From NCBI GenBank assembly GCA_021234155.1, contig JAJEKV010000105.1:1958494-2022493 (forward strand): 64,000 bases of DNA, given 5' to 3'. The stretch comes from Isoetes taiwanensis. Lineage: Eukaryota; Streptophyta; Lycopodiopsida; Isoetales; Isoetaceae. The notes beneath the pieces are model-generated. The model saw only the letters and a list, made by a program, of their open reading frames with translations. It had not been told where the DNA came from and did not search any database. Of the stretch, positions 1 through 64,000 are shown piece by piece; the stretch's first letter is position 1, and each line of letters begins with the position of its first letter. A program made the translations under genes and the position numbers.

Positions 1-67
1 TATTACTGTCCGGGTTAAAAAACCCCCGCCCCGAAGGGTTTTCGAGGGAAAAACCGTGGCAGTAATA
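1..67 (-). other. stem-loop module at the 3' end of LINE A
   Basis: Bases 1-8 (TATTACTG) pair with 60-67 (CAGTAATA), and the stem continues inward with CCGG/CCGTGG. In LINE sense (minus strand) the core reads a GGTTTT-type arm, CCTCG, AAAACCC, TTCG, GGGGC, then a G-run and T-run, and CCCGG. CCC-TTCG-GGG is a hairpin with a UUCG tetraloop. Related cores lie at 5279-5351, 11681-11758, 16291-16366, 24963-25033 and 29955-30031. The base pairing is visible; an RNA role is inferred. Confidence 0.65.
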
Positions 68-74
68 AGAATGC

Positions 75-2433
75 TGTCAAACTGTACAAGTATACATCAT
101 CATGAAATAAATGTGTATGTACATGTCAAGTGCGTGCCCGAGGACATAGCTGATCTCGCATGTCCATGACCTCCTGAAGGTATGATCCTAGCATCCGTAC
201 GGATGCCGTGCTCAATGTCACATGTAGCGGCCGCGGGCGACCAACTTCAAATATAGCGCCGTCGGATTTGATCATATGTTTGGGCAACTTTGAAGGGTAT
301 GAGATTCATCCTCAATGACTCCCATTTGGCGGCATTGACAGAGCACCGTCCCCGGCGTGGCTCACCAATCCATCTGCTGTCTCAATTCAAGATGATGTGC
401 CCCCGTCGCGAATGGAGGCAATGAGTCTGCGTCTTTTCATGGGCAAGTGGGTGCGCAGTAGCATTGTGGGCCTCGTTCCAATGTGGGATTTATGTGGCGC
501 TGGTAGTGTGCTGTCTTGACCTGTTCAAGGGCGGCATCCCAAAGCTTGCTGATGAAGCAAGCGTCAAGATATTGCCTCAAGCTATGGCGATCTGCCTCTG
601 TTTGCACATGTATGCACCTGTGCTCCTGCACATTCCATCTAGCCATCCATTGAGCTCTCTTTTCCCTCCAGCAGGCCTTGAGGCGTTGTGGCCCCATTGC
701 CATGATATAAGCTAGTTTTTGGGAGGCGAGCATCGTCCATGCCGACCACCTTCGAAAATAGACAATGTGGCGATCAAGGGCAGCCCTCTAAAGAGGCAAG
801 AATCCGTTTCCCTGCGGTAGAATTTGATATGGGACCGTGGACTTCACCCCTAGTGCTTTCATTACCAAGAAGGCTTTACGCACCGCTCCAAGTCATTCCA
901 AGTAGCGAGGGATACCATCTTGGGCCCCATACTTCAACCCCCCGTATAAAGGACGGGCTCCACTAAGACTTTGAGCAGGTGTGGCCCGATGGGTCCAATC
1001 ATACAACTCCGCTCTATGACTATTGTTTTGCATTGCATATAGTGCTTTCCAGCCCGCCGTAACTTCGTGGCCCGTATGGATGTGTCCCGGTGCATAGTAG
1101 ACGGAAACTCCACTCCCAAATATTTGTATGTGGATGCTACTTCCACATTCGCCCCTCGAATTAAGGAGGGGATCCTCGGGCGTCGTGAAGATGATATGAA
1201 AACCACCTTAGTCTTGGCCAAGTTGACGCGCATATCGATCGCTTGACAAAATGTGTCCGGGGCATCGAGATGTCGTTGCATGTCCGGCCGGTGTGTAAGC
1301 TAGGAGGTCCACATCATCGGCATATATTAATAACCGCTTGATGATCTGGTAGAGAAGGTGAGCCACAATCAGCCCCCATTATCGCCAAGCCAGCTCTCCA
1401 ATTGATCAATGTAAAGCCCAAACAATGTTGGGGAGAGAGGGCATCCCCGGCGAACCCCTCGATACTACTATCAAATGGTTGGCTTGTCGGCGCAACCGAC
1501 CCGAGCATCTTTCATAAAGCACAGTACCTTTGCATTACGCAAATCTCTACGGAACCCCCACCGCCGCCAATCTTGCCCATAGTTTTTCCCCGAGGCACGG
1601 TGTCAAATGCCTTTGCAAAATCCACGGCAACAATATAGATCCCGGCGGTTCCTGGCCGTCTTCAACCGTAGCTTCGCAATGTGAATATGTGGTCAATGGT
1701 TGAGTGTCGAGGTCTGAATCCCGCACGGGTGAGGGGCCGTATCTCTGCTTGCCTCTGCCCGGCCCGTCAACCTGCTGCTTTCGAGAATCCCAAAAGCAAT
1801 TTTGCAAACACCGAACCGACCATGATTGTTCGGTGGTGGGCTGGGCGGTCGCGGGTCACCGCCTTATAGATGGGAACAACTCGCTATTGGTCCAACGCAT
1901 CGGGAAGCCTTCTGTAATGCCTTGTTGAACAAAGGCGGTCAAGACTGGTATTATGGGCGGCCCGCCCCGCTTAAGCAATTACGCCGCATGCCATCCAGTC
2001 CCGGGCTTTCCCATTGGCAAGACGCCGCAAGCCTTGTTCCACGTCCCGAATCTGTGATTTCCAGTACTGGGCCTTCTTGCAGGGGTAGTGCTGCATGTGC
2101 ACCCTGAGGGTCGTATAGCTGTTGCAAGTATTGCCTCCATTGCTCGGGAGTGATGTTCCCTGTGGGCTGTACTGGCTTTCTAAGAACCCTTCGCCAGAAG
2201 GTCCTGGGGTGACGTTCCAGGAGATAAAACATTTCCCTTTGATGTCTTTGCAATGTACCGCTTTCTTAGCTTTAAGGAAGACGCTGGTCTTGTCGACCGC
2301 ATGTGGGCGTAAAGCAGGGTCTGTGACTTGGCGGAGCCAGCGTTTGTGTTCCTTGCACTCTGCATCAAACCATTGATTACGTGGGAAGGTTGTGTTCCTG
2401 GAGGTCCGTCGCGAAGGTGATTTCAAAGTTTTA
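75..2433 (-). pseudogene. LINE A: decayed non-LTR retrotransposon (RT and C-terminal zinc-finger region)
   Basis: This is a minus-strand relative of LINE B, broken by many stops and shifts. Bases 437-733 match the C-terminal region of LINE B (shared motif ARWNVQEH, then YQRHIN). Bases 934-1281 match the RT tail, including LAKTKVV and YKYLGVEFPS. Bases 1300-1810 hold eroded RT motifs, including EKLWARL. Bases 1951-2426 match the linker before RT (FPRNQWFDAECKEHKRW). Everything upstream of that linker (endonuclease, ORF1, 5' UTR) is missing: homology stops at about 2430, exactly where the candidate Helitron begins. It cannot encode a working protein. In life the element would copy itself by target-primed reverse transcription. 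Confidence 0.85.
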
Positions 2434-5203
2434 TCTCTAGAACAACGTATAGGAAAAGAGTAGGATCTAAGTCATAAGTCTTGATAATTTGGTTTGTGGC
2501 AGGTATGGCAAAGAATAGCACCTGGGTTGATTCACAAGTTTGATAATGAGGAAATGGTACCGTTGATCGCTCCAACGCCTTTGCTGATATTGAATGGTTT
2601 GTGCTTTGTGTCTATCTATTAAGGCCAAAAGAGTTAAATCCACATATTAAAGACCCTTTAAAAGGCAATACACGTGAACTCCCCGAATGATCATGGGCTT
2701 GCTTTTAAGTTCTTTCTTGAAAGTAGTTTGATTGATGTACATTGTGATTTAAAAATTTGGGTTTCCAAATATTCGTGTATGCCAAAATCATAGCAGCCAA
2801 GAACAATACACATATAGATAATTGATGCATTCTTTGTTTCAAGGCCTTTGACTGGTAATCCCTGTTCTTTGTTACATCATGACAATTAGTAGCAGCTATA
2901 CACATTGAAACTAGCTGCTAAAATTTATAAAATTTTATTAAGACTAAAAAGGATGTCTCAGACCAAGTGAAAACTAAGATGTAGGTGCATTTCATGTTCT
3001 TTGGTAACTGGTTTTGTCCGAATTTGCATGAGCATGGTTTTTTTCACAGTTTGAGAAAAAAATAGAGTTTCAGTTTTTTTCAACAGGTTTTATCCCGTGT
3101 CGGCCTCGCCATGGCCTGGCAAGGGCCTCTTGCTAATAATATGACGGTCAAATAGTTATTTAAGAATTAAAGAAGATGAGGTAAATTAAGCAGGTCCACA
3201 TGAATTGTGACACTTTCATTTACTAAAGAACATGATTATGTTATAGCTGATGTTCAGTTAAGCAAGTCTACAGGAATTGTAACACTCATATGCCCATATG
3301 AACTGTGAGATTCATGTTAACATTTCTTCATCTGAACTGTGACATGCATGTGCCCACATGGATTGTCTCATTTGGGTGCCACATCAACTGTGACATTGGC
3401 AACGTTTCTTCATTGGGTATATCATGTATAAACAAGCATGTGAACTAGACATGAACCCTATGTGCAAGATCTGGTAGTAAACTTGCTGTATATTATTTTT
3501 TTGAGCATAGTAAATAATCTGCTGAAATGCAGAATATTCATTTCCAAAGTGGCATTGGATCTTGAATCTAATTATTATCAATGGGGCAAATTGTAGATGT
3601 GCATGAATATTAATAGAAGTTCCAAGTATAATTTAAGAGGCATTTATTTGTGAAGGGTGTATACATATTTGTCCGAAAGCTCTTATTCCACAAGCGCTAC
3701 AATTGTATGAAGCTAGGAACCTGTGTTTGACATCAGATGCGATAAAAAAGAATGCAAATCTATATAGGAGGATCACCATAGTGCATCATGGTCCAAATGT
3801 GGATCAGAAAAAGATAGATAAAATTCTCCAATAGTAGATCCGGCCATAATTGTTATATCAATCTAAACCACTAAAGTTGAAAAAAAAGACCTATTCTTAA
3901 CCATTAAACCTTCATACGATTGGGGCTTTCAATGAGTTCTTTCTATTTTTAGATTTTATGGTAATAAATATCTACATTTTTTGAACAAAAATTTGCAAAA
4001 TACCTAGAACTATGATTTTCTTAACTACGCAACTTAATTCACAAAAAAAATTATTTGGAGCTTTCGTTATCTATCCACTATTGCCCCCCAAAAAAAACAA
4101 AAGAGAGATGGTGGTGAATACAATAACTCTTTTAAAACTATAGGTTCATAGGATGGGAGGCCAACCGTAAACCAAAATGTTCAATTGTATAAACCAAAAT
4201 GTCCAATTGTATAGGCTTATAGGACAGGATGTCAACGTAAAACTATAGGCTTATAGGATGGGATGTCAAAGCATAAACCAAAATGTCCAATAGTAAACCC
4301 TTGCTTGCACCACATGTGTTTATCTAGGGATCACTATACAAACCTTCTCATTGTAACATTTAGGCTAAGCACCGTCAAATCAACACAAGTTCTTCCCAAC
4401 ACGCATCGATGCATGTGAACCAAAATCCAACAAGCATTGTACCTGCACATGTGAAAATAATATCATAAAAACCCAACCTTCTCTTTCCATACTAGCAAAT
4501 ATCTAATATCCAAAGTTCATACATCTTTATCCACAAAACAACTATTACGTGGCTCTATCCCATCTTATAAACCCTCGACTTAAGATATAAAGTTCATTAC
4601 ACATAGCTCAATCCCGTTTTATAGACCATCAACTTAAAATATAAAGTTCACTACACATAGCCCAATGTTCTCTCTCCATATTCTATTCTATATTAGCAAA
4701 TATTATATTATGGTGAATTCTAACTCTCAAATTGAAACAAAAGTTTCCAACATCTAATTTGTCAGTCCATTTTGTTTGGCATCATATAATAGTATCCAAC
4801 CAAAAATAGCTCACGTTAGCTCTATAAATCATTGACCTCCTCCTCATCATTAGCTAATTTCACAGTGTGACATCCATGTTCGACTTTAACAATTGATGGT
4901 CTATCTACAATCTATTTCCACTCACTTATAGTACATGCATAGAAAAATGTTTCTGTGCCACTACATTTAAGTTCAAAAAGCTACAACTTCAACACAACCA
5001 CCATCCCTATAGAAAAAGAAATACCAACATCCAATTTATTTAAGGTCGGCCACCCCAGGCAATGTTACTATAGTCTTTTAAATTCACTTTTAGGCTATAT
5101 GTTCTCTTCCGCATCTAGCAATTTCTAAATGGTGAGGTTGCTTTACTTATCCACATCTTTTCAAATTGTTACTAAGCCCGGCAACGCCGGGCACCATAAC
5201 TAG
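2434..5203 (+). mobile_element. candidate non-autonomous Helitron
   Basis: The right end is classic for a plant Helitron: a GC-rich hairpin, GCCCGGC-AAC-GCCGGGC (5176-5192), seven bases, then CTAG (5200-5203) followed by T. The proposed left end is TCTCTAG at 2434, preceded by A, placed where LINE A homology stops. Plant Helitrons begin with TC and insert between A and T, so both ends fit. The roughly 2.8 kb between is AT-rich and has no convincing gene. The right end is well supported. The left end is inferred, because the two flanks do not rejoin into one recognisable LINE. Confidence 0.5.
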
Positions 5204-5278
5204 TAGAATAGAATATAGTTTTTATCGTACACGGAGACCAATTGGCCTATGGGACCCAAACAGGAGGCGCAACAAGCG

Positions 5279-5351
5279 TATTACTGTTCTGGTTAAAAAA
5301 ACCCCTTCCCGCCCTAAAGGGTTGTTTGGGGAAAAAATCGTGACAGGAATA
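5279..5351 (-). other. stem-loop module at the 3' end of LINE B
   Basis: Same position and core as in LINE A. The outer stem is TATTACTG / CAGGAATA (imperfect). The inner hairpin in LINE sense is CCC-TTTA-GGG, where LINE A has TTCG. This copy is more eroded on the downstream arm. Confidence 0.5.
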
Positions 5352-5369
5352 GGGTTCGCTGTCAAACTG

Positions 5370-5396
5370 TACAAATACAAATACAAATACAAATAT
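5370..5396 (+). repeat. short (ACAAAT)n repeat in the LINE B 3' UTR
   Basis: ACAAATACAAATACAAATAC-type hexamer repeats lie just inside the stem-loop module. LINE A has only a remnant (ACAAGTATACA) at the same place. Confidence 0.7.
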
Positions 5397-5417
5397 AGAC
5401 AGAATTATGTACATATA

Positions 5418-6044
5418 TCAGGTAAGTGCCCGAGGACCGAGCTGATCACGACGATCCATGATCTCTTGAATGTATGAGCCCAACCTTCGTACCAAGCCCG
5501 TGCTCAGCATCTCATGCAGGGGCTGGCCAGGACGGACCAGCTCAGCATAGCGTATCCGAATGTCATCATATGCCGGACAACTCTGAAGGATGTAACATTC
5601 GTCTTCCACAGCTCCAACCTGGCAGCGTTGACAAAGCCTCTCCTGACACAGCTCCCCAACCCACCTCCCTGTCTCAATCCGAAGATGGTATACACCTGTG
5701 CGGATAGAGGCAATGGATCTGCGCTTTTTCATGGGTAGATGAGTGTGCAGGTAGCGTTGCGGGCCGCGCTCTAACATGGAATTGATGTGGCGTTGATAAT
5801 ATGCCGTCTTGACCTGTTCAAGGGTGCTGGCATCCCATAGCTTACTGAGGAAGTATGCGTCAAGGTACTGTCTGAGACTGCGGCGATCTGCCTCCGTTTG
5901 CACTTGGATGCACATGTGCTCTTGCACATTCCATCTGGCCAGCAACTGAGCTCTCTTTTCCTGCCAGCAGGCTTTTAGGCATTGAGGCCCCATTGCCATA
6001 GTGTAAGCGAGGTTAGGGAGACGAGTATCGTCTATGCTGACCAC
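5418..6044 (-). pseudogene. LINE B C-terminal region with cysteine-rich (zf-RVT-like) motif
   Basis: A 208-residue open stretch. Its last third has the pattern C-Q-R-C, then VEDECYILQSCPAYDDIR, the C-x2-C ... C-P arrangement commonly found after the RT of LINEs (zf-RVT-like) and thought to help bind template RNA. It ends by a stop at 5418 shortly before the 3' UTR. The upstream part (ARWNVQEHMCIQVQTEADRR) is shared with LINE A. It belongs to the same polyprotein as the RT at 6285-7025 but is separated from it by frame breaks. Confidence 0.75.
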
Positions 6045-6284
6045 CTTCTAGAAGTAGACGATGTGTCTATCAATGGCCCCTCTTTGAAGAGGCAAGAAAC
6101 CTGTTTCCTGCAACAGTATCTTGTATGGGACTGTGGACTTCACCCCCAGGGCCCGTGCCAAGAAAGCTTTTTGCACCTGCTCCAAGTCATTCTAAGTGGC
6201 GAGGGAAATCACCGGGCCCCAGACCTCGACCGCGTACAAAAGCACAGGTTCTACTAGCACCTTGAATAGGTGCAATTGGTGGGC

Positions 6285-7025
6285 CTAATCATACAGCTCT
6301 GCCTTGTGGCTATTGTTCTCCATTGCATAGAGTGTCTTCCAACCTGCTGCAGCTCGCAGCCGGATGGAATTGTCCCAGTTCATGGCCGACGGGAACTCCA
6401 CCCCTAAATATTTGTAAGCGGACACCATTTCAACATTTTGGCCATGATAAGTGAGGATTGGAGGCCTTGGCTGACGTGCAGGCGATATCAGAACTACCTT
6501 AGTTTTGGCTAACTTGACGCACATATCAATTACCTGGCAAAATATGTCCAGGACATCGAGATGGCGTTGCTTGTCTGCCTGAGTGTGTGCTAAAAGGTAC
6601 ACATCGTCAGCATAGATCAGCTGCCTGATGATCTGGTATATGAGGTGAGCCCCAGTGCGTCCATTATCAGCGAGCCATCTCTCCCGCTGATCAATATACA
6701 GGTCAAATAGTGTGGGAGAGAGAGGGCATCCCTGGCGGACCCCGATAATGCTCTCGAATGGTTGGCCCGCTAGTTGCAGCCAGCCGGTGCATGTCTCATA
6801 TAACCTGTACACCGCGTTTTGCAGTTCGGCAGGGATGTCTAGCTGCTGCAACCTTGCCCACAGCTTTTTCCGAGGCACAGTATCAAAAACCTTGGCGAGG
6901 TCTATGAAGCAACAATACAGATCTTGCCGACGGTTCCTGCTATCCTCAACCAGAGTCCGCAGCGTGAAGATATGATCTATGGTTGAGTGCCTCGGCCTGA
7001 ATCCTGCTTGTATGAGTGCTCGCAC
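6285..7025 (-). pseudogene. LINE B reverse transcriptase domain
   Basis: A 246-residue stretch with the ordered non-LTR RT motifs: QAGFRPRHSTIDHIF, FIDLAKVFDTVPR, GVRQGCPLSP, the catalytic YADD in LIYADDVYLLA, LAKTKVV, and YKYLGVEFPS. The catalytic aspartates (FIDL and YADD) are kept. The frame is open through the whole palm, which suggests a fairly recent copy, but the flanking parts are shifted or stopped. The enzyme would reverse-transcribe the LINE RNA at the nicked target. Confidence 0.9.
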
Positions 7026-7637
7026 TCCTGCTGCCTCTGCCCATCAGGATTCTGGCGAGGAGCTGTGCAAACACTGAGCTGATCATTATGGTTCAGTAAT
7101 TGGCCAGGCAATATGGGTCTCCTGCCTTGTAGATTGGGACAACCCTACTAGTGGTCCATTGCGGGGAAAACCTCCTCGCAATGCTTTATTGAACATGTCA
7201 GTCAGTACCGGTGCCATGGATGGTCCTGCCCACTTGAGTAACTCTGCCTGCATGCCATCAAGGTTTGGTGCTTTTCCATTGGCTAGACGTTGCAGCCGTT
7301 GTGATACCTCCGCCTCTGTGATTTCCAGTACCGGGCCCTGTTGGGGGGGTAATGCCGCCCGTGCACCCTCATGGTTGTAGAGCTGCTGTAGGTATTGCCC
7401 CCACTAGTCTGGAGTGATATTTCCTGTGGGCGGCACTGGCCTCCTAAGCACTCTCCGCCAGAAGGTCCTGGGATGACGTTCTAGGAGGAAGAACATTTCC
7501 TATTGATGGGCCGCAATGTACCTGGCCTTTCCAGCCTTAAGGAAAGTGCGGTATTGCTTGACTACATCCGAGCGTAGAGCAGGGTCTGTGATTTGGCGGA
7601 GCCAGCGTTTGCGTTCTTTGCACTCGGCATCGAACCA

Positions 7638-8634
7638 CTAGTTACGTGGAAAAGCCGTAGTTCTCGAGGTTTGCCGAGGGCAACTTCTTTCAAAACACCT
7701 GTCTGCAGCAGCCCCGAGGACGTCAATGAGCCTGCCTGCCTGCTGCTCCAGCGTTGAGCATTGTGAGATGCTTGCCACATCCTCCGTAAGCATCTGGGAG
7801 TAAGTAAGAGTGCACTCATAGTCCAGTCTGAGCTGGGGCATACAAGGAGATGTTGGACAGGCGTCTGGAACAACCTGCCAAGCTAGCTGCAAGTAGAGCG
7901 GCAGGTGGTCTGAGTCCACCTCCTCATCCCTACCAGCCGTTCCCACTCGAAAATGTTTGACGAGATGCATGTCCTGCTCGGCCACCAAAACATAGTCTAC
8001 CACGCTGGACCCACCTCCCTGGTTCTCCTGCCTACAAGTGTGTTGGCTGGAGGATGTCCATTGTGCTAGTCCATTGCAAATCACTAGGTTAAAGATACTG
8101 CAGAGCAGCAACAGCTGCCTCCCATAGCGCGAGACCTGAATGTCAATTGATGCCCGTGGTCAAGCTCCTTCTGAAGGGCTCAGCTGCAACACATCATCTG
8201 CTAGAGGGTCAAATCTCATCGGTTGTTTCGTGTCAGTGGGGGCATTGAAGTCTCCAACGAGCATGACCCTACCCTCCTGCTTGTGCTCCTGTATGTCATC
8301 GTATAGATCGACATAGAGCTCCAACATATCCACACCCGGATAGTTGTGATAGAAGTTGTTCTCGGCATGCGGGAAGTAGCAGGCTGCCACAAAGAGGGCT
8401 ACCATTGCAATTTTGCACACGCACCCACAGGTACCTATTATGTTTGTATGTCTTACACAGGGAAATTAACTGTGACAGGGCTGTCCGGTAGTAGAAGGCG
8501 ACCCTTCCGTGCCCCCGCTTTCCTGTGCATTTGTTGAAGACGGAGTAGCGATGGGATCCTGGCAAGTCGGGTAGTCTATGTCCAGCATGCTCCCATGTTT
8601 CCATGAGGAAGATGAACGTCCATATCGGCGGCAA
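7638..8634 (-). pseudogene. LINE B APE-type endonuclease domain (three frame pieces)
   Basis: Three overlapping minus-strand stretches together make an exonuclease-endonuclease-phosphatase fold. 8296-8634 has LPDLPGSHRYSVFNK and GRVAFYY (N-terminal part). 8160-8420 has CYFPH and the catalytic-type motif VGDFNAPTD. 7638-8111 has VDYVLV and the C-terminal SDHLP motif. The domain nicks target DNA in LINE retrotransposition. Frame shifts at about 8300 and 8130 break it. Confidence 0.8.
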
Positions 8635-9092
8635 CTGAGTTGAGACTGTCCCCCTTCTGCGCTCTCAACTCCGACTGACTCGCTTCAAAGGCAGTCTGCA
8701 CGCTTTGCATGATGGTGGCGGCCTCCGCAACTTCTGATTGGAGGCGGGAGATGGTTGCCCTTGTCTCCTGATCAGCACGCTGCCTATCTTGTGCCATGGT
8801 GTCTATGATGGTGGAGAGGGAGTCCACACGAGCCCGAGGTCAGCAAGATCTTGCTTCTGCTATTGTCTTTCGAAGTGTGCCAAACAGATGTCTTCTTCCA
8901 GTTGTTGTGTACGTCTCCATCTCTGCAAGCCGTTGCCTCTCTCCTACCAGTTGTCTTCTGAGAACATGGGGCGCCGAGGACTAGATCTCTTGTGCCAAGT
9001 CTGCAATTCGGGTCATGTTGCATGCGATTGCTGCCTCCAGTTTTTTCAAGGCCGTCGTCTGTGCCTGGTCTGCCATGGAATCTGAATAGCAA
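8576..9092 (-). pseudogene. LINE B ORF1-like coiled-coil region
   Basis: Two minus-strand frames cover this stretch. The stretch at 8576-8827 contains MAQDRQRADQETRATISRLQ followed by heptad-like residues, consistent with a coiled coil. The stretch IIDTMAQDRQRADQETRATI resembles LINE C (IDAMSTRAEAMIQDRERLEQ), so the segment is a conserved part of this LINE family. By position, before the endonuclease, it is probably the ORF1 or N-terminal RNA-binding part. No zinc knuckle is visible. Confidence 0.55.
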
Positions 9093-9198
9093 TCAATCTC
9101 CTCTCGGGTCGATCTCGCTGATTGGGCCTTTGCGCTTACCTCTCTCCTCATGGAAGTGGCCTCTCCCTTGGTCTCAGTGGACGATAAAAATCATCCTT

Positions 9199-9224
9199 TC
9201 TTTCTTTCTTTCTTTCTTTCTTGT
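9199..9224 (+). repeat. (TTTC)n microsatellite
   Basis: About six TTTC tetramers in a row inside the 5' part of LINE B. Confidence 0.9.
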
Positions 9225-9458
9225 TCTTGCCGTCTAGTCGGAGCCGTTTATGTGGAGGACCATCTGCTTGATTCTCCTGGGCGGGCTCATCCTGTCTAAG
9301 ATTGGTAGGTTGGAGGCATGCGCGGGCAACAGTCGGGGGCTGGGCATGGGCCTCGGTTTGGGTTGTGGCTTGAGGGGTGTCTCCATCCAGGTGGGGGTTT
9401 GGGTAGAGGGGTACATAAGTGGCCATTGTTGATTGGAGTCCGCAAGGTCAAGAAGCGA

Positions 9459-9568
9459 ATTAAAAGTGTACAAGGAGTATTTAGGGACTCAAAGATTAAA
9501 AGGGAAAGCATAAAGATTAAGTGCGCACAAGGAGTATTTAGGGAATCAAAGATTAAAAGGAAAGCATA
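9459..9568 (+). repeat. tandem duplication in the LINE B 5' UTR
   Basis: Two adjacent roughly 60-bp units share ACAAGGAGTATTTAGGGA followed by (C/A)TCAAAGATTAAAAGG. Duplicated 5' UTR segments are common in LINE promoters; no function is shown here. Confidence 0.8.
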
Positions 9569-10240
9569 GAGAATGCCCATCCTTAGTGGTTGGCATGGGG
9601 GGGTTCAGCCCTATGGGTGGGGGGTTCAATTTCGGCTATTGCCAGAATTCTTTTGGAATGGGAAGGAGTTGGAAGGTGGGCTGTTCGAGCTCTTGGCCTT
9701 GAGTCTAGAGAGAGAATATAGCTTGAGGACTTAGAACCAGAACCTAGGCTTCAATGCAACACACCAAAGGCTTTATGCTTTAGCTGGCCGGTGGTGGTGG
9801 AATCTACAACGCAACGCCAGACACAACCGCAAGCGCGGTGGTCGAGTCGCCTTTGACAAAACCCTAGAGAGAGAGTGTGGCTAAAGTACCACAGGGAGAG
9901 GAAAAATGTGCAAGGACAATGGCTAGAAGGCCCAAAGGAGACAAACTGTGCCAGGAGGAAGGATGAAACAAGGAAGAAAGGATTGTGCAACCACTGTGAG
10001 AGCGAATTCTAGAGAGAGAAAGCATGCTAGAGAGAGAATACGTGGAGCAGGGCACTAGAGAGAGAAGGAGCAAGGCGCACATAATGCATAATCTCCAGGG
10101 CCGGGGGAGCAGTGCACACAGAATGCATAATCTCTGGGGCCGGGGTCCATTTGCGATGGTGTGCGTGACATCGAACATTGTTATCCAGGCTAGATTCTTT
10201 GTCGTACTACATGGCAGAAGTGGTCTTCCAGTGCTGGACG

Positions 10241-11032
10241 CAGTGTAGATGGGTAAGTACACATGAAGCAAACCCCACCCGTATTGGCTACAGGGCCTGA
10301 TCAGCCCGAATGGCATATTAGAACCGAAGTAGGCACTGTATGCGGATGAGATTGGTAATGCAAGGAATATGAGGTGTTATTATGGTATATCTATGCATAC
10401 CAATCTGGTTGGTTGGATGCAGTAGGACTATTGGTGGTAAGCTTGCATAGGTGCTATGGTATAAGTTGTTATGAATGAATAGTTCCTAGAATGCTCCAAA
10501 CCCCCACTTAGTCTTTAGGACTAACCCCCAGGCTGATGTAAGAAGTATCGGATGGAGTCGAGTGTAGCAGGACAGCCGAGACACTGGGTTAGAGGCCCTG
10601 ATAGGATTAGGAGCTCTCTAATGGAAGGCCTTCCTCATAGTTAGGGTGTATATCTGATAGATTGTGAAAATTGTATATCTTGGATATTTGGATGTATATA
10701 TATGTATTATATGATTTGTCTTTCACATTTGTTGGATATTTAATGGAAATAAAGATTGGATTCTTTACCGTGTTATATGGGTTTACAAGTTGCATAATTA
10801 GGATATTCAATTAGCCCAACCTCCCTTGACAAGTGCTAGTAGTAATGTAATGAAACCAACAGGATCCCAAGCTGCCTCAGAGAGGCCAGCTTGGCAATCC
10901 CGTTACATTTTCTCCAATCCAAAAAACCATCTAATCTATATTGAAATATATGATGTCTAATAATGATCACATCTAATCTATCTTGAAATATAGGATGTCT
11001 AATAATGCTTAATATGCCAAGTATAATAACAT
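10241..11032. other. intergenic stretch, no gene seen
   Basis: Mixed sequence without a credible frame. It holds a hairpin (CCAAGCTG ... CAGCTTGG, about 10867-10893) and a direct duplication of about 54 bp at 10930-11010 (CATCTAATCTATNTTGAAATAT, then GATGTCTAATAATG). Confidence 0.6.
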
Positions 11033-11371
11033 GTGGCCCCTTTTGTCCGAGCGGGAGCAGGCGAGGTCAATCCCATATCCAGGAATATGGTAGCTGATAC
11101 CATGATCCAGCTGAAGCAGGAAGTTGTGCATGCCATGGCTTTAAGAAGGATGTTGGATCGAAAGGAGGTCTGGTATTATAATGGCTTAAGGCCATATTTT
11201 GAGAACCTATTTCACCAGTGGCAGCAGAAGCGTGAGGCCCATGTATTGATGTTCTTGGACTTCTCTACATACACCATTAAGCAGCTGGATAAGATGCTGC
11301 TTATCTTTGGAAACACAACTGTTGCAGACCTGACTATGCAGGATCTGATTGATGCAGCTGACTACGTTTGA
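11033..11371 (+). CDS. unidentified small ORF (112 aa), possibly an exon fragment
   Basis: Not recognised. It encodes a 112-residue, mostly helical-looking sequence without signal peptide or membrane segment. Residues around 45-95 (YYNGLRPYFENLFHQWQQKR, then FLDFSTYTIKQLDKMLLIFG) have the mixed polar/hydrophobic texture of real protein, unlike the AT-rich flanks. It sits between LINE B and the Helitron2-like array with no visible promoter. It could be a fragment of a host gene moved by the neighbouring rolling-circle elements, or a chance frame. Confidence 0.35.
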   Translation: MAPFVRAGAGEVNPISRNMVADTMIQLKQEVVHAMALRRMLDRKEVWYYNGLRPYFENLFHQWQQKREAHVLMFLDFSTYTIKQLDKMLLIFGNTTVADLTMQDLIDAADYV

Positions 11372-11485
11372 AGACAATGTTAGGAATGTGGCAAACTATG
11401 AACACTAAGGCCTACAAGTGGTATTATAATTTATGGTTTTGGCTAACCTTTGGTCTCACTATGCCAAAGGTTAGATTTAGGCTAT

Positions 11486-12180
11486 TCTAGGATGGGGCTC
11501 GCATGAAACCAACAAACCGCCCTAGATAGGCTTCTCATTCATCTCAGCAGATTTTCTACAATGGTGGACAGTGGGTAGCCGCACACATGCGAACTACCCA
11601 CGAAAAATAAAGGGAAAATCCAATTATATCATTTGGACCCCAAAAAATACAATGCTAATAGATGAGTGGTTGATGTACCTGCCGAAAGCTTATCACCGGG
11701 ATTAAAAAACCCCGCCCTTTCGGGTTTTCGAGGAAAAACCCTAGTGATAGCCTTCGGCAAGGGGCTTGGACAAACGTAAGGCATAGAAATCGCTCCCAAA
11801 AACCCCCGCATGGAGAAGTCGAAACAGATGCCGCTCGCCCCTGTACCTGCACATCACCAACACAACAAATGAGACAACACAAACATACCAGAGGATAGCA
11901 TCACCCAAGGGGTGGAAAAAAGCATCACCCAGCGGGTGGAAGAAAAATATGATAACAGAAATTTGTGCACAATACAATAAACAAAGAAGGGGGGAGGGTG
12001 GGTTCAAAGAGAATAAGGTACTGCTGAGAGAAGAGGAAGCGCCGATGAGACGTTGATGCCGAACCACGCCTAAAATAGCAAAACCCCAACCAGGAAGGGC
12101 ATGCGCCGCATGCATGCATGCAAGACATGCATGCTCGCCCCATCCTAGAATGTCGATCCGATGTCTCGGATCGACGGGAT
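11486..12180 (+). mobile_element. Helitron2-like element, family 1, copy 1 (non-autonomous)
   Basis: Starts TCTAGGATGGGGCTCGCATG. Near the right end the inverted match CATGCTCGCCCCATCCTAGA (12130-12149) is followed by the palindrome CGATCCGA-TGTC-TCGGATCG, then GACGGGAT. A terminal inverted repeat with a hairpin outside the right copy matches the asymmetric-TIR layout described for Helitron2/Helentron elements. No Rep/helicase frame is present, so the copy is non-autonomous. The stem-loop module lies at 11681-11758. Confidence 0.6.
11681..11758 (-). other. stem-loop module in the family 1 element
   Basis: GCCGAA-A-GCTTATCAC pairs with GTGAT-AGCCTTCGGC. The inner hairpin on the minus strand is CCC-GAAA-GGG, a GNRA tetraloop replacing the UUCG of LINE A. 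A second possible stem is GGGTTTT/AAAACCC around TCCTCG, so the core can pair in more than one way. Confidence 0.65.
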
Positions 12181-12538
12181 TCTAGGATGGGGCTCGCATG
12201 AAACCAACAAACCGCCCGAATACCAGAGAACTTCCTTATCAAACTAGAATCGAGGACGAAGGTCACAGGACGAAGGCTAAAGGCCGGAAAAGGACAGCAA
12301 GAAAGAAACGCCAAATTGGCCAAACCAAGCAGGAAGAAGCCCCTCCTTGCCTGGAAACAATTCAAAGAGAATAAGGTACTGCTGAGAGAAGAGGAAGCAC
12401 CGATGAGACGTTGATGCCGAACCACGCCTAAAATAGCGAAACCCCAACCAGGAAGGGCATGCGCCGCATGCATGCATGCAAGACATGCATGCTCGCCCCA
12501 TCATAGAATGTCGATCCGATGTCTCGGATCGACGGGAT
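12181..12538 (+). mobile_element. Helitron2-like element, family 1, copy 2 (internally deleted)
   Basis: Begins directly after copy 1 with TCTAGGATGGGGCTCGCATG and ends with the same CATGCTCGCCCCATC arm, hairpin and GACGGGAT. About the first 40 and last 200 bases match copy 1; the centre differs and lacks the stem-loop module. The base-to-base head-to-tail junction at 12180/12181 is what rolling-circle replication can leave. Confidence 0.6.
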
Positions 12539-14387
12539 TATTGATCATCCTTCATAACTTTCATAGCTTTCATAGCTTTCATATTTTGATATATCCTCCT
12601 TTTAGGAAGGATGACATGAAAGTGAGTTTCTCACTTCTTTTTCTTATGTAATTTTCTAAATGAAATATAAAAAACCAACCTTGCCCTCAAAAAAAAATAA
12701 AATAAAAATAACATGGTATTTGATCACATGATATCTTGATATATTGCTGTGCTAATCTTAATTGCAAAATAATATGAAAAAATTAGCAATTTGTCATCAT
12801 TACTTCATTATGATAAATTTATTTGATTTATTGATGCTACTAGTAATTGTTTCCCATGGTTTTTGTATGATAAATTTACCTGGTTTTTATGCTAGTATGA
12901 TTATTTTCCATGATATTTTCTGCATGTCACTTGAGTTTTTCATTTAGGTTTTTTTATTTGGTTCAAATATCAACCACCATGTATAAACTTGCATCAAACG
13001 TCAAACATCTAAAGTGACGAGGGATTTGAACCCTGGTATTTCCATTTCTCTTGGACAAATGAGAGACAACATTAACCAAACATGCAACTCAGCACATGTA
13101 TGAGGCGTCCCCATTCAAGGTCTCTGATCAATATAATCAAAGAGCTTTACATATCCACCAAGTCTTACTCATTCAAATAATTACGCTTAGTCTGCAAAGA
13201 AATGAGCATCTTGGCCTATTCCAGCCATAAGCAATGAGCTCTGTCGCAAAAAGAGAAAGCCTACCATAATCCCTAATCTGATCCTCACGATAGTTATATG
13301 GAACTCAAAAATCAAATCAAATCTACTCCTCATCTTTGCATATTACAGATCAAAATTTAGAGAAACAAAGCATTAACTAGACATGCAACTTAGCACATGT
13401 ATGAAGCGTCTCCATTAAATGTCCAACATCTCCATCAGAGAGCTTTCCAAATCCATCAATCTTAGAAGTTTGCAGATATTGAAAGAAATGAGCATCTGGA
13501 TTTGTTTGTATTCTTGCAAGAACTAATGTAATGGCATCAGCAACGAGCTCTGTCTCACAAAATGCACCTCATCAGATATGCCATGGCCAAGAAGCTTGGA
13601 GAACATCTACCATAATCCCTGCTTAATCCTTGCCAATACTTACCCAGAATGCAAAAGTAAATCAAATCTGCTCCTTACTATTGCATGTTACAGTTCAATG
13701 TTTTAGACCTAGAATTTCAATTTATTACAAGCATTTGATGAAGAAGCCAGATATCTACAAATCTTAAAAGACATTATGAAAATAAATAAGGTTTTTTTAC
13801 ATCATTAATTGCCTCCACAACCTATCAATTTCCACTGTAGAACAGACCATACATTCGTAAGCATATCATTAAACTGGTTACAGATAAATGCAATCTATCT
13901 TGTGTCCTTACAGGAGGTAGCAAGTTTGGCTTCTGGATTCATAACCATAGTACTGCCATAATAGCCTGCAATTTTTAACCAAGCTATAGTCAGTTAACCA
14001 GCAAGCTGAATCAAATAAAACTTCACACTCCCACGGTACTTTTACAGATATGCCCCATCATCATAGCCATGGAACTGCAATGCATCAGCATCCACATATT
14101 GTCGAATCCATCGCCATGAACTGCAAGGGATCTGCAAAGCAATCAAACCAAGAAATCTGTAGCAAGCATTTTGCATCTAATAAATGGCCAAGACATCGCA
14201 TCATGCATTGAAGAATACAACTATGAGAACCATCCTCATATAAACAACTTACTGCATCCCACGGTACAAAACCCATACGTTGTCAGTATTCCACATCAAA
14301 TTTATGCCCAACGAAGAGACAAAGATTGCATCATGAGAATATAATACCAAAGCATTACAAATGCATGCGATCCGACACCGTCGGATC
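12539..14387. other. AT-rich non-coding stretch with degenerate duplication and tRNA-like trace
   Basis: No credible gene. Two diverged units of about 300 bp (13075-13350 and 13375-13710) share ACATGCAACT(C/T)AGCACATGTATGA, GAGCTCTGTC and CTACCATAATCCC. At about 13015-13090 the minus strand has GGGTTCAAATCCCTCG, which resembles a tRNA B box, with a weak A-box-like TTGGTTAATG upstream; a SINE remnant is possible. Confidence 0.45.
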
Positions 14388-14403
14388 ACCATTTTGGGGA
14401 GAG

Positions 14404-14420
14404 ACGAGGCTATATATACG
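14404..14420 (+). promoter_or_regulatory. TATA-like box inside the family 2 left end (copy 1)
   Basis: AGGCTATATATACGACA lies about 15 bases inside the left terminal repeat and is repeated in copy 2 at about 15643-15658, followed by a conserved CTTTCTCCATTATCGGCGTC. The repeat in both copies supports a built-in Pol II promoter; transcription is not shown. Confidence 0.4.
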
Positions 14421-15121
14421 ACACTGGGCTCTTTCTCCATTATCGGCGTCTTCTCACAACAGTTTTTCTTGGGTCTTAGTCGTCGGCCAAGCATTGATTA
14501 TTAGTTCATGTTTTCATTCTTTTGCTTCTCTTGCATGCACCAAATTGTGGATCTGTAAGTTTTAGGAATCATTCTTGCGCACTTTGGCTGTGGAATTTTT
14601 ACTTGCATGCAGGGATCTTGAAGGTCCTGCATCAAATTCTCATGTGATTCGTTCATGTTTTCGTTCCTTTGTGTCTCTTGCATGCACGAATTTGTGGATC
14701 TATACGTTTTATGAATGGTTCTCGCTTGGGCTATGAAATTTTTGCTTGCATGCAGGGATCTTGGAAGGTACTGCCTCAAATTCTCATGTGATTGAGCGCT
14801 TTCAGTATTCTATGATTAACCGGCGATTTCCTTGGACCGATCTCTGGTTGTTTAATATTTTTCCCCTTTCTGCTCCCAAACCTGTCTATTTGGAAAAATC
14901 GGTTGCTTCCTTTTGTGAATCGCCCTTACTAGTCTAATTCTGATCATCAAGCATAGCTCTTCTTCCCTCTGGCTTGATTTTGTGATCGAATTTGTTCTAC
15001 CTGTTCTTTTCTTCTTCGTTTTTAGCATTCCAGAGTTCTCTCTTTTCTCTGCCGCCCTTTGTTCGGTTATCTATTCACAGCATATGACGGTTTTATGAAA
15101 TCTCGATTTGTGTTTTAAAAG

Positions 15122-15205
15122 TTATATTTGGTTTAGCCTAGTGGTTACAGGCTTTGATTCGGATGTTGTTGGTGAAGGTTCGAGTCTCCCAATCAACTGT
15201 ACCCT
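15122..15205 (+). repeat. tRNA-like (SINE-type) segment
   Basis: TTTAGCCTAGTGGTTACAGG resembles a Pol III A box and, about 40 bases later, GAAGGTTCGAGTCTCCC resembles a B box. It does not fold into a complete tRNA by eye. It lies inside family 2 copy 1. Confidence 0.4.
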
Positions 15206-15625
15206 TTAAAAGTGATTTCTTATTCAACCGTCTTCCTTACAAATGACTTTTTATTCCTTTTATCTATTTGCCACTATTGGTCCCGCGTGTTTTTTTGTTT
15301 AGTTGCCATTTAGATTTGTTTGCCATGATTTCTTTCTATTTCCAAATTGTTCCTAGGGTTTAGTAGTTTTTAGTTTCCCCCAGTTTTCCTTTGTAACCAC
15401 TTTGATACATTTAGCAATCTTCATATCTTGGCAATTACATTTGGGAGTTTTGATTTGTTAGACATGGTATTTCTTTTTTCCTGATGCTCATTCAACATAT
15501 GTCAACTTTATAGTGGCAATCACACCTTGCTCATCATCTTATAGAAGTTCTCTTTTGATCGGCCGGTTTTCCCCCTCCAGACGAGTCTCTCACCAAAATG
15601 CATGCGATTCGACACCGTTGGATCG

Positions 15626-16585
15626 CCATTTTGGGGAGAGACAAGGCTATATATACGACTTTGGGCTCTTTCTCCATTATCGGCGTCTTCTCACAGCAGT
15701 TTTTCTTGGGTCTTAGTTCCCTCCCTCCCCACCCTAAGTTGTTTGCATTCATGTTTTTCATTTTGATTTGTGATTTCATTTCGCGTGGCTCCGTGACCAG
15801 CCCCTCTATATTTGAGAGGTTATGTTGTTTTAAGATATGATGTTATGTCACGTGGCTCGCGTGATCAGCCCCTCTGTATTTGAGAGGTTATGTTCTTTAT
15901 ATGCTCTTATGTCGCGTGGCTCGCGTGACCAGCCCCTTCTCTTATTGGAGGATTGTGATTTGTCATGGACCAGCCCCCTTGGGAGGCTTCGCCGAGCCGG
16001 CGTGATGGCTTCTATTTTTTGAGTTAATTGCTTCTTTTTGTGTTGTTTCTTTTCAGGTCATCTCATCCTATGGCGATTTTGTTGCGTTACTTTTCTAACG
16101 TCTAATGCATTATGTTTGTTTTCTTTTCTCTAAGTTTTCAGGTGATCATGGCTATTTCTTTCTTTTGTTCGGCTCTCCCATGGAGTTTGAGATGCATCGT
16201 CTGATTTGCGACCTCCATCTTGTGCTTCCCCGACTTTTTCATCAATGATCTCCACTTTGATGGCCCGGGCTTTTCCTTTGGAGCCGTCGGGTGAAGGTTT
16301 ATCATTAGGGTTTTCCTCGAAAACCCGAAAGTGAGGGGTTTTTCATCCCGGTGATAAACTTTCGCACGTTGCCTCCTATTTGCCTTTCTTATTTTACGCC
16401 ATCTTAAACGGGCCTGGGTTGTTCCTATGGCAGGTCCCCTTTAGTATTATTAGTGGGTAGTCAGACCCAATTGGTGGACTACCCTCCACCTTAGATATTT
16501 TTTCAAAATGTTTGTACACTGCTGTGATGAAAGATATGCCTATCTAGCCGGTTTTCCCCCTCCAGACGAGTCTCTCAGCAAAATG
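15626..16585 (+). mobile_element. Helitron2-like element, family 2, copy 2
   Basis: Begins directly after the hairpin of copy 1 with CCATTTTGGGGAGAGAC and repeats the TATA-like region. It contains three direct units of CGTGGCTCGCGTGA(C/T)CAGCCCCT (15783-15940) and the stem-loop module (16291-16366). It ends with CGAGTCTCTCAGCAAAATG (16567-16585), but the terminal hairpin is missing, so the right tip is truncated. Confidence 0.55.
16291..16366 (+). other. stem-loop module in the family 2 element
   Basis: GTGAAGGTTTATCAT pairs with GTGATAAACTTTCGCAC. The core AGGGTTTTCCTCGAAAACCC is followed by a G-run and T-run and ATCCCGG. It has the same orientation as in the LINEs (LINE sense) but is inverted relative to the element ends when compared with family 1. 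Confidence 0.6.
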
Positions 16586-18859
16586 TATCCAAATATGATA
16601 TCTCTACATGTCATAACCTGATCATGTGAACCATGAGATAATAACAAAAAACCATGAAATAAATGTGAAAACCATGAGATAACCATAAGCATGCAGTGCA
16701 ACTCCAGTTCTATGCAGGCCACCCCAGCTGATCCGACACTGCAGCAAATACAAGCAGGGTAAGCCTTATGTGCACACACCTTCCTAGTCTGCGTGCAGCA
16801 CTAGGGGGCCACTTGCAAGCCATGTAGCGTGATGAATCACCCTCGTCGGGGTAACAATGCCCGATGTCAAGAACAAGAACAACCGCGAGTCCAAGCCACC
16901 GTAAATGGATGCCGATTCTGGAGAATATGCACTCATGCACCATTAGCATCTATCCAACATGTCAGAGTCATCATCAATTCCATGATACTATAGCATATCC
17001 GTGACATAGCCAGGACTAGCATATCAATGTGCATAACCATGCAATTACATATTATGATCATCAAATCTTAACAATGATAGCTCATAACATCATCATACAA
17101 TAATTATACAAGCACATACTAATCTCATGTGATACTAGCATCATGACTATGTATTTCAAATGCAAAGGTATAACTTTCATGTGACATTCAAGTACAAGAT
17201 CCAGGAGATTATATATATCAACTTATCCGCAGTATTCATTCAAGTAATGTCAAAACTATAAATATACATTACTTGTCATTATATCTATGTGATCCTTACA
17301 TACAAGGTACTAAAAATATCAGGATGCATCATTTATAAATTTACATATCTAGTTTGATACTTCACAAGGAGTTTTTATAAATACCTGCATTTCCTCCATT
17401 AAGGAAAGCTCATCCTAGGATGTTATTATGTCCAATGCACTAGTTATCGCTTTACATGGCAAATCTTCACATCCAATACCTCTATAGGGCTATGCCCATC
17501 ATCACTTGCAATGTCCCTTTAGAACCATTCCTCTCATAAGGAATGCAATATCTTACCTTAATGTAGCGGCTGAATCCACTATCTATGCCTCGTTATTTAA
17601 TCCATTTCATGTCTTATAATTTTATTAGTCCCATAATGGCTTCTATTATAGCCATATTCTTAGCCCATAAGCTTCTCAAGACCCTTGTCCCCATAGAGAA
17701 GTAGCATCCCACATGACTATGTCATATGATTTCTTTAGCTTTAATTTGTCTTTACTAATTCAATGTGCCAAGATGCATCTATTCTGTTTAAACATCCAAC
17801 ATGATTCATTTTCTTATGCCTCATTGATTCTTCAATCAATCACCATCAATATCAAGTAACTCAATCAAAAAGCCTTCCATACAAACCAAGAACACCACTT
17901 AGGCAATTCAAAAGCAAACCCCTAGTGTAAGACTTAACCACCCACTTGAGAACCGCTTCAAGAATGGTTCCTTGGCATCTTTTACCTGTTTTTCTTCAAA
18001 AATAAATACCTCCAGGAATCGACCATACAAAAAGATACACAGTGCAGTCAATTTTGAATCACTTTAGTAATGACTTTAAGGATTGAAAAATTGTATGATA
18101 AAGCTGCAGAATAACTAGATCATAAAAACTTAAAAGGATAGTAAATAACAACATCAAAAGGTCATTGCATCTTTGCAAAATTCGACATGGTTTTGAACTA
18201 AGAAGAATAACTTCATAGAGTAAAAATTTGCGTGAAAAAACATATATGATAATGACAACTAGCATTTGAAAGCATCCAAAATCATAGTATTGAAAATGTA
18301 TACGTAAAAACCATCAAATAAATTGATGAATGATTTCAAGAAACTAGTGTAAAATCTAAGACGCATATAATTAAACAGAATATGAATTAGCAATGGTTTT
18401 GCAAAATCAATATATGCTTAAAACACAGCTCCAAAGCACTGATTTAAAAAAACTATTGTATGATGTAGAATTCATGTAATTAAACATGATATGTACTAGG
18501 AATGCTTTTGCAAAACCAATGGACACTTAAAATCCATCTTACAAACTAATGTTGATTTCTTGGAACCAATGTAAATTTTAGAATTAGTACAAAAAATATG
18601 ATATAAACTACTAACGATTTCACAAAACTATGAAGGACACATGGTTTTTGGTGACATTATAAATTGTTGCTTAAAAAAACCATAAACATATTGGTTTTAA
18701 TGCTAATTTTTTATGCAAGTTCATTTTTGGAGGCCTTGTGGCTGTTTGATATCTGCAAGCGACAGGTGTTGTCTGCTGTCTGTGAGCGGCAACCTGCTGT
18801 CGGCGCTAATGGCTTGTGTGACGTGGGGTGCCCCGATGCTTGTCTAGGCTAATGTTGCG
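16586..18859. other. AT-rich non-coding stretch, no gene seen
   Basis: Rich in CAT/ATG-type words and A-runs, with many stops in all frames. A GC-richer island at 16740-16930 has no convincing coding signal. It includes CTAGGGGGCCACTTGCAAG, similar to a short piece of the Ty3 LTR (CTAGGGGGCAACTTGCAAG). Confidence 0.5.
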
Positions 18860-20220
18860 TGGGTGTTTGGGCATGTGCTGTGGCTGAAGTGCATGGGGAA
18901 ATCTCCGTCTTCCGAAGCCAGGAGCTCAGCTTCTACTGAAATTGTTTCTGCCTTTCCAACACGTCTATACATTGTTGCAGAGTCTCATGTACATTGGCAT
19001 GGAGGCTTTTACCTTGTTGGAGTACAGCTGCCCGTAGCTTATGTACCTCTTGTTCTCTAGCAAGAGAACTATGTTCCAAATTCTGTACCCTAGAGGTGAC
19101 CGCAATATCTACTGACGTGGATGCTGTCTCAATTGTGCTGACCCTATTTTGAAAGGCCGGGTGGAGCGACTGGCTTTCTCTAACAGCTACCTGGACCATG
19201 TGATGGTGATGTCTAACCAAGATGGGAGATAGCAGTGGTAGTCTCCTGCTCAAGGCGTTCCCTATCCTGTATCATGGCTTCAGCTCTAGTAGACATGGCA
19301 TCTATGTGCCTATAGGTTAGTGAGAGCCTGCCTATATATCCTGCTCCCCGTTCAAATTGCAACAAGCGAATGCTGTCTTGCAATCGTTGCATGTGGGTCT
19401 CCATCTCCACAACATGTTGCTTTCTGCAGTAAACTACCTCTTGAGCGCCTGTAGTACTGAGGATTGTTGCTCCTCTGTCAGTTGTGTGATCCAAATAGTG
19501 TTATCCTCGACTGTCGCCTGCATTCATTGCCATCTTGCCATGCATGGCTGGTGTGCTGCCCTTGTTGAGTCGCAATCATGGAGCTGCCGAACTGGGTTTG
19601 TCGATTGCATTTTAGCACGGGCTTCTTTCCTCATGGAAGAGGCCTCTGGCCTGGGCCATTTTTGTGGTGGGCCATTTTTTGGTAGGCCGTCTTTACAATT
19701 TCACATTGAGAGTTCAAAGAATGAAAGCAAAGCATGAACGATGCCCCCCTCTAGTGGTTGGCACGGGGCGAGGGAGTTTTTACTTTTTTTTTGGGGTCAT
19801 CCCTATGGGTAGGAAGTTTGATTCCAGCAATGAATAGGATTTGGGACTCGGACTATCTATGAGTGATGTAGCAAGCTTTTGGCCTGAATGACACTCACCC
19901 CGCGCTTTTTATTTGTAGGGAAGTGTAGCTACAAACAGATGCGTGGTCGAAAGCTTTTGGCTGGAATAACACTCATCCCATGCTTAAACATGTGCGTGGT
20001 CAGTCGCCTTTAACCCTAGATATAAAATGTAGGTGAAAGTGCTCGAAAGAGAAAGAACTTACATGGCATAAGGTTGGGTAGAGAAAGTGGAGAAGAGTTC
20101 GAGAGAGGAAAAGTGGAGAAAAGTTCTAGAGAGGGGATGCGACCAAGGCGCTAGAGAGAGAATGAAACCAAGGCGCTAGAAGAGAATGCAATGGACAATA
20201 TGAACCTTGATTTAAAAAAA
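18860..20220 (-). mobile_element. LINE C: 5' portion of a LINE related to LINE B
   Basis: Minus-strand frames at 18933-19253 and 19213-19494 encode a coiled-coil-rich region; AEAMIQDRERLEQETTTAI matches LINE B ORF1. The flank at 19740-19830 (AGTGGTTGGCACGGGG, CCCTATGGGT) matches LINE B 9580-9625, and the 5' end has the same CTAGAGAGAGAA-type repeats (20090-20190). The endonuclease, RT and 3' end are absent. LINE copies usually lose the 5' end, so this copy more likely arose by a later deletion or break. Confidence 0.65.
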
Positions 20221-21431
20221 AAAGAGAGACCATGTTTAGCAGTCGGTTTCCATCGTGGCAAGAGAACTCTAATGCTTTAGACATTCTTCAAAATCTTGTA
20301 CACTAAGGCCCTATTTACTATAGCTTTAATTTCCTTGATGCGTAAATAAGCAGCTTTCAAGAGCTACAACACTAGCAACTTATCTAAAATACAAGTAACA
20401 TACATAATAACATATTAAGTATATAACATGGCAACATTCGCAGATATAGCAAGCCTATGCATGGAGGTGTATAATGAGTCAGGCAATAGTTAGAAATTTT
20501 TAGGAAGACCTGCTATGTTAGCATTTTGACCTCACCAAAATTTGAGGCGCGATGATTCAAGAGGGGATGCGTAATATGCTCAACAATCTTCTTGACATCC
20601 ATAGCTAAGTAGAGCAAAGAATAGGGTGATAATAGAAATTTGGAGTTGACTTGCATATTGTATACATGCATAGCTCATTATATTACAGGAACATCATACT
20701 CATGGATTCCTTACATTCATGAGTATGACATCTAGACATATTAGATTTTGGTTTAGATTATTTCGTATCTAGAAGACTACCGTGAAGCGCCAACTTTTTA
20801 AAGATCTAAAAGTTAATTCTCAAAATTAATGGATGTCATAGAGATTGAATGGCTCAATTAAGCCCTTTAAGTATTACATGTACAGATGAATAAGAACCTT
20901 TTATTCTCCTTCAGTGGCAAATTTGGTGATCCTTCCAGTCCTTGCCATTGATAATAGCCTGATTATTAGGTACCATAACATTTGGAGAAGACGTGAGCTC
21001 AATCACCCAATGCTCCTGCATTGTTCTCGCAAGTAAACGTAAGCGCCCCGTGTTTTACTCACCTAACATCCTCCCAGGATGATTGAGCCCCTCTTAGAGT
21101 ATAGCTTGTGGTTATAGCTTGTTTGGGATAATCCAAGCCATTATGCCTCATAAAGGCCTGGCAAGCCCATTAGCAAGCTAGGTTTGGATAGTTGGGTTCA
21201 GGGCAATACGATTTGAACGAGACACAAGGAGATTTGAAGTAGAAAAAACAACATATATAAAATTGAGGTTTTATAAATGGCACATTGCTTTTGCTGGATC
21301 ATTGGGTTTTCAAATTCTCATTTGATAATGTAGCAGCCATACAAGAGCAAAGGCATAGTAAACATTCAAAGATGTATATTATGGATATCTATATATGTCA
21401 AATATACATACATAGAGAACACCTATGAAAT
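20221..21431. other. AT-rich stretch, no gene seen
   Basis: No credible frame or repeat. It lies downstream of the glycine-rich gene (minus strand) and would include that gene's 3' UTR and polyadenylation region near 21,300-21,430. Confidence 0.5.
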
Positions 21432-21907
21432 CTAAGGAGCTTTAGTTTTGCCATCCCCAGGGATACCACCACCAAAGAAAAACCCAGGATTTAAGTTACC
21501 ACCACCACCACCGCCGCCACCATAACCTTTACCACCCGACCCATAACCGTAACCAGAACCAGACCCGCCAGAACCAGAACCGGACCCATAACCATAACCG
21601 TAGCCAGAACCGGAACCGAGCCATAACCAGAGCCTTCGCCGTATCCGGATCCGCCAGAGCCCCCGCCATAGCCAGAGCCTCCACCTCCACCGTGGGCAGA
21701 CCCGCCCGAGCCCGCCCCCAGCCGTAGCCATAGTTTTTTTCCGGCATGGCTGTAGCTCCTGCTCTGCCCATTTGGGCCCGATCCATATCCATAACCATAT
21801 CCCCTGTTTGATCCATACTGAGACCGCGATTCGCTGCTCGACGGAGGCCTCGCTGCGGCCATCGAAGCGATGGCGCACAATGTGAGCAGCAGGATTAATC
21901 GCGCCAT
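21432..21907 (-). CDS. secreted glycine-rich protein, frame-shifted
   Basis: The start at 21907 gives an N-terminal signal peptide (MARLILLLTLCAIASMAAA, probable cleavage near residue 19-20), then a Ser/Arg/Tyr spacer and Gly-Tyr-Ser repeats (GYGYGSG, GGSGYGGG). Proteins of this kind are usually cell-wall or extracellular. The Gly-rich reading continues to the end only if the frame changes. One shift lies near 21,630, where GGCTCGGTTCC looks one C short. A possible local double shift lies near 21,735-21,745, at a run of seven A. The C-terminal frame ends GGGIPGDGKTKAP at the stop at 21432. A TATA box lies 33-40 bases upstream of the ATG. It may be a young pseudogene, or the indels may be consensus errors. 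Confidence 0.7.
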
Positions 21908-21939
21908 TTTTTGAGAGCTTGGCAGAGGTTTTTGGTGGG

Positions 21940-21947
21940 ATTTTATA
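21940..21947 (-). promoter_or_regulatory. TATA box of the glycine-rich gene
   Basis: On the minus strand, GGGCTATAAAATCCCACC lies 33-40 bases upstream of the ATG, preceded by the palindrome CCCGGCCGGG. Position and sequence fit a core promoter with a short leader. Confidence 0.65.
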
Positions 21948-22159
21948 GCCCGGCCGGGTTCTCTGTTATGAATGCGCCTGTTTTGCAGTAGGTGAGCCTC
22001 AATCCGATCGTTGTGTGTGTCGTTTACAGAGGCACGGTCGGTTCAACCATAGTCTTGCGGCCGACCCCACTTTGCTTTTGGAAAAGTTGAACCGGACCAA
22101 TTTGCACCGACTTACCTAGCCCCTTTCCCCATTCTTTTTCCCATTTTTTTACCCCCCTC

Positions 22160-22450
22160 TTTTACCCCTTGCCACCTCTCCATGTCATGTCACCCTTCCC
22201 TGCCTCCACGTCCCTTTCTCGCCCCTCCACATCATTGCCCGCATGTGCGCGTCGCCTCCACGTCCCCATCCCTCTCTCCACATCATTGCCCCCATGTGCC
22301 TGTCGCCTCCACGTCCCCTTCTCGCACTCCGCTTGTCGCCTCCTCGTATCGCTTCTTCACATAACCATCCCGATTTTACTGCCTTTCACATGCTCATTTC
22401 TCACCTTGCTATCAACAAATTTATCTTCATTCCATCCCATCCCTAGCTTT
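22160..22450 (+). repeat. CT-rich tandem segment upstream of the glycine-rich gene
   Basis: About three units of roughly 65-70 bp share CCACATCATTGCCC(G/C)CATGTG and GTCGCCTCCACGTCCCC. Frames through it are Pro/Ser-rich artefacts of composition. Confidence 0.65.
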
Positions 22451-22844
22451 CGATTCTGACCTCCTAGCTCTTTAGCTAGCATGATTAGAAACATCTGGTA
22501 ATGCTGCACATGGATAGCTGTGCATCCGAGGAGCACACGACATGATTCTACATCTAGTACATCATGACATTTACACTTTCATGCCTTAGTACACATCATG
22601 AAGTTCACATTGGTAAATACCATTCCATAAGTTTGGACATGGTACTCACTTTTGTATGCATCTATATTTATGCACGTTATATGATATTTTGTTGGGAACT
22701 GTATGCACTTCTATGAAGTGTGTACTAAGTTTTGTTGCAATGAATAAGATAAGAATGTAGAAGTTTTGAGATCCAACCTAATTGTCATTTTATGGCACTG
22801 GTTATAGAAGTTTTAAATTACTACTAACAATGACCATTTGAATT

Positions 22845-22900
22845 AAATTGAATTGAGTTTTATTGTCCATGGAGACCAAGGGGCCTAAGGGCTATATAGC
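22845..22900 (-). mobile_element. LINE 3'-end remnant
   Basis: TTGAGTTTTATTGTCCATGG, then AGACCAAGGGGCC, matches the terminal bases of LINE B (5205-5265, TAGTTTTTATCG ... GGAGACCAATTGGCC). It is a short 5'-truncated copy or tail. Confidence 0.5.
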
Positions 22901-24629
22901 AAACCTTATGCAAACCAACATTAGCTAACGTTTTGGTACACAATAAAGTTTGTAGGAGAATGGTGTTTAGTCCGGAGTGGTGGAATGGCAGACTAGACAC
23001 CATTTCCTTAAAAAATAGAAGTAGGGGGTTGTTTTTACCAAAATCTGACAGTTTTATAGAGTTCTACTAGTTCTTGCAAAGATTCGTTATTCTTTGAACA
23101 TATCCAACAAAGAAACTCCCGTGTGATTTGCTACCTACAAAGAACTATACGTCATCTGCTCTGCTTAATACCTTGCGATCTACTAGTCGTGGAAGGTCCT
23201 TATTATGAAGGACCGGTCTCAGACTAAAGAACATTTGTTGTATGTGGATCTTGGAGAACTGGTGGCAGTTGCAACCCTAAAAAAGAAAAACTGGAGAAAC
23301 ACTTGCACAACCAATAATGTGGAATGGATGGAACATTTTTCCATTCTGCAGTGTAGGGAGGTTCCAAGTGACACCATGAAAATGCACGCCCGCAAAAAAT
23401 ATTGACCCTATTTCTATTTTGTTATAGATTGATAACAAAGACCATACTTCTAATTCCTGGCATAATTTAATTAGTATTTTATCACATGTTCTTTGCCAAC
23501 TCAATTGCAAGTGCAACATTACCATTTCCAATAATGGTGTGATTTTCTTTAAAATTCAGGAAATTAGAGGTATTTTTCTCAAAACCCTAATAAATATAAA
23601 TAAAAGGTGGCATTTTTGCTTGTTAGTACAAAATCTAACTTCGAGGTCTAATAGAACCACGATAATTTAAAGTAATCGGGGAGTGATGAAGGTTACCTCT
23701 TTGATTTTATTTTTTTTTTGGTTATTTTTCCAAAATTTCAATAGAAATTTGCCTGCATCTATTTCATCAAATCTAATATTTCCAACTTTAATCGAAAATT
23801 ATGAAGAGGAATCCTCCCACCCCTCCCCAATTTCAACCCTTGGGTTTTATATTTCGTAAATTTTGGGTTCCCCGCCGTGGCACTCTAGCGCACCGCCAAC
23901 ATAGTTTCATCTCCATAATGCCTTCCACCTACCATAACTATACGAGAAAGATTATAGGAGGCTCGCATCCCGAGGACAGTTGAGGAGCATTTTAGGGCAG
24001 AGCAACCGAAAACCTACAAGTCGTAGTTTCTCCCATACTTTAAGAATGTCTATTCGGTCTATTAAGATAAGATATATCCATATGTTTCATAAAGAAGTAT
24101 TACTAAATTTGTTGTTTGTGGAATTGGTCACTAGATATATCATTCCCAAGATGGCTAGGTATTTTCCTTCACACTTCCAACATTGTATTTTAGTCTTGAT
24201 ATTCTTGTTTTCTTACAAGAAATAAAATTTCATCCTTGACATAACGAGAGGAGTGAATAAGCTTTTATAACGTTGGCTTAAAAGTCTCCAACTATCCATA
24301 CCATCATTAATAACCAAATACTCGTCAAGCATTGGCACACAATTCCTTTGTATTATTGGTCAATGGCCTTGAAGAGACAAGTAAGGGCATGCCAGATACA
24401 ATGAGAGCCTGGAAAAAAGTATCTTTGACCTTATTCCTGGGAAAAATCCATATCATCTTTTACTTCAAACAATTGAACTCTTTCAACTTGGATATTGTGA
24501 AATGGATCCTCGAAGGCCTTGGAATATGCAACAAGAGTGCCTAGATCTTCCAACAGAGAGCTCATAAGGCTTTCAATTCAAATACATGAAAACAATATTT
24601 GCGTAAATATTTAAAATCAAAGGGAGGGA
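22901..24629. other. AT-rich stretch, no gene seen
   Basis: Scattered short frames only; no recognisable domain, repeat array or RNA gene. Confidence 0.45.
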
Positions 24630-25033
24630 GGCTAGATGGGACCAAGGGTACTACTGAGAGATGAGAAAGCACCAATGAGACGTTGAAGGAGAACCTTGCA
24701 ATAAATAGAGATGTTTCACCAGAAATGCATGAAATGCATATGTGCTCGCCTTGCACGAGAACCATGATCTGATGTCTTAGATCGGTGGCATCCTCAAATT
24801 GTCGGGCATGCGTGACCAGCCCCTTTATTTTGAAGAAGTTTATGGCATGTAGCACGCATGAACAGTCTCTCCTTTTGGGATGTTTGTTTTCTTATGATTG
24901 TGCACTAGTATTGGTGATGTGCAGGTATGACGATGATATGTATTTTGTCCAAGTCCCTTATTGAGAGCTTATCACTAAGGGTTTCCTCGAAAATTCAAAA
25001 AGGTGGGGTTTTCTAATCCAGATGATAAGCTCT
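24630..25033 (+). mobile_element. decayed Helitron2-like fragment with stem-loop module
   Basis: GGTACTACTGAGAGATGAGAAAGC, the hairpin trace GATCTGATGTCTTAGATC and GTGACCAGCCCCTTT resemble parts of family 1 and family 2. They are followed by a weakened stem-loop module at 24963-25033 (GAGAGCTTATCA ... TGATAAGCTCT). It is older and more diverged than the other copies. Confidence 0.45.
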
Positions 25034-25117
25034 TGGCAAGTACATGAGCCAACATGGGGCTTGGTTTGGTGAGGATGTGTATAATATCTTTACTGATTCC
25101 AAGAAACGACGATGATT

Positions 25118-25345
25118 GGATAAGATCCTTGACTCGGGTTGTATCTCTCTCATCTCCAAGTGTAAGAACCCTCTTCAATTTCAGACTAGTGTCCCATTAC
25201 CTTATTGTCTTTTGTTTACAAGATCTTTGCTAAAGCATATGCCCAAAGGCTTCAGGACATTTTTGCCGATTTTATTTTCTCTACACAATCAGGCTTCCTG
25301 CCGCAGTGTTGTATTATAAACAATGTAGCTGCAGTCTATGAGGGC
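25118..25345 (+). pseudogene. L1-type LINE reverse transcriptase fragment
   Basis: One frame holds CISLISKCKNPLQF, resembling the L1 'LIPK' block. After a shift near 25180 another frame holds SFVYKIFAKAYAQRLQDIF and FSTQSGFLPQCCIINNV, the familiar 'YKI.AK..A.RL ... QSGF...R.I.DN' region of plant L1 RTs. This is a different LINE lineage from A-C. Only about 75 residues remain. Confidence 0.65.
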
Positions 25346-25905
25346 ATATATAATATAAATATAGTAGCTCAGGGGTGTGGTGTTAGTCTTGGCGGACTAG
25401 CATGGGTGCATAAGTTTGACAAATTATTGGCATGGCAAGGCAAGGCAATTGAATGGCAAAGAAAACCTTGTAAAAGCTATGGGTTAAATTATATCCTTTT
25501 ATGAAAGGTATATCTACGCTTAAAGGTTTGAGATAAAAATAAAACATTAAGAGTCAACTAGGGGCTCGAGTTAGAAAACGAGGAACAACGGACCTTTAAT
25601 AAGGGAACCTGCATCCAAGGGGGCGGACATCATCGATTAAGTGGCAGTTGTCTTCAGCGACCAGGAACCACAAGAACCAACCAGTTCTCAGCCTGAATTA
25701 TCTACCTGATTAGCCTATGACCCAAATCGGATTCTTTGAAGATCATACACATAATTTTCTTTGTCCAAATAAAAGAAAACCTGAATTGCTAATTTGCCAT
25801 TGCCTACAGCTTTGCCAAATTTGCCAGTTCTTAGGACTGATCCAGTTGGATGGTGAACTACCATAATTTGGTTATGATGATATGAATCTCTTTCAAATTA
25901 AGCCA
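25346..25905 (+). repeat. repeat X, uninterrupted copy
   Basis: This matches 26690-26898 joined to 32880-33148, i.e. the same sequence without the copia insertion. Shared words include TTGAATGGCAA, AAAGCTATGGGTTAAATT, AAAACATTAAGAGTCAA and GGTGAACTACCAT. It encodes nothing recognisable. It gives the empty-site view of the copia target (ACTAG here, ATTAG beside copia). Confidence 0.75.
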
Positions 25906-26689
25906 TAATCAAAATTGACAACCCATCTCCTTGCCAGGATGGATCTCCGATTAAACTCTTCCTGCAACTATGATAGACGAATCTATCTTTATTTGAAATC
26001 TAAAGCTTGAACAATGTAAACTGCAATTTTTATGAGTCCATTGCTTCTAGTTGCTGGTGATTAGAGTTTGCTTATAAGTAATTGTGGATATACATATGGG
26101 AATTGAGAATCTGTTAAATCTTTATGAAGTGGTTAGTGCAATTAGAGAAATTGTAAATCGATCTTATGATTTTTATGATTTTAAGATTTCCTTTTGATGG
26201 GTGATCATGTCATCAATATTTTTGCAATATTATGGTTTGTGCCATAAGTATTTGATATTAGTGGATGACATTGAAAATTTTAGATTGGTGTCTAAAATTT
26301 TGAGCAGTAGTTGATGCTACTGGTTGAGGTTGGTACTTCAACAAAACTCCATTACTTTTTCTTAAGCCTTACCTATTCTTTGATATTAGAAATTTACTCT
26401 ATAGTTAGTACAACTTAAAACCTTATTAATAATATATTTCAACTCTGTAGATCAATTCAATCCTTTCAGTATCTTTTTCCTAAATCCTTAGCCATAGCAA
26501 TTGTGATTGTAATAGATGGTGCTATTTGTGAGATCATAATCCTAACCTTTAGACATTGAAATGGGCCGAGTTGTTGCTCAAGTATAAACAGACTGAGTTG
26601 GTGCTGAAGTGTCTCAAATTGAGTTGGTGCTTATTTGTGTTTTATGGATATAACTGAGGTCAATTGTTTCTTAAAAATAGAAGAATGGA

Positions 26690-26898
26690 CGAATATTGTA
26701 GCTCAGGAGTATGGTCTTGGATGATAGTCTTGGTTAACTACCATGGGTACGTAAGTTTGGCAAATTATTGGCAAGGCAAGGCAATTGAATGGCAAGGAAA
26801 ACCTTATAAAAGCTATGGGTTAAATTGTATCCTTTCAATAAAAGGTATATCTATACTTAAAAGTTTGAGATAAAAATAAAACATTAAGAGTCAATTAG
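26690..26898 (+). repeat. repeat X, left half, interrupted by copia element
   Basis: Homologous to 25366-25560. It ends with TCAATTAG, whose last five bases ATTAG are repeated at 32880-32884 after the copia 3' LTR. The right half continues at 32880-33148. Confidence 0.75.
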
Positions 26899-27346
26899 TG
26901 AAGAGTATTGACATGATGATGAGTTCATTGAATATAGTTGAGGTTGATTAAATGATATTGCAATGGTCTTATGAACTACTAAGATTATTTCCAATGGTCA
27001 GATGCAATATTGAAAGTTATTTATAGTTAGACCTAAGACCTAGCTCTAAGTGAACGCTGTTCCCGCCGTGTGCTTTCAAACCCGTAGATCTAGTCACGAC
27101 CTCATAAATCAAAGGGTAAGATTAATGGATTGCCGGAATGCGGTGATCCAGAAGCAAATTTAACCAGAAGCATATCTTGTACAGATATATAGTTTGATCG
27201 TAATAGTGAACTGAAGTTTCGATGTTTGGCTTTGATATTTTCTTCGATGCTATTTGATTATTATCTGTATTTGAGATTGTGTGTGACATTGGCTTTTTAA
27301 CAAGTGTGGTTGTATAGGTTAAAGTGATAGAGAGAATCATCTAACA
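26899..27346 (+). repeat. copia 5' LTR
   Basis: 448 bp, TG...CA ended, near-identical to 32432-32879 and to the duplicated copy at 34854-35301. Confidence 0.93.
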
Positions 27347-27347
27347 G

Positions 27348-27360
27348 TGGTATCAGAGCA
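27348..27360 (+). other. copia primer-binding site
   Basis: TGGTATCAGAGCA, complementary to the 3' end of initiator methionine tRNA, two bases after the LTR. It is the usual minus-strand primer site of plant copia elements. Confidence 0.9.
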
Positions 27361-27369
27361 AGCTAAACC

Positions 27370-28264
27370 ATGTCCACACGTTTTGGAGCTACACTTCTAA
27401 GCTCAGTTGAAGTGTTCCAGGGAGTTGGAGGCTTTCAGATATGGAAGGAGAGAATTAAAGAAGTTCTGCAGTTTGAGGGATTATGGAATATTGTTGAGCC
27501 AAATACTGGCATTGAGGATGAAGTAAGCAGCTCGGAAGAAGAGGAGACACATCAACAAACTAAACTGAGAGTCTGGCCGCAAAAATCCAAAGAGGTGAGT
27601 GTCGAGAGGATAAAACAAGCGATGATTTGAAAGTAAGTCGCTAAGGCAATAATCATGTGCAAAGTTGCACCAAGTATAATGCTTAAGCTAAGGGATCTGA
27701 GCCCAAGGGATGCATGGAAGTATTTAATCAAAACATATCAGACTAAAAGCTCCTCTCAGATAGATGTCTTGGAAAAAGAAATCAGAAAAATGAAATTTGA
27801 TGATAAGTCTGATCTGACCACTATGTTTCACAAGTTTGATTCCCTTTGTGCAGATTTAGAAGCAGCTGGGGTAAGTATGTCAGTAAGTCATCAAATCTTG
27901 GCAATTTCTAAAATGTTTTCTAACTATGGAACATTGTCTACATTAATAAGAACTGTAGCAAGAACTAGAGAGGAAGTCGAAAGCTAGATTGCTAGAAATG
28001 TAAATAGAGCAAAAATCTGTGATTGAAAATGATAATGATGAGGAGGAAGAATCTGCTGAGGTGTTGGTTGTGAAGAAAGGGAAAGTTTATAATGACAAAG
28101 GTAAGCAGATTGGCCCATGTTTTGGTTGTGGGGAAGTGGGGCATTTAAAATACAATTGCCCGAGAGGTGTTCAAAATGCTAGAACTTGTTACACATGTGG
28201 TGGAGTGGGACATATGGCTTCAAAATGCCCAAGTCCAAGAGACAAAAGGGGCGGGGGCGTATAG
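27370..28264 (+). pseudogene. copia gag (nucleocapsid) with two zinc knuckles
   Basis: The ATG lies 10 bases after the PBS. Residues 14-35 (EVFQGVGGFQIWKERIKEVL) match the N-terminal copia gag. In-frame TGA and TAA occur at about 27628-27636, then the frame resumes (LRDLSPRDAWKYLIKTYQTK, MKFDDKSDLTTMFHKFDSL). After a shift near 27990 come an acidic stretch and two CCHC knuckles, CFGCGEVGHLKYNC and CYTCGGVGHMASKC (about 28118-28228). It packages the element RNA. Confidence 0.85.
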
Positions 28265-28399
28265 AGGAGGCAGGGCAGCCTAATAATTGAATAAAGGAAG
28301 AGGCAGAGGTGCCAAGGCGCAAGTACAAATGTCAGCCAAGTTATAGAATGTGAGGAGGAAGATTCAGAAGAGGAGGTAACAAATGCATTTTCTAATTAT

Positions 28400-28651
28400 T
28401 TGAGCAAAGCACAAACTTCTAAAGTGTCTTTTGTTGTAGATTCGGGAGCTGAAAGAACAATCATAGAATCTTCAGATTTGCTAACGAGATGGGATAAGGA
28501 GCAAAAGACAAGGAGTATACGATTGGGAGATGGCAGAATTAGAGAAGTGAAGGCAGGAGGCATGCTGAAATTGTTTGATTTACAAGGAAACCCTGTAGAA
28601 ATTGAAAAGGTTCTTTGTGTGCCCTCTATAGTGAAAATTTTGATTTCGTGA
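28400..28651 (+). pseudogene. copia aspartic protease
   Basis: SFVVDSGAERTII carries the catalytic D-S-G-A, followed by KVLCVPSIVKILIS, which matches the copia 'VL.VP....NLIS' block. A TGA at 28649 separates it from integrase. It would cleave the polyprotein. Confidence 0.85.
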
Positions 28652-28729
28652 AGTCAATTAGTTGACCGGATTATCGTCCCATTTGACAAGTTTGTATGCG
28701 TAATTGTTAAGGATAATAAAGTATGTTTT

Positions 28730-29757
28730 TTGGGAAAAAGAGTTGGTGATCTCTTTGAGTTGAATGCTTCAGATAATGTTGCAGCAGTCAATAATGTATC
28801 TCTTCCAAACTATAAAACTTGGCATGAACGTTTAGGGCATACAAACATAAACAATGTGAAAGCCTTGAACAAACTTGGATACATTAATGCTGCAGATGGG
28901 GATCAAAAGAATTTTATTTGCAGGGGTTGTATGATAGGCAAAAGCACTAGGATTCCTTTTTGCAGGAGATCAAAGAGGGCTGAAACACCATTGGAGCTGA
29001 TACATACTGACATATGTGGCCCTCTCAATGTAAGAAGCTACTCTGGAAAAAGGTATTTCATCACTTTCATAGACGATTACACTAGAAAAGCTAAATGCTA
29101 TTGTTTATCAAAAAAATATGAAGCTTTGAGAGCATTTAAAGTTTTTGTAACAGAAGTAGAACGAGAAACAGGCTATAAAGTGAAGTGTCTAAGATCAGAC
29201 AGAGGTGGTGAGTACATATCAAAGAAATTTAGAGCCTATTGCATTGAAAAAGGAATTAAGAGGCAATTGACATGCAGGTATTCACCCCAGCAGAATGGGG
29301 TTGCAGAAAGGAAGAATAGAACATGTTTAAATGCAGTGAGAGCAATGTTGAAACATGCTGGTTTACCAAATGTATTTTGGGAAGAAGCCTTAAAAACTGC
29401 AATTTATATTCAAAACAGGGTTCCAAGTGCAAGTATAGATGGAGAAATATCGGAATTCTTGTGGACCAAAAGAATGCCAACATATGAGAGATTCAGATCC
29501 TATGGGTGTTTAGCTTATGTTCACATCCCAGAAGAATTGAGAAATAAATTAGATGACAGGGCTGTAATTGCTTTTCTGATCGGGTATGACGAGGAGTCAA
29601 AAGCATATAGACTTTATGCTCCAAGCACGAAAAAGATTTTGATAAGTAGAGATGTTGTATTCTCAGAAGAGCAGCTATACAAAGATCTCAAAGATCTGAA
29701 CATACAAGGCAAAATTAAGGCAACTGAAATGGAGAAGACACATCATAATGATGAAAT
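28730..29757 (+). pseudogene. copia integrase
   Basis: The GAG-pre-integrase zinc site is HERLGHTNINN ... CRGCMIGK. The catalytic core has all three acidic residues: LIHTDICGP, LRSDRGGEY, and E in NGVAERKNRT. It continues into AYVHIPEELRNKLDDRA and ISRDVVFSEE. The frame is open for over 340 residues and is cut by the Helitron2-like insertion at 29757/29758. It inserts the cDNA into the genome. Confidence 0.92.
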
Positions 29758-30411
29758 TCTAGAATGGGACTCGCATGAAACCAACAAACCGCCCGACTTA
29801 GACTTGCTTCTCATTCATCTCAGCAGATTTTCTACAATGGTGGATAGTGGGTAGCCGCACACATGCGAACTACCCATAAAAAATAAAGGGAAAATCCAAT
29901 TATATCATTTGGACCCCAACAAAATACAATGCTAATAGAGATCAATAGTGTACTGCCGAAAGCTTATCACCGGGATTAAAAACCCCTTTCTTTCGGTTTT
30001 CGAGGAAAAACCCTAGTGATAAGCCTTCGGCAAGGGGCTTAGACAAACGTAAGGCATAAAAATCGCTCCCAAAACCCACGAATGGAAAAGTCGAAACAGA
30101 TGCCACTCGCTAACCTGTACCTGCACATCACCAACAAAAAACAACAAGATAAACCAAACCTCCCAGAGTGGAGGGGCTGATTACGCGCGTGCCACGCGAT
30201 AAAAATACAATAACAAAGAAGGGGGGAGGGTGGGTTCAAAGAGAATAAGGTAATGGGCGAGAGAGAAGAGGAAGCTACGATGAGAAGTCGGGCGTAAACG
30301 CCTAAAATAGCGAACTCCCAACCAGAACGGGCATGCGCCGCCCACATGCATGCAAAACATGCATGCTCGTCCCATTCTAGAATGGCGATCCGATGTCTCG
30401 GATCGATGGGA
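29758..30411 (+). mobile_element. Helitron2-like element, family 1, inserted in copia pol
   Basis: Left end TCTAGAATGGGACTCGCATG; right arm CATGCTCGTCCCATTCTAGAA (30362-30382), then hairpin CGATCCGA-TGTC-TCGGATCG (30386-30405) and ATGGGAT. Copia coding resumes at once on the right (acidic SSDDDDENPNK). No target duplication is visible, as expected for a rolling-circle element. The interior has the stem-loop module and a CAGCCCCTC ... CGCGTGGCACGCG segment inverted relative to family 2. It resembles copy 11486-12180. Confidence 0.75.
29955..30031 (-). other. stem-loop module in the copia-inserted element
   Basis: GCCGAA-A-GCTTATCAC pairs with GTGATAAGCCTTCGGC with one bulge. The inner core is slightly shortened (GGTTTT / AAAACC, GAAAGAAAGGGG on the minus strand). 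Confidence 0.6.
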
Positions 30412-31789
30412 TCAGCAGTGATGATGATGATGAGAATCCTAACAAAATAATACAAGGAAACATTGAAGCAAATGACCTCAACCGTGAGGGTGAACAAGAG
30501 GGAATTAATGTAATCAAGCAGAGAAAAAGAATGACAGAGGCAGAGAGACTAAAAAAAGAACTTGCAGACAAGGGAATTGAAATTTATGAGCATGGGAGAG
30601 AGACTGATGGAAAGAGTAAAAGATTGGAGGCTTTAGAAGAAGTGATTCCTCACTTGATGACAGCAATGGAAAGTGACCTGCCACAAACATATGAAGAGGC
30701 CATGACTAGCAAAGATTGCAAACACTGGCAGATTGCAATGGATGAGGAAATGACAGCATTCAAGAGAACTGAAACCTTTGAGATAGTAGACAGGCCTGAA
30801 AATAAAAATATTGTAGGAAATAAGTGGATTTATAAGATCAAGGAACTTCCCCGATGGAGCAAAAAAAATATAAGGCCGAACTTGTAGCTCAAGGGTTCAC
30901 ACAGCAAAAGGGGATTGATTATAACGACACTTATTCTCCTATTGTGAAGATGTCAAGCATAAGAATGATGCTAGCATTAGCAAATATAATGGATTTGGAG
31001 GTTCACCATATGGATGTTAGTACTGCATTTTTAAATGCAGAACTAGAAGAAGAGATCTACATGAGACCTCCTTTGGGATTTGAAGTTAAAGAAGGGAAAA
31101 TTTGGAAACTAAAGAGGGCAGTCTATGGGCTTAAACAATCACCCAGGGCCTGGTATTCATGTATGGACAAATATTTGACTGATCAAGGATTCATGAAATT
31201 AAATGGTGATGGAAACTTATATGTTTACAAACAACATGAGCAGTTTTGTCTTATTGCATTGTATGTGGACGACTGTGTAATGTTCTCTAATAATCTGGAC
31301 TGTTTGAAAATTTGCAAAGGGTTGCTTAAGTCCAGATTTAAAATGACTGATCTAGGAGAGTTGAAAAAGTTCTTGGGAATTAGAGTAACCAGAAATAGAG
31401 AAGAGAAAACCATGAGTTTAAGTCAGGCTGATTATGTGCAAGGTGTACTTGAAAGGTTTAAAATGACGGAATGCAATGTAGCAAGTACTCTTTTGGCACC
31501 AGGTCACAGGATAAGTCAAAAGATGTGCCCTGCAACAGAAAAAGAAATTGAACAGATGAAAAGGACCCCGTACAGAAGGTTGATTGGATGTCTCTTGCAT
31601 TTGGCTGGAGCAACAAGACCAGACATAGCCTTTGCTGTTAATTTGTTAAGTAGATACAACAACAACCCAGGGAGGCAACATTGGACAGCTGCCAAACGTA
31701 TTTTGAGGTATCTAAAAGGGACAATAAATCATGGAATAAATTTCAGAGATAAAGGATGCAATCTTGATGCTTTTGCAGATGCAGATTGA
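30412..31789 (+). pseudogene. copia reverse transcriptase
   Basis: An acidic linker precedes RT (30412-30650). RT proper starts near LPQTYEEAMTSKDCKHW. KNIVGNKWIYKIK is followed by a shift in an A-run at 30862-30870, then AELVAQGFTQQKGIDY, HHMDVSTAFLNAELEE, VYGLKQSPRAWY, the catalytic YVDD in ALYVDDCVMF (about 31255-31285), and LGIRV. The frame ends at a TGA (31787-31789) where relatives have Trp (DWGG). Confidence 0.92.
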
Positions 31790-32257
31790 GGCGGAGATGC
31801 AGATCAAAGGCATTCAACTTCAGGTTATATAGTAATGCTTGGTGGAAATCCAATAAGCTGGAAATGCAAAAAGCAAAGTACAGTGGCATTGTCAAGCGCA
31901 GAGGCTGAGTACTCTGCCATAACTTTGGCATCAAAAGAAATAATTTGGATACGGAGATTACTTGAGGAAGTTGGAGTAAAAAGTCAGGAGCCAACCACAT
32001 TATGGTCTGATAGTACCAGTGGGATTGCTATGACACAAAACCCTGTGCTTCATGAACGATCAAAACATATTGAGTTGAAACAACATTTTATCAGAGAAAT
32101 GGTTCAGAAAAAGCTCATAGCAGTAAGATATATCCCAACAGAAAATCAAGTTGCAGATATACTCACTAAAGCTCTCAGAGAACCAAGGTTTGTTATGCTG
32201 AAGGAGGTTATGAGGATTCAAAGTTCTAGAGGTAGTAACACAGTTGTACAGGCTTAA
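31790..32257 (+). pseudogene. copia RNase H
   Basis: Continues the same pol: STSGYIVMLGGNPISWKCKK, the catalytic E in SSAEAEYSA, D in LWSDSTSGIAM, HIELKQHFIRE, and the C-terminal ADILTKAL. It degrades RNA in the RNA/DNA hybrid. The stop is at 32257, about 175 bp before the 3' LTR. Confidence 0.9.
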
Positions 32258-32421
32258 AGTAATCTGACTGACATATTCATGTTCTGGTGAAAATAATACA
32301 GTTGTACAGACTCAAAGAAATACAGTTGTGCAGGCATAAAGAAATCTAACAGATATATTTATTCTCTGGAAGAAGTAACACAGGTATACATGCTCAAAGA
32401 AATTGGACAGATATATTCAAT

Positions 32422-32431
32422 GATGGGGAAG
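32422..32431 (+). other. copia polypurine tract
   Basis: GATGGGGAAG directly before the 3' LTR TG; plus-strand primer site. The same sequence is duplicated at 34844-34853. Confidence 0.85.
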
Positions 32432-32879
32432 TGAAGAGTATTGACATGATGATGAGTTCATTGAATATAGTTGAGGTTGATTAAATGATATTGCAATGGT
32501 CTTATGAACTACTAAGATTATTTCCAATGGTCAGATGCAATATTGAAAGTTATTTATAGTTAGACCTAAGACCTAGCTCGGTGAACAGTGTTCCCGGCCA
32601 GGTGCTTTCAAACCCAGAGATCTAGCTGCCGACCTCATAAATCAAAGGGTAAGATTAATGGATTGCCGGAATGCGGTGATCCAGAAGCAAATTTAACCAG
32701 AAGCATATCTTGTACAGATATATAGTTTGATCGTAATAGTGAACTGAAGTTTCGATGTTTGGCTTTGATATTTTCTTCGATGCTATTTGATTATTATCTG
32801 TATTTGAGATTGTGTGTGACATTGGCTTTTTAACAAGTGTGGTTGTATAGGTTAAAGTGATAGAGAGAATCATCTAACA
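32432..32879 (+). repeat. copia 3' LTR
   Basis: 448 bp, TG...CA ended, followed by the ATTAG target duplication (32880-32884). Confidence 0.93.
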
Positions 32880-33148
32880 ATTAGGGACTTAAGTTAGATA
32901 AAGGGAAACAATGGACCTTTCTTAAAGGGACCTGCATCGAAGGTGGGGACAATATCAATTAAGTAGTAGCTATCTTCTGCGATCAGGGACCATAAGAACT
33001 AGCTGATTCTTAGCCTGAATTACCTGCCGCTTCCAGATAACAGGAAATATGAATTGATAATTTGCCATTACCAATAGCTTCGCCAAATTTCCCAATTCTT
33101 AGCATCGATTAACCGGGTTGGGTGGTGAACTACCATTGAATCATTATC

Positions 33149-34734
33149 TGTGACGTTCCAGCACAGTATATGGTTCCAGGACGTATACTGTACTGCCTCG
33201 TCACGCGTACACGCCATCCCGATTGACATGTACGCCGACGTGTAGCCAAGCAAGTAGCACCCTAGGGGGCAACTTGCAAGTGTGTACACATTTAATTATG
33301 TGCACATTTACCCATGTGTACACATTTACCCATTTGTACACATTTATCCATGTGGACACTTTATGCCACTTAGTTAATAAAGGTAAGTGGACCACACCAT
33401 TTATCCCACATGCTCAAAGGGATAATGGGAAACCCTAGCCCTAACCCTTAGTCTATAAGTATAGGAAATCCTAACTTTCTATTTTCGTCCACAGCCTTCT
33501 AGAACTCTGTTTTGCTTGATCCAAGAGCCCATCTCGCCTCCCAAAGTCAATGTTCGAAAGCAGCCTAGCTCAGCAGCTTCCCTTTCTAGCTTCATCTTCG
33601 AGTAGATCTGTAGCATGGATGCGTTCAGAGCAGGAGGAGCAAGCCAAGGATCAGGTATTTTGTCAATTCAATAGTCTAATCCGCCTCCCAGACATAGAAT
33701 AAGTAGGTTTAGCCTATTGAATTGCCCATAGCAGCCATCTAGATCTCTAGATACCAAACCATAACTAAAGAACCTAACTCTGTGATTTAGATTAAATCTC
33801 ATTCTTTAGTTCTTCTATGATATGTATGTGATAATGATCTCTGTGGACTCATTGTATTGGGAAGGGGGGTAGAGGCCTTAAAAGCCTAGTAGTATGATGC
33901 TCCTAGCCAACCCTCTTTAATGCACTATTAAATTCGGCCTGTGTACAAGATCCACATCTAGTTGTGGGTGAAAGGGCCAGACTGGCTTACAAGGAGGTTC
34001 ATGTCCTGACTCATGATCAGTTAGTAAAGCCTATCGGGGACTATTGTGCACTAGACCTAATGCTCGACCAATCGCTGGCGTGAGGGCTTTGCATGGGTTC
34101 GACACTCTTGGGGTGGTGGACACCTTCCATGGAGTTCAAGTCGAGTACAGGCAAAGGCCCTCTAGTCACCTTGAGTCAAGATGCCAATCTCCTCGGAGGG
34201 AGTGATCCCCACCGCCCCCATCGACCGGGAGATGCAACACGAATAGCCCTTTGGCTATGCACCGAGGGCTACAATCCGGGTCCCAACACTTTTCAACCTA
34301 CTCGCAAAGTGTGCAGGGGGGCAGATGGAGTGGACTACCCTAAACCATGCTCTTATGCCGCCCAAATCCATTTGCCATGAATTAAATCATAATGACTGGA
34401 GACCCAAGCCACGGGCCATTCCCGTTGAGTCTGAGCCTTGGGTAGGATCTCCATATGTGATGTGTTGATCTTTGTCTATGCAGATATGTGGAGGGCCATC
34501 CTTCGGGATGGTCATGTGATGTTGATGTTGTATACTGACATGTATGTTTACGTTTCCGCAGCTAGGTAAGCCCTAAAGGGAGACAGGGTAAAATGACCCC
34601 TTCATTCTTCCCACTGGAACTCATCAAGGTTGCAGTGATATGTGGAGGGCCCTGTATTAGTATGGAGCTGGTATGGGGGATGAACTCCTGTTTGTATACG
34701 GTGAGAGCACCGTATACGAGTAGGAGACGTCGCA
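33149..34734 (+). repeat. Ty3 LTR copy in duplication unit 1
   Basis: Starts TGTGACGTTCC after TTATC and ends GAGACGTCGCA (expected CGTCACA). It contains (T)GTACACATTTA-type repeats, TCTATAAGTATAGG as a TATA candidate, and a short ATG leader (ATGGATGCGTTCAGAGCAGG) followed by CAGGTATTTT, a donor-like site. It matches the LTRs at 35566 and 55452 and is not followed by a Ty3 interior. Confidence 0.8.
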
Positions 34735-34735
34735 G

Positions 34736-37176
34736 AAAGAAATACAGTTGTGCAGGCATAAAGAAATCTAACAGATATATTTATTCTCTGGAAGAAGTAA
34801 CACAGGTATACATGCTCAAAGAAATTGGACAGATATATTCAATGATGGGGAAGTGAAGAGTATTGACATGATGATGAGTTCATTGAATATAGTTGAGGTT
34901 GATTAAATGATATTGCAATGGTCTTATGAACTACTAAGATTATTTCCAATGGTCAGATGCAATATTGAAAGTTATTTATAGTTAGACCTAAGACCTAGCT
35001 CGGTGAACAGTGTTCCCGGCCAGGTGCTTTCAAACCCAGAGATCTAGCTGCCGACCTCATAAATCAAAGGGTAAGATTAATGGATTGCCGGAATGCGGTG
35101 ATCCAGAAGCAAATTTAACCAGAAGCATATCTTGTACAGATATATAGTTTGATCGTAATAGTGAACTGAAGTTTCGATGTTTGTCTTTGATATTTTCTTC
35201 GATGCTATTTGATTATTATCTGTATTTGAGATTGTGTGTGACATTGGCTTTTTAACAAGTGTGGTTGTATAGGTTAAAGTGATAGAGAGAATCATCTAAC
35301 AATTAGGGACTTAAGTTAGATAAAGGGAAACAATGGACCTTTCTTAAAGGGACTCGCATCGAAGGTGGGGACAATATCAATTAAGTAGTAGCTATCTTCA
35401 CGATCGGGGACCATAAGAACTAGGCCCGATTCTTAGCTGAATTACGCTTCCAGATAACAGGAAATATGAATTGATAATTTGCCATTACCAATAGCTTCGC
35501 CAAATTTCCCAATTCTTAGCATCGATTAACCGGGTTGGGTGGTGAACTACCATTGAATCATTATCTATGACGTTCGGCCAAGACAAAGATATGGTTCCGT
35601 GGCGGTATGTCAGACGCATCGCCTGGTTACGCCGCATACACGCCATCCCGGACGACGCGTTATGCGCGACGTGTCAGCTTTCAAGCAAGTAGCACCCTAG
35701 GGGCAACTTGCAAGTGTGTACACATTTAATTATGTGCACATTTACCCATGTGTACACATTTACCCATTTGTACACATTTATCCATGTGGACACTTTATGC
35801 CACTTAGTTAATAAAGGTAAGTGGACCACACCATTTATCCCACATGCTCAAAGGGATAATGGGAAACCCTAGCCCTAACCCTTAGTCTATAAGTATAGGA
35901 AATCCTAACTTTCTATTTTCGTCCACACCTTCTAGAACTCTGCTTTTGCTTGATCCAAGAGCCCATCTCGCCTCCCAAAGTCTGCATGAAAGCAGCCTAG
36001 CTCACAGCCTTCCCCTTTCTAGCTTCATCTTCGAAAGTAGATCCAGAGCATGGATGCGTTGAGCAGGAGGAGCAAGCCAAGGATCAGGTATTTTGTCAAT
36101 TCAATAGTCTAATCCGCCTCCCAGACATAGAATATGTAGGTTTAGCCTATTGAATTGCCCATAGCAGCCATCTAGATCTCTAGATACCAAACCATAACTA
36201 AAGAACCTAACTCGTGATTTAGATTAAATCTCATTCTTTTAGTTCTTCTATGATATGTATGTGATAATGATCTCTGTGGACTCATTGTATTGGGAAGGGG
36301 GGTAGAGGCCTTAAAAAAGCCTAGTAGTATGATGCTCCTAGCCAACCCTCTTTAATGCACTATTAAATTCGGCCTGTGTACAAGATCCACATCTAGTTGT
36401 GGGTGAAAGGGCCAGACTGGCTTACAAGGAGGTTCATGTCCTGACTCATGATCAGTTAGTAAAGCCTATCGGGGACTATTGTGCACTAGACCTAATGCTT
36501 TCGGCCATCGCGTGAGGGCTTTGCATGGGTTCGACACTCTTGGGGTGGTGGACACCTTCCATGGAGTTCAAGTCGAGTACGGGCAGTGGCCCTCTAGTCA
36601 CCTTGAGTCAGCATGCCAATCTCTAGAGGGAGTGATCCCTACCTGCCCCATCGGGGCCGGGAGATGCAACCCGTGAATAGCCCTTTGGCTATGCACCCGA
36701 GGGCTACAAATGTCCCAACACTTTTCAACCTACTCGCAAAGTGTGCAATGTGAGGGGCGATGGAGTGGACTACCCTAAACCATGCTCTTATGCCAGCCAA
36801 ATCCATTTGCCATGAATTCAATGCAAATGACTTTCGGAGACCCAAGCCGCCACCATCCCCGCTGAGTCCGAAAGCCTTGGGTAGGATCTCCATATGTGAT
36901 GTGTTGATCTTTGTCTATGCAGATATGTGGAGGGCCATCCTTCGGGATGGTCATGTGATGTTGATGTTGTATACTGACATGTATGTTTACGTTTCCGCAG
37001 CTAGGTAAGCCCTAAAGGGAGACAGGGTAAAATGACCCCTTCATTCTTCCCACTGGAACTCATCAAGGTTGCAGTGATATGTGGAGGGCCCTCGTGACAG
37101 TATGGAGCTGGTATGGGGATGAACTCCTCCGCTTGTATACTTCGTGAGAGCACCGATATCTGAGTAGGAGATGTCA
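34736..37176 (+). repeat. tandem duplication unit 2
   Basis: Contains the duplicated copia 3' end (LTR copy 34854-35301), repeat X (35302-35565) and the Ty3 5' LTR (35566-37176). Differences from unit 1 are few and cluster at C/G-rich words. Confidence 0.85.
35566..37176 (+). repeat. giant Ty3 element 5' LTR
   Basis: Starts TATGACGTTC (G-to-A change from TGTGACG) and ends GATGTCA. Shared TCTATAAGTATAGG (TATA candidate), an ATG-containing leader and a CAGGTATTTT donor-like site. The left flank is TTATC. Confidence 0.8.
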
Positions 37177-37179
37177 TGC

Positions 37180-37192
37180 TGGTATCGTAGCA
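37180..37192 (+). other. degenerate primer-binding site of the giant Ty3 element
   Basis: TGGTATCGTAGCA, three bases after the LTR. It matches the initiator-Met-tRNA type (TGGTATCAGAGCA) at all but two positions. Confidence 0.6.
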
Positions 37193-37385
37193 ATGTTCTT
37201 GGTGACCAAGAGCAAAGCACCCACCATGCTCCCAAAGAGTACTAACTTAGTAGGATTCTCAAACCTCAAAAAGTGGGAAATTTTTTTTTCTCATTTTTGT
37301 AGTTATGCTAAGCTAGTAACACTTAAAAGAACTAAAAACTAAGAAAACTAAAAAGTTGATCTAAATTTTGACCTAAGGCAGGAAT

Positions 37386-37453
37386 GTCTCACAGTATGCG
37401 CCATAGCACAAACCTAAAATTTAGGATAAGCCCTGGGCACACACCGTGAGTCA
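37386..37453 (+). other. hairpin repeat 1 (upstream of H3-like ORF)
   Basis: Left arm GTCTCACAGTATGCGCC, right arm GGGCACACACCGTGAGTCAC; loop with AAACCTAAAATTTAGG. One of four related hairpins flanking the ORF. Confidence 0.65.
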
Positions 37454-37597
37454 CTGGCCATAATCACCTTGAAACATGATGAATTTTAACAAGGTAATAT
37501 GCTAGATCGAGTTTTAAGGTAAGAATTAGATAGATTTGTATGTTACACCCCTAAGAATATGCCTAGAAATCATATAATTTAGTCTAAAATGCAAAAT

Positions 37598-37660
37598 GTC
37601 TCACGGTATGCGCCAGAGCCTTGATCTGAATATTAATTCGGGCCCCTAGCGCACTGAGTC
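37598..37660 (+). other. hairpin repeat 2 (upstream of H3-like ORF)
   Basis: Left arm GTCTCACGGTATGCGCCAG; right arm GCGCACTGAGTC, about four bases short compared with repeat 4, so the stem is weakened. Confidence 0.55.
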
Positions 37661-37820
37661 AAATTGTTTAGAAAACTCTGAAGTAAGTATATGTTTTAGG
37701 TTAATAGGTGCTTTGACAGAAAAAAAAAGTAACTTAGAATTTGACCTCCTGTTTAGAAAATTGCTCCGCTTTTTGAGGCGATTTTTGGGCGCCCGACCTC
37801 CGATTGACGTGACGTAAGAC

Positions 37821-39095
37821 ATGGCGCACACCAAAGAGACTGCTCGGGTTCCTCGAGGAGGTGAAACAGCCAGCGCCCAAGTGCAGCAGATGCTTCGGGA
37901 GCGTCTTCTCGCGGGAGGAGGCCAGTCTTCATCAGGTGGGGAGACCACTTCAGAGGAGCAGCACGAGCAGGGATCCCAGTAGGGATCAGAGGAAAAGCTA
38001 ACCAACACCATCGACCAGGAGCTAGACGGAGGAGCAGAGGTGCATTCAAAGACCTCAACGGAAGTACTCGAGGAAATTGAAGGGGACGACGAAATCCAAC
38101 GAGTCGTCGAGCAGATGGAGAAGGAGAAACAAGAAAAGGCAGAGCAAGAGCGGGAGGCCAAGGCACAGGAAGAGCAAAGGGAGCCCACCCCCGAGCCGAC
38201 TGAGGAAGAACAGCTTGAAGCCTGGATCAAGATGCATGAGGTGAAGGAACAGCGCAGGGAGAAGAAAAAGGCAGGGAAGAAGAGGAAGAGAGAAGAAAAG
38301 GAGGTCAAAGAGGCAGAAGAAAAGAAGAAGCGCAAGGGCAAAGCCGTGGAGGAGCCCAAGAGGAGGGTGAAGAAGACCCCGAACGTGAAGGTCGTCATCA
38401 AGGAACGGCCAGCTGACCAGCCCCCAACCTCCGATGACTCAGACGACGAGGATTTCAACCCTAACCAAGAAGGAGGGAGCTCCTCCAAGCCCCCAAGTGA
38501 TGAGCGGACAGACCAGGAGCAGGCAGAGCAGGATCAGCAGGCGCAGATACCCCCGCCCTATCCAACTTGGGAGAAAGATAAGGACCCCAAGAAGCCGGCC
38601 CGACCTGCCCGAGAATCATACGTGGTAGACCATCTTAGGGTCTACCAGAAGAAGTTGAAGGCACATCATGAGTTCATGAAGAAGTGGGAGGCTTACAACT
38701 CCTACTATCAGGCGAACAAGGTCACTTTTGTTGCAGGAGGACGGCCGTCAAAGAAGCAGACTCTGAAGCCACCTCCTGAGAAGCCCATTCCCCCAAAGAA
38801 GCCACCGAAAAGGAAATCCAATTCGAAGCTGAATCGAGCAATCAGGCAGATCCGACACTTCCAGATAAGCTATGGCTTCCTAATACCCCGTGCACCGTTC
38901 GCCAGGCTGGTGAAGGAAGTTGTGCAAGAGTTCGACACCAGCATGAGGGTAACGCTAGCCTTACAAGAAGTAGCCGAGCAAAAGCTAGTGCAGCATTTTG
39001 AAGACTCAACAGCATGCACTGTACACGCCAAGAGGGTGACTCTCATGAAGAAAGACATGCACCTGGCTAGTCACATTAAAGGGGAACCTCATTAA
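37821..39095 (+). CDS. H3-type histone-fold protein with charged N-terminal extension, inside the Ty3 element
   Basis: The ATG at 37821 opens 424 codons with one TAG at codon 54 (37980, preceded by CAG; C-to-T decay of a second CAG is likely). After the TAG the first ATG is 38232, leaving 287 residues. Residues about 95-200 are Lys/Glu-rich and probably coiled, with a basic nuclear-signal-like patch (KKAGKKRKREEK). Then come an acidic patch (DDSDDEDFNPN), a Pro/Lys-rich linker, and from about 330 an H3 fold: alphaN IRQIRHFQ, alpha1 PFARLVKEVVQEF, alpha2 LALQEVAEQKLVQHFED, then HAKRVT and KKDMHLASHIKGE. By eye about 40 of 71 aligned residues match canonical H3. Loop 1 is about four residues shorter, and the classic K4/K9/K27 tail is absent. 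Nucleosome incorporation is inferred. Confidence 0.88.
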
Positions 39096-39235
39096 CTTTG
39101 TAAATAATAAATTTTGTGAATACAAAGTGTTTTGAGTAAATTATAAGTGTATAATTGTTGTCAATTAGGTTGAATTAGCAATAATTGCCTTTTGTTTTAG
39201 TCAAATCGGACATTTCAAGGCCAAATAGTGAGGAA

Positions 39236-39308
39236 TGTCTCACGGTGTGCGCCAGGACCCAAAACTAAACTTTGGTTTGGCCTCCCAAATAAGACAATCG
39301 CGTGAGTC
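39236..39308 (+). other. hairpin repeat 3 (downstream of H3-like ORF)
   Basis: Left arm TGTCTCACGGTGTGCGCCAG, loop with AAACTAAACTTTGG, right arm CGCGTGAGTC. Confidence 0.6.
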
Positions 39309-39445
39309 TTTCTACAATCAAACTAGCCCTAAACATCTCCAAATCGGCCAAGTAAGAGGTCAATCTTACATATCTCGGCGAGATAATCATGTTTTGACCC
39401 TTAGTTCATCTTGTTTGGACAAGTCTTGACCAAATTGGGCCAAAT

Positions 39446-39512
39446 GTCTCACAGTATACGCCAGGACCTCATCCTAAACTTTAGCTTGGCCTTCCAGCGC
39501 ACGCCGTGAGAC
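39446..39512 (+). other. hairpin repeat 4 (downstream of H3-like ORF)
   Basis: Best-preserved copy: left arm GTCTCACAGTATACGCC (39446-39462), right arm GCGCACGCCGTGAGAC (39497-39512), giving a 16-bp stem with few mismatches. The loop has CTAAACTTTAGCTTGG. Confidence 0.7.
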
Positions 39513-39721
39513 CTTTCAGCAATTTCTCTAGCATGCCACATCCAATTGACCTCAAGTTTGTTGCAATAGGTTCATTAGATAGTCCTATTCATGCTCAAAC
39601 CCTTAAATTAGCTTTCCAATCCCCGTCATCATCCTACAAGTTTGCTCCCGACTTTTAGGCGATCTTTCAGCTCCCTTAGGCGCTTCAGCAACTGTTTGTT
39701 AGTCCAATCCCCTCAAGATCC

Positions 39722-40842
39722 ATGGCAACTGCAGACTTTAGGCGATGGTACAGCGCCAGTGCCCATGTAGCTAAGGCTAATGTCAATTCCATTTTCTAGA
39801 TTTTCCAGAAGGAGATAGATGTCCAAGCCACTCTGCAGGCAACAGCTAGGGTAGGACCGTCCTTAGTACAGCTCCCCCCTTGCATTGGATATTTTGTCCC
39901 CAAGCAGTCCCTCCAAGCAGCCTTAGGTGCTGTCCCCAACATTGCCAAATATCTGACCAACAAAGCTGCTAGGTTGCCAGATTACATGGTCTTGACCGCT
40001 AATAGGACCAAGTATTTCTCCTACACCGCTGCCCTAGCCATCTTTCTTTCCCACCATGCCCAGAACCCAATCGGGGAAACCTCCATCCTTGCCATGGACA
40101 TAGACCCCTTAGCCTCCTCAGCAGAAGGTCAGCTCCTATTGCAGTATCAAGCGGAGCAAGAAGAAAGAGCCAAGACGAAGCGATCGACTCAGATGACGAA
40201 GACTACGTCGAGCTCGACCCATAACAAGAGCGGCAACTAGCAGAGCAGGTGGCACCAATTCTCGAACAAGACCGGCAGACCCTCAGGATCGCTCCCCCGC
40301 TCGGGCTAGGCATTATAAGCCTAGCCCCCATCATCATCAACAGCCAGGAGTACCTGCTCCTAAGTGACATCCAGAACCTCCCCGAATGCAGAGCCAGGGA
40401 GTACCGACTTGACGAGTTGCTGTATCTTCTGCGGCAACAACCAGACCTAGATGACTTCATCACCCGGGAGGCTTCCGACTTCCCAATCCAGGTGAGAGAA
40501 GCCGACACCTACACCGGGGAGTCGACTTCAGATATCCAGGCGTACAGCAGTATCCGGCAAATGATGGAAGCTCGGGATCTGCCGTCTGAAGAAGAATTTT
40601 ACGCCATCCAAGAATGGATGGGGATCCGTGGCAAGACCACAAACATTTTGATGCCGAGTTCTTCGACACCAGCTCCCCCAGAGAGAAGAGGCGAAATCGA
40701 CCTGAGGCGAATCACATCGACAGTCTGGGACTTTGAAGACCTCACAGAGATTGACGTCGACGAATATGCGGGAAGACATAGAGCGGCGGACCGACCGACG
40801 GATGACGAATCAACAAAGCAGTGTGACGTGGACAGTCACTAA
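39722..40842 (+). pseudogene. unidentified ORF U1 of the giant Ty3 element (broken)
   Basis: Not recognised. From the ATG at 39722 (MATADFRRWYSASAHVAKAN) the frame meets a TAG at codon 26, continues to about 40190, shifts, passes a TAA (40231) and runs to 40842. Visible texture: a helical N-terminal part (LPPCIGYFVPKQSLQAALGA; YTAALAIFLSHHA), an acidic middle (IDSDDEDYVELD), then LLLSDIQNLPECRAREYRLD and an acidic, Arg-containing C-terminus. There is no zinc knuckle and no major-homology-like motif. Both stops could come from CAG/CAA. It sits between the H3-like ORF and ORF U2. It might be an accessory or Gag-like protein, but no function is assigned. Confidence 0.5.
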
Positions 40843-40862
40843 GGTATTATCTTCCTCTACTG

Positions 40863-41228
40863 ATGGACGGAAGGATAGCGATCATACACCGCAAGTTCAG
40901 CCCAAGGGGCGAGGAAGGAGTGTTCATGCTCATCGCACTCTCAGGCTTTGGTAGGCATGCTCGACTACTCCCAACAGTTGACCATGTCATCCTAGTCAAG
41001 AGAACGATGGCACTTGACATCTTCAACTTCGCCGTACCATACCGACGGCAGGGAAGACTAGCAGTGACCGCGGCCTATACTTCCGACTGCAGGGTAGAAG
41101 ACTTGGTGCAAGCCTTGCAGGGCGGGTCATCAACGAACATCCTCAGGAACTTGGGATGCTCGGTAGGAACGACCCAAGTTAAGAAGTTTCTTCAGGATAA
41201 CCCATCCTATCGGCGATTCCAAGAATAG
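40863..41228 (+). CDS. unidentified ORF U2 of the giant Ty3 element (121 aa)
   Basis: Not recognised. It starts ATGGACGGAAGGATAGCGAT and follows ORF U1 by 20 bases. Basic near the N-terminus, with alternating hydrophobic stretches (VFMLIALSGFGRHARLL; DIFNFAVPYRRQGRLAV) that suggest beta strands, then VEDLVQALQGGSSTNILRNL and VKKFLQDNPSYRRF. It may originally have been continuous with U1. No stops or shifts are inside it. Confidence 0.5.
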   Translation: MDGRIAIIHRKFSPRGEEGVFMLIALSGFGRHARLLPTVDHVILVKRTMALDIFNFAVPYRRQGRLAVTAAYTSDCRVEDLVQALQGGSSTNILRNLGCSVGTTQVKKFLQDNPSYRRFQE

Positions 41229-41991
41229 TTAGACTCTTGATCCCAGAGGCATTAAGTCGTATTTAATTAAAGTGGGACTCATTCCATTCCCATTTTTTCT
41301 AACTCGTTAATTTACACAAAAATAAGCACCCCTAATCCAAAACCGCCATAATTGGAATTTTTGTCTATTAGTGTGCATCCAAGCTTTTCTTCCAGTTTTT
41401 CTTGGATAGCGGTCGAGAACAAGAACAATGCAAGCGAAACATGCATTAGACCTATCAAGTTCTAATTGAAAAGATTCTTAGTTGAACATTTTGGCTCTAT
41501 TTTCTTAGGTGGGTAGACAATAGATCACAAATTCCAACAAAAATTATGCAAATCGCTTACTTAATCACCCAAAATACTAGTTTTGAGATACCTTATATTT
41601 ATAAATGGGCTCATTACAATATATATTACAGTGGGTGAAGAGACCATAGTGGTCGATGGGCACAATCATTACACCCCTCTTCACACATGAACCACCTAGT
41701 GCAAAGGGCGGCGTGGAGCTCTCTCCTAGTCATGGAGCAAACTTACGCATTTATAGAAATTTGTATGAGGAGTTCCTTTATGGGCCACGTGCTTGTATGT
41801 CCAACTGATGTCACCACCCTCTTCTCGGCACCTTTCTTTAATGAAATGATCTTTTCATTGCCCCCAAGCATGTACTAGTTGGTCGAGATAAGGACTGCAA
41901 GAGACAAAATCAAATTAGTCAAGTGATGCTACATGCAAAAAAATAAAAATAAAACATAGTTCTTAGGGCCATTTTTGAAAAATACAGGCAT
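41229..41991. other. non-coding stretch after ORF U2
   Basis: AT-rich, no credible frame. It contains no copy of the hairpin repeat. Confidence 0.45.
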
Positions 41992-42275
41992 GAGAAAGGC
42001 AGCTCAAAGCGAAAAACGCAGGTTTTATGGGTCAGAAGGCCTTTCTCGACTCGCGAGTCGAGAAAGGCAGCTCAAAGCCAGAAACGCAGGTTTTATGGGT
42101 CAGAAGGCCTTTCTCGACTCGCGAGTCGAGAAAGGCAGCTCAAAGCGAAAAATGCAAGTTTTAGGGGTCAGAAGGCCTTTCTCGACTCGCGAGTCGAGAA
42201 AGGCAGCTCAAAGCGAAAAATGCAAGTTTGAGGGCCTTTCTCGACTCGAGAGTCGAAAAAGACAGCTCAGAGTAA
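41992..42275 (+). repeat. 68-bp minisatellite built on a 30-bp perfect palindrome
   Basis: Palindromes start at 42039, 42107, 42175 (period 68) and 42234 (unit shortened by nine). Each half is GCCTTTCTCGACTCG and its exact complement; the last copy is imperfect. Between palindromes lies AGCTCAAAGCGAAAAACGCA-type sequence with GTTTTATGGGTCAGAAG. Confidence 0.9.
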
Positions 42276-43439
42276 AAAAGGGGCAATTTCAAAGCTCAGA
42301 GTCCGAGAAGGTCGAAAATGAATAACCTTCAAACATCCTATGTATTTTCTATGAAAAAATACCCTCCCCATAAATTTCCTACGTATTTTCCATGAAAAAT
42401 AGACCCTCCCCATGTATTATCTAATGGACACATATCCAATGGACCCTCCCCCTTTCTAATGGACCATACCATATAGCTATATGAAGAGGGGACTATTGGG
42501 CTCATATATAGCTATGTAAAGAGTAATGCCTAATGCACATGTAAATAGCAACATTATAACCTATGAGAGCACATTAGACCTATGCATTAAATCTATTAAT
42601 ATGCACTAATATGTACTTGTCCCCATTTTGTGTCTAGAACCTTCAAAATGGGTTAAACAAGGTGTAATTTATATCATGATCTATGCAAAGTTAAATTTTT
42701 ACCTTAGAATAAGAATATATGCCTAGAAAACGTGCACCATGGGAACATAATGTTTAACGTGTGAACATAGTAGCACACGTCAAAATATAATCCTATATTA
42801 TTAGCATTTATTTTACACTTTCTTTTTCAATGTATTATTTTAACCTTTTTTTTCTAATACTCCGCCTTTTTTCCCGCCCATGCTTGAATTTTAAAATCAT
42901 TTATTTTACACTTTCATTTTCAACGTATTATTTTACCCCTTTTTTTCTAACCCCGCCCTTTTTTTCCTGCCCATGCTTGAATTTTAAACTTTGGTACATA
43001 CCTTTGAGACAGTTCATTTGTACCGCTTGGAAGAAGCTCCCAACGCCATAGCTCCCACCGGCTTTTACTCCACCTCCGATCCATCACCGCAGATGGATTT
43101 ACGACTTCACAAGCAGATCCATCACCGTGGAGAAGCCTTCATCTTGCCTGGAAGCGCAGCCCTCTTCCGTCATCGTTTCCACTTGCTTAGATGTGAAAGC
43201 ACAAAAATGGAGCATCGATACTGGAAGCTCAAGCATATACAGCGATTTGGGTATGTACCTTGCCATGGATTATTCATCGTTTTCAGATTCTTCAGCATTT
43301 TCTTGGCACTCCGCCATTCTGCTACCCGAAAATAGCAACAGATCCAAGATCCTGAAAATAGCAACAGTTGAAAATACAAGGAGGGCGGATGTCTTTGGAT
43401 CCAAGAAGGCGGATGCCAGCGAGCCATTTGCAGTAGGGG
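42276..43439. other. non-coding stretch with a tandem duplication
   Basis: Bases 42808-42895 and 42899-42985 are an about 88-bp direct duplication (TTTACACTTTC, GTATTATTTTA, CCCATGCTTGAATTTTAAA). The GC-richer part at 43010-43430 has an open plus frame without recognisable domains and may be leader sequence of the captured fragment next to it. Confidence 0.5.
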
Positions 43440-44400
43440 CTCATGGAAATAGGCGTGGAAATAGGTTCTTTACTACTTTCACCGGAAATAGGCGTGGAAA
43501 CAAGCTTCGCAGGCAATCCTTCTTCAACCATCCTCAGGTTTTCGCTAGCGCTGCTTTTCGCTTGCGCTTTCTTGCGCTTTTTGCCGCAGGAATCCTTGCA
43601 AACGGGTTGAGTCCGGAGGGCCCAGCAATGGCGGGCAAGGGTTGAAGGAAGGAAATATTTCCCGAGAATGAATTGCAAGACAAAGATAAGCTCCGAGAGG
43701 CTTGTTAGATCGTAAAGGATTGAGGGACGGGGCCTGAAAGTCGGGTTGGAATGGAGCCAAGATTCTTCAACATCCAATTTGGAGTGGAATTGCACCTCAA
43801 AGATCAAGCAGGCCAAGGAAAGCTCTTGCAAAGCACCCGAGATTGGCTTGGAGAAGGCTTAATGGCGTGACATCTTCCACGTCCCGCAAGAAAAATACTT
43901 TTTGGTTATATAACCAGCCCTAACCTAAGAAGTCGCTATACAAAGCTTAAAATTAAGAGATAGGAGCTTACCAAGCTCTCGGGGGTTGCCAGGCGCCATG
44001 CCATCTTGGTTGGCTGTCGTGAGATTTTCGGGCCCGATATTTCCAGGTCCCTAAGTTATGGCAATAAAAAGTGCATTAAGTCTTAAGCTTAGTTTTGGAC
44101 AGATAAGAATGGCATGAATGGCCTTACCTCGAAGTTAGCCTCTATCTTGGTTGGCTGTCCCGGGATCTTGGTTGGGTTGGTAGCACCTTGAGTAGGTGTG
44201 GTCATTTGAAGATTCCAAGCCGTTAAGTGGGTTGCCATCCAAATATAGTTCTTGGGAGATTTGGCAAGCTCCCAATCTCAGGCGGAATGCCTCCGCTCAG
44301 CTCGTTGGTTCCCAGCCCCAATATTTTTAACGACACAAGGCGCCCAATTGAGGCCGGTATGCTGCCTGTCAGCTTGTTGTGATAGAGCTCCCTGAATAGA
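43440..44400 (-). pseudogene. captured LRR receptor-like kinase fragment
   Basis: On the minus strand, 44395-44240 reads LYHNKLTGSIPASIGRLVSL, then LGTNELSGGIPPEIGSLPNL: two plant-type leucine-rich repeats (L.L..N.L.G.IP..IG.L..L). Farther on (43830-43560), after shifts, a Cys-containing end of LRR type (CKDSCGKKRKKA) appears, resembling the end of an ectodomain and the start of the juxtamembrane part. No kinase domain is present. It is fragmented, with possible exon edges. It was probably captured from a host gene by a mobile element. The repeats are clear; the family subtype is not. Confidence 0.6.
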
Positions 44401-45017
44401 TAAAAACAGAGGTCATATCTGGAAGAGCAGGTGGGACATCAGAACTGTCGGCTGCAGCCTGAACCGAGCCTCTCTTTTTTTTCCTATTTTCTGTGTATTA
44501 TCCTTGGGGATTTATGTTTTCCAATTCTCGACTCACTAGTCGAGAAGAGGAGGATGGTTTATATTTTTTTTATTGGTTATTTATTTAATTAAATTAATTA
44601 AATTATTTATAATTAATTAAATTAATTATTAATTATATTATTTTGGCTTTCCCCTCCCCCCTTTCCCACTCTCCCCTTGCCCCTTCTTCTCCCTTGCCCC
44701 CTTGCCCCTTCCTTGCCCCTTCTTCTTCTTCCCCCTTCCCTTGCCCTTTCCCCTTGCCCCTTCTTCTCCCCCCCTCCCCCCCCTCTCTCTCTCTCCCCTT
44801 CCCCTTCCCTCCCCCTTTCTCTCGATCTCACCTCGCTCAACTTTCTCAACTATTTATTTGGAAATTCTGTAAGAAAATATTATGAACCATTCCTTGTTAT
44901 ATGACGTGAAATTTTGATGTCAATATGAGTCCCATTTTCAGTCCGAGTCCCAAAATTCAAGATTTGTCCCACTTTAATTAAATACAACTTCATTGTAATA
45001 AAGTTATTATTATCAAT
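44401..45017. repeat. low-complexity block: AATTA-rich then CCCCTTGCCCCTTCTTCT-rich
   Basis: 44570-44640 is almost only A/T. 44646-44822 is a polypyrimidine tract of CCCCTTG/CCTTCTTCT units, ending in (CT)n. Pyrimidine on one strand over nearly 180 bp could form triplex DNA. Frames here are artefacts of composition. Confidence 0.85.
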
Positions 45018-45600
45018 CATATATATGTTCTTATGTTTGTCGCGCTTATCCGACCGTCCATTCGAGATCCGACGGCTCACGTGGCTTTGGGACGTATCCT
45101 ACGGCCCAGATGGCTTGGGAGTTTACATATAATCCATATAGACACGATTCTACGGTCCAGGTTGATCTGATCCTGACCGCCGGTCCGAGATCTTACGGCC
45201 CACGTGGCTTTGGGGCATATCGTATGACCCAGATGGCTTGGGAGTTAGTTTGTAGCTTATATGTAAGCGATCCTATGGTCCAGGTTGATTTGATCTTGAT
45301 CGTCGGTCCGAGATCCTACGGCTCACGTTGCTTTGGGACACATCCTACGGTGCACATGGCTTTGGGAATTATATGAATCGATCCTACGGTCCAGGTTGAT
45401 TCGATCCTGATCGTCGATCCAGGATCTTACGGCTCACGTGGCTTGACACATATTCTACAGTGCACATGGCTTTGGGAATTATATGAATCGATCCTACGGC
45501 TCATGTTGCGTAAGATCTCAACCCTTGATCGGGTCCAAGATCCTACGGCCCAAGTTGAATGCTCATCCCTTAGGAAAAGGCTTTTAAAATTTTTATGGTG

Positions 45601-45662
45601 TGTGGGGGATTCGAACCCTAGCCATTAACCCCCCAGCCCCCCATTCTAACCACTAGACCAAG
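45601..45662 (-). repeat. tRNA-like Pol III segment (copy 1)
   Basis: Minus strand: TTGGTCTAGTGGTTAGAATG (A-box-like) and GGGTTCGAATCCCCCACA (B-box-like), with a G-rich middle instead of an anticodon arm. Not a functional tRNA; it looks like a SINE head. Confidence 0.55.
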
Positions 45663-45767
45663 AATTAATTCTATAAATAATTTCTGTTTCACATATACTT
45701 AAGGATAATGTTCCCATTAAGATAAAATAGACTATAACATTCTAGCTAGTTCAAGAAGGTTCTAGGA

Positions 45768-45818
45768 TGTTCTAGAAGACTCTAGAAAGTTCTAGAATCT
45801 TCTAGAAAGTTCTAGAAC
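45768..45818. promoter_or_regulatory. heat-shock-element-like array
   Basis: TTCTAGAA starts at 45770, 45790, 45800 and 45810, with CTCTAGAA at 45780: an exact 10-base spacing. This gives nearly ten consecutive alternating nTTCn/nGAAn pentamers, the binding pattern of heat-shock factors. The pattern is seen; function is unproven, and it is embedded in a larger block of related words. Confidence 0.5.
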
Positions 45819-46445
45819 ATAAGAGAATCTAGGGGGGATGTAAGAAAATTCTTCCAGAAAGTTCCAAATTGTTCTAATAAGTTTTAGAATGTTCTAGAAT
45901 ATAGGGGAATCTACGGGAATGTAAGGAAATCTAGGGAAATACTTCCAGAAAGTTCTAGAATATATTGAAAGTCTTAGAATGTTCCAGAAAGTCTTAGAAT
46001 ATTCTAAAAAGTTCTAGAATGTAAAGGAATCCAGAAGAATCTAATAGAACATAAGAAAATCAAGAGAATCTAGGAAAATATTTACAAGCCTAAGGGAATC
46101 TCTTAAAATTTGGGGGATCTAAAAGAATCTTCATAAAATCTAAGGGAATCTAAGAAAATGTTGATGAAATCTTAGAGTATCTAAGGGAATCTTTATAGAA
46201 TCTCTTTGAATCTAAGGGCAATATGATAAAATCTAAATGAATCTAAGAGAATCTAAGGGGATGTTCATAGAATCTTGGAGAATCTAGGGAAATTTAATGG
46301 AATCTAGAGGGAATCTTATAAAATTTAGAGAAATGCTCACGAACTGGTAGAATCTTAGAGAATCTATGAATTTCACGTAGGAACATGCTAAAACTCAAAC
46401 ATGCACCGTAGAACGCATTAAATTTCTTGTGTAATTATGTGTATA

Positions 46446-47508
46446 TATTATCTGATCTATATATGTTCTTATGTTTCGAGCTTATCCGACCGTCCGTTCG
46501 AGATCCGACGGCTCACGTCGGTTTGGGATGTATCCTACGGCCCAGATGGCCAGGGAGTTTACATATAATAGGTGTACCATGGTCCTACGGTCCAGATTGA
46601 GGGGACACATCCTACGGTCCACGTGGCTTTGGGAATTATATGTAATAGATCCTACGGCTCATATTGCTTTCATATGGTGAGATCTTGAACGTTGATGGTG
46701 AGATCCTAAGGCTCATATTGAATGCTCGTTCCTTAAGGAAAGGCTTTTAAAACTTTTTATGTTATTGGGGGGATTCAAACCCTGGTCCCCAACCTCCCAA
46801 ACCCCCCACTCTAACCACTAGACCAAGCATTAATTCTATGAAGAATTTATGTTTCAAATATACTTAAGGGTAATGTTCTAATTAAGATAAAATAGACTAT
46901 AATATTCTAGGATGTTTTGAAAGTTTTAAAATATTCCAGAAAGTTGTAAAATGTTCTAGAAATTTCTAGAATGTAAGGGAATCCAGGAGAATTAAAGGGA
47001 ATATAAGGAAATCTCATAAATTGTAAGAGAATCTAGGAAAATATACAAGTCTAACGGAATCTCTTAAAATCTAATTGAATCTAAGGGAATCTTCATAATA
47101 TCTAAGGGAATTTAAGAAAATCTTGATAAATCTTAGAGTTTTTTTAAGATTTTGCAAAGAGCGACAATAGAATGTTCTAAAATGTTTCATAATAAAGGTG
47201 TACAATATAAATCTTGAAAAAAAAATATTCTAGATGCTCAGGGCAAGCACCTCAGTCTAAAAATAGAAAATATTTTAAAAATGTTGCACAGATCCAAAAT
47301 AGATTATTTTAGAAGGTTTTAAATGCTCATGGGTAAGCACCCAATCAAAATAGAAAATTCTAAGAGAACCTAGGGGAATCTTCATGAATGCTATATAATA
47401 CAAAGAATGTTGAAGAATATAGAGGAATCACAAGAGAATCTCAGTAGAATCGTTGGTCACCGAAGAACATGCTAAAAGCGAACAATGCTTGTAGGATATT
47501 AATTTTCT

Positions 47509-47510
<2 letters not shown>
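46446..47510 (+). repeat. composite repeat, copy 2
   Basis: Begins like copy 1 (TATATATGTTCTTATGTTT, then GCTTATCCGACCGTCC). It contains a second tRNA-like segment (46765-46828) and a weaker TTCTAGAA/GAATCTAAGG block, and ends like copy 1 near GAACATGCTAAAA. Confidence 0.7.
46765..46828 (-). repeat. tRNA-like Pol III segment (copy 2)
   Basis: Minus strand: TTGGTCTAGTGGTTAGAGTG and GGGTTTGAATCCCCCC. Diverged from copy 1 in the spacer. Confidence 0.5.

Positions 47511-47564
<54 letters not shown>
47510..47564. repeat. (TA)n microsatellite
   Basis: About 27 TA dinucleotides just upstream of gag. Confidence 0.95.
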
Positions 47565-47568
<4 letters not shown>

Positions 47569-47672
47569 CATTTTCTTTTGCACTCTAAATGTTTTGTTGA
47601 TGTATTTTGTTCCACAACTATATCAACAAACACATATAATGCAATAAAATAAATGAAGCTAACCGTAAGGCC

Positions 47673-48985
47673 ATGATCTACTTGTGTATGCAGCTAGAGG
47701 TCCAGGAACAGCCGAACAAGAACGGCGAGTCCATAGAGATGAACAGACGCCGGCCAGGCAGCACCCAGCAAGGAACATGTACGAAGAAATTCGGTCCCAT
47801 GACCCCCGAAGAGGAAATGACGCAGATGAGATCGGACCTTCAAGAAATAAAGGCCCTTTTGGCAGCACAAGCAAGAGTTGGCCCAGATGACAACGTCCAG
47901 TTGCGGCAAGCACCACCTCGAAAGGCGGGAAAGGATAAGAGAAAGAGCAAGGCACAGAATCCTCCGACACGAGCTCAGATTCGAACTCTGATTCCGAGGA
48001 AGAGGTGGAACAGGTGCAGGACCGTAGGGATGGCAGGCCTAAAGACACAAAGACTTTCAGACTATCAGAAGAAGGTTGACTCAGCGCTCAGTAATGTATG
48101 GAAAGCAAGAAAGTTAGAGCAATTCTCGGGAGATAACAGGTCCGGGATGGAAGCAGAGGCATGGCTAGATGAGATGAGAGAGTATGGCAATGCCTATAGC
48201 ATGAAAGACAAGGACAAAGGCAGAGTAGCTACAGCCAACCTGAAGGGAGCAGCTAGGATTTGGTGGAAGGGCTACGCCAAAGCACATGGCCTAAGCAGGG
48301 ACAGTTGCAGGTTCAAGAAGTTTGCTAAGGCATTCAAGCATCACTATGTGCCAAGGGAACATAAATGCCAGATGATGCAACAATTCCAATCGGGATTGCG
48401 CCGGGGCAACAAATCGGGCCGAGAAGTACACGGAGGAATTTATGAGGCTCAGGCTTTATGTGCCCAAGTTGAACGAAAGGCACGCAGTAGAGGGTTATAT
48501 AGAAGGGTTGAACGAAGAGATCCGAAAGCTAGTAAGAGCAATAAACCCTAAGACAAGTGTCGAGCGTAATCCAAAGGCGATAAGCTTGTGGAACGCGGGA
48601 CCTCGGAAAGCGCGTAAAACAAAGAAGATTACCGGGGATAAGGGCAAAGCAACGAGAAGTTATAGCCCTAGAGCAAATAGCCCCCGTGTCTAGCAAAGAT
48701 TCCATACAAAGTGGCAACTATGGGAAGCGGCGGAGAAGAAACATGTGTCCTTCAAGGATAAGCAGAAGGGTCAAACTACTCGGCGGCGGTCGCGGTCCTT
48801 TTGCAAGCAATGCCCAAGGAGAAGAGGCAGAGTGCATTGAGAAACAGCTTTTGCTTCAGTGCTTCCAGGCCGGCCCACAGGGGACGCAAACCGCCCTTTG
48901 TCATGAGTGCGGCATTAGCGGAGTTGGGTGGATGGGACACTCGCCGGCGGCGGCGGAGAAGCACATGGCTCGCATTCAGTGGTGA
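47673..48985 (+). pseudogene. giant Ty3 element gag
   Basis: The capsid-type core is clear: KARKLEQFSGDNRSGMEAEA, then WLDEMREYGNAYSMKDKDKG and AARIWWKGYAKAHG, the Retrotrans_gag pattern. Shifts near 48400 move it to another frame (LNERHAVEGYIEGLNEEIRK) and again near 48590. A degraded zinc-knuckle-like CHECG...GWMGH lies at about 48900-48945; its last Cys is missing. The N-terminal 120 residues are charged and unlike known domains. Confidence 0.8.
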
Positions 48986-49039
48986 GTGTCACATTTTTGC
49001 TGCCATAGATTGAAACAAGCGAAAAATCGGATCGTAATC

Positions 49040-50171
49040 TCCACAAGAGGGAAGGCCAAGACCAAGTCTTTTATAGTCCCGATAGATTCGAAGCACCCAC
49101 AACTTTGCGTCCCCAAGAATGGTTGAGATGTTGAAGCTCAAGCCATTGAAGTCAAAGCCGAGACCCATGGTGTTAGCAAGCGGGGCAGTGAGACACGCGG
49201 CAGGCAAGAGGATAAACTTTGACATCGACTTGCCAGGGATCAACATTCAAATGGGGGCAGAAGTGATGAGCATCGGGAAGTATGATTTGATCATAGGAAT
49301 GGAGTATCTTGGACCAGCAGGAGCCATCATTGATTGTGGGAAGCGGAAGGTGACCCTCACGGCGCCCAACGGCAAAATCATAGAAATTGCAGGTAAAGAA
49401 GTTGTTCATATCATGCAGTGTATGTCTAGTAAGCGGCTGCTCAAGTGCATAAAGAGCGAGCATGTAGCATATATCTTCAAGCTTCAGATCGAAGAGCCCG
49501 AGTCAGAAGAAAGCAAGGAAGATAAGGTGCTCAGCAAGTTGCCAAAGCAGATAGCTAAGTTGATCAAGGAGTTCCAAGATCTCTTCCCAGACGAGATCAA
49601 GCAGCTTCCTCCTTACAGGGGAGTTGAGTGCGAGATAGCACTCGAACCAGGTACGAAGCCGACGAGCAAAACTCCGTACAGGATGACGACGCAAGAGCTG
49701 ACCGAGTTGAAGAAGCAATTGCAGGAGTTGCTTGACCTAGGGTTCATTAGACCTAGCGTCTCACCATTTGGGGCACCCATTCTTTTTGTGAAGAAGAAGG
49801 ATGGCAGCTTGAGGATGTGCATAGATTACAGGCAGTTGAACAAGCACACCATCAAGAATAAGTATGCACTCCCCAGATCGGACGACCCGATGGATCAACT
49901 TCAAGGGGCGAAAGTTTTCTCCAAGATAGACCTGAGGTCAGGGTACCATCAGATCAGGATTAAGGAAGAAGACATCCACAAAACAACATTCAGGACCAGG
50001 TATGGGCATTACGAGTTCACCGTAATGCCGTTTGGGTTGTCAAACGCCCCAGCAACGTTCATGAGGCTTATGAACGACATCTTCAGGGAGTTCTTGGATA
50101 CTTTTGTGATAGTATTCTTTGATGATATTCTGGTGTTAACAGATCCCTGGAAGAACACGTACAACACCTAA
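49040..50171 (+). pseudogene. giant Ty3 element protease and reverse transcriptase (N-terminal part)
   Basis: The protease is eroded: the expected D-S-G-A appears as D-S-K-H in a shifted frame near 49085-49100, but the flap/C-terminal block remains ([13 protein letters not shown]). RT is open: [69 protein letters not shown] and FFDDILV, where Phe-Phe-Asp-Asp replaces the usual F/Y-x-D-D. The catalytic aspartates are present. The frame ends in a shift after DPWKNTYNT. Confidence 0.9.
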
Positions 50172-50202
50172 GGAGAGTGCTCAAGAGCTAAGGAGGCACC
50201 AG

Positions 50203-51125
50203 TTGTACGCTAAGTTGTCGAAGTGCCACTTCGCAACGGAGAGGGTGGAATACCTGGGTCATGTGATCTCGTCGGAGGGGATTTCGATGGATCCTGCCAA
50301 GATTGAAGCAGTCATACAGTGGCCGGCACCGAAGAACATCCACGAGGTCAGAAGCTTTCTCGGCCTAGCAGGGTATTACAGGAAGTTCGTGAAGAACTTT
50401 GCAAAGATAGCGGCCCCGCTAACAGATTTGACGAGGGCGGAAAAAGTAAAGGATTGGGTAGATCACTGGCAAAAGAAGGCTCAAGCAGGATTCGAGATGT
50501 TGAAGGAAGCTTTGACAACCGCCCTCGTCTTGACCCTGCCAGACCCAGAGAAGGACAAACTTGTAGCGACTAGTAAGATTGCCACAGGTGCAGTGCTAAT
50601 GCAGGAAGAGCGAGTAGTGGCTTATGATTCTCGGAAGATGAACGACGCCGAAACGCGCTACCCGACTCATGATCAAGAGTTGCTTGCAGTTGTCAGAGCA
50701 CTAAGAATTTGAGGCACTACCTGTTGGGGAGGAAGTTCCAGTTGGACACAGATCATCAGAGCCTCCAATACGTGTTCACACAACCACATCTTAACCTGAG
50801 GCAGCGAAGGTGGATGGAGTTCCTCGAAGAATATGACTTTGATATAGTTTATAAGCCGGGGAAGCTCAATGTAGTAGCAGATGCGCTTTCAAGGCATCCT
50901 CTGACAACAAGAGTGCACTGCAATGCAACTTCGACGCTCACCAGCGACTTCAGTAAGAGGATCGAAGAAACCTTGCCGACAGATGCAGACTTCAAGGAAG
51001 TGTGGGCGAGCTTGTGCAAGGAGGCAAGAACAGATAAGGAGAGGGAGACCTTCAAGAATTTTAAGAAGGAAGGTAACCTTTTGTACCATAAGAACAAGTT
51101 GTGTGTGCCAGAGTATATACCAGAA
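50203..51125 (+). pseudogene. giant Ty3 element RT connection and RNase H
   Basis: [20 protein letters not shown] and [20 protein letters not shown] are the thumb/connection of Ty3 RT. RNase H is in two frames: [21 protein letters not shown], then after a shift at 50710 LDTDHQSLQYVFTQP and KPGKLNVVADALSRHP. It continues toward the integrase N-terminus and is cut at about 51125. Confidence 0.9.
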
Positions 51126-51818
51126 TGTGAGGTAAACAGGAAGATAAACAAAAGAACATCGGGTAAATGCTCAGCTCTTCCGTAGTAAATTTTCTTGCAA
51201 CATTCATGTAAATGAATTATGCCACGTGTCATGGCACAATTGGCTTTCTATGGCGTCGCCACTGTTGACATGCCGAATGGCATGTAAAGAGCCACTCTTG
51301 TAACATGGAGACCACTAAATTGACATTCAAGTAGCGGCTCCAAAATTCCGAATCATAAAGTAAACAGAGTGGAATGTGAGGTAAAAACAACAGAATGTGA
51401 GGTAAAGGTGTCGGAATGCAAGTAAAAGAGAGGAACGTGAGGTAAATCGCCGGAACAGCACTGCATATGAACATCGCAGAGATCTGCGAGACATGCCATG
51501 AAAGAAAGTAGCCACATGGCGCAATAGGATTGGACATCAAGGCTGAATGTCAATTAAGTGGTTTTTACGTACCTAGCCACCTTATCATTTCAACACTTTC
51601 TAAAGTTTTCTAACATATATAACTCTCCTATGAAAATTCCTTTGGAATATTCTTTTTCGATGCCTCCTTCTAAAGGTGACACGTACCTTCTGAGGAAAAA
51701 ATACAGCGACAAAAAATAGGGAAAAAATCTGCTGGTTCCGGTGAGGCTGGATCGACCGCAATAGCGGCCCTGGCAGGGCATGGATCCACGTTGTGGCATT
51801 CCAATCTGCCATGCCCTA

Positions 51819-52221
51819 AGGGCCAGATTCGACTAGAGGAGTTAAGGGCCTGTCACTTTGTTGAACCCAATCCCGTGATGGCACGCCTTAACTGGCTCCT
51901 TTGCTCTGATTCCATTAACTAGTGCTGGCAATTACCAAAACGCTCGCTTTGAAGCTAAAACACTCCGGAACACTGCCACTTAACTTCCAAGCTTTGGATT
52001 TAAATGACAGGGGATGTCCCCTGGCCTTTTCAAAATAGTTAACTAGCTGCTGCCGGATTTCGGCCACGTCTTCGGCATCAATCTAACCATCACCGTAGAT
52101 CTCAAAATTTGATAACTCCAGTGCCACTTCGTGGAATCACCGAAGTTATGTGCTCAAAAATAGAGAGCGGAAATTGAGTTTTTACATGATACTTCCACTG
52201 TCGCATGTGGAATCTGGCCCT
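51819..52221. mobile_element. MITE-like element (about 400 bp)
   Basis: Ends AGGGCCAGATTC (51819-51830) and GAATCTGGCCCT (52210-52221) are perfect 12-base inverted repeats. Flanking TA on the left and AA on the right hint at a decayed TA duplication. No frame inside. Confidence 0.5.
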
Positions 52222-52629
52222 AACTCTGTAGTTGCAGCGGTACTTCCATTTGCATTCATTTCAGTGTAGTCAGCCGTGGATCAAGGCGGTGAACGCTTCA
52301 GACGGTGCAAATCATCTGGGCCGCAATCTTAGCGGCCACATTTTCTTTTGGAACATCTCCTGCGTCAAAGCTTTGAATCCTGGCAGTGGCCCTGTTCTGA
52401 TCCAAGTTGAGGCAAGCTATCGGCCTTGGTTCCACAAGCTGGACACTGCTCCGACGATTTTGTCCGACTACTTCTGCCTTGCCCGACAAGATAAAGCATG
52501 AAAATGATTTCGTACTTTGATTTATAGTTCGGCTATGCTGTTCTCCAGTCTTTGAAGCGATCTTTGGAGAAGCGCTTTCAGGTAAAATTGCAGCTAAAGC
52601 CCCTCTTTTTGTGAATTTTTTTAGAATAC

Positions 52630-52920
52630 CGTTAGTGCAGAGGATGAATCAATGCCTCTTGGGTATGTTGCTCTTGGGCTAGACAGTTCTAAAAATTTAT
52701 CTAGTGGGTACGATGATGGCAAAGAAAATGGTATTAATTATGCAAGGATAGCAGATATAAAGCCACGTTTGATTAAGACCTTGGAGAAGAGATCTTTCCA
52801 TGACTTATTTTCTACAGCATCTCGCCTACTTTGTCTAATTATGCTGCAGACATGGTGGCTACTCCAACTGTTTCTAGAGCAAGCCTTTGCATATGCAATG
52901 GGAAAATATTAGACGGTCTC
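52630..52920 (+). pseudogene. unidentified coding-like block in the insertion
   Basis: Bases 52652-52912 read SMPLGYVALGLDSSKNLSSG, then GINYARIADIKPRLIKTLEK, with coding-like composition. A shift leads to ATPTVSRASLCICNGKILDG up to 52974. It may be exon pieces of a host gene; the family is not recognised. Confidence 0.35.
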
Positions 52921-52969
52921 CATTTTTTGGAGGCAAGCAGTTGTGGCACAATTATAGCCAGGGATCAAT

Positions 52970-53161
52970 TTGAAGAATTATAAATCTATAACTAGGTCTT
53001 TCAATCGTACTATTGTGCGCTTATGTGAAATTATTAGGAGATGTGCAAACGTTATGCTCAAGCCGAGTAACAGGGGGAAAGAATTGATTGAAAGACCTGA
53101 AAAATGTCTACATGCTTTAACTTATGAATTGAGATCATACTTCTGGCTAGGAGCATCATGA
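52970..53161 (+). pseudogene. captured fragment resembling alkaline/neutral invertase (GH100)
   Basis: The 63-residue frame has SITRSFNRTIVRLCEIIRRC, then RPEKCLHALTYELRSYFWL. The tail resembles the conserved 'P.K.L..LTFELRSYFWLD' block of plant alkaline/neutral invertases, and the upstream 'R.T...I.RLC.L....' pattern also fits. Coding stops right after FWLGAS, as at an exon end. Too short to function. The motif is seen; the family call is from memory. Confidence 0.5.
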
Positions 53162-53310
53162 TTGATTATTACTCTTTGTATTTTCAAAACAATTTGTTAG
53201 CTTTGCAACCCTTCTTTGCGCAGGTGGCTGTTTACAGAAGAATGGTAAAATGATAAAATGGTAAGGTTCCTGTATTCCATGTTGCTCATTTACTGTTTTA
53301 TGAATTTATT

Positions 53311-54100
53311 CGGAATCATCAGGGGTGAGGAAGTTGATTCTCCACGACACCCACAACAGCCCAATAGCTGGCCACGCAGGTTTTATGAAGACATATTTCA
53401 AAGTGCGCAGCAGCTATTATTGGCCAGGAAATGAAGAAGCGATAGCTCGCTACATCAAGGAGTGCCAGTATTGTCGGTGAGAGCGAAGGCATAGCGGCTT
53501 AATTCGGGAGCATTTGAACCATTAAGCGGTGTCGAACGCTAAGTGGGAGGTCATCGATGGACTTCATAGCAGGGCTCCAGAGGACGATAAGAGGAAAGAT
53601 GCCTTGATGGTTGTGGCGACAAGTTGTCGAAGATGGCACACTTTGTGCCTTGCGGGACTCTGAACCACGGCCGTGGATACGGTGGCTCTCTTCACCAAGG
53701 AAATCTTCGAGCTCCATGGCATGCCGAGAGATCATCTCCGACAGACCCGAAGTTCATGGCGCCACAGGGGATCTTTTGCGACGATTCAGACGAAGCTGTC
53801 CATGAGCACGACCTATCATCCTCGAGACGGATAGGCAAATATAACGGACCAACAGAATTTTGGCGGATATGCTACTGAAACTATATGCGAACAAGCAGAG
53901 TATATGGGAAGAGTATATTCAGTTGGTGGAGTTCGCTTATAATAGCAACAAGCAGGAATCATCCCAGATGTCGCCGTTCATGATCAACTACGGCTACCAA
54001 TGTCTAACTCGGACACCGCACAATCTCGTGTCAAAAGTAGAGGTTTCAGAAGAAATGTTGGCCGACATGCGGCGGTGGTAGAAGAGTTCCGAGGATATCT
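53311..54100 (+). pseudogene. giant Ty3 element integrase (zinc-binding and core)
   Basis: The H2C2 zinc site is intact: LILHDTHNSPIAGHAGF ... KECQYC (53330-53475). The catalytic core is badly shifted: traces KDALMVVAT, FTKEIFELHGMPRDHL and DMLLKLYANKQSIWEEY, QLVEFAYNS lie in different frames. Missing bases sit mainly in C/G-rich words. It would insert the cDNA. Confidence 0.8.
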
Positions 54101-54647
54101 TCTTGCGGCAAGGAGTCGACAAAAAGAGTCGTCCGACAAGCATCGGACTTGGTCGAGAGAGTTCCAAGTTGGCGACAACGTTTGGCTCAAGATCAAAGTG
54201 AAGCGGCGAAGCCCCCGCATCGGAAATTGTAAGAAACTTGCTCCAAGGTGGGCTGGACCTTTCAGAATAGCCAAGAGAGTAGGTAACCAATCCTACAAGT
54301 TAGAGCTGCCAGCACACCTGAAAATTCATAAAGTCTTCCATGTGAGTTTGTTGAAGAAGTATACTCCAAATCCAGATGAAGTCCTGGACACTCCAACATT
54401 GTTGGAAATGACAGAAGAGCAGCTAGAGATAGTTCCAGAATTGATTCTTGATAAAGCCTTCAAGAAAACAAGGAGATCAGAGTTTCTCCAATATTTGGTT
54501 AAGTGGAAACACTTGCCGGTGGAAGACGCGACGTGGGTACTTAAGAAGGACCTAATAAAGCAGTACCCACAGTTTATGGAGCAATGGGACGGCAAGGGTC
54601 ATCTTCGAAGAAATCGGCTCAGGCATGTCGATTTGTGCTTAGATTAA
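54000..54647 (+). CDS. giant Ty3 element integrase C-terminus with chromodomain
   Basis: Open for 215 residues. FQVGDNVWLKIKVKR, LAPRWAGPFRIAKRVG and LELPAHLKIHKVFHVSLLKK form the integrase C-terminal (GPY/F-type) module. The chromodomain follows: ELILDKAFKKTRRSEFLQYL, VKWKHLPVEDATW, then a helix ending YPQFMEQW. The aromatic positions are partly changed (Phe/Tyr/Trp pattern FLQYLVKW...TW). Chromodomains of plant chromoviruses guide integration to marked chromatin. It places this element in the chromovirus lineage. Confidence 0.9.
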   Translation: MSNSDTAQSRVKSRGFRRNVGRHAAVVEEFRGYLLAARSRQKESSDKHRTWSREFQVGDNVWLKIKVKRRSPRIGNCKKLAPRWAGPFRIAKRVGNQSYKLELPAHLKIHKVFHVSLLKKYTPNPDEVLDTPTLLEMTEEQLEIVPELILDKAFKKTRRSEFLQYLVKWKHLPVEDATWVLKKDLIKQYPQFMEQWDGKGHLRRNRLRHVDLCLD

Positions 54648-55436
54648 TTTCTTGTGTAGTTAAGATTAATCTACGCATGCAGCCTATGCTAGGTATGGGT
54701 TGCATGCATTGTTACCGATGATGAGACCACTACGGTGATCTCTAGGACGTGGTATAATGTCATTGTAGGCATGACCGTGGTTTTGCTTGAATGAGTTGGA
54801 AGGTAGATTAAAAAGTCTACTTCCGTCCCACGGAAGTAGATGACCTCGAGAGATAAGAGGCCATTCGGGCATGCATTGATAGGAAAGCACCTCTAGTCAA
54901 TGCCTTCGGGAAGGCAACTAAAGGTGTAGGCATGAGTGTCATCCTAGGCATTATAGGGCGTTGTCTCCACAGCCACGATGGAAGAAGCATCCTCTTCCTA
55001 CGCCGGATTAGTCATGCATCCATTTAGTTATTAGATGGGTGGTTACCTTATAACCATAATTCTACTAATAATTAAAATGGTACTAACGTAGTGTCGACCT
55101 GCAGGCCAATAGAGCGCTCCGGAGGGCAAGGAGGTCGAGCTACGAAGGTTGCAAGGAATGAAGAGTACCTCGAAGGATAATTGTATATGAAATTGTTAAA
55201 ATTTGATAAACATAAATGTTGTGTTAAGTAAGGCTAATAAGTACCTTGTTTTAATGAAGTTACGAATTGATAAGTTATTGAATAAAGTAATGTCGTAATA
55301 ATGTTTTAAAAGTATTACCTTGAAATTCTAATAATTGTATAAGTATAATAGTAATAAATTGTATGCATCAAGTTGATTGCAGGATAAGAAGATCCCAAGG
55401 TGGGAGACCCACGATCTTTGCGGACGACATCGTTTC
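54648..55436 (+). other. 3' untranslated region of the giant Ty3 element
   Basis: About 0.8 kb between the pol stop and the purine tract. It has a dyad (AGTCTACTTCCGTCCCACGGAAGTAGATGACC region, 54813-54842), otherwise featureless, AT-rich near 55160-55370. Confidence 0.6.
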
Positions 55437-55451
55437 AAGGTGGGGGGAGAA
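55437..55451 (+). other. polypurine tract of the giant Ty3 element
   Basis: AAGGTGGGGGGAGAA followed by the LTR start TGTGCGTTCC. Confidence 0.85.
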
Positions 55452-57041
55452 TGTGCGTTCCAAAGATAGTATCACGGTCCCGGGGCATTATCTTTCTTTG
55501 CCTCGTCCTGCACCGCCATCCCGATTGACGTGTACGCCGACGTGTAGCCAAGCAAGTAGCACCCTAGGGGGCAACTTACAAGTGTGTACACATTTAATTA
55601 TGTGCACATTTACCCATGTGTACACATTTATCCATGTGGACACTTTATGCCACTTAGTTAATAAAGGCAAGTGGGCCACACCATTTATCCCACATGCTCA
55701 AAGGGATAATGGGAAACCCTAGCCCTAACCCTTAGTCTATATAAGTATAGGAAACCTTAACTTTCTATTTTTGTCCACAGCCTTCTAGAACTCGTTTTTG
55801 CTTGATCCAAGAGCCCATCTAAGCCTCCCAAAGTGCAATGCGGCGCAGCCCTAGCTCGGCTTCCCTTTCTAGCTTCATCTTGAGTAGATCCAGAAAGCAT
55901 GGATGCAGGTTTAGCAGGGGGGAGGAGCAAGCCAAGGATCGGTATTTTTGTCAATTCAATAGTCTAATCCGCCTCCCAGACATAGAATAAGTAGGTTTAG
56001 CCTATTGAATTGCCCATAGCAGCCATCTAGATCTCTAGATACCAAACTATAACTAAAGAACCTAACTCTGTGATTTAGATTAAATCACTTTCTTTAGTTC
56101 TTCTATGATATGTATGTGATAATGATCTCTGTGGACTCATTGTATTGGGAAGGGGGGTAGAGGCCTTAAAAGCCTAGTAGTATGATGCTCCTAGCCAACC
56201 CTCTTTAATGCACTATTAAATTAGGCTGTGTACAAGATCCACACACAGTTGTGGGGTGAAGGGGGGCCAGGCCAACTTACAAGGAGGTTCATGTCTTGAC
56301 TCATGATCATGTCCCTCTGGTAGTAAAGCCTATCGGGGACTATTGTGCACTAGACCTAATGCTCAGCCACTGCGTGAGGGCTTTGCATGGGTTCGACACT
56401 CTTGGGGTGGTGGACACCTTCCATGGAGTTCAAGTCGAGTACGGGCAGTGGCCCTCTAGTCACCTTGAGTCAGCATGCCAATCTCTGGAGGGAGTGATCC
56501 CTACCTGCCCCATCGGGACTGGGGAGATGCAACCCAGGAATAGCCCCTTTGGCTATGCACCCGGAGGGCTACAGTCGGGTCCCAACACTTTTCAACCTAC
56601 TCTACAAAGTGTGCACAGGAGGGGCGGATGGAGTGGACTACCCTAAGCCATGCTCTTATGCCAGCCAAATCCATTTGCCATGAATTACATGCAATGACTT
56701 ACGGAGACCCAAGCCGTCGATGCGTCCCCGTTGAGTCCGGAGCCTTGGGTAGGATCTCCATATGTGATGTCTTTGATCTTTGTCTATGCAGATATGTGGA
56801 GGGCCATCCTTCGGGATGGTCATGTGATGTTGATGTTGTATACTGACATGTATGTTTACGCTTCCACAGTAGGTAGGCCCTGAAGGGAGACAGGGTAAAA
56901 TGACCCCTTCATTCTTCCCACTGGAACTCATCAAGGTTGCAGTGGCACGTGGAGGGCCCTGTATTAGCATGGAGCTGGTATGGGGGATGAACTCCTGTTT
57001 GTATACGGTGAGAGCACCGTATACGAGTAGGGGACGTCACA
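55452..57041 (+). repeat. giant Ty3 element 3' LTR
   Basis: Starts TGTGCGTTCC (one A lost from TGTGACGTTCC) and ends GGGACGTCACA. It matches 35566-37176 along its length. It is followed by TTCTC, compared with TTATC before the 5' LTR. Confidence 0.85.
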
Positions 57042-57746
57042 TTCTCCAGTTTTGATGATCTGGAGTTTGATAAGTAGAAGATATCGATGTATCTTCTATC
57101 AGAAGGATATTAAATTGCTTTTGACGAACTGGTTAAGATTTCAAGTGATTGATATTCTTTATTGTAAATAGAGATTTCTTATCTTTGCTAATAGTTTGAA
57201 TTGTGGAGTACGTAGCAATTCTAAATGATTTGAAGTTAGAATATGGCTTTGGAGATATAAAAGTTATGGATCATTAATGTGATCCATAAAAATAAATTTG
57301 GCGAGATTGCAGCCTCGTGAGATTGTTTACTTCAAACAGATTTATAAAAGACATATAATAGTGTTGATTGGTCTTTTTTTTGAAAAGTATCTCTTTCACC
57401 TTAGCTTTGGTGCATGCGGCTTTAGTGGGCGATGTCATGAGCATGAGACTTCACTAATCCCTCCCCTTCCCCCTCCCCCTCCCACCTATCTTTTCAATGA
57501 GAGCCTCCTTCATTTTTTTAGGCTGGTCATGACATTTCTCAAAGTTGTCCATTGGTGCCATTTCTATTCACAATTGCAGCAAAGGTGCTCTCTCATCAAT
57601 TCACTTGCTATACAAGATGCATCTTGCATGGACTTCACATGTATAATGTTACGAACCAAAGGTTAGCAAGTAATCAAAAGATCAAACATCTAGTAAACCA
57701 ACACTAAAACATTAAAGATTCTCAAAACTAGGCCTTTATCCGAATG
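57042..57746. other. AT-rich intergenic stretch
   Basis: No credible gene. A small dyad CTCCAG ... CTGGAG lies at about 57044-57065 and a CCTCCCC-type run at about 57460-57482. Confidence 0.5.
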
Positions 57747-57751
57747 CTCTC

Positions 57752-59339
57752 TGTGACGTTCCACATATTTATACGCCTCTTTAAGTATAAATACGTGACG
57801 CGTCACTATGAATAATTAATGGCACATTAATTATTCATAAGTTAAGGTTAGCTATGTTAGTAATTAATTATTAAAGTGGAAACCTAACCTTAAACCCTAA
57901 TTCGAATTTAGGGCTTAACCTAATATTAAAAAGGGCTAAAATACCAAATTAGTTAATATTAGCCAACCCAGAGCTGCCACCTGGCCCAAGTCGATTGGGC
58001 AAGAGAGAGTTGCTAACTTGGGACCCAAACTGGGGTTTTGTACCCCCATTTGCCCCAATTCGAATTGGGGAAGGTTGGTGGAGGAGGAGCTGTTGTTCCA
58101 CCTTGTTCCAGCCAGAAGGATGGAGAACCCGAACGATAATGGACCTAGCTTGATCCCGGTTAGTACGTAGATAGCTTGGATTCTTGGATAGTCATAGGAC
58201 TAACCCTTGTATGCTCAGAAGGTAGCTAGGATTAACCCTTGTATGAATAGATGTATATTGTTAATCTCTATTTTATGTTCTATTCGAAGCTATGGATGGA
58301 TGGATGTATAAGGATAGCTTTCTTTCTGTTCCTCCTGTGTTGTATGGGTAAAAGGGGTAGAGACCTAAGGCCATCTAGAAGTAGAGATGCTCCTAGATAG
58401 AACCCTTAAGACCCAGTAAATGCGGCATGTGCACAAGAGTCTACCTGGCTGTGGATGCTATGATGTGGTTCAGCACCAGACAACGAGTATGAAGGTGAAT
58501 CGGGGGTGGGGTCTTGCCTAGCGCGGCTACAGGACTCCTACAGTGTGCTAGGCTTATAGCCGGTCACCGTGTGCGGACCGGGTATGGGTCTGACACTCTC
58601 TGGGCGGAGGGCGTGAGTCATATGTGACCGCCCCGGGCTCCGAATCGGGTTGGTGAGCTGACCTTTAAATTTAGGAGAGTAAGTCGGGTACGAATGCGGG
58701 GGTCACTGAGGGGGCACGTGTTCTCTAGAACACCCAGGGATCCATCATACTTTCGGGGAGGAGGCACCTCTCGACTTGCCTCATCGGACCGGGGAGATGT
58801 AGCGGGAGTAGTCTCAAGGGTGATTCCTTGGATTGCGCCTCGAGGGCTACAAGCACGCCATAGCATGATTCACCTATATCACCCAAAGTGCCGCGGGGGG
58901 GATGGAGTGGGCAACCCTAGCCATTGTCTTATGCCAGCCAACGCCATGTTATATCTCCGTCTATTGTTATCTTGAGACCCTGACCGTCAGTCACCCCCAT
59001 GGAGTCTGAGCCTGGGGTAGAGCCCTTAGTTATGGTGTATTTCCTTTGTTATGTTGATATTCTTTTGTTAGTATATTGATGATGATGGGCCACCCTTCGT
59101 GGTGGTATTATTTATTAGTATTGTTGCTAGGTGCTAACATGTATGTACGCTTCCGCTATATAGGATTCCCATAGAAGGCGTGGGACAAATGACACCTCCG
59201 TGTCCTTCACCCGGACACTTGGCCATCACAAGTGGTCCGAGTCAGACGGAGGGCCTTCCGTGGTGATGGATTCGCCATGGGAGGGGAATTTCCCGTATTT
59301 ATACGATGGGAGCATCGCATGGATTCGGGGGGCATCACA
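57752..59339 (+). repeat. solo LTR of a related Ty3 family
   Basis: TGTGACGTTCC to GGCATCACA, 1,588 bp, flanked by perfect CTCTC duplications (57747-57751, 59340-59344). It is alignable by eye to the giant element's LTR at several blocks (GGGTAGAG.CCTAA, GATGCTCCTAG, TCTTATGCCAGCCAA, CATGTATGT..GCTTCCGC) but clearly diverged. It has the same leader layout: an ATG followed by a GT donor-like site (CCCGGTTAGTACG). No interior remains, so it formed by LTR-LTR recombination. Confidence 0.88.
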
Positions 59340-59344
59340 CTCTC

Positions 59345-60834
59345 CACCCAACCGGACCACTCAGCTAGCAATATCAGGCTGAAATATAAAGACAGTAAGG
59401 TATATCTAACAATCAGTTTTCTCTTGTAGCCTCTTTCTCGAGCTAGTATTCCTCAATATGATACACCAAGAGTAAGGTTCTAGGATAGTAATAGGATATT
59501 AAACAAGAACAGCAAAAGCTCTAGGAAAAAAATAATGGCTTTCTAGGAATCAGATTCAAGAGTGAATGAATAGAGCAGTCTTTCTTGACCCTCTATAACT
59601 CTTCTAGTCATAACTCTCTAAGTCGGACGAGTTATAGGAAGTGCCGCCCCAATTCAGAAACTAGACTCTGACACGGTTCCAGTGAAGTAAATATCGCCAA
59701 ATCGGAGCTCTGGTTGCAGAGATATGTCTAATTGAAGTTCGGTTCTTTAGAAGTCTGCGATTTAAAACGTCTTTGGCACGCCTTTTTGCCTTTGCCTTTT
59801 GTTCCCAACCATGATATATATTAACTCTATATGATTTTGCCAAATGCTTAATCATATTGGCCCTCCCAGAGCACATTATTAGATATTAACCTTAAACCAT
59901 ATCAATTCCTCCCCTTCTCGGGATTGATCATCCTCGATCAAGAAATTATATGGAAAATTAGCATAAGAAAATCCATGGCTACAACCTGCATAAAAAATAG
60001 TCAAGTCCAGCCCTTTCGGCTAAAATTTTCCAAGTTCAGCCCTTTAGGCTTAAAATTTTAAAAGTCCAGCCCTTTAGGTTAAAAGTTTCGAAGTCTAGCC
60101 CTTTAGGCTAAAACTTTTCCAAGTCCAGCCCTTTATGAAGAAATTTTCTAGAAAATCTTTATGCAATCACACTTATAACCTTGTATCCAAATCACCTTTG
60201 ATTCATCAACACAATGGTCACAATATAATTCAAGAGAAGACCTTCGATTATGCAAATTTCTTATGTCATTCAAACCTTTAACACGAAATCATAGAAGTTA
60301 CTGTTCATATGGGATTGACCTTCAACTGTAGCAACTTTGACTATTAATTTTCGATAGCCCAAGCTCATTCCGGATTCATTATGCAAATGTCCATTACAGA
60401 GTTCCCGATCCGATGCCTTCTACAGATACTTCTTGTGTTTTTATCTTGGGTCCGGCCGATTAGCCGGACCGATCTCTCTCCGTCTATTTCTGTTCAATTC
60501 TCATTTGACCGACAAGGTCTTAGCTATATTCATAACTATTTCCTTAATGGTTCAAAAACCATTGAAATAGAAATATGGAATAAATGGAAACTCCTTCAAT
60601 GGTAAACCAACCATATAGGTTAAATGTTTATACGAATGTTTCCATTTAACTTAGATAGGTTTATAAACCATATCTGTCTCCCCTTCAAATATGTATAGAC
60701 CAAGCATATTCAACCCCCTTATATGCACTGCTTCAGAATGATCTCAAACCAGTCTTGATCTATCCTTAGAAATGTGAACTCCTGTTGAAGAATTTTTAAC
60801 TGTATCTCAAATATTACCTGATCAATTTTCATCA
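59345..60834 (-). repeat. probable 3' LTR region of the second copia element
   Basis: On the minus strand a purine tract, GAAGGGGAGA (plus 60836-60845), precedes TGATGAAAATTG at about 60834, the expected LTR start. The far LTR edge cannot be set without a second LTR. It includes a 32-bp tandem repeat at 60003-60135. Confidence 0.45.
60003..60135 (+). repeat. 32-bp tandem repeat
   Basis: Five units of (A)AGTCCAGCCCTTTAGGCTAA followed by AATTTTCC, with small variations. Confidence 0.9.
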
Positions 60835-61562
60835 TTCTCCCCTTCAGGTAATATTTCTGAGTTGCAGCAGTTAACTAAACTTCTTAATTCCTCGAACCTT
60901 GTTACTGGCAGTGCTTTAGTTAGCATACCTGCGAACTGATCTTTTGTACTAATATATGTCAAATGAACTTGATTCTTTTCTACCATTTCTCTAAGAAAAT
61001 GAACTTCCATTTCTATATGCTTGGACCTTTCATGTAGAACAGGGTTTTTTGACATAGCTATGCAGCTAGTACTGTCACAGAACATCATAGTGGGATTTAG
61101 TTGACTAAAACCAAGTTCATCCATGAGTCTTCTCTCCCATACGATTTCTTTTACAGCCAATGAGGCAGAATTATATTCTGCCTCAACATTTGATAAAGCA
61201 ATACAATTTTGCTTCTTGCTTTTCCAGGCAACTGGGGCACCTCCTAACATAGTCATATATCCTGAGGTAGATCTCCTTTGATCAAGGTCTCCACCCCAAT
61301 CAGCATCACAGTATGCCTTCAATTTTAAGTCACATGTATTGTACATAATGCCAAAATGCAAAGTACCTTTTAGATACCTTAAAATTCTCTTGGCTGCCAT
61401 CCAGTGTGCCTTTCCTGGGTCATGATTATACCTGCTCAACAAATTGACTGCAAAGGATATGTCAGGCCTTATGCAATTAGCCACGTATGACAAACATCCA
61501 ATTAAGGATCTGTATGGCACTTCCTCCATTTGTTTCTTTTCTTCCTCTGTTTGAGGACTCAT
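60822..61562 (-). pseudogene. second copia element, RNase H and end of RT
   Basis: Open for 246 residues: PYRSLIGCLSYVANCIRPDI, KRILRYLKGTLHFGI, CDADWGGDLDQRRSTSGYM, the catalytic-type NVEAEYNSAS (Asn-Val where SS/SA is usual), CDSTSCIAMSKNPVLHERSK and MLTKAL. It is related to but distinct from the first copia element. The frame is intact here. Confidence 0.92.
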
Positions 61563-61569
61563 TTGCTTT

Positions 61570-62629
61570 GAGATTTTGTGGCTTTGCCAATAGGAGTGCT
61601 TGTTGATTGCACTCTTTCATTCCAAATCATCCACATTTCATATTATTTTGAATTTGAGTTTTGTCGGCTTAAAGTCGAACTTTGTCTGTCCCCTATCTCC
61701 TCAGAAACTTCAATGCCTAAAAATCTTTTCAACTCCCTAAATCGGACATTTGGAACTTGGTATTGAGAATCTCTTGCATTTGAGTAAAGTTTTCATCCCT
61801 TTTGCCACCATGATATTGTCATCCACATATAATGCTATAATGCACCATTCTTCTCCATTTTTGAATCTATATAGATTTCCATCATAATTCAATTTTTTCA
61901 AATCCTTGCTCTTGCGATATTTGTTCATGCATTTATACCATTCTCTTGAGACCGCCTCAAACCATACACGGCCCTTTTTTTATTTCCATACCTTCCCTTC
62001 TTCTGTCTCAAATCCAGGTGCTTGTTTTAGATAAACTTCTTCCTCTAATTTTGCATTTGAAAATGCAGTGCTGACATCCATGTGATGCACATCAAGATCA
62101 CACGAGTTAGTAATGGCAAGCAATATTCTTAGGCTGTTTATCTTCACCAAAGGAGAAAAAGTTTCATCAAAGTCTTTTCCCCCTTTTTTGTGTAAAACCT
62201 TGTGCTACCAACCTAGCTTTGAATTTTTCTGATTTTCCATCTATTCCAAGTTTTATCCTAAAGATCCATTTGTTTCCTATGATATTCTTGTCTTTTAGGT
62301 TAATCCACCACCTCATAAGTGCCTGTTCTCTGGAAAGCATCCATCTCTTCTTGCATAGCTTTAATCCATTGCCTTGCATGAATTCCATTTACTGCTTCAT
62401 CATAACTCTTTGGCAGGTCACAATTTTCCAGAATTAACACATCAAAAATATTTTCCACTTCAACATTTTGGTGCTGGAGTCTCCTACTTCTGCCAAACTC
62501 ATTTCTGCCATGCAAGTCAGCCAAACCTTGATTCTCATCATGTAATATTTGAGCTTCAGTGCTTCTGCTCCTCCTTTTTGCTTTTTCATTTTGTGGCTCT
62601 ATATTTTCCAATTCATTACCAGCAGACAT
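61570..62629 (-). pseudogene. second copia element, reverse transcriptase (broken)
   Basis: Pieces on the minus strand: SYDEAVNGIHARQWIKAMQE, EEMDAFQRTGTYEVVD (62300-62629), KNIIGNKWIFRIKLGIDGKS and ARLVAQGFTQKRGK (62167-62388), then the palm with catalytic YVDD (ALYVDDNIMVAKG, about 61809-61832). Several shifts separate them. Confidence 0.88.
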
Positions 62630-62745
62630 ATCTTTTTCAACTCTATTATTTATTATGTTTTGATCATTTGTCTCGGGTATATCTTCATCTTCTGAGTCAC
62701 TATCTAGCCTATTTGATTCAATATGATCTGTCTCATTGTCTGCTG

Positions 62746-63816
62746 TTACCTTTTCTTAAGGTCGACATCCCTTTGTTCATTGTCTCCCTGTTCTTTATCA
62801 TTAACCCTTGGAATTTTTTTGTAAAATTGATGTTCATCGAACACCACATCCCTGCTCACAATAATTTTCCTATGTACAGGGTCAAATAGTCTATAAGCCT
62901 TTGAACTTGAGTCATATCCTACTAAATAGGTGATGTATGCCCTGTCATCAAGCTTACTTCTTAATTGCTCTGGCACATGTGCAAAAGCCAAACAACCATA
63001 AGCTTTTAGATTTTCATAGTTAGGTAATTTACCTGACCATAACATATCTGGCACTGTTCCTTTTGTACTTGTGGATGGCAAAATATTTTGAATATATACT
63101 GCTGTTTCAAGAGCCTCATTCCAAGTGTAATTTGGCAATCCAGAATACTTCAACATTGACCTTACTGCATTGAGGAGAGTTCGATTTTTCCTTTCTGCTA
63201 CACCATTTTGTTGAGGAGAATATCTACATATCAATTGTCTTTTAATACCTCTTTTTGCACAAAACCACTTAAACTCGTGAGATAAATACTCACCCCCTCT
63301 ATCTGATCGAATGCACTTGACTCTTCTCCCTGTTTCAAGCTCTACTTCAGCAATGTAGAGTTTTAGTGCTTCAAAGGCCTGATCTTTTGTTTTTAAGCAG
63401 TAGGTTTTTGTCTTTCTGCTAAAGTCATCTATAAAGGTCATAAAATATTTATGACCAGCCATGCTTCTCACATTTATGGGACCACATAGTTCAGTGTGGA
63501 TTAAATCCAATACTCCCCTTGCTCTTTTGAATGATCTTTTAAATGGAAACCGTGTTTGCTTCCCTAATATGCAGCCTGCACATAGCATATTCCTGTCCTC
63601 CTGTCCATTTGCTGTTATAAGGCCCCTTTTGAGCAGTATGTTAATGTTATCCATGTTAGTGTGGCACATCCTATTATGCCATGTTTTTAATGATGGATAT
63701 TCAACCACATTTATACTTGGAATATGCTTACAATCGAGTCCAAAAAGGTTCCCAACCCTTTTTCCAATAAACTTTGATTTTATTTCCATGAAAGATCTTA
63801 CATTCCAGCTTTTCAA
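62746..63816 (-). pseudogene. second copia element, integrase
   Basis: Open for 356 residues. The zinc site is HNRMCHTNMDN ... CAGCILGK. In the core, the first catalytic position reads IHTELCGP (Glu where the first copia element has Asp, IHTDICGP); the second is IRSDRGGEY and the third NGVAERKNRT. The C-terminal block has RSKLDDRAY and SRDVVFDEHQFYKK. A shift follows at about 62755. Confidence 0.92.
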
Positions 63817-63819
63817 ATA

Positions 63820-64000
63820 ACACCTTGTATCCTAAATCCACTAATTGACAAACTGAAATCAAATTTCTAACAAGCCCTGGAACACACAATACATCTTTAA
63901 GTTCCACTGTCTTTCCTTCTAAATCAAAAATTTCTAATATGCCAGAATCTTCAATTTTTTTTAATCCTCCATCTCCCAGCTACACGTGACCAGCATCTTT
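63820..64000 (-). pseudogene. second copia element, end of protease (runs off window)
   Basis: The minus strand reads an acidic KKIEDSGILEIFDLEGK, ELKDVLCVPGL and RNLIS, the conserved end of copia protease before integrase. The catalytic DSGA lies beyond the window edge. Confidence 0.8.

Follow-up and report, generated by a model that had tools for sequence, protein, structure and literature searches.

Until now, genetic elements that carry a histone of their own were known only among DNA viruses, in some of them, and among fungal DNA transposons, in a small number. Bracoviruses encode H4 and giant DNA viruses encode single histones or complete sets, with the single viral histones thought to join host nucleosomes (review PMC9145170); the string 'retrovir' is absent from that review and 'transposon' occurs in it once, in passing. 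In fungi, H3 was captured (as H3L) by hAT DNA transposons in Pyrenophora tritici-repentis and its relatives among the Dothideomycetes, where the copies have been inactivated by RIP or are said to be possibly drifting (PMC3538342, PMC6710886). The literature that we searched, a scope with subscription papers and preprints outside it, held no histone-encoding retrotransposon, which is consistent with the statement in the original prediction for this locus that no plant retrotransposon with a histone-fold protein had been described; the published H3 captures are those of the fungal hAT DNA transposons. Here we analyse a stretch of 64,000 nucleotides from Isoetes taiwanensis (contig JAJEKV010000105.1; the window) and find that it holds a decayed copy of ORF1, from families of chromoviruses that bear an H3-family histone as a selected gene. 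These elements appear to be jumping genes with a chromatin protein of their own.

The likeness to the fungal hAT-H3L elements is considerable: an intron-less H3 was captured and multiplied by a mobile element, it carries insertions in the N-terminal tail, and it is neither fully H3 nor CenH3 (as described in PMC3538342 and PMC6710886). However, the fungal carriers are DNA transposons in tens to hundreds of copies, whereas those of Isoetes are LTR retrotransposons in more than 1,000 copies, and only in Isoetes is the ORF constant in three families with omega well below 1 and, in one of them (family A), an exact H3 N-terminus joined to a CENH3-like core. Pfam found no transposase in the element, which has LTRs and a reverse transcriptase (RT). 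With the viral histones the Isoetes elements have in common that a genetic parasite encodes a histone resembling that of its host but altered in the N-terminal part, although the carriers are DNA viruses in the one case and LTR retrotransposons in the other. Ogre/Tat-type retrotransposons, which belong to a different Gypsy branch and are without a chromodomain, have an ORF of unassigned function between 5' LTR and gag, and the Isoetes elements likewise have an extra ORF there. In their remaining genes they resemble plant chromoviruses with group II chromodomains, having a Ty3/Gypsy gag, protease (PR), RT, RNase H (RH), integrase (INT) and a C-terminal chromodomain whose cage is largely lost, but no histone ORF is described for those chromoviruses in the available part of PMC3350952, whereas the Isoetes elements have two extra ORFs before gag.

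The window element shows the features of a chromovirus (Ty3/Gypsy), namely LTRs, gag, the PR-RT-RH-INT order and a chromodomain at the C-terminus of integrase, all on the forward strand. The 5' LTR (34736..37175) matches the 3' LTR (55499..57039; self-BLAST and alignment) at ~89.5% over its last 1.5 kb, and its final 240 bases align in the same position in the sister copies L051 and L052; the 3' LTR is without the first ~0.9 kb of the 5' LTR. Behind the 5' LTR, reading of the sequence gives a primer-binding-site-like TGGTATCGTAGC (37179..37190), which we take to be approximately the complement of the 3' end of initiator tRNA-Met. Then come ORF1 (37821..39095), the remains of ORF2, which encodes a conserved protein of ~530 aa between the H3 ORF and gag (39844..41244, collinear with L051 and L052), a decayed gag (47640..48551, Pfam Retrotrans_gag 2.4e-6), a decayed protease, reverse transcriptase and RNase H (49086..51112, Pfam RVT_1 3.2e-28, collinear with L052), and the C-terminal half of integrase with its terminal chromodomain (53313..54647, the chromodomain at ~54415-54590; collinear with L052, in which Pfam Chromo gives 1.1e-9). 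The predicted position of the ORF, between an LTR and gag in an element with a chromodomain at the end of its integrase, is thereby confirmed, with gag/pol at 47640-54647.

Two stretches of the window copy, ~6.3 kb between ORF2 and gag (41245..47549) and ~2.2 kb in pol (51113..53312), have no counterpart in the sister copies: the alignment with L051 and L052 jumps from ~41,245 to 47,550, and that with L052 lacks the second stretch. From these alignments both are probably later insertions into the window copy, so that the usual distance from H3 to gag is ~2.3-2.5 kb, not 8.5 kb, and minus both stretches the element is compact. An extra LTR copy stands in tandem before the 5' LTR (32314..34731, forward strand, ~94-95% identity to the LTR behind it; self-BLAST and alignment). 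The two direct-tandem copies (32314-37175) share the ~0.9-kb start that the 3' LTR is missing, and part of this start (32430-32879) occurs again at 26897-27346 with 97% identity.

ORF1 of the window (37821-39095, forward strand) spans 424 codons. It had been taken for a single open frame, but codon 54 is a TAG (37980-37982) that interrupts the frame, and 12 bases are deleted after 38954; this copy is a dead pseudogene. Its C-terminal 84-94 residues (38826-39092) match Pfam PF00125 Histone with E=2.4e-20 and 73.4 bits against a cut-off of 26.4, where the E-value is that of the downstream open part; the 84-residue core by itself gives 1.4e-19. All listed matches of phmmer against the PDB are H3, the best at 8.2e-20 with an alignment that runs from alphaN as far as the C-terminus, so the core, by Pfam and by the PDB matches listed, is H3 across alphaN to alphaC and not H4, H2A or H2B. 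The fold proper, alphaN to C-terminus, occupies 38841..39092 and recurs in at least 150 scored genome copies. The original reading of the last ~94 residues as an H3 core therefore holds along the whole core (2.4e-20 in Pfam, 8e-20 for PDB H3), and the case named beforehand as fatal to it, that no match to the histone fold would be found, did not arise at the level of sequence. Chance resemblance to a histone was considered and is ruled out by the E-values. In AlphaFold models of ORF1 from family A, the helices at the C-terminus follow the order of H3, though at low confidence (block pLDDT 46-61), and Foldseek on this low-confidence model returned H3.3 as the best PDB match at only E=0.46, which is non-significant; the model of ORF1 from family B is of low confidence too. 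Thus the assignment of an H3 fold rests on sequence. Loop 1, described as about four residues shorter than canonical, owes this to the 12-base deletion, which is private to the window copy, and other copies read RVT[GD]EMLLALQEA, of canonical length.

At ~410-470 aa, ORF1 is much longer than a canonical or replacement H3 (H3.1/H3.3, ~136 residues). In canonical H3 the full modifiable tail adjoins the core, whereas in family A the start of the tail and the core lie ~330 residues apart. The tail motif of the window copy reads MAHTKETARVPRGGE (37821..37865), better copies start MARTKQTARKPRPGE or MARTKQTARVPxG, and L051 and L053 start MARTKQTARKPRPGES, with that Met being the first ATG past the upstream stop; H3 itself starts ARTKQTARKSTGG. 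The intact A protein is thus MARTKQTAR(K/V)P, exactly H3 residues 1-8 or 1-9, followed by ~330 charged residues and the H3 core. The claim that the tail had been replaced by about 330 charged residues was right as to the charged stretch and wrong as to simple replacement, since H3 residues 1-8 or 1-9 are kept at the N-terminus. The pattern RTKQTAR-x-P, in which Pro is required at position 10 so that host H3 is excluded, has 825 matches in the genome and none for the control. The first 100 of these use 55 nucleotide spellings, and at residue 9 there are 53 with K, 31 with V, 11 with L, four with M and one with I. Position 10, serine in H3, is proline in A, and the K27 region is not recognisable. 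In families B and C the protein starts differently, without ARTKQTAR, which means that not every family requires the exact tail. We also looked for remnants of the tail just upstream of the core (ARKS in B/C, GGxPxKKQ in A); the suggestive alignments were no better than those of same-residue shuffles, and this candidate was dropped.

We searched the I. taiwanensis assembly (1,658,258,908 bases in 1,110 contigs) for further copies. For the 84-residue core, the best 150 of 8,460 first-look candidates were scored; most of these are short or broken, open frames reach at most 507 aa, and the copies are spread over very many contigs. Exact degenerate patterns, for which the reversed-pattern controls gave 0, found at least 1,189 copies of the window-type (A) C-terminus and at least 674 of the second-type (B) core genome-wide. 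Among the best-scoring matches listed, ORF2 lies downstream of H3 on the same strand in 48 pairs, mostly at 2.1-2.3 kb, never upstream, and once on the opposite strand, while RT lies downstream of H3 in 14 cases (12 of them at 4.0-5.2 kb) and upstream in one. A listed H3 precedes 14 of the 113 best RT copies, where ~14 would be expected if nearly all RT copies have H3; the expectation treats the H3 list as a sample of 150 from 1,189 and is a rough check. The order H3-ORF2-gag-pol-chromodomain is constant. A one-off insertion of a host gene, the other outcome that was to overturn the original prediction, is ruled out by these copy numbers (at least 1,189 and 674) together with the fixed order and constant spacing.

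The H3-carrying elements fall into three families. Family A, the window type (L051-L054, L069, L071), has the MARTKQTAR[K/V]P start, the charged linker and a divergent core, REIRHFQRSYGFLIPRAPFARLVREV...HAKRVTLMRQDMHLASHIKGE. Family B (L055-L059, L062-L065) starts MA[IN]TKSAPDP and has a conserved N-terminal domain and a near-canonical core that includes FAILALQEAAEAYLVALFGDANLC. Family C (L066-L068) is homologous to B over nearly its full length (44% identity, hhalign 1.3e-81), with a core nearest to H3.3 (THAILALQEAAEAYLV). Identity to host H3 is 87-88% for the cores of B and C and ~51% for that of A, and A and B have in common only the core and a short stretch preceding it. Behind ORF1, the A copy L052 has Pfam matches to Retrotrans_gag, RVP, RVT_1, RNase H, integrase and Chromo, gag in A forming a gene of its own downstream in which the zinc knuckle is matched weakly. 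B has gag-pol ORFs in the same position, 63% identical to A over 882 aligned residues, and C (L076) has gag and RT. The conserved N-terminal domain of ORF1 in B and C (IPYPxxxxxExFxxxLN ... YRYLGxG in L055-L068) matches no family, and a motif A[RH]K[ST]G, common to B and C, lies some distance before the core.

The codon-level dN/dS comparison suggested at the outset gave purifying selection, with omega of ~0.03-0.06 in the core and 0.14-0.20 in the rest. By family, the medians over open copies (NG86) were 0.064 for the core and 0.195 for the rest in A, 0.025 and 0.135 in B, and 0.031 and 0.178 in C. Out-of-frame reading of the same codon alignments gave omega of 1.3-2.7, and in-frame median dS was 0.6-1.3. 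Copies were picked for core similarity and long frames and are biased toward intact ones, which may lower omega for the core; the N-terminal part of ORF1 played no role in the picking. ORF1 is under purifying selection in three families, and we regard it as all but certain that it is a selected, element-borne histone of H3 type.

The cores do not appear to share one origin. A search with the pattern W-T-x-E-A-L-x-A-x-Q-E led to two host CENH3 loci, near copies of one gene with introns (L072, G000:C1049:8517582; L073, G000:C1067:23809001), in which we read five exons by eye and which match Pfam Histone at 1.7e-38. At 9-10 of the 21-22 sites at which both differ from host H3.3, the A core has the same residue as host CENH3, against a shuffled mean of 1.0-1.2, and 0 of 20,000 shuffles reached as high a count; in the same test B was within chance (p 0.12) and C slightly above it (p 0.02). 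A and host CENH3 also have the block RHFQ[KR]SYGFL in common, and LIPxAPF and RVTLM of A are presumably present in rice or Arabidopsis CENH3 as well. In trees with long branches, A falls beside the CENH3s and B+C beside H3; the AU test did not reject A with host CENH3 (p=0.19) and came near to rejecting a single A+B+C clade (p=0.061). Introns are present in host CENH3 and absent from the element copy. Although the trees fall short of proof, these comparisons point to a CENH3-type gene as the probable source of the A core, taken up in the form of a spliced copy, and to an H3.3-type gene as the probable source of the B/C core (host H3.3 is L045). Probably, then, A and B/C each acquired its core separately, by recruitment or by replacement. 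A longer loop 1 with a Trp at its end belongs to the centromere-targeting region of CENH3. A has a canonical loop-1 length and a Val there, without the extra residue and the Trp, and so by this measure is not a working CENH3. The Isoetes CENH3 (L072/L073), in contrast to A, has a tail of its own (MPRKKST...), introns and the loop-1 insertion.

Of the proposals for what the histone does for the element, we think one the most likely and give it an even chance: the ORF1 product would enter nucleosomes as a substitute H3 and so protect or mark the chromatin of the element. After removal of Met, the A protein would expose ARTKQTAR(K/V); imported into the nucleus, it would pair with host H4 via the conserved fold and replace host H3 (or CENH3) in nucleosomes. 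The A core aligns with canonical spacing and keeps R69, R72, R83, C110, H113, K115, R116, T118, D123 and L126 (H3 numbering), of which C110, H113, R116, D123 and L126 belong to the H3-H3' bundle and R69, R72, R83, K115 and T118 contact DNA. Tail and core are separated by a region that is charged and for the most part disordered in A but forms a conserved domain in B/C, and this region may act as an anchor or adaptor. The gain for the element could be chromatin that is less readily silenced, found by its own integrase chromodomain, or both. Of these steps we are most confident in nucleosome entry, then in the anchor or adaptor, and least in the benefit to the element.

Silencing of retrotransposons works by way of histone marks, in plants chiefly methylation of H3K9. 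Silencing would be lessened by a residue 9 that is not lysine in about half of the listed A copies, by proline in place of S10 and by the unrecognisable K27 region. In the self-landing variant, the integrase chromodomain would recognise this chromatin. By eye, however, the chromodomain of L052 (LEIVPELILDKAFKK..LQYLVKWKHL) keeps one of three cage residues, the Trp, with non-aromatic residues at the positions of Tyr24 and Tyr48; the absence of the first and usually the third cage residue is the mark of group II retrotransposon chromodomains (PMC3350952). With only the central Trp left in the cage, direct reading of a methylated tail by the element is doubtful, which favours escape from silencing. 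We advance only tentatively the wider scheme in which chromoviruses of this lycophyte took up histones of the H3 family on at least two occasions, one of H3.3 type and one of CENH3 type, and build nucleosomes of their own. The free N-terminus of these, with K4 and often without K9, would let the element evade silencing that depends on H3K9 or would mark landing sites for its chromodomain integrase.

Alternatively, ORF1 might compact RNA or cDNA inside the virus-like particle like a second nucleocapsid, for which entry into host nucleosomes would be unneeded. ORF1 is the first gene on the element RNA and has a basic charged linker, and the zinc knuckle is matched only weakly in gag, which is encoded separately further downstream, all of which would suit packaging. 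Packaging needs neither the H3-H3' and DNA-contact residues that the A core keeps nor the exact N-terminus of hundreds of A copies, however, and B/C cores with ~88% identity to host H3.3 and omega of ~0.03 are what nucleosome integration would lead one to expect; we therefore think packaging unlikely. Somewhat less probable is that a CENH3-derived A histone enters centromeric chromatin, there to steer integration to centromeres or alter centromere strength in favour of the element. The derived residues common to A and host CENH3, including the RHFQxSYGFL block, and the LIPxAPF / RVTLM motifs presumably shared with angiosperm CENH3 point in this direction, but A is without the extra loop-1 residue and Trp of CENH3, copies lie on very many contigs, and the H3.3-like cores of B and C mean that centromere targeting cannot be the function common to the families.

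That a chromatin protein is so strongly conserved in a plant, with long open copies on many contigs, could also mean that the plant itself uses the element histones and so keeps open copies. One would expect a domesticated gene to occupy one locus without gag-pol, whereas this ORF travels with gag-pol in an order that stays fixed across a large repeat family and across the three diverged families, making service to the host improbable. Passive carriage of a host histone retrocopy, captured once and merely borne along like the decaying fungal hAT copies, is very unlikely, the least probable of these readings. Gene capture by transposons is common and capture of H3 is documented in fungi (PMC3538342, PMC6710886), but across three families median omega is 0.025-0.064 for the core and 0.135-0.195 for the remainder of ORF1, with dS of ~0.6-1.3 and controls above 1, and 825 tails have been kept with synonymous variety. 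The substitute-H3 reading, were it correct, would concern an element with its own H3, the first eight tail residues, often no K9 and an integrase chromodomain, and such an element offers a test of whether a parasite rewrites its own chromatin. If the A core is from CENH3, the elements are also a mobile multicopy source of a centromeric-type histone, which bears on centromere drive and CENH3 evolution.

Histones are unmentioned in either Isoetes genome paper (one being PMC8566536). In building the I. taiwanensis repeat library, repeats with BLASTx matches to plant proteins were removed (PMC8566536), a filter that may have dropped the H3-carrying elements and inflated gene counts; annotators should be aware that counts of H3-like genes in I. 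taiwanensis may be inflated by retroelements. ORF2, the second gene ahead of gag, has no match in Pfam, PHROGs, the PDB or viral contigs; at least 150 genome copies were scored, with open frames of up to 535 aa, and its product is possibly a partner of the histone. It is kept in A elements (window 39844-41244; L074, L075), and by eye there is a probable homologue in B. Around the element in the window, frames of Ty1/Copia-type integrase and reverse transcriptase, read by eye, flank it on both sides (28652-32257 and 60822-63831), and LINE-type reverse transcriptase fragments, also recognised by eye, lie on the reverse strand at 5418-7043.
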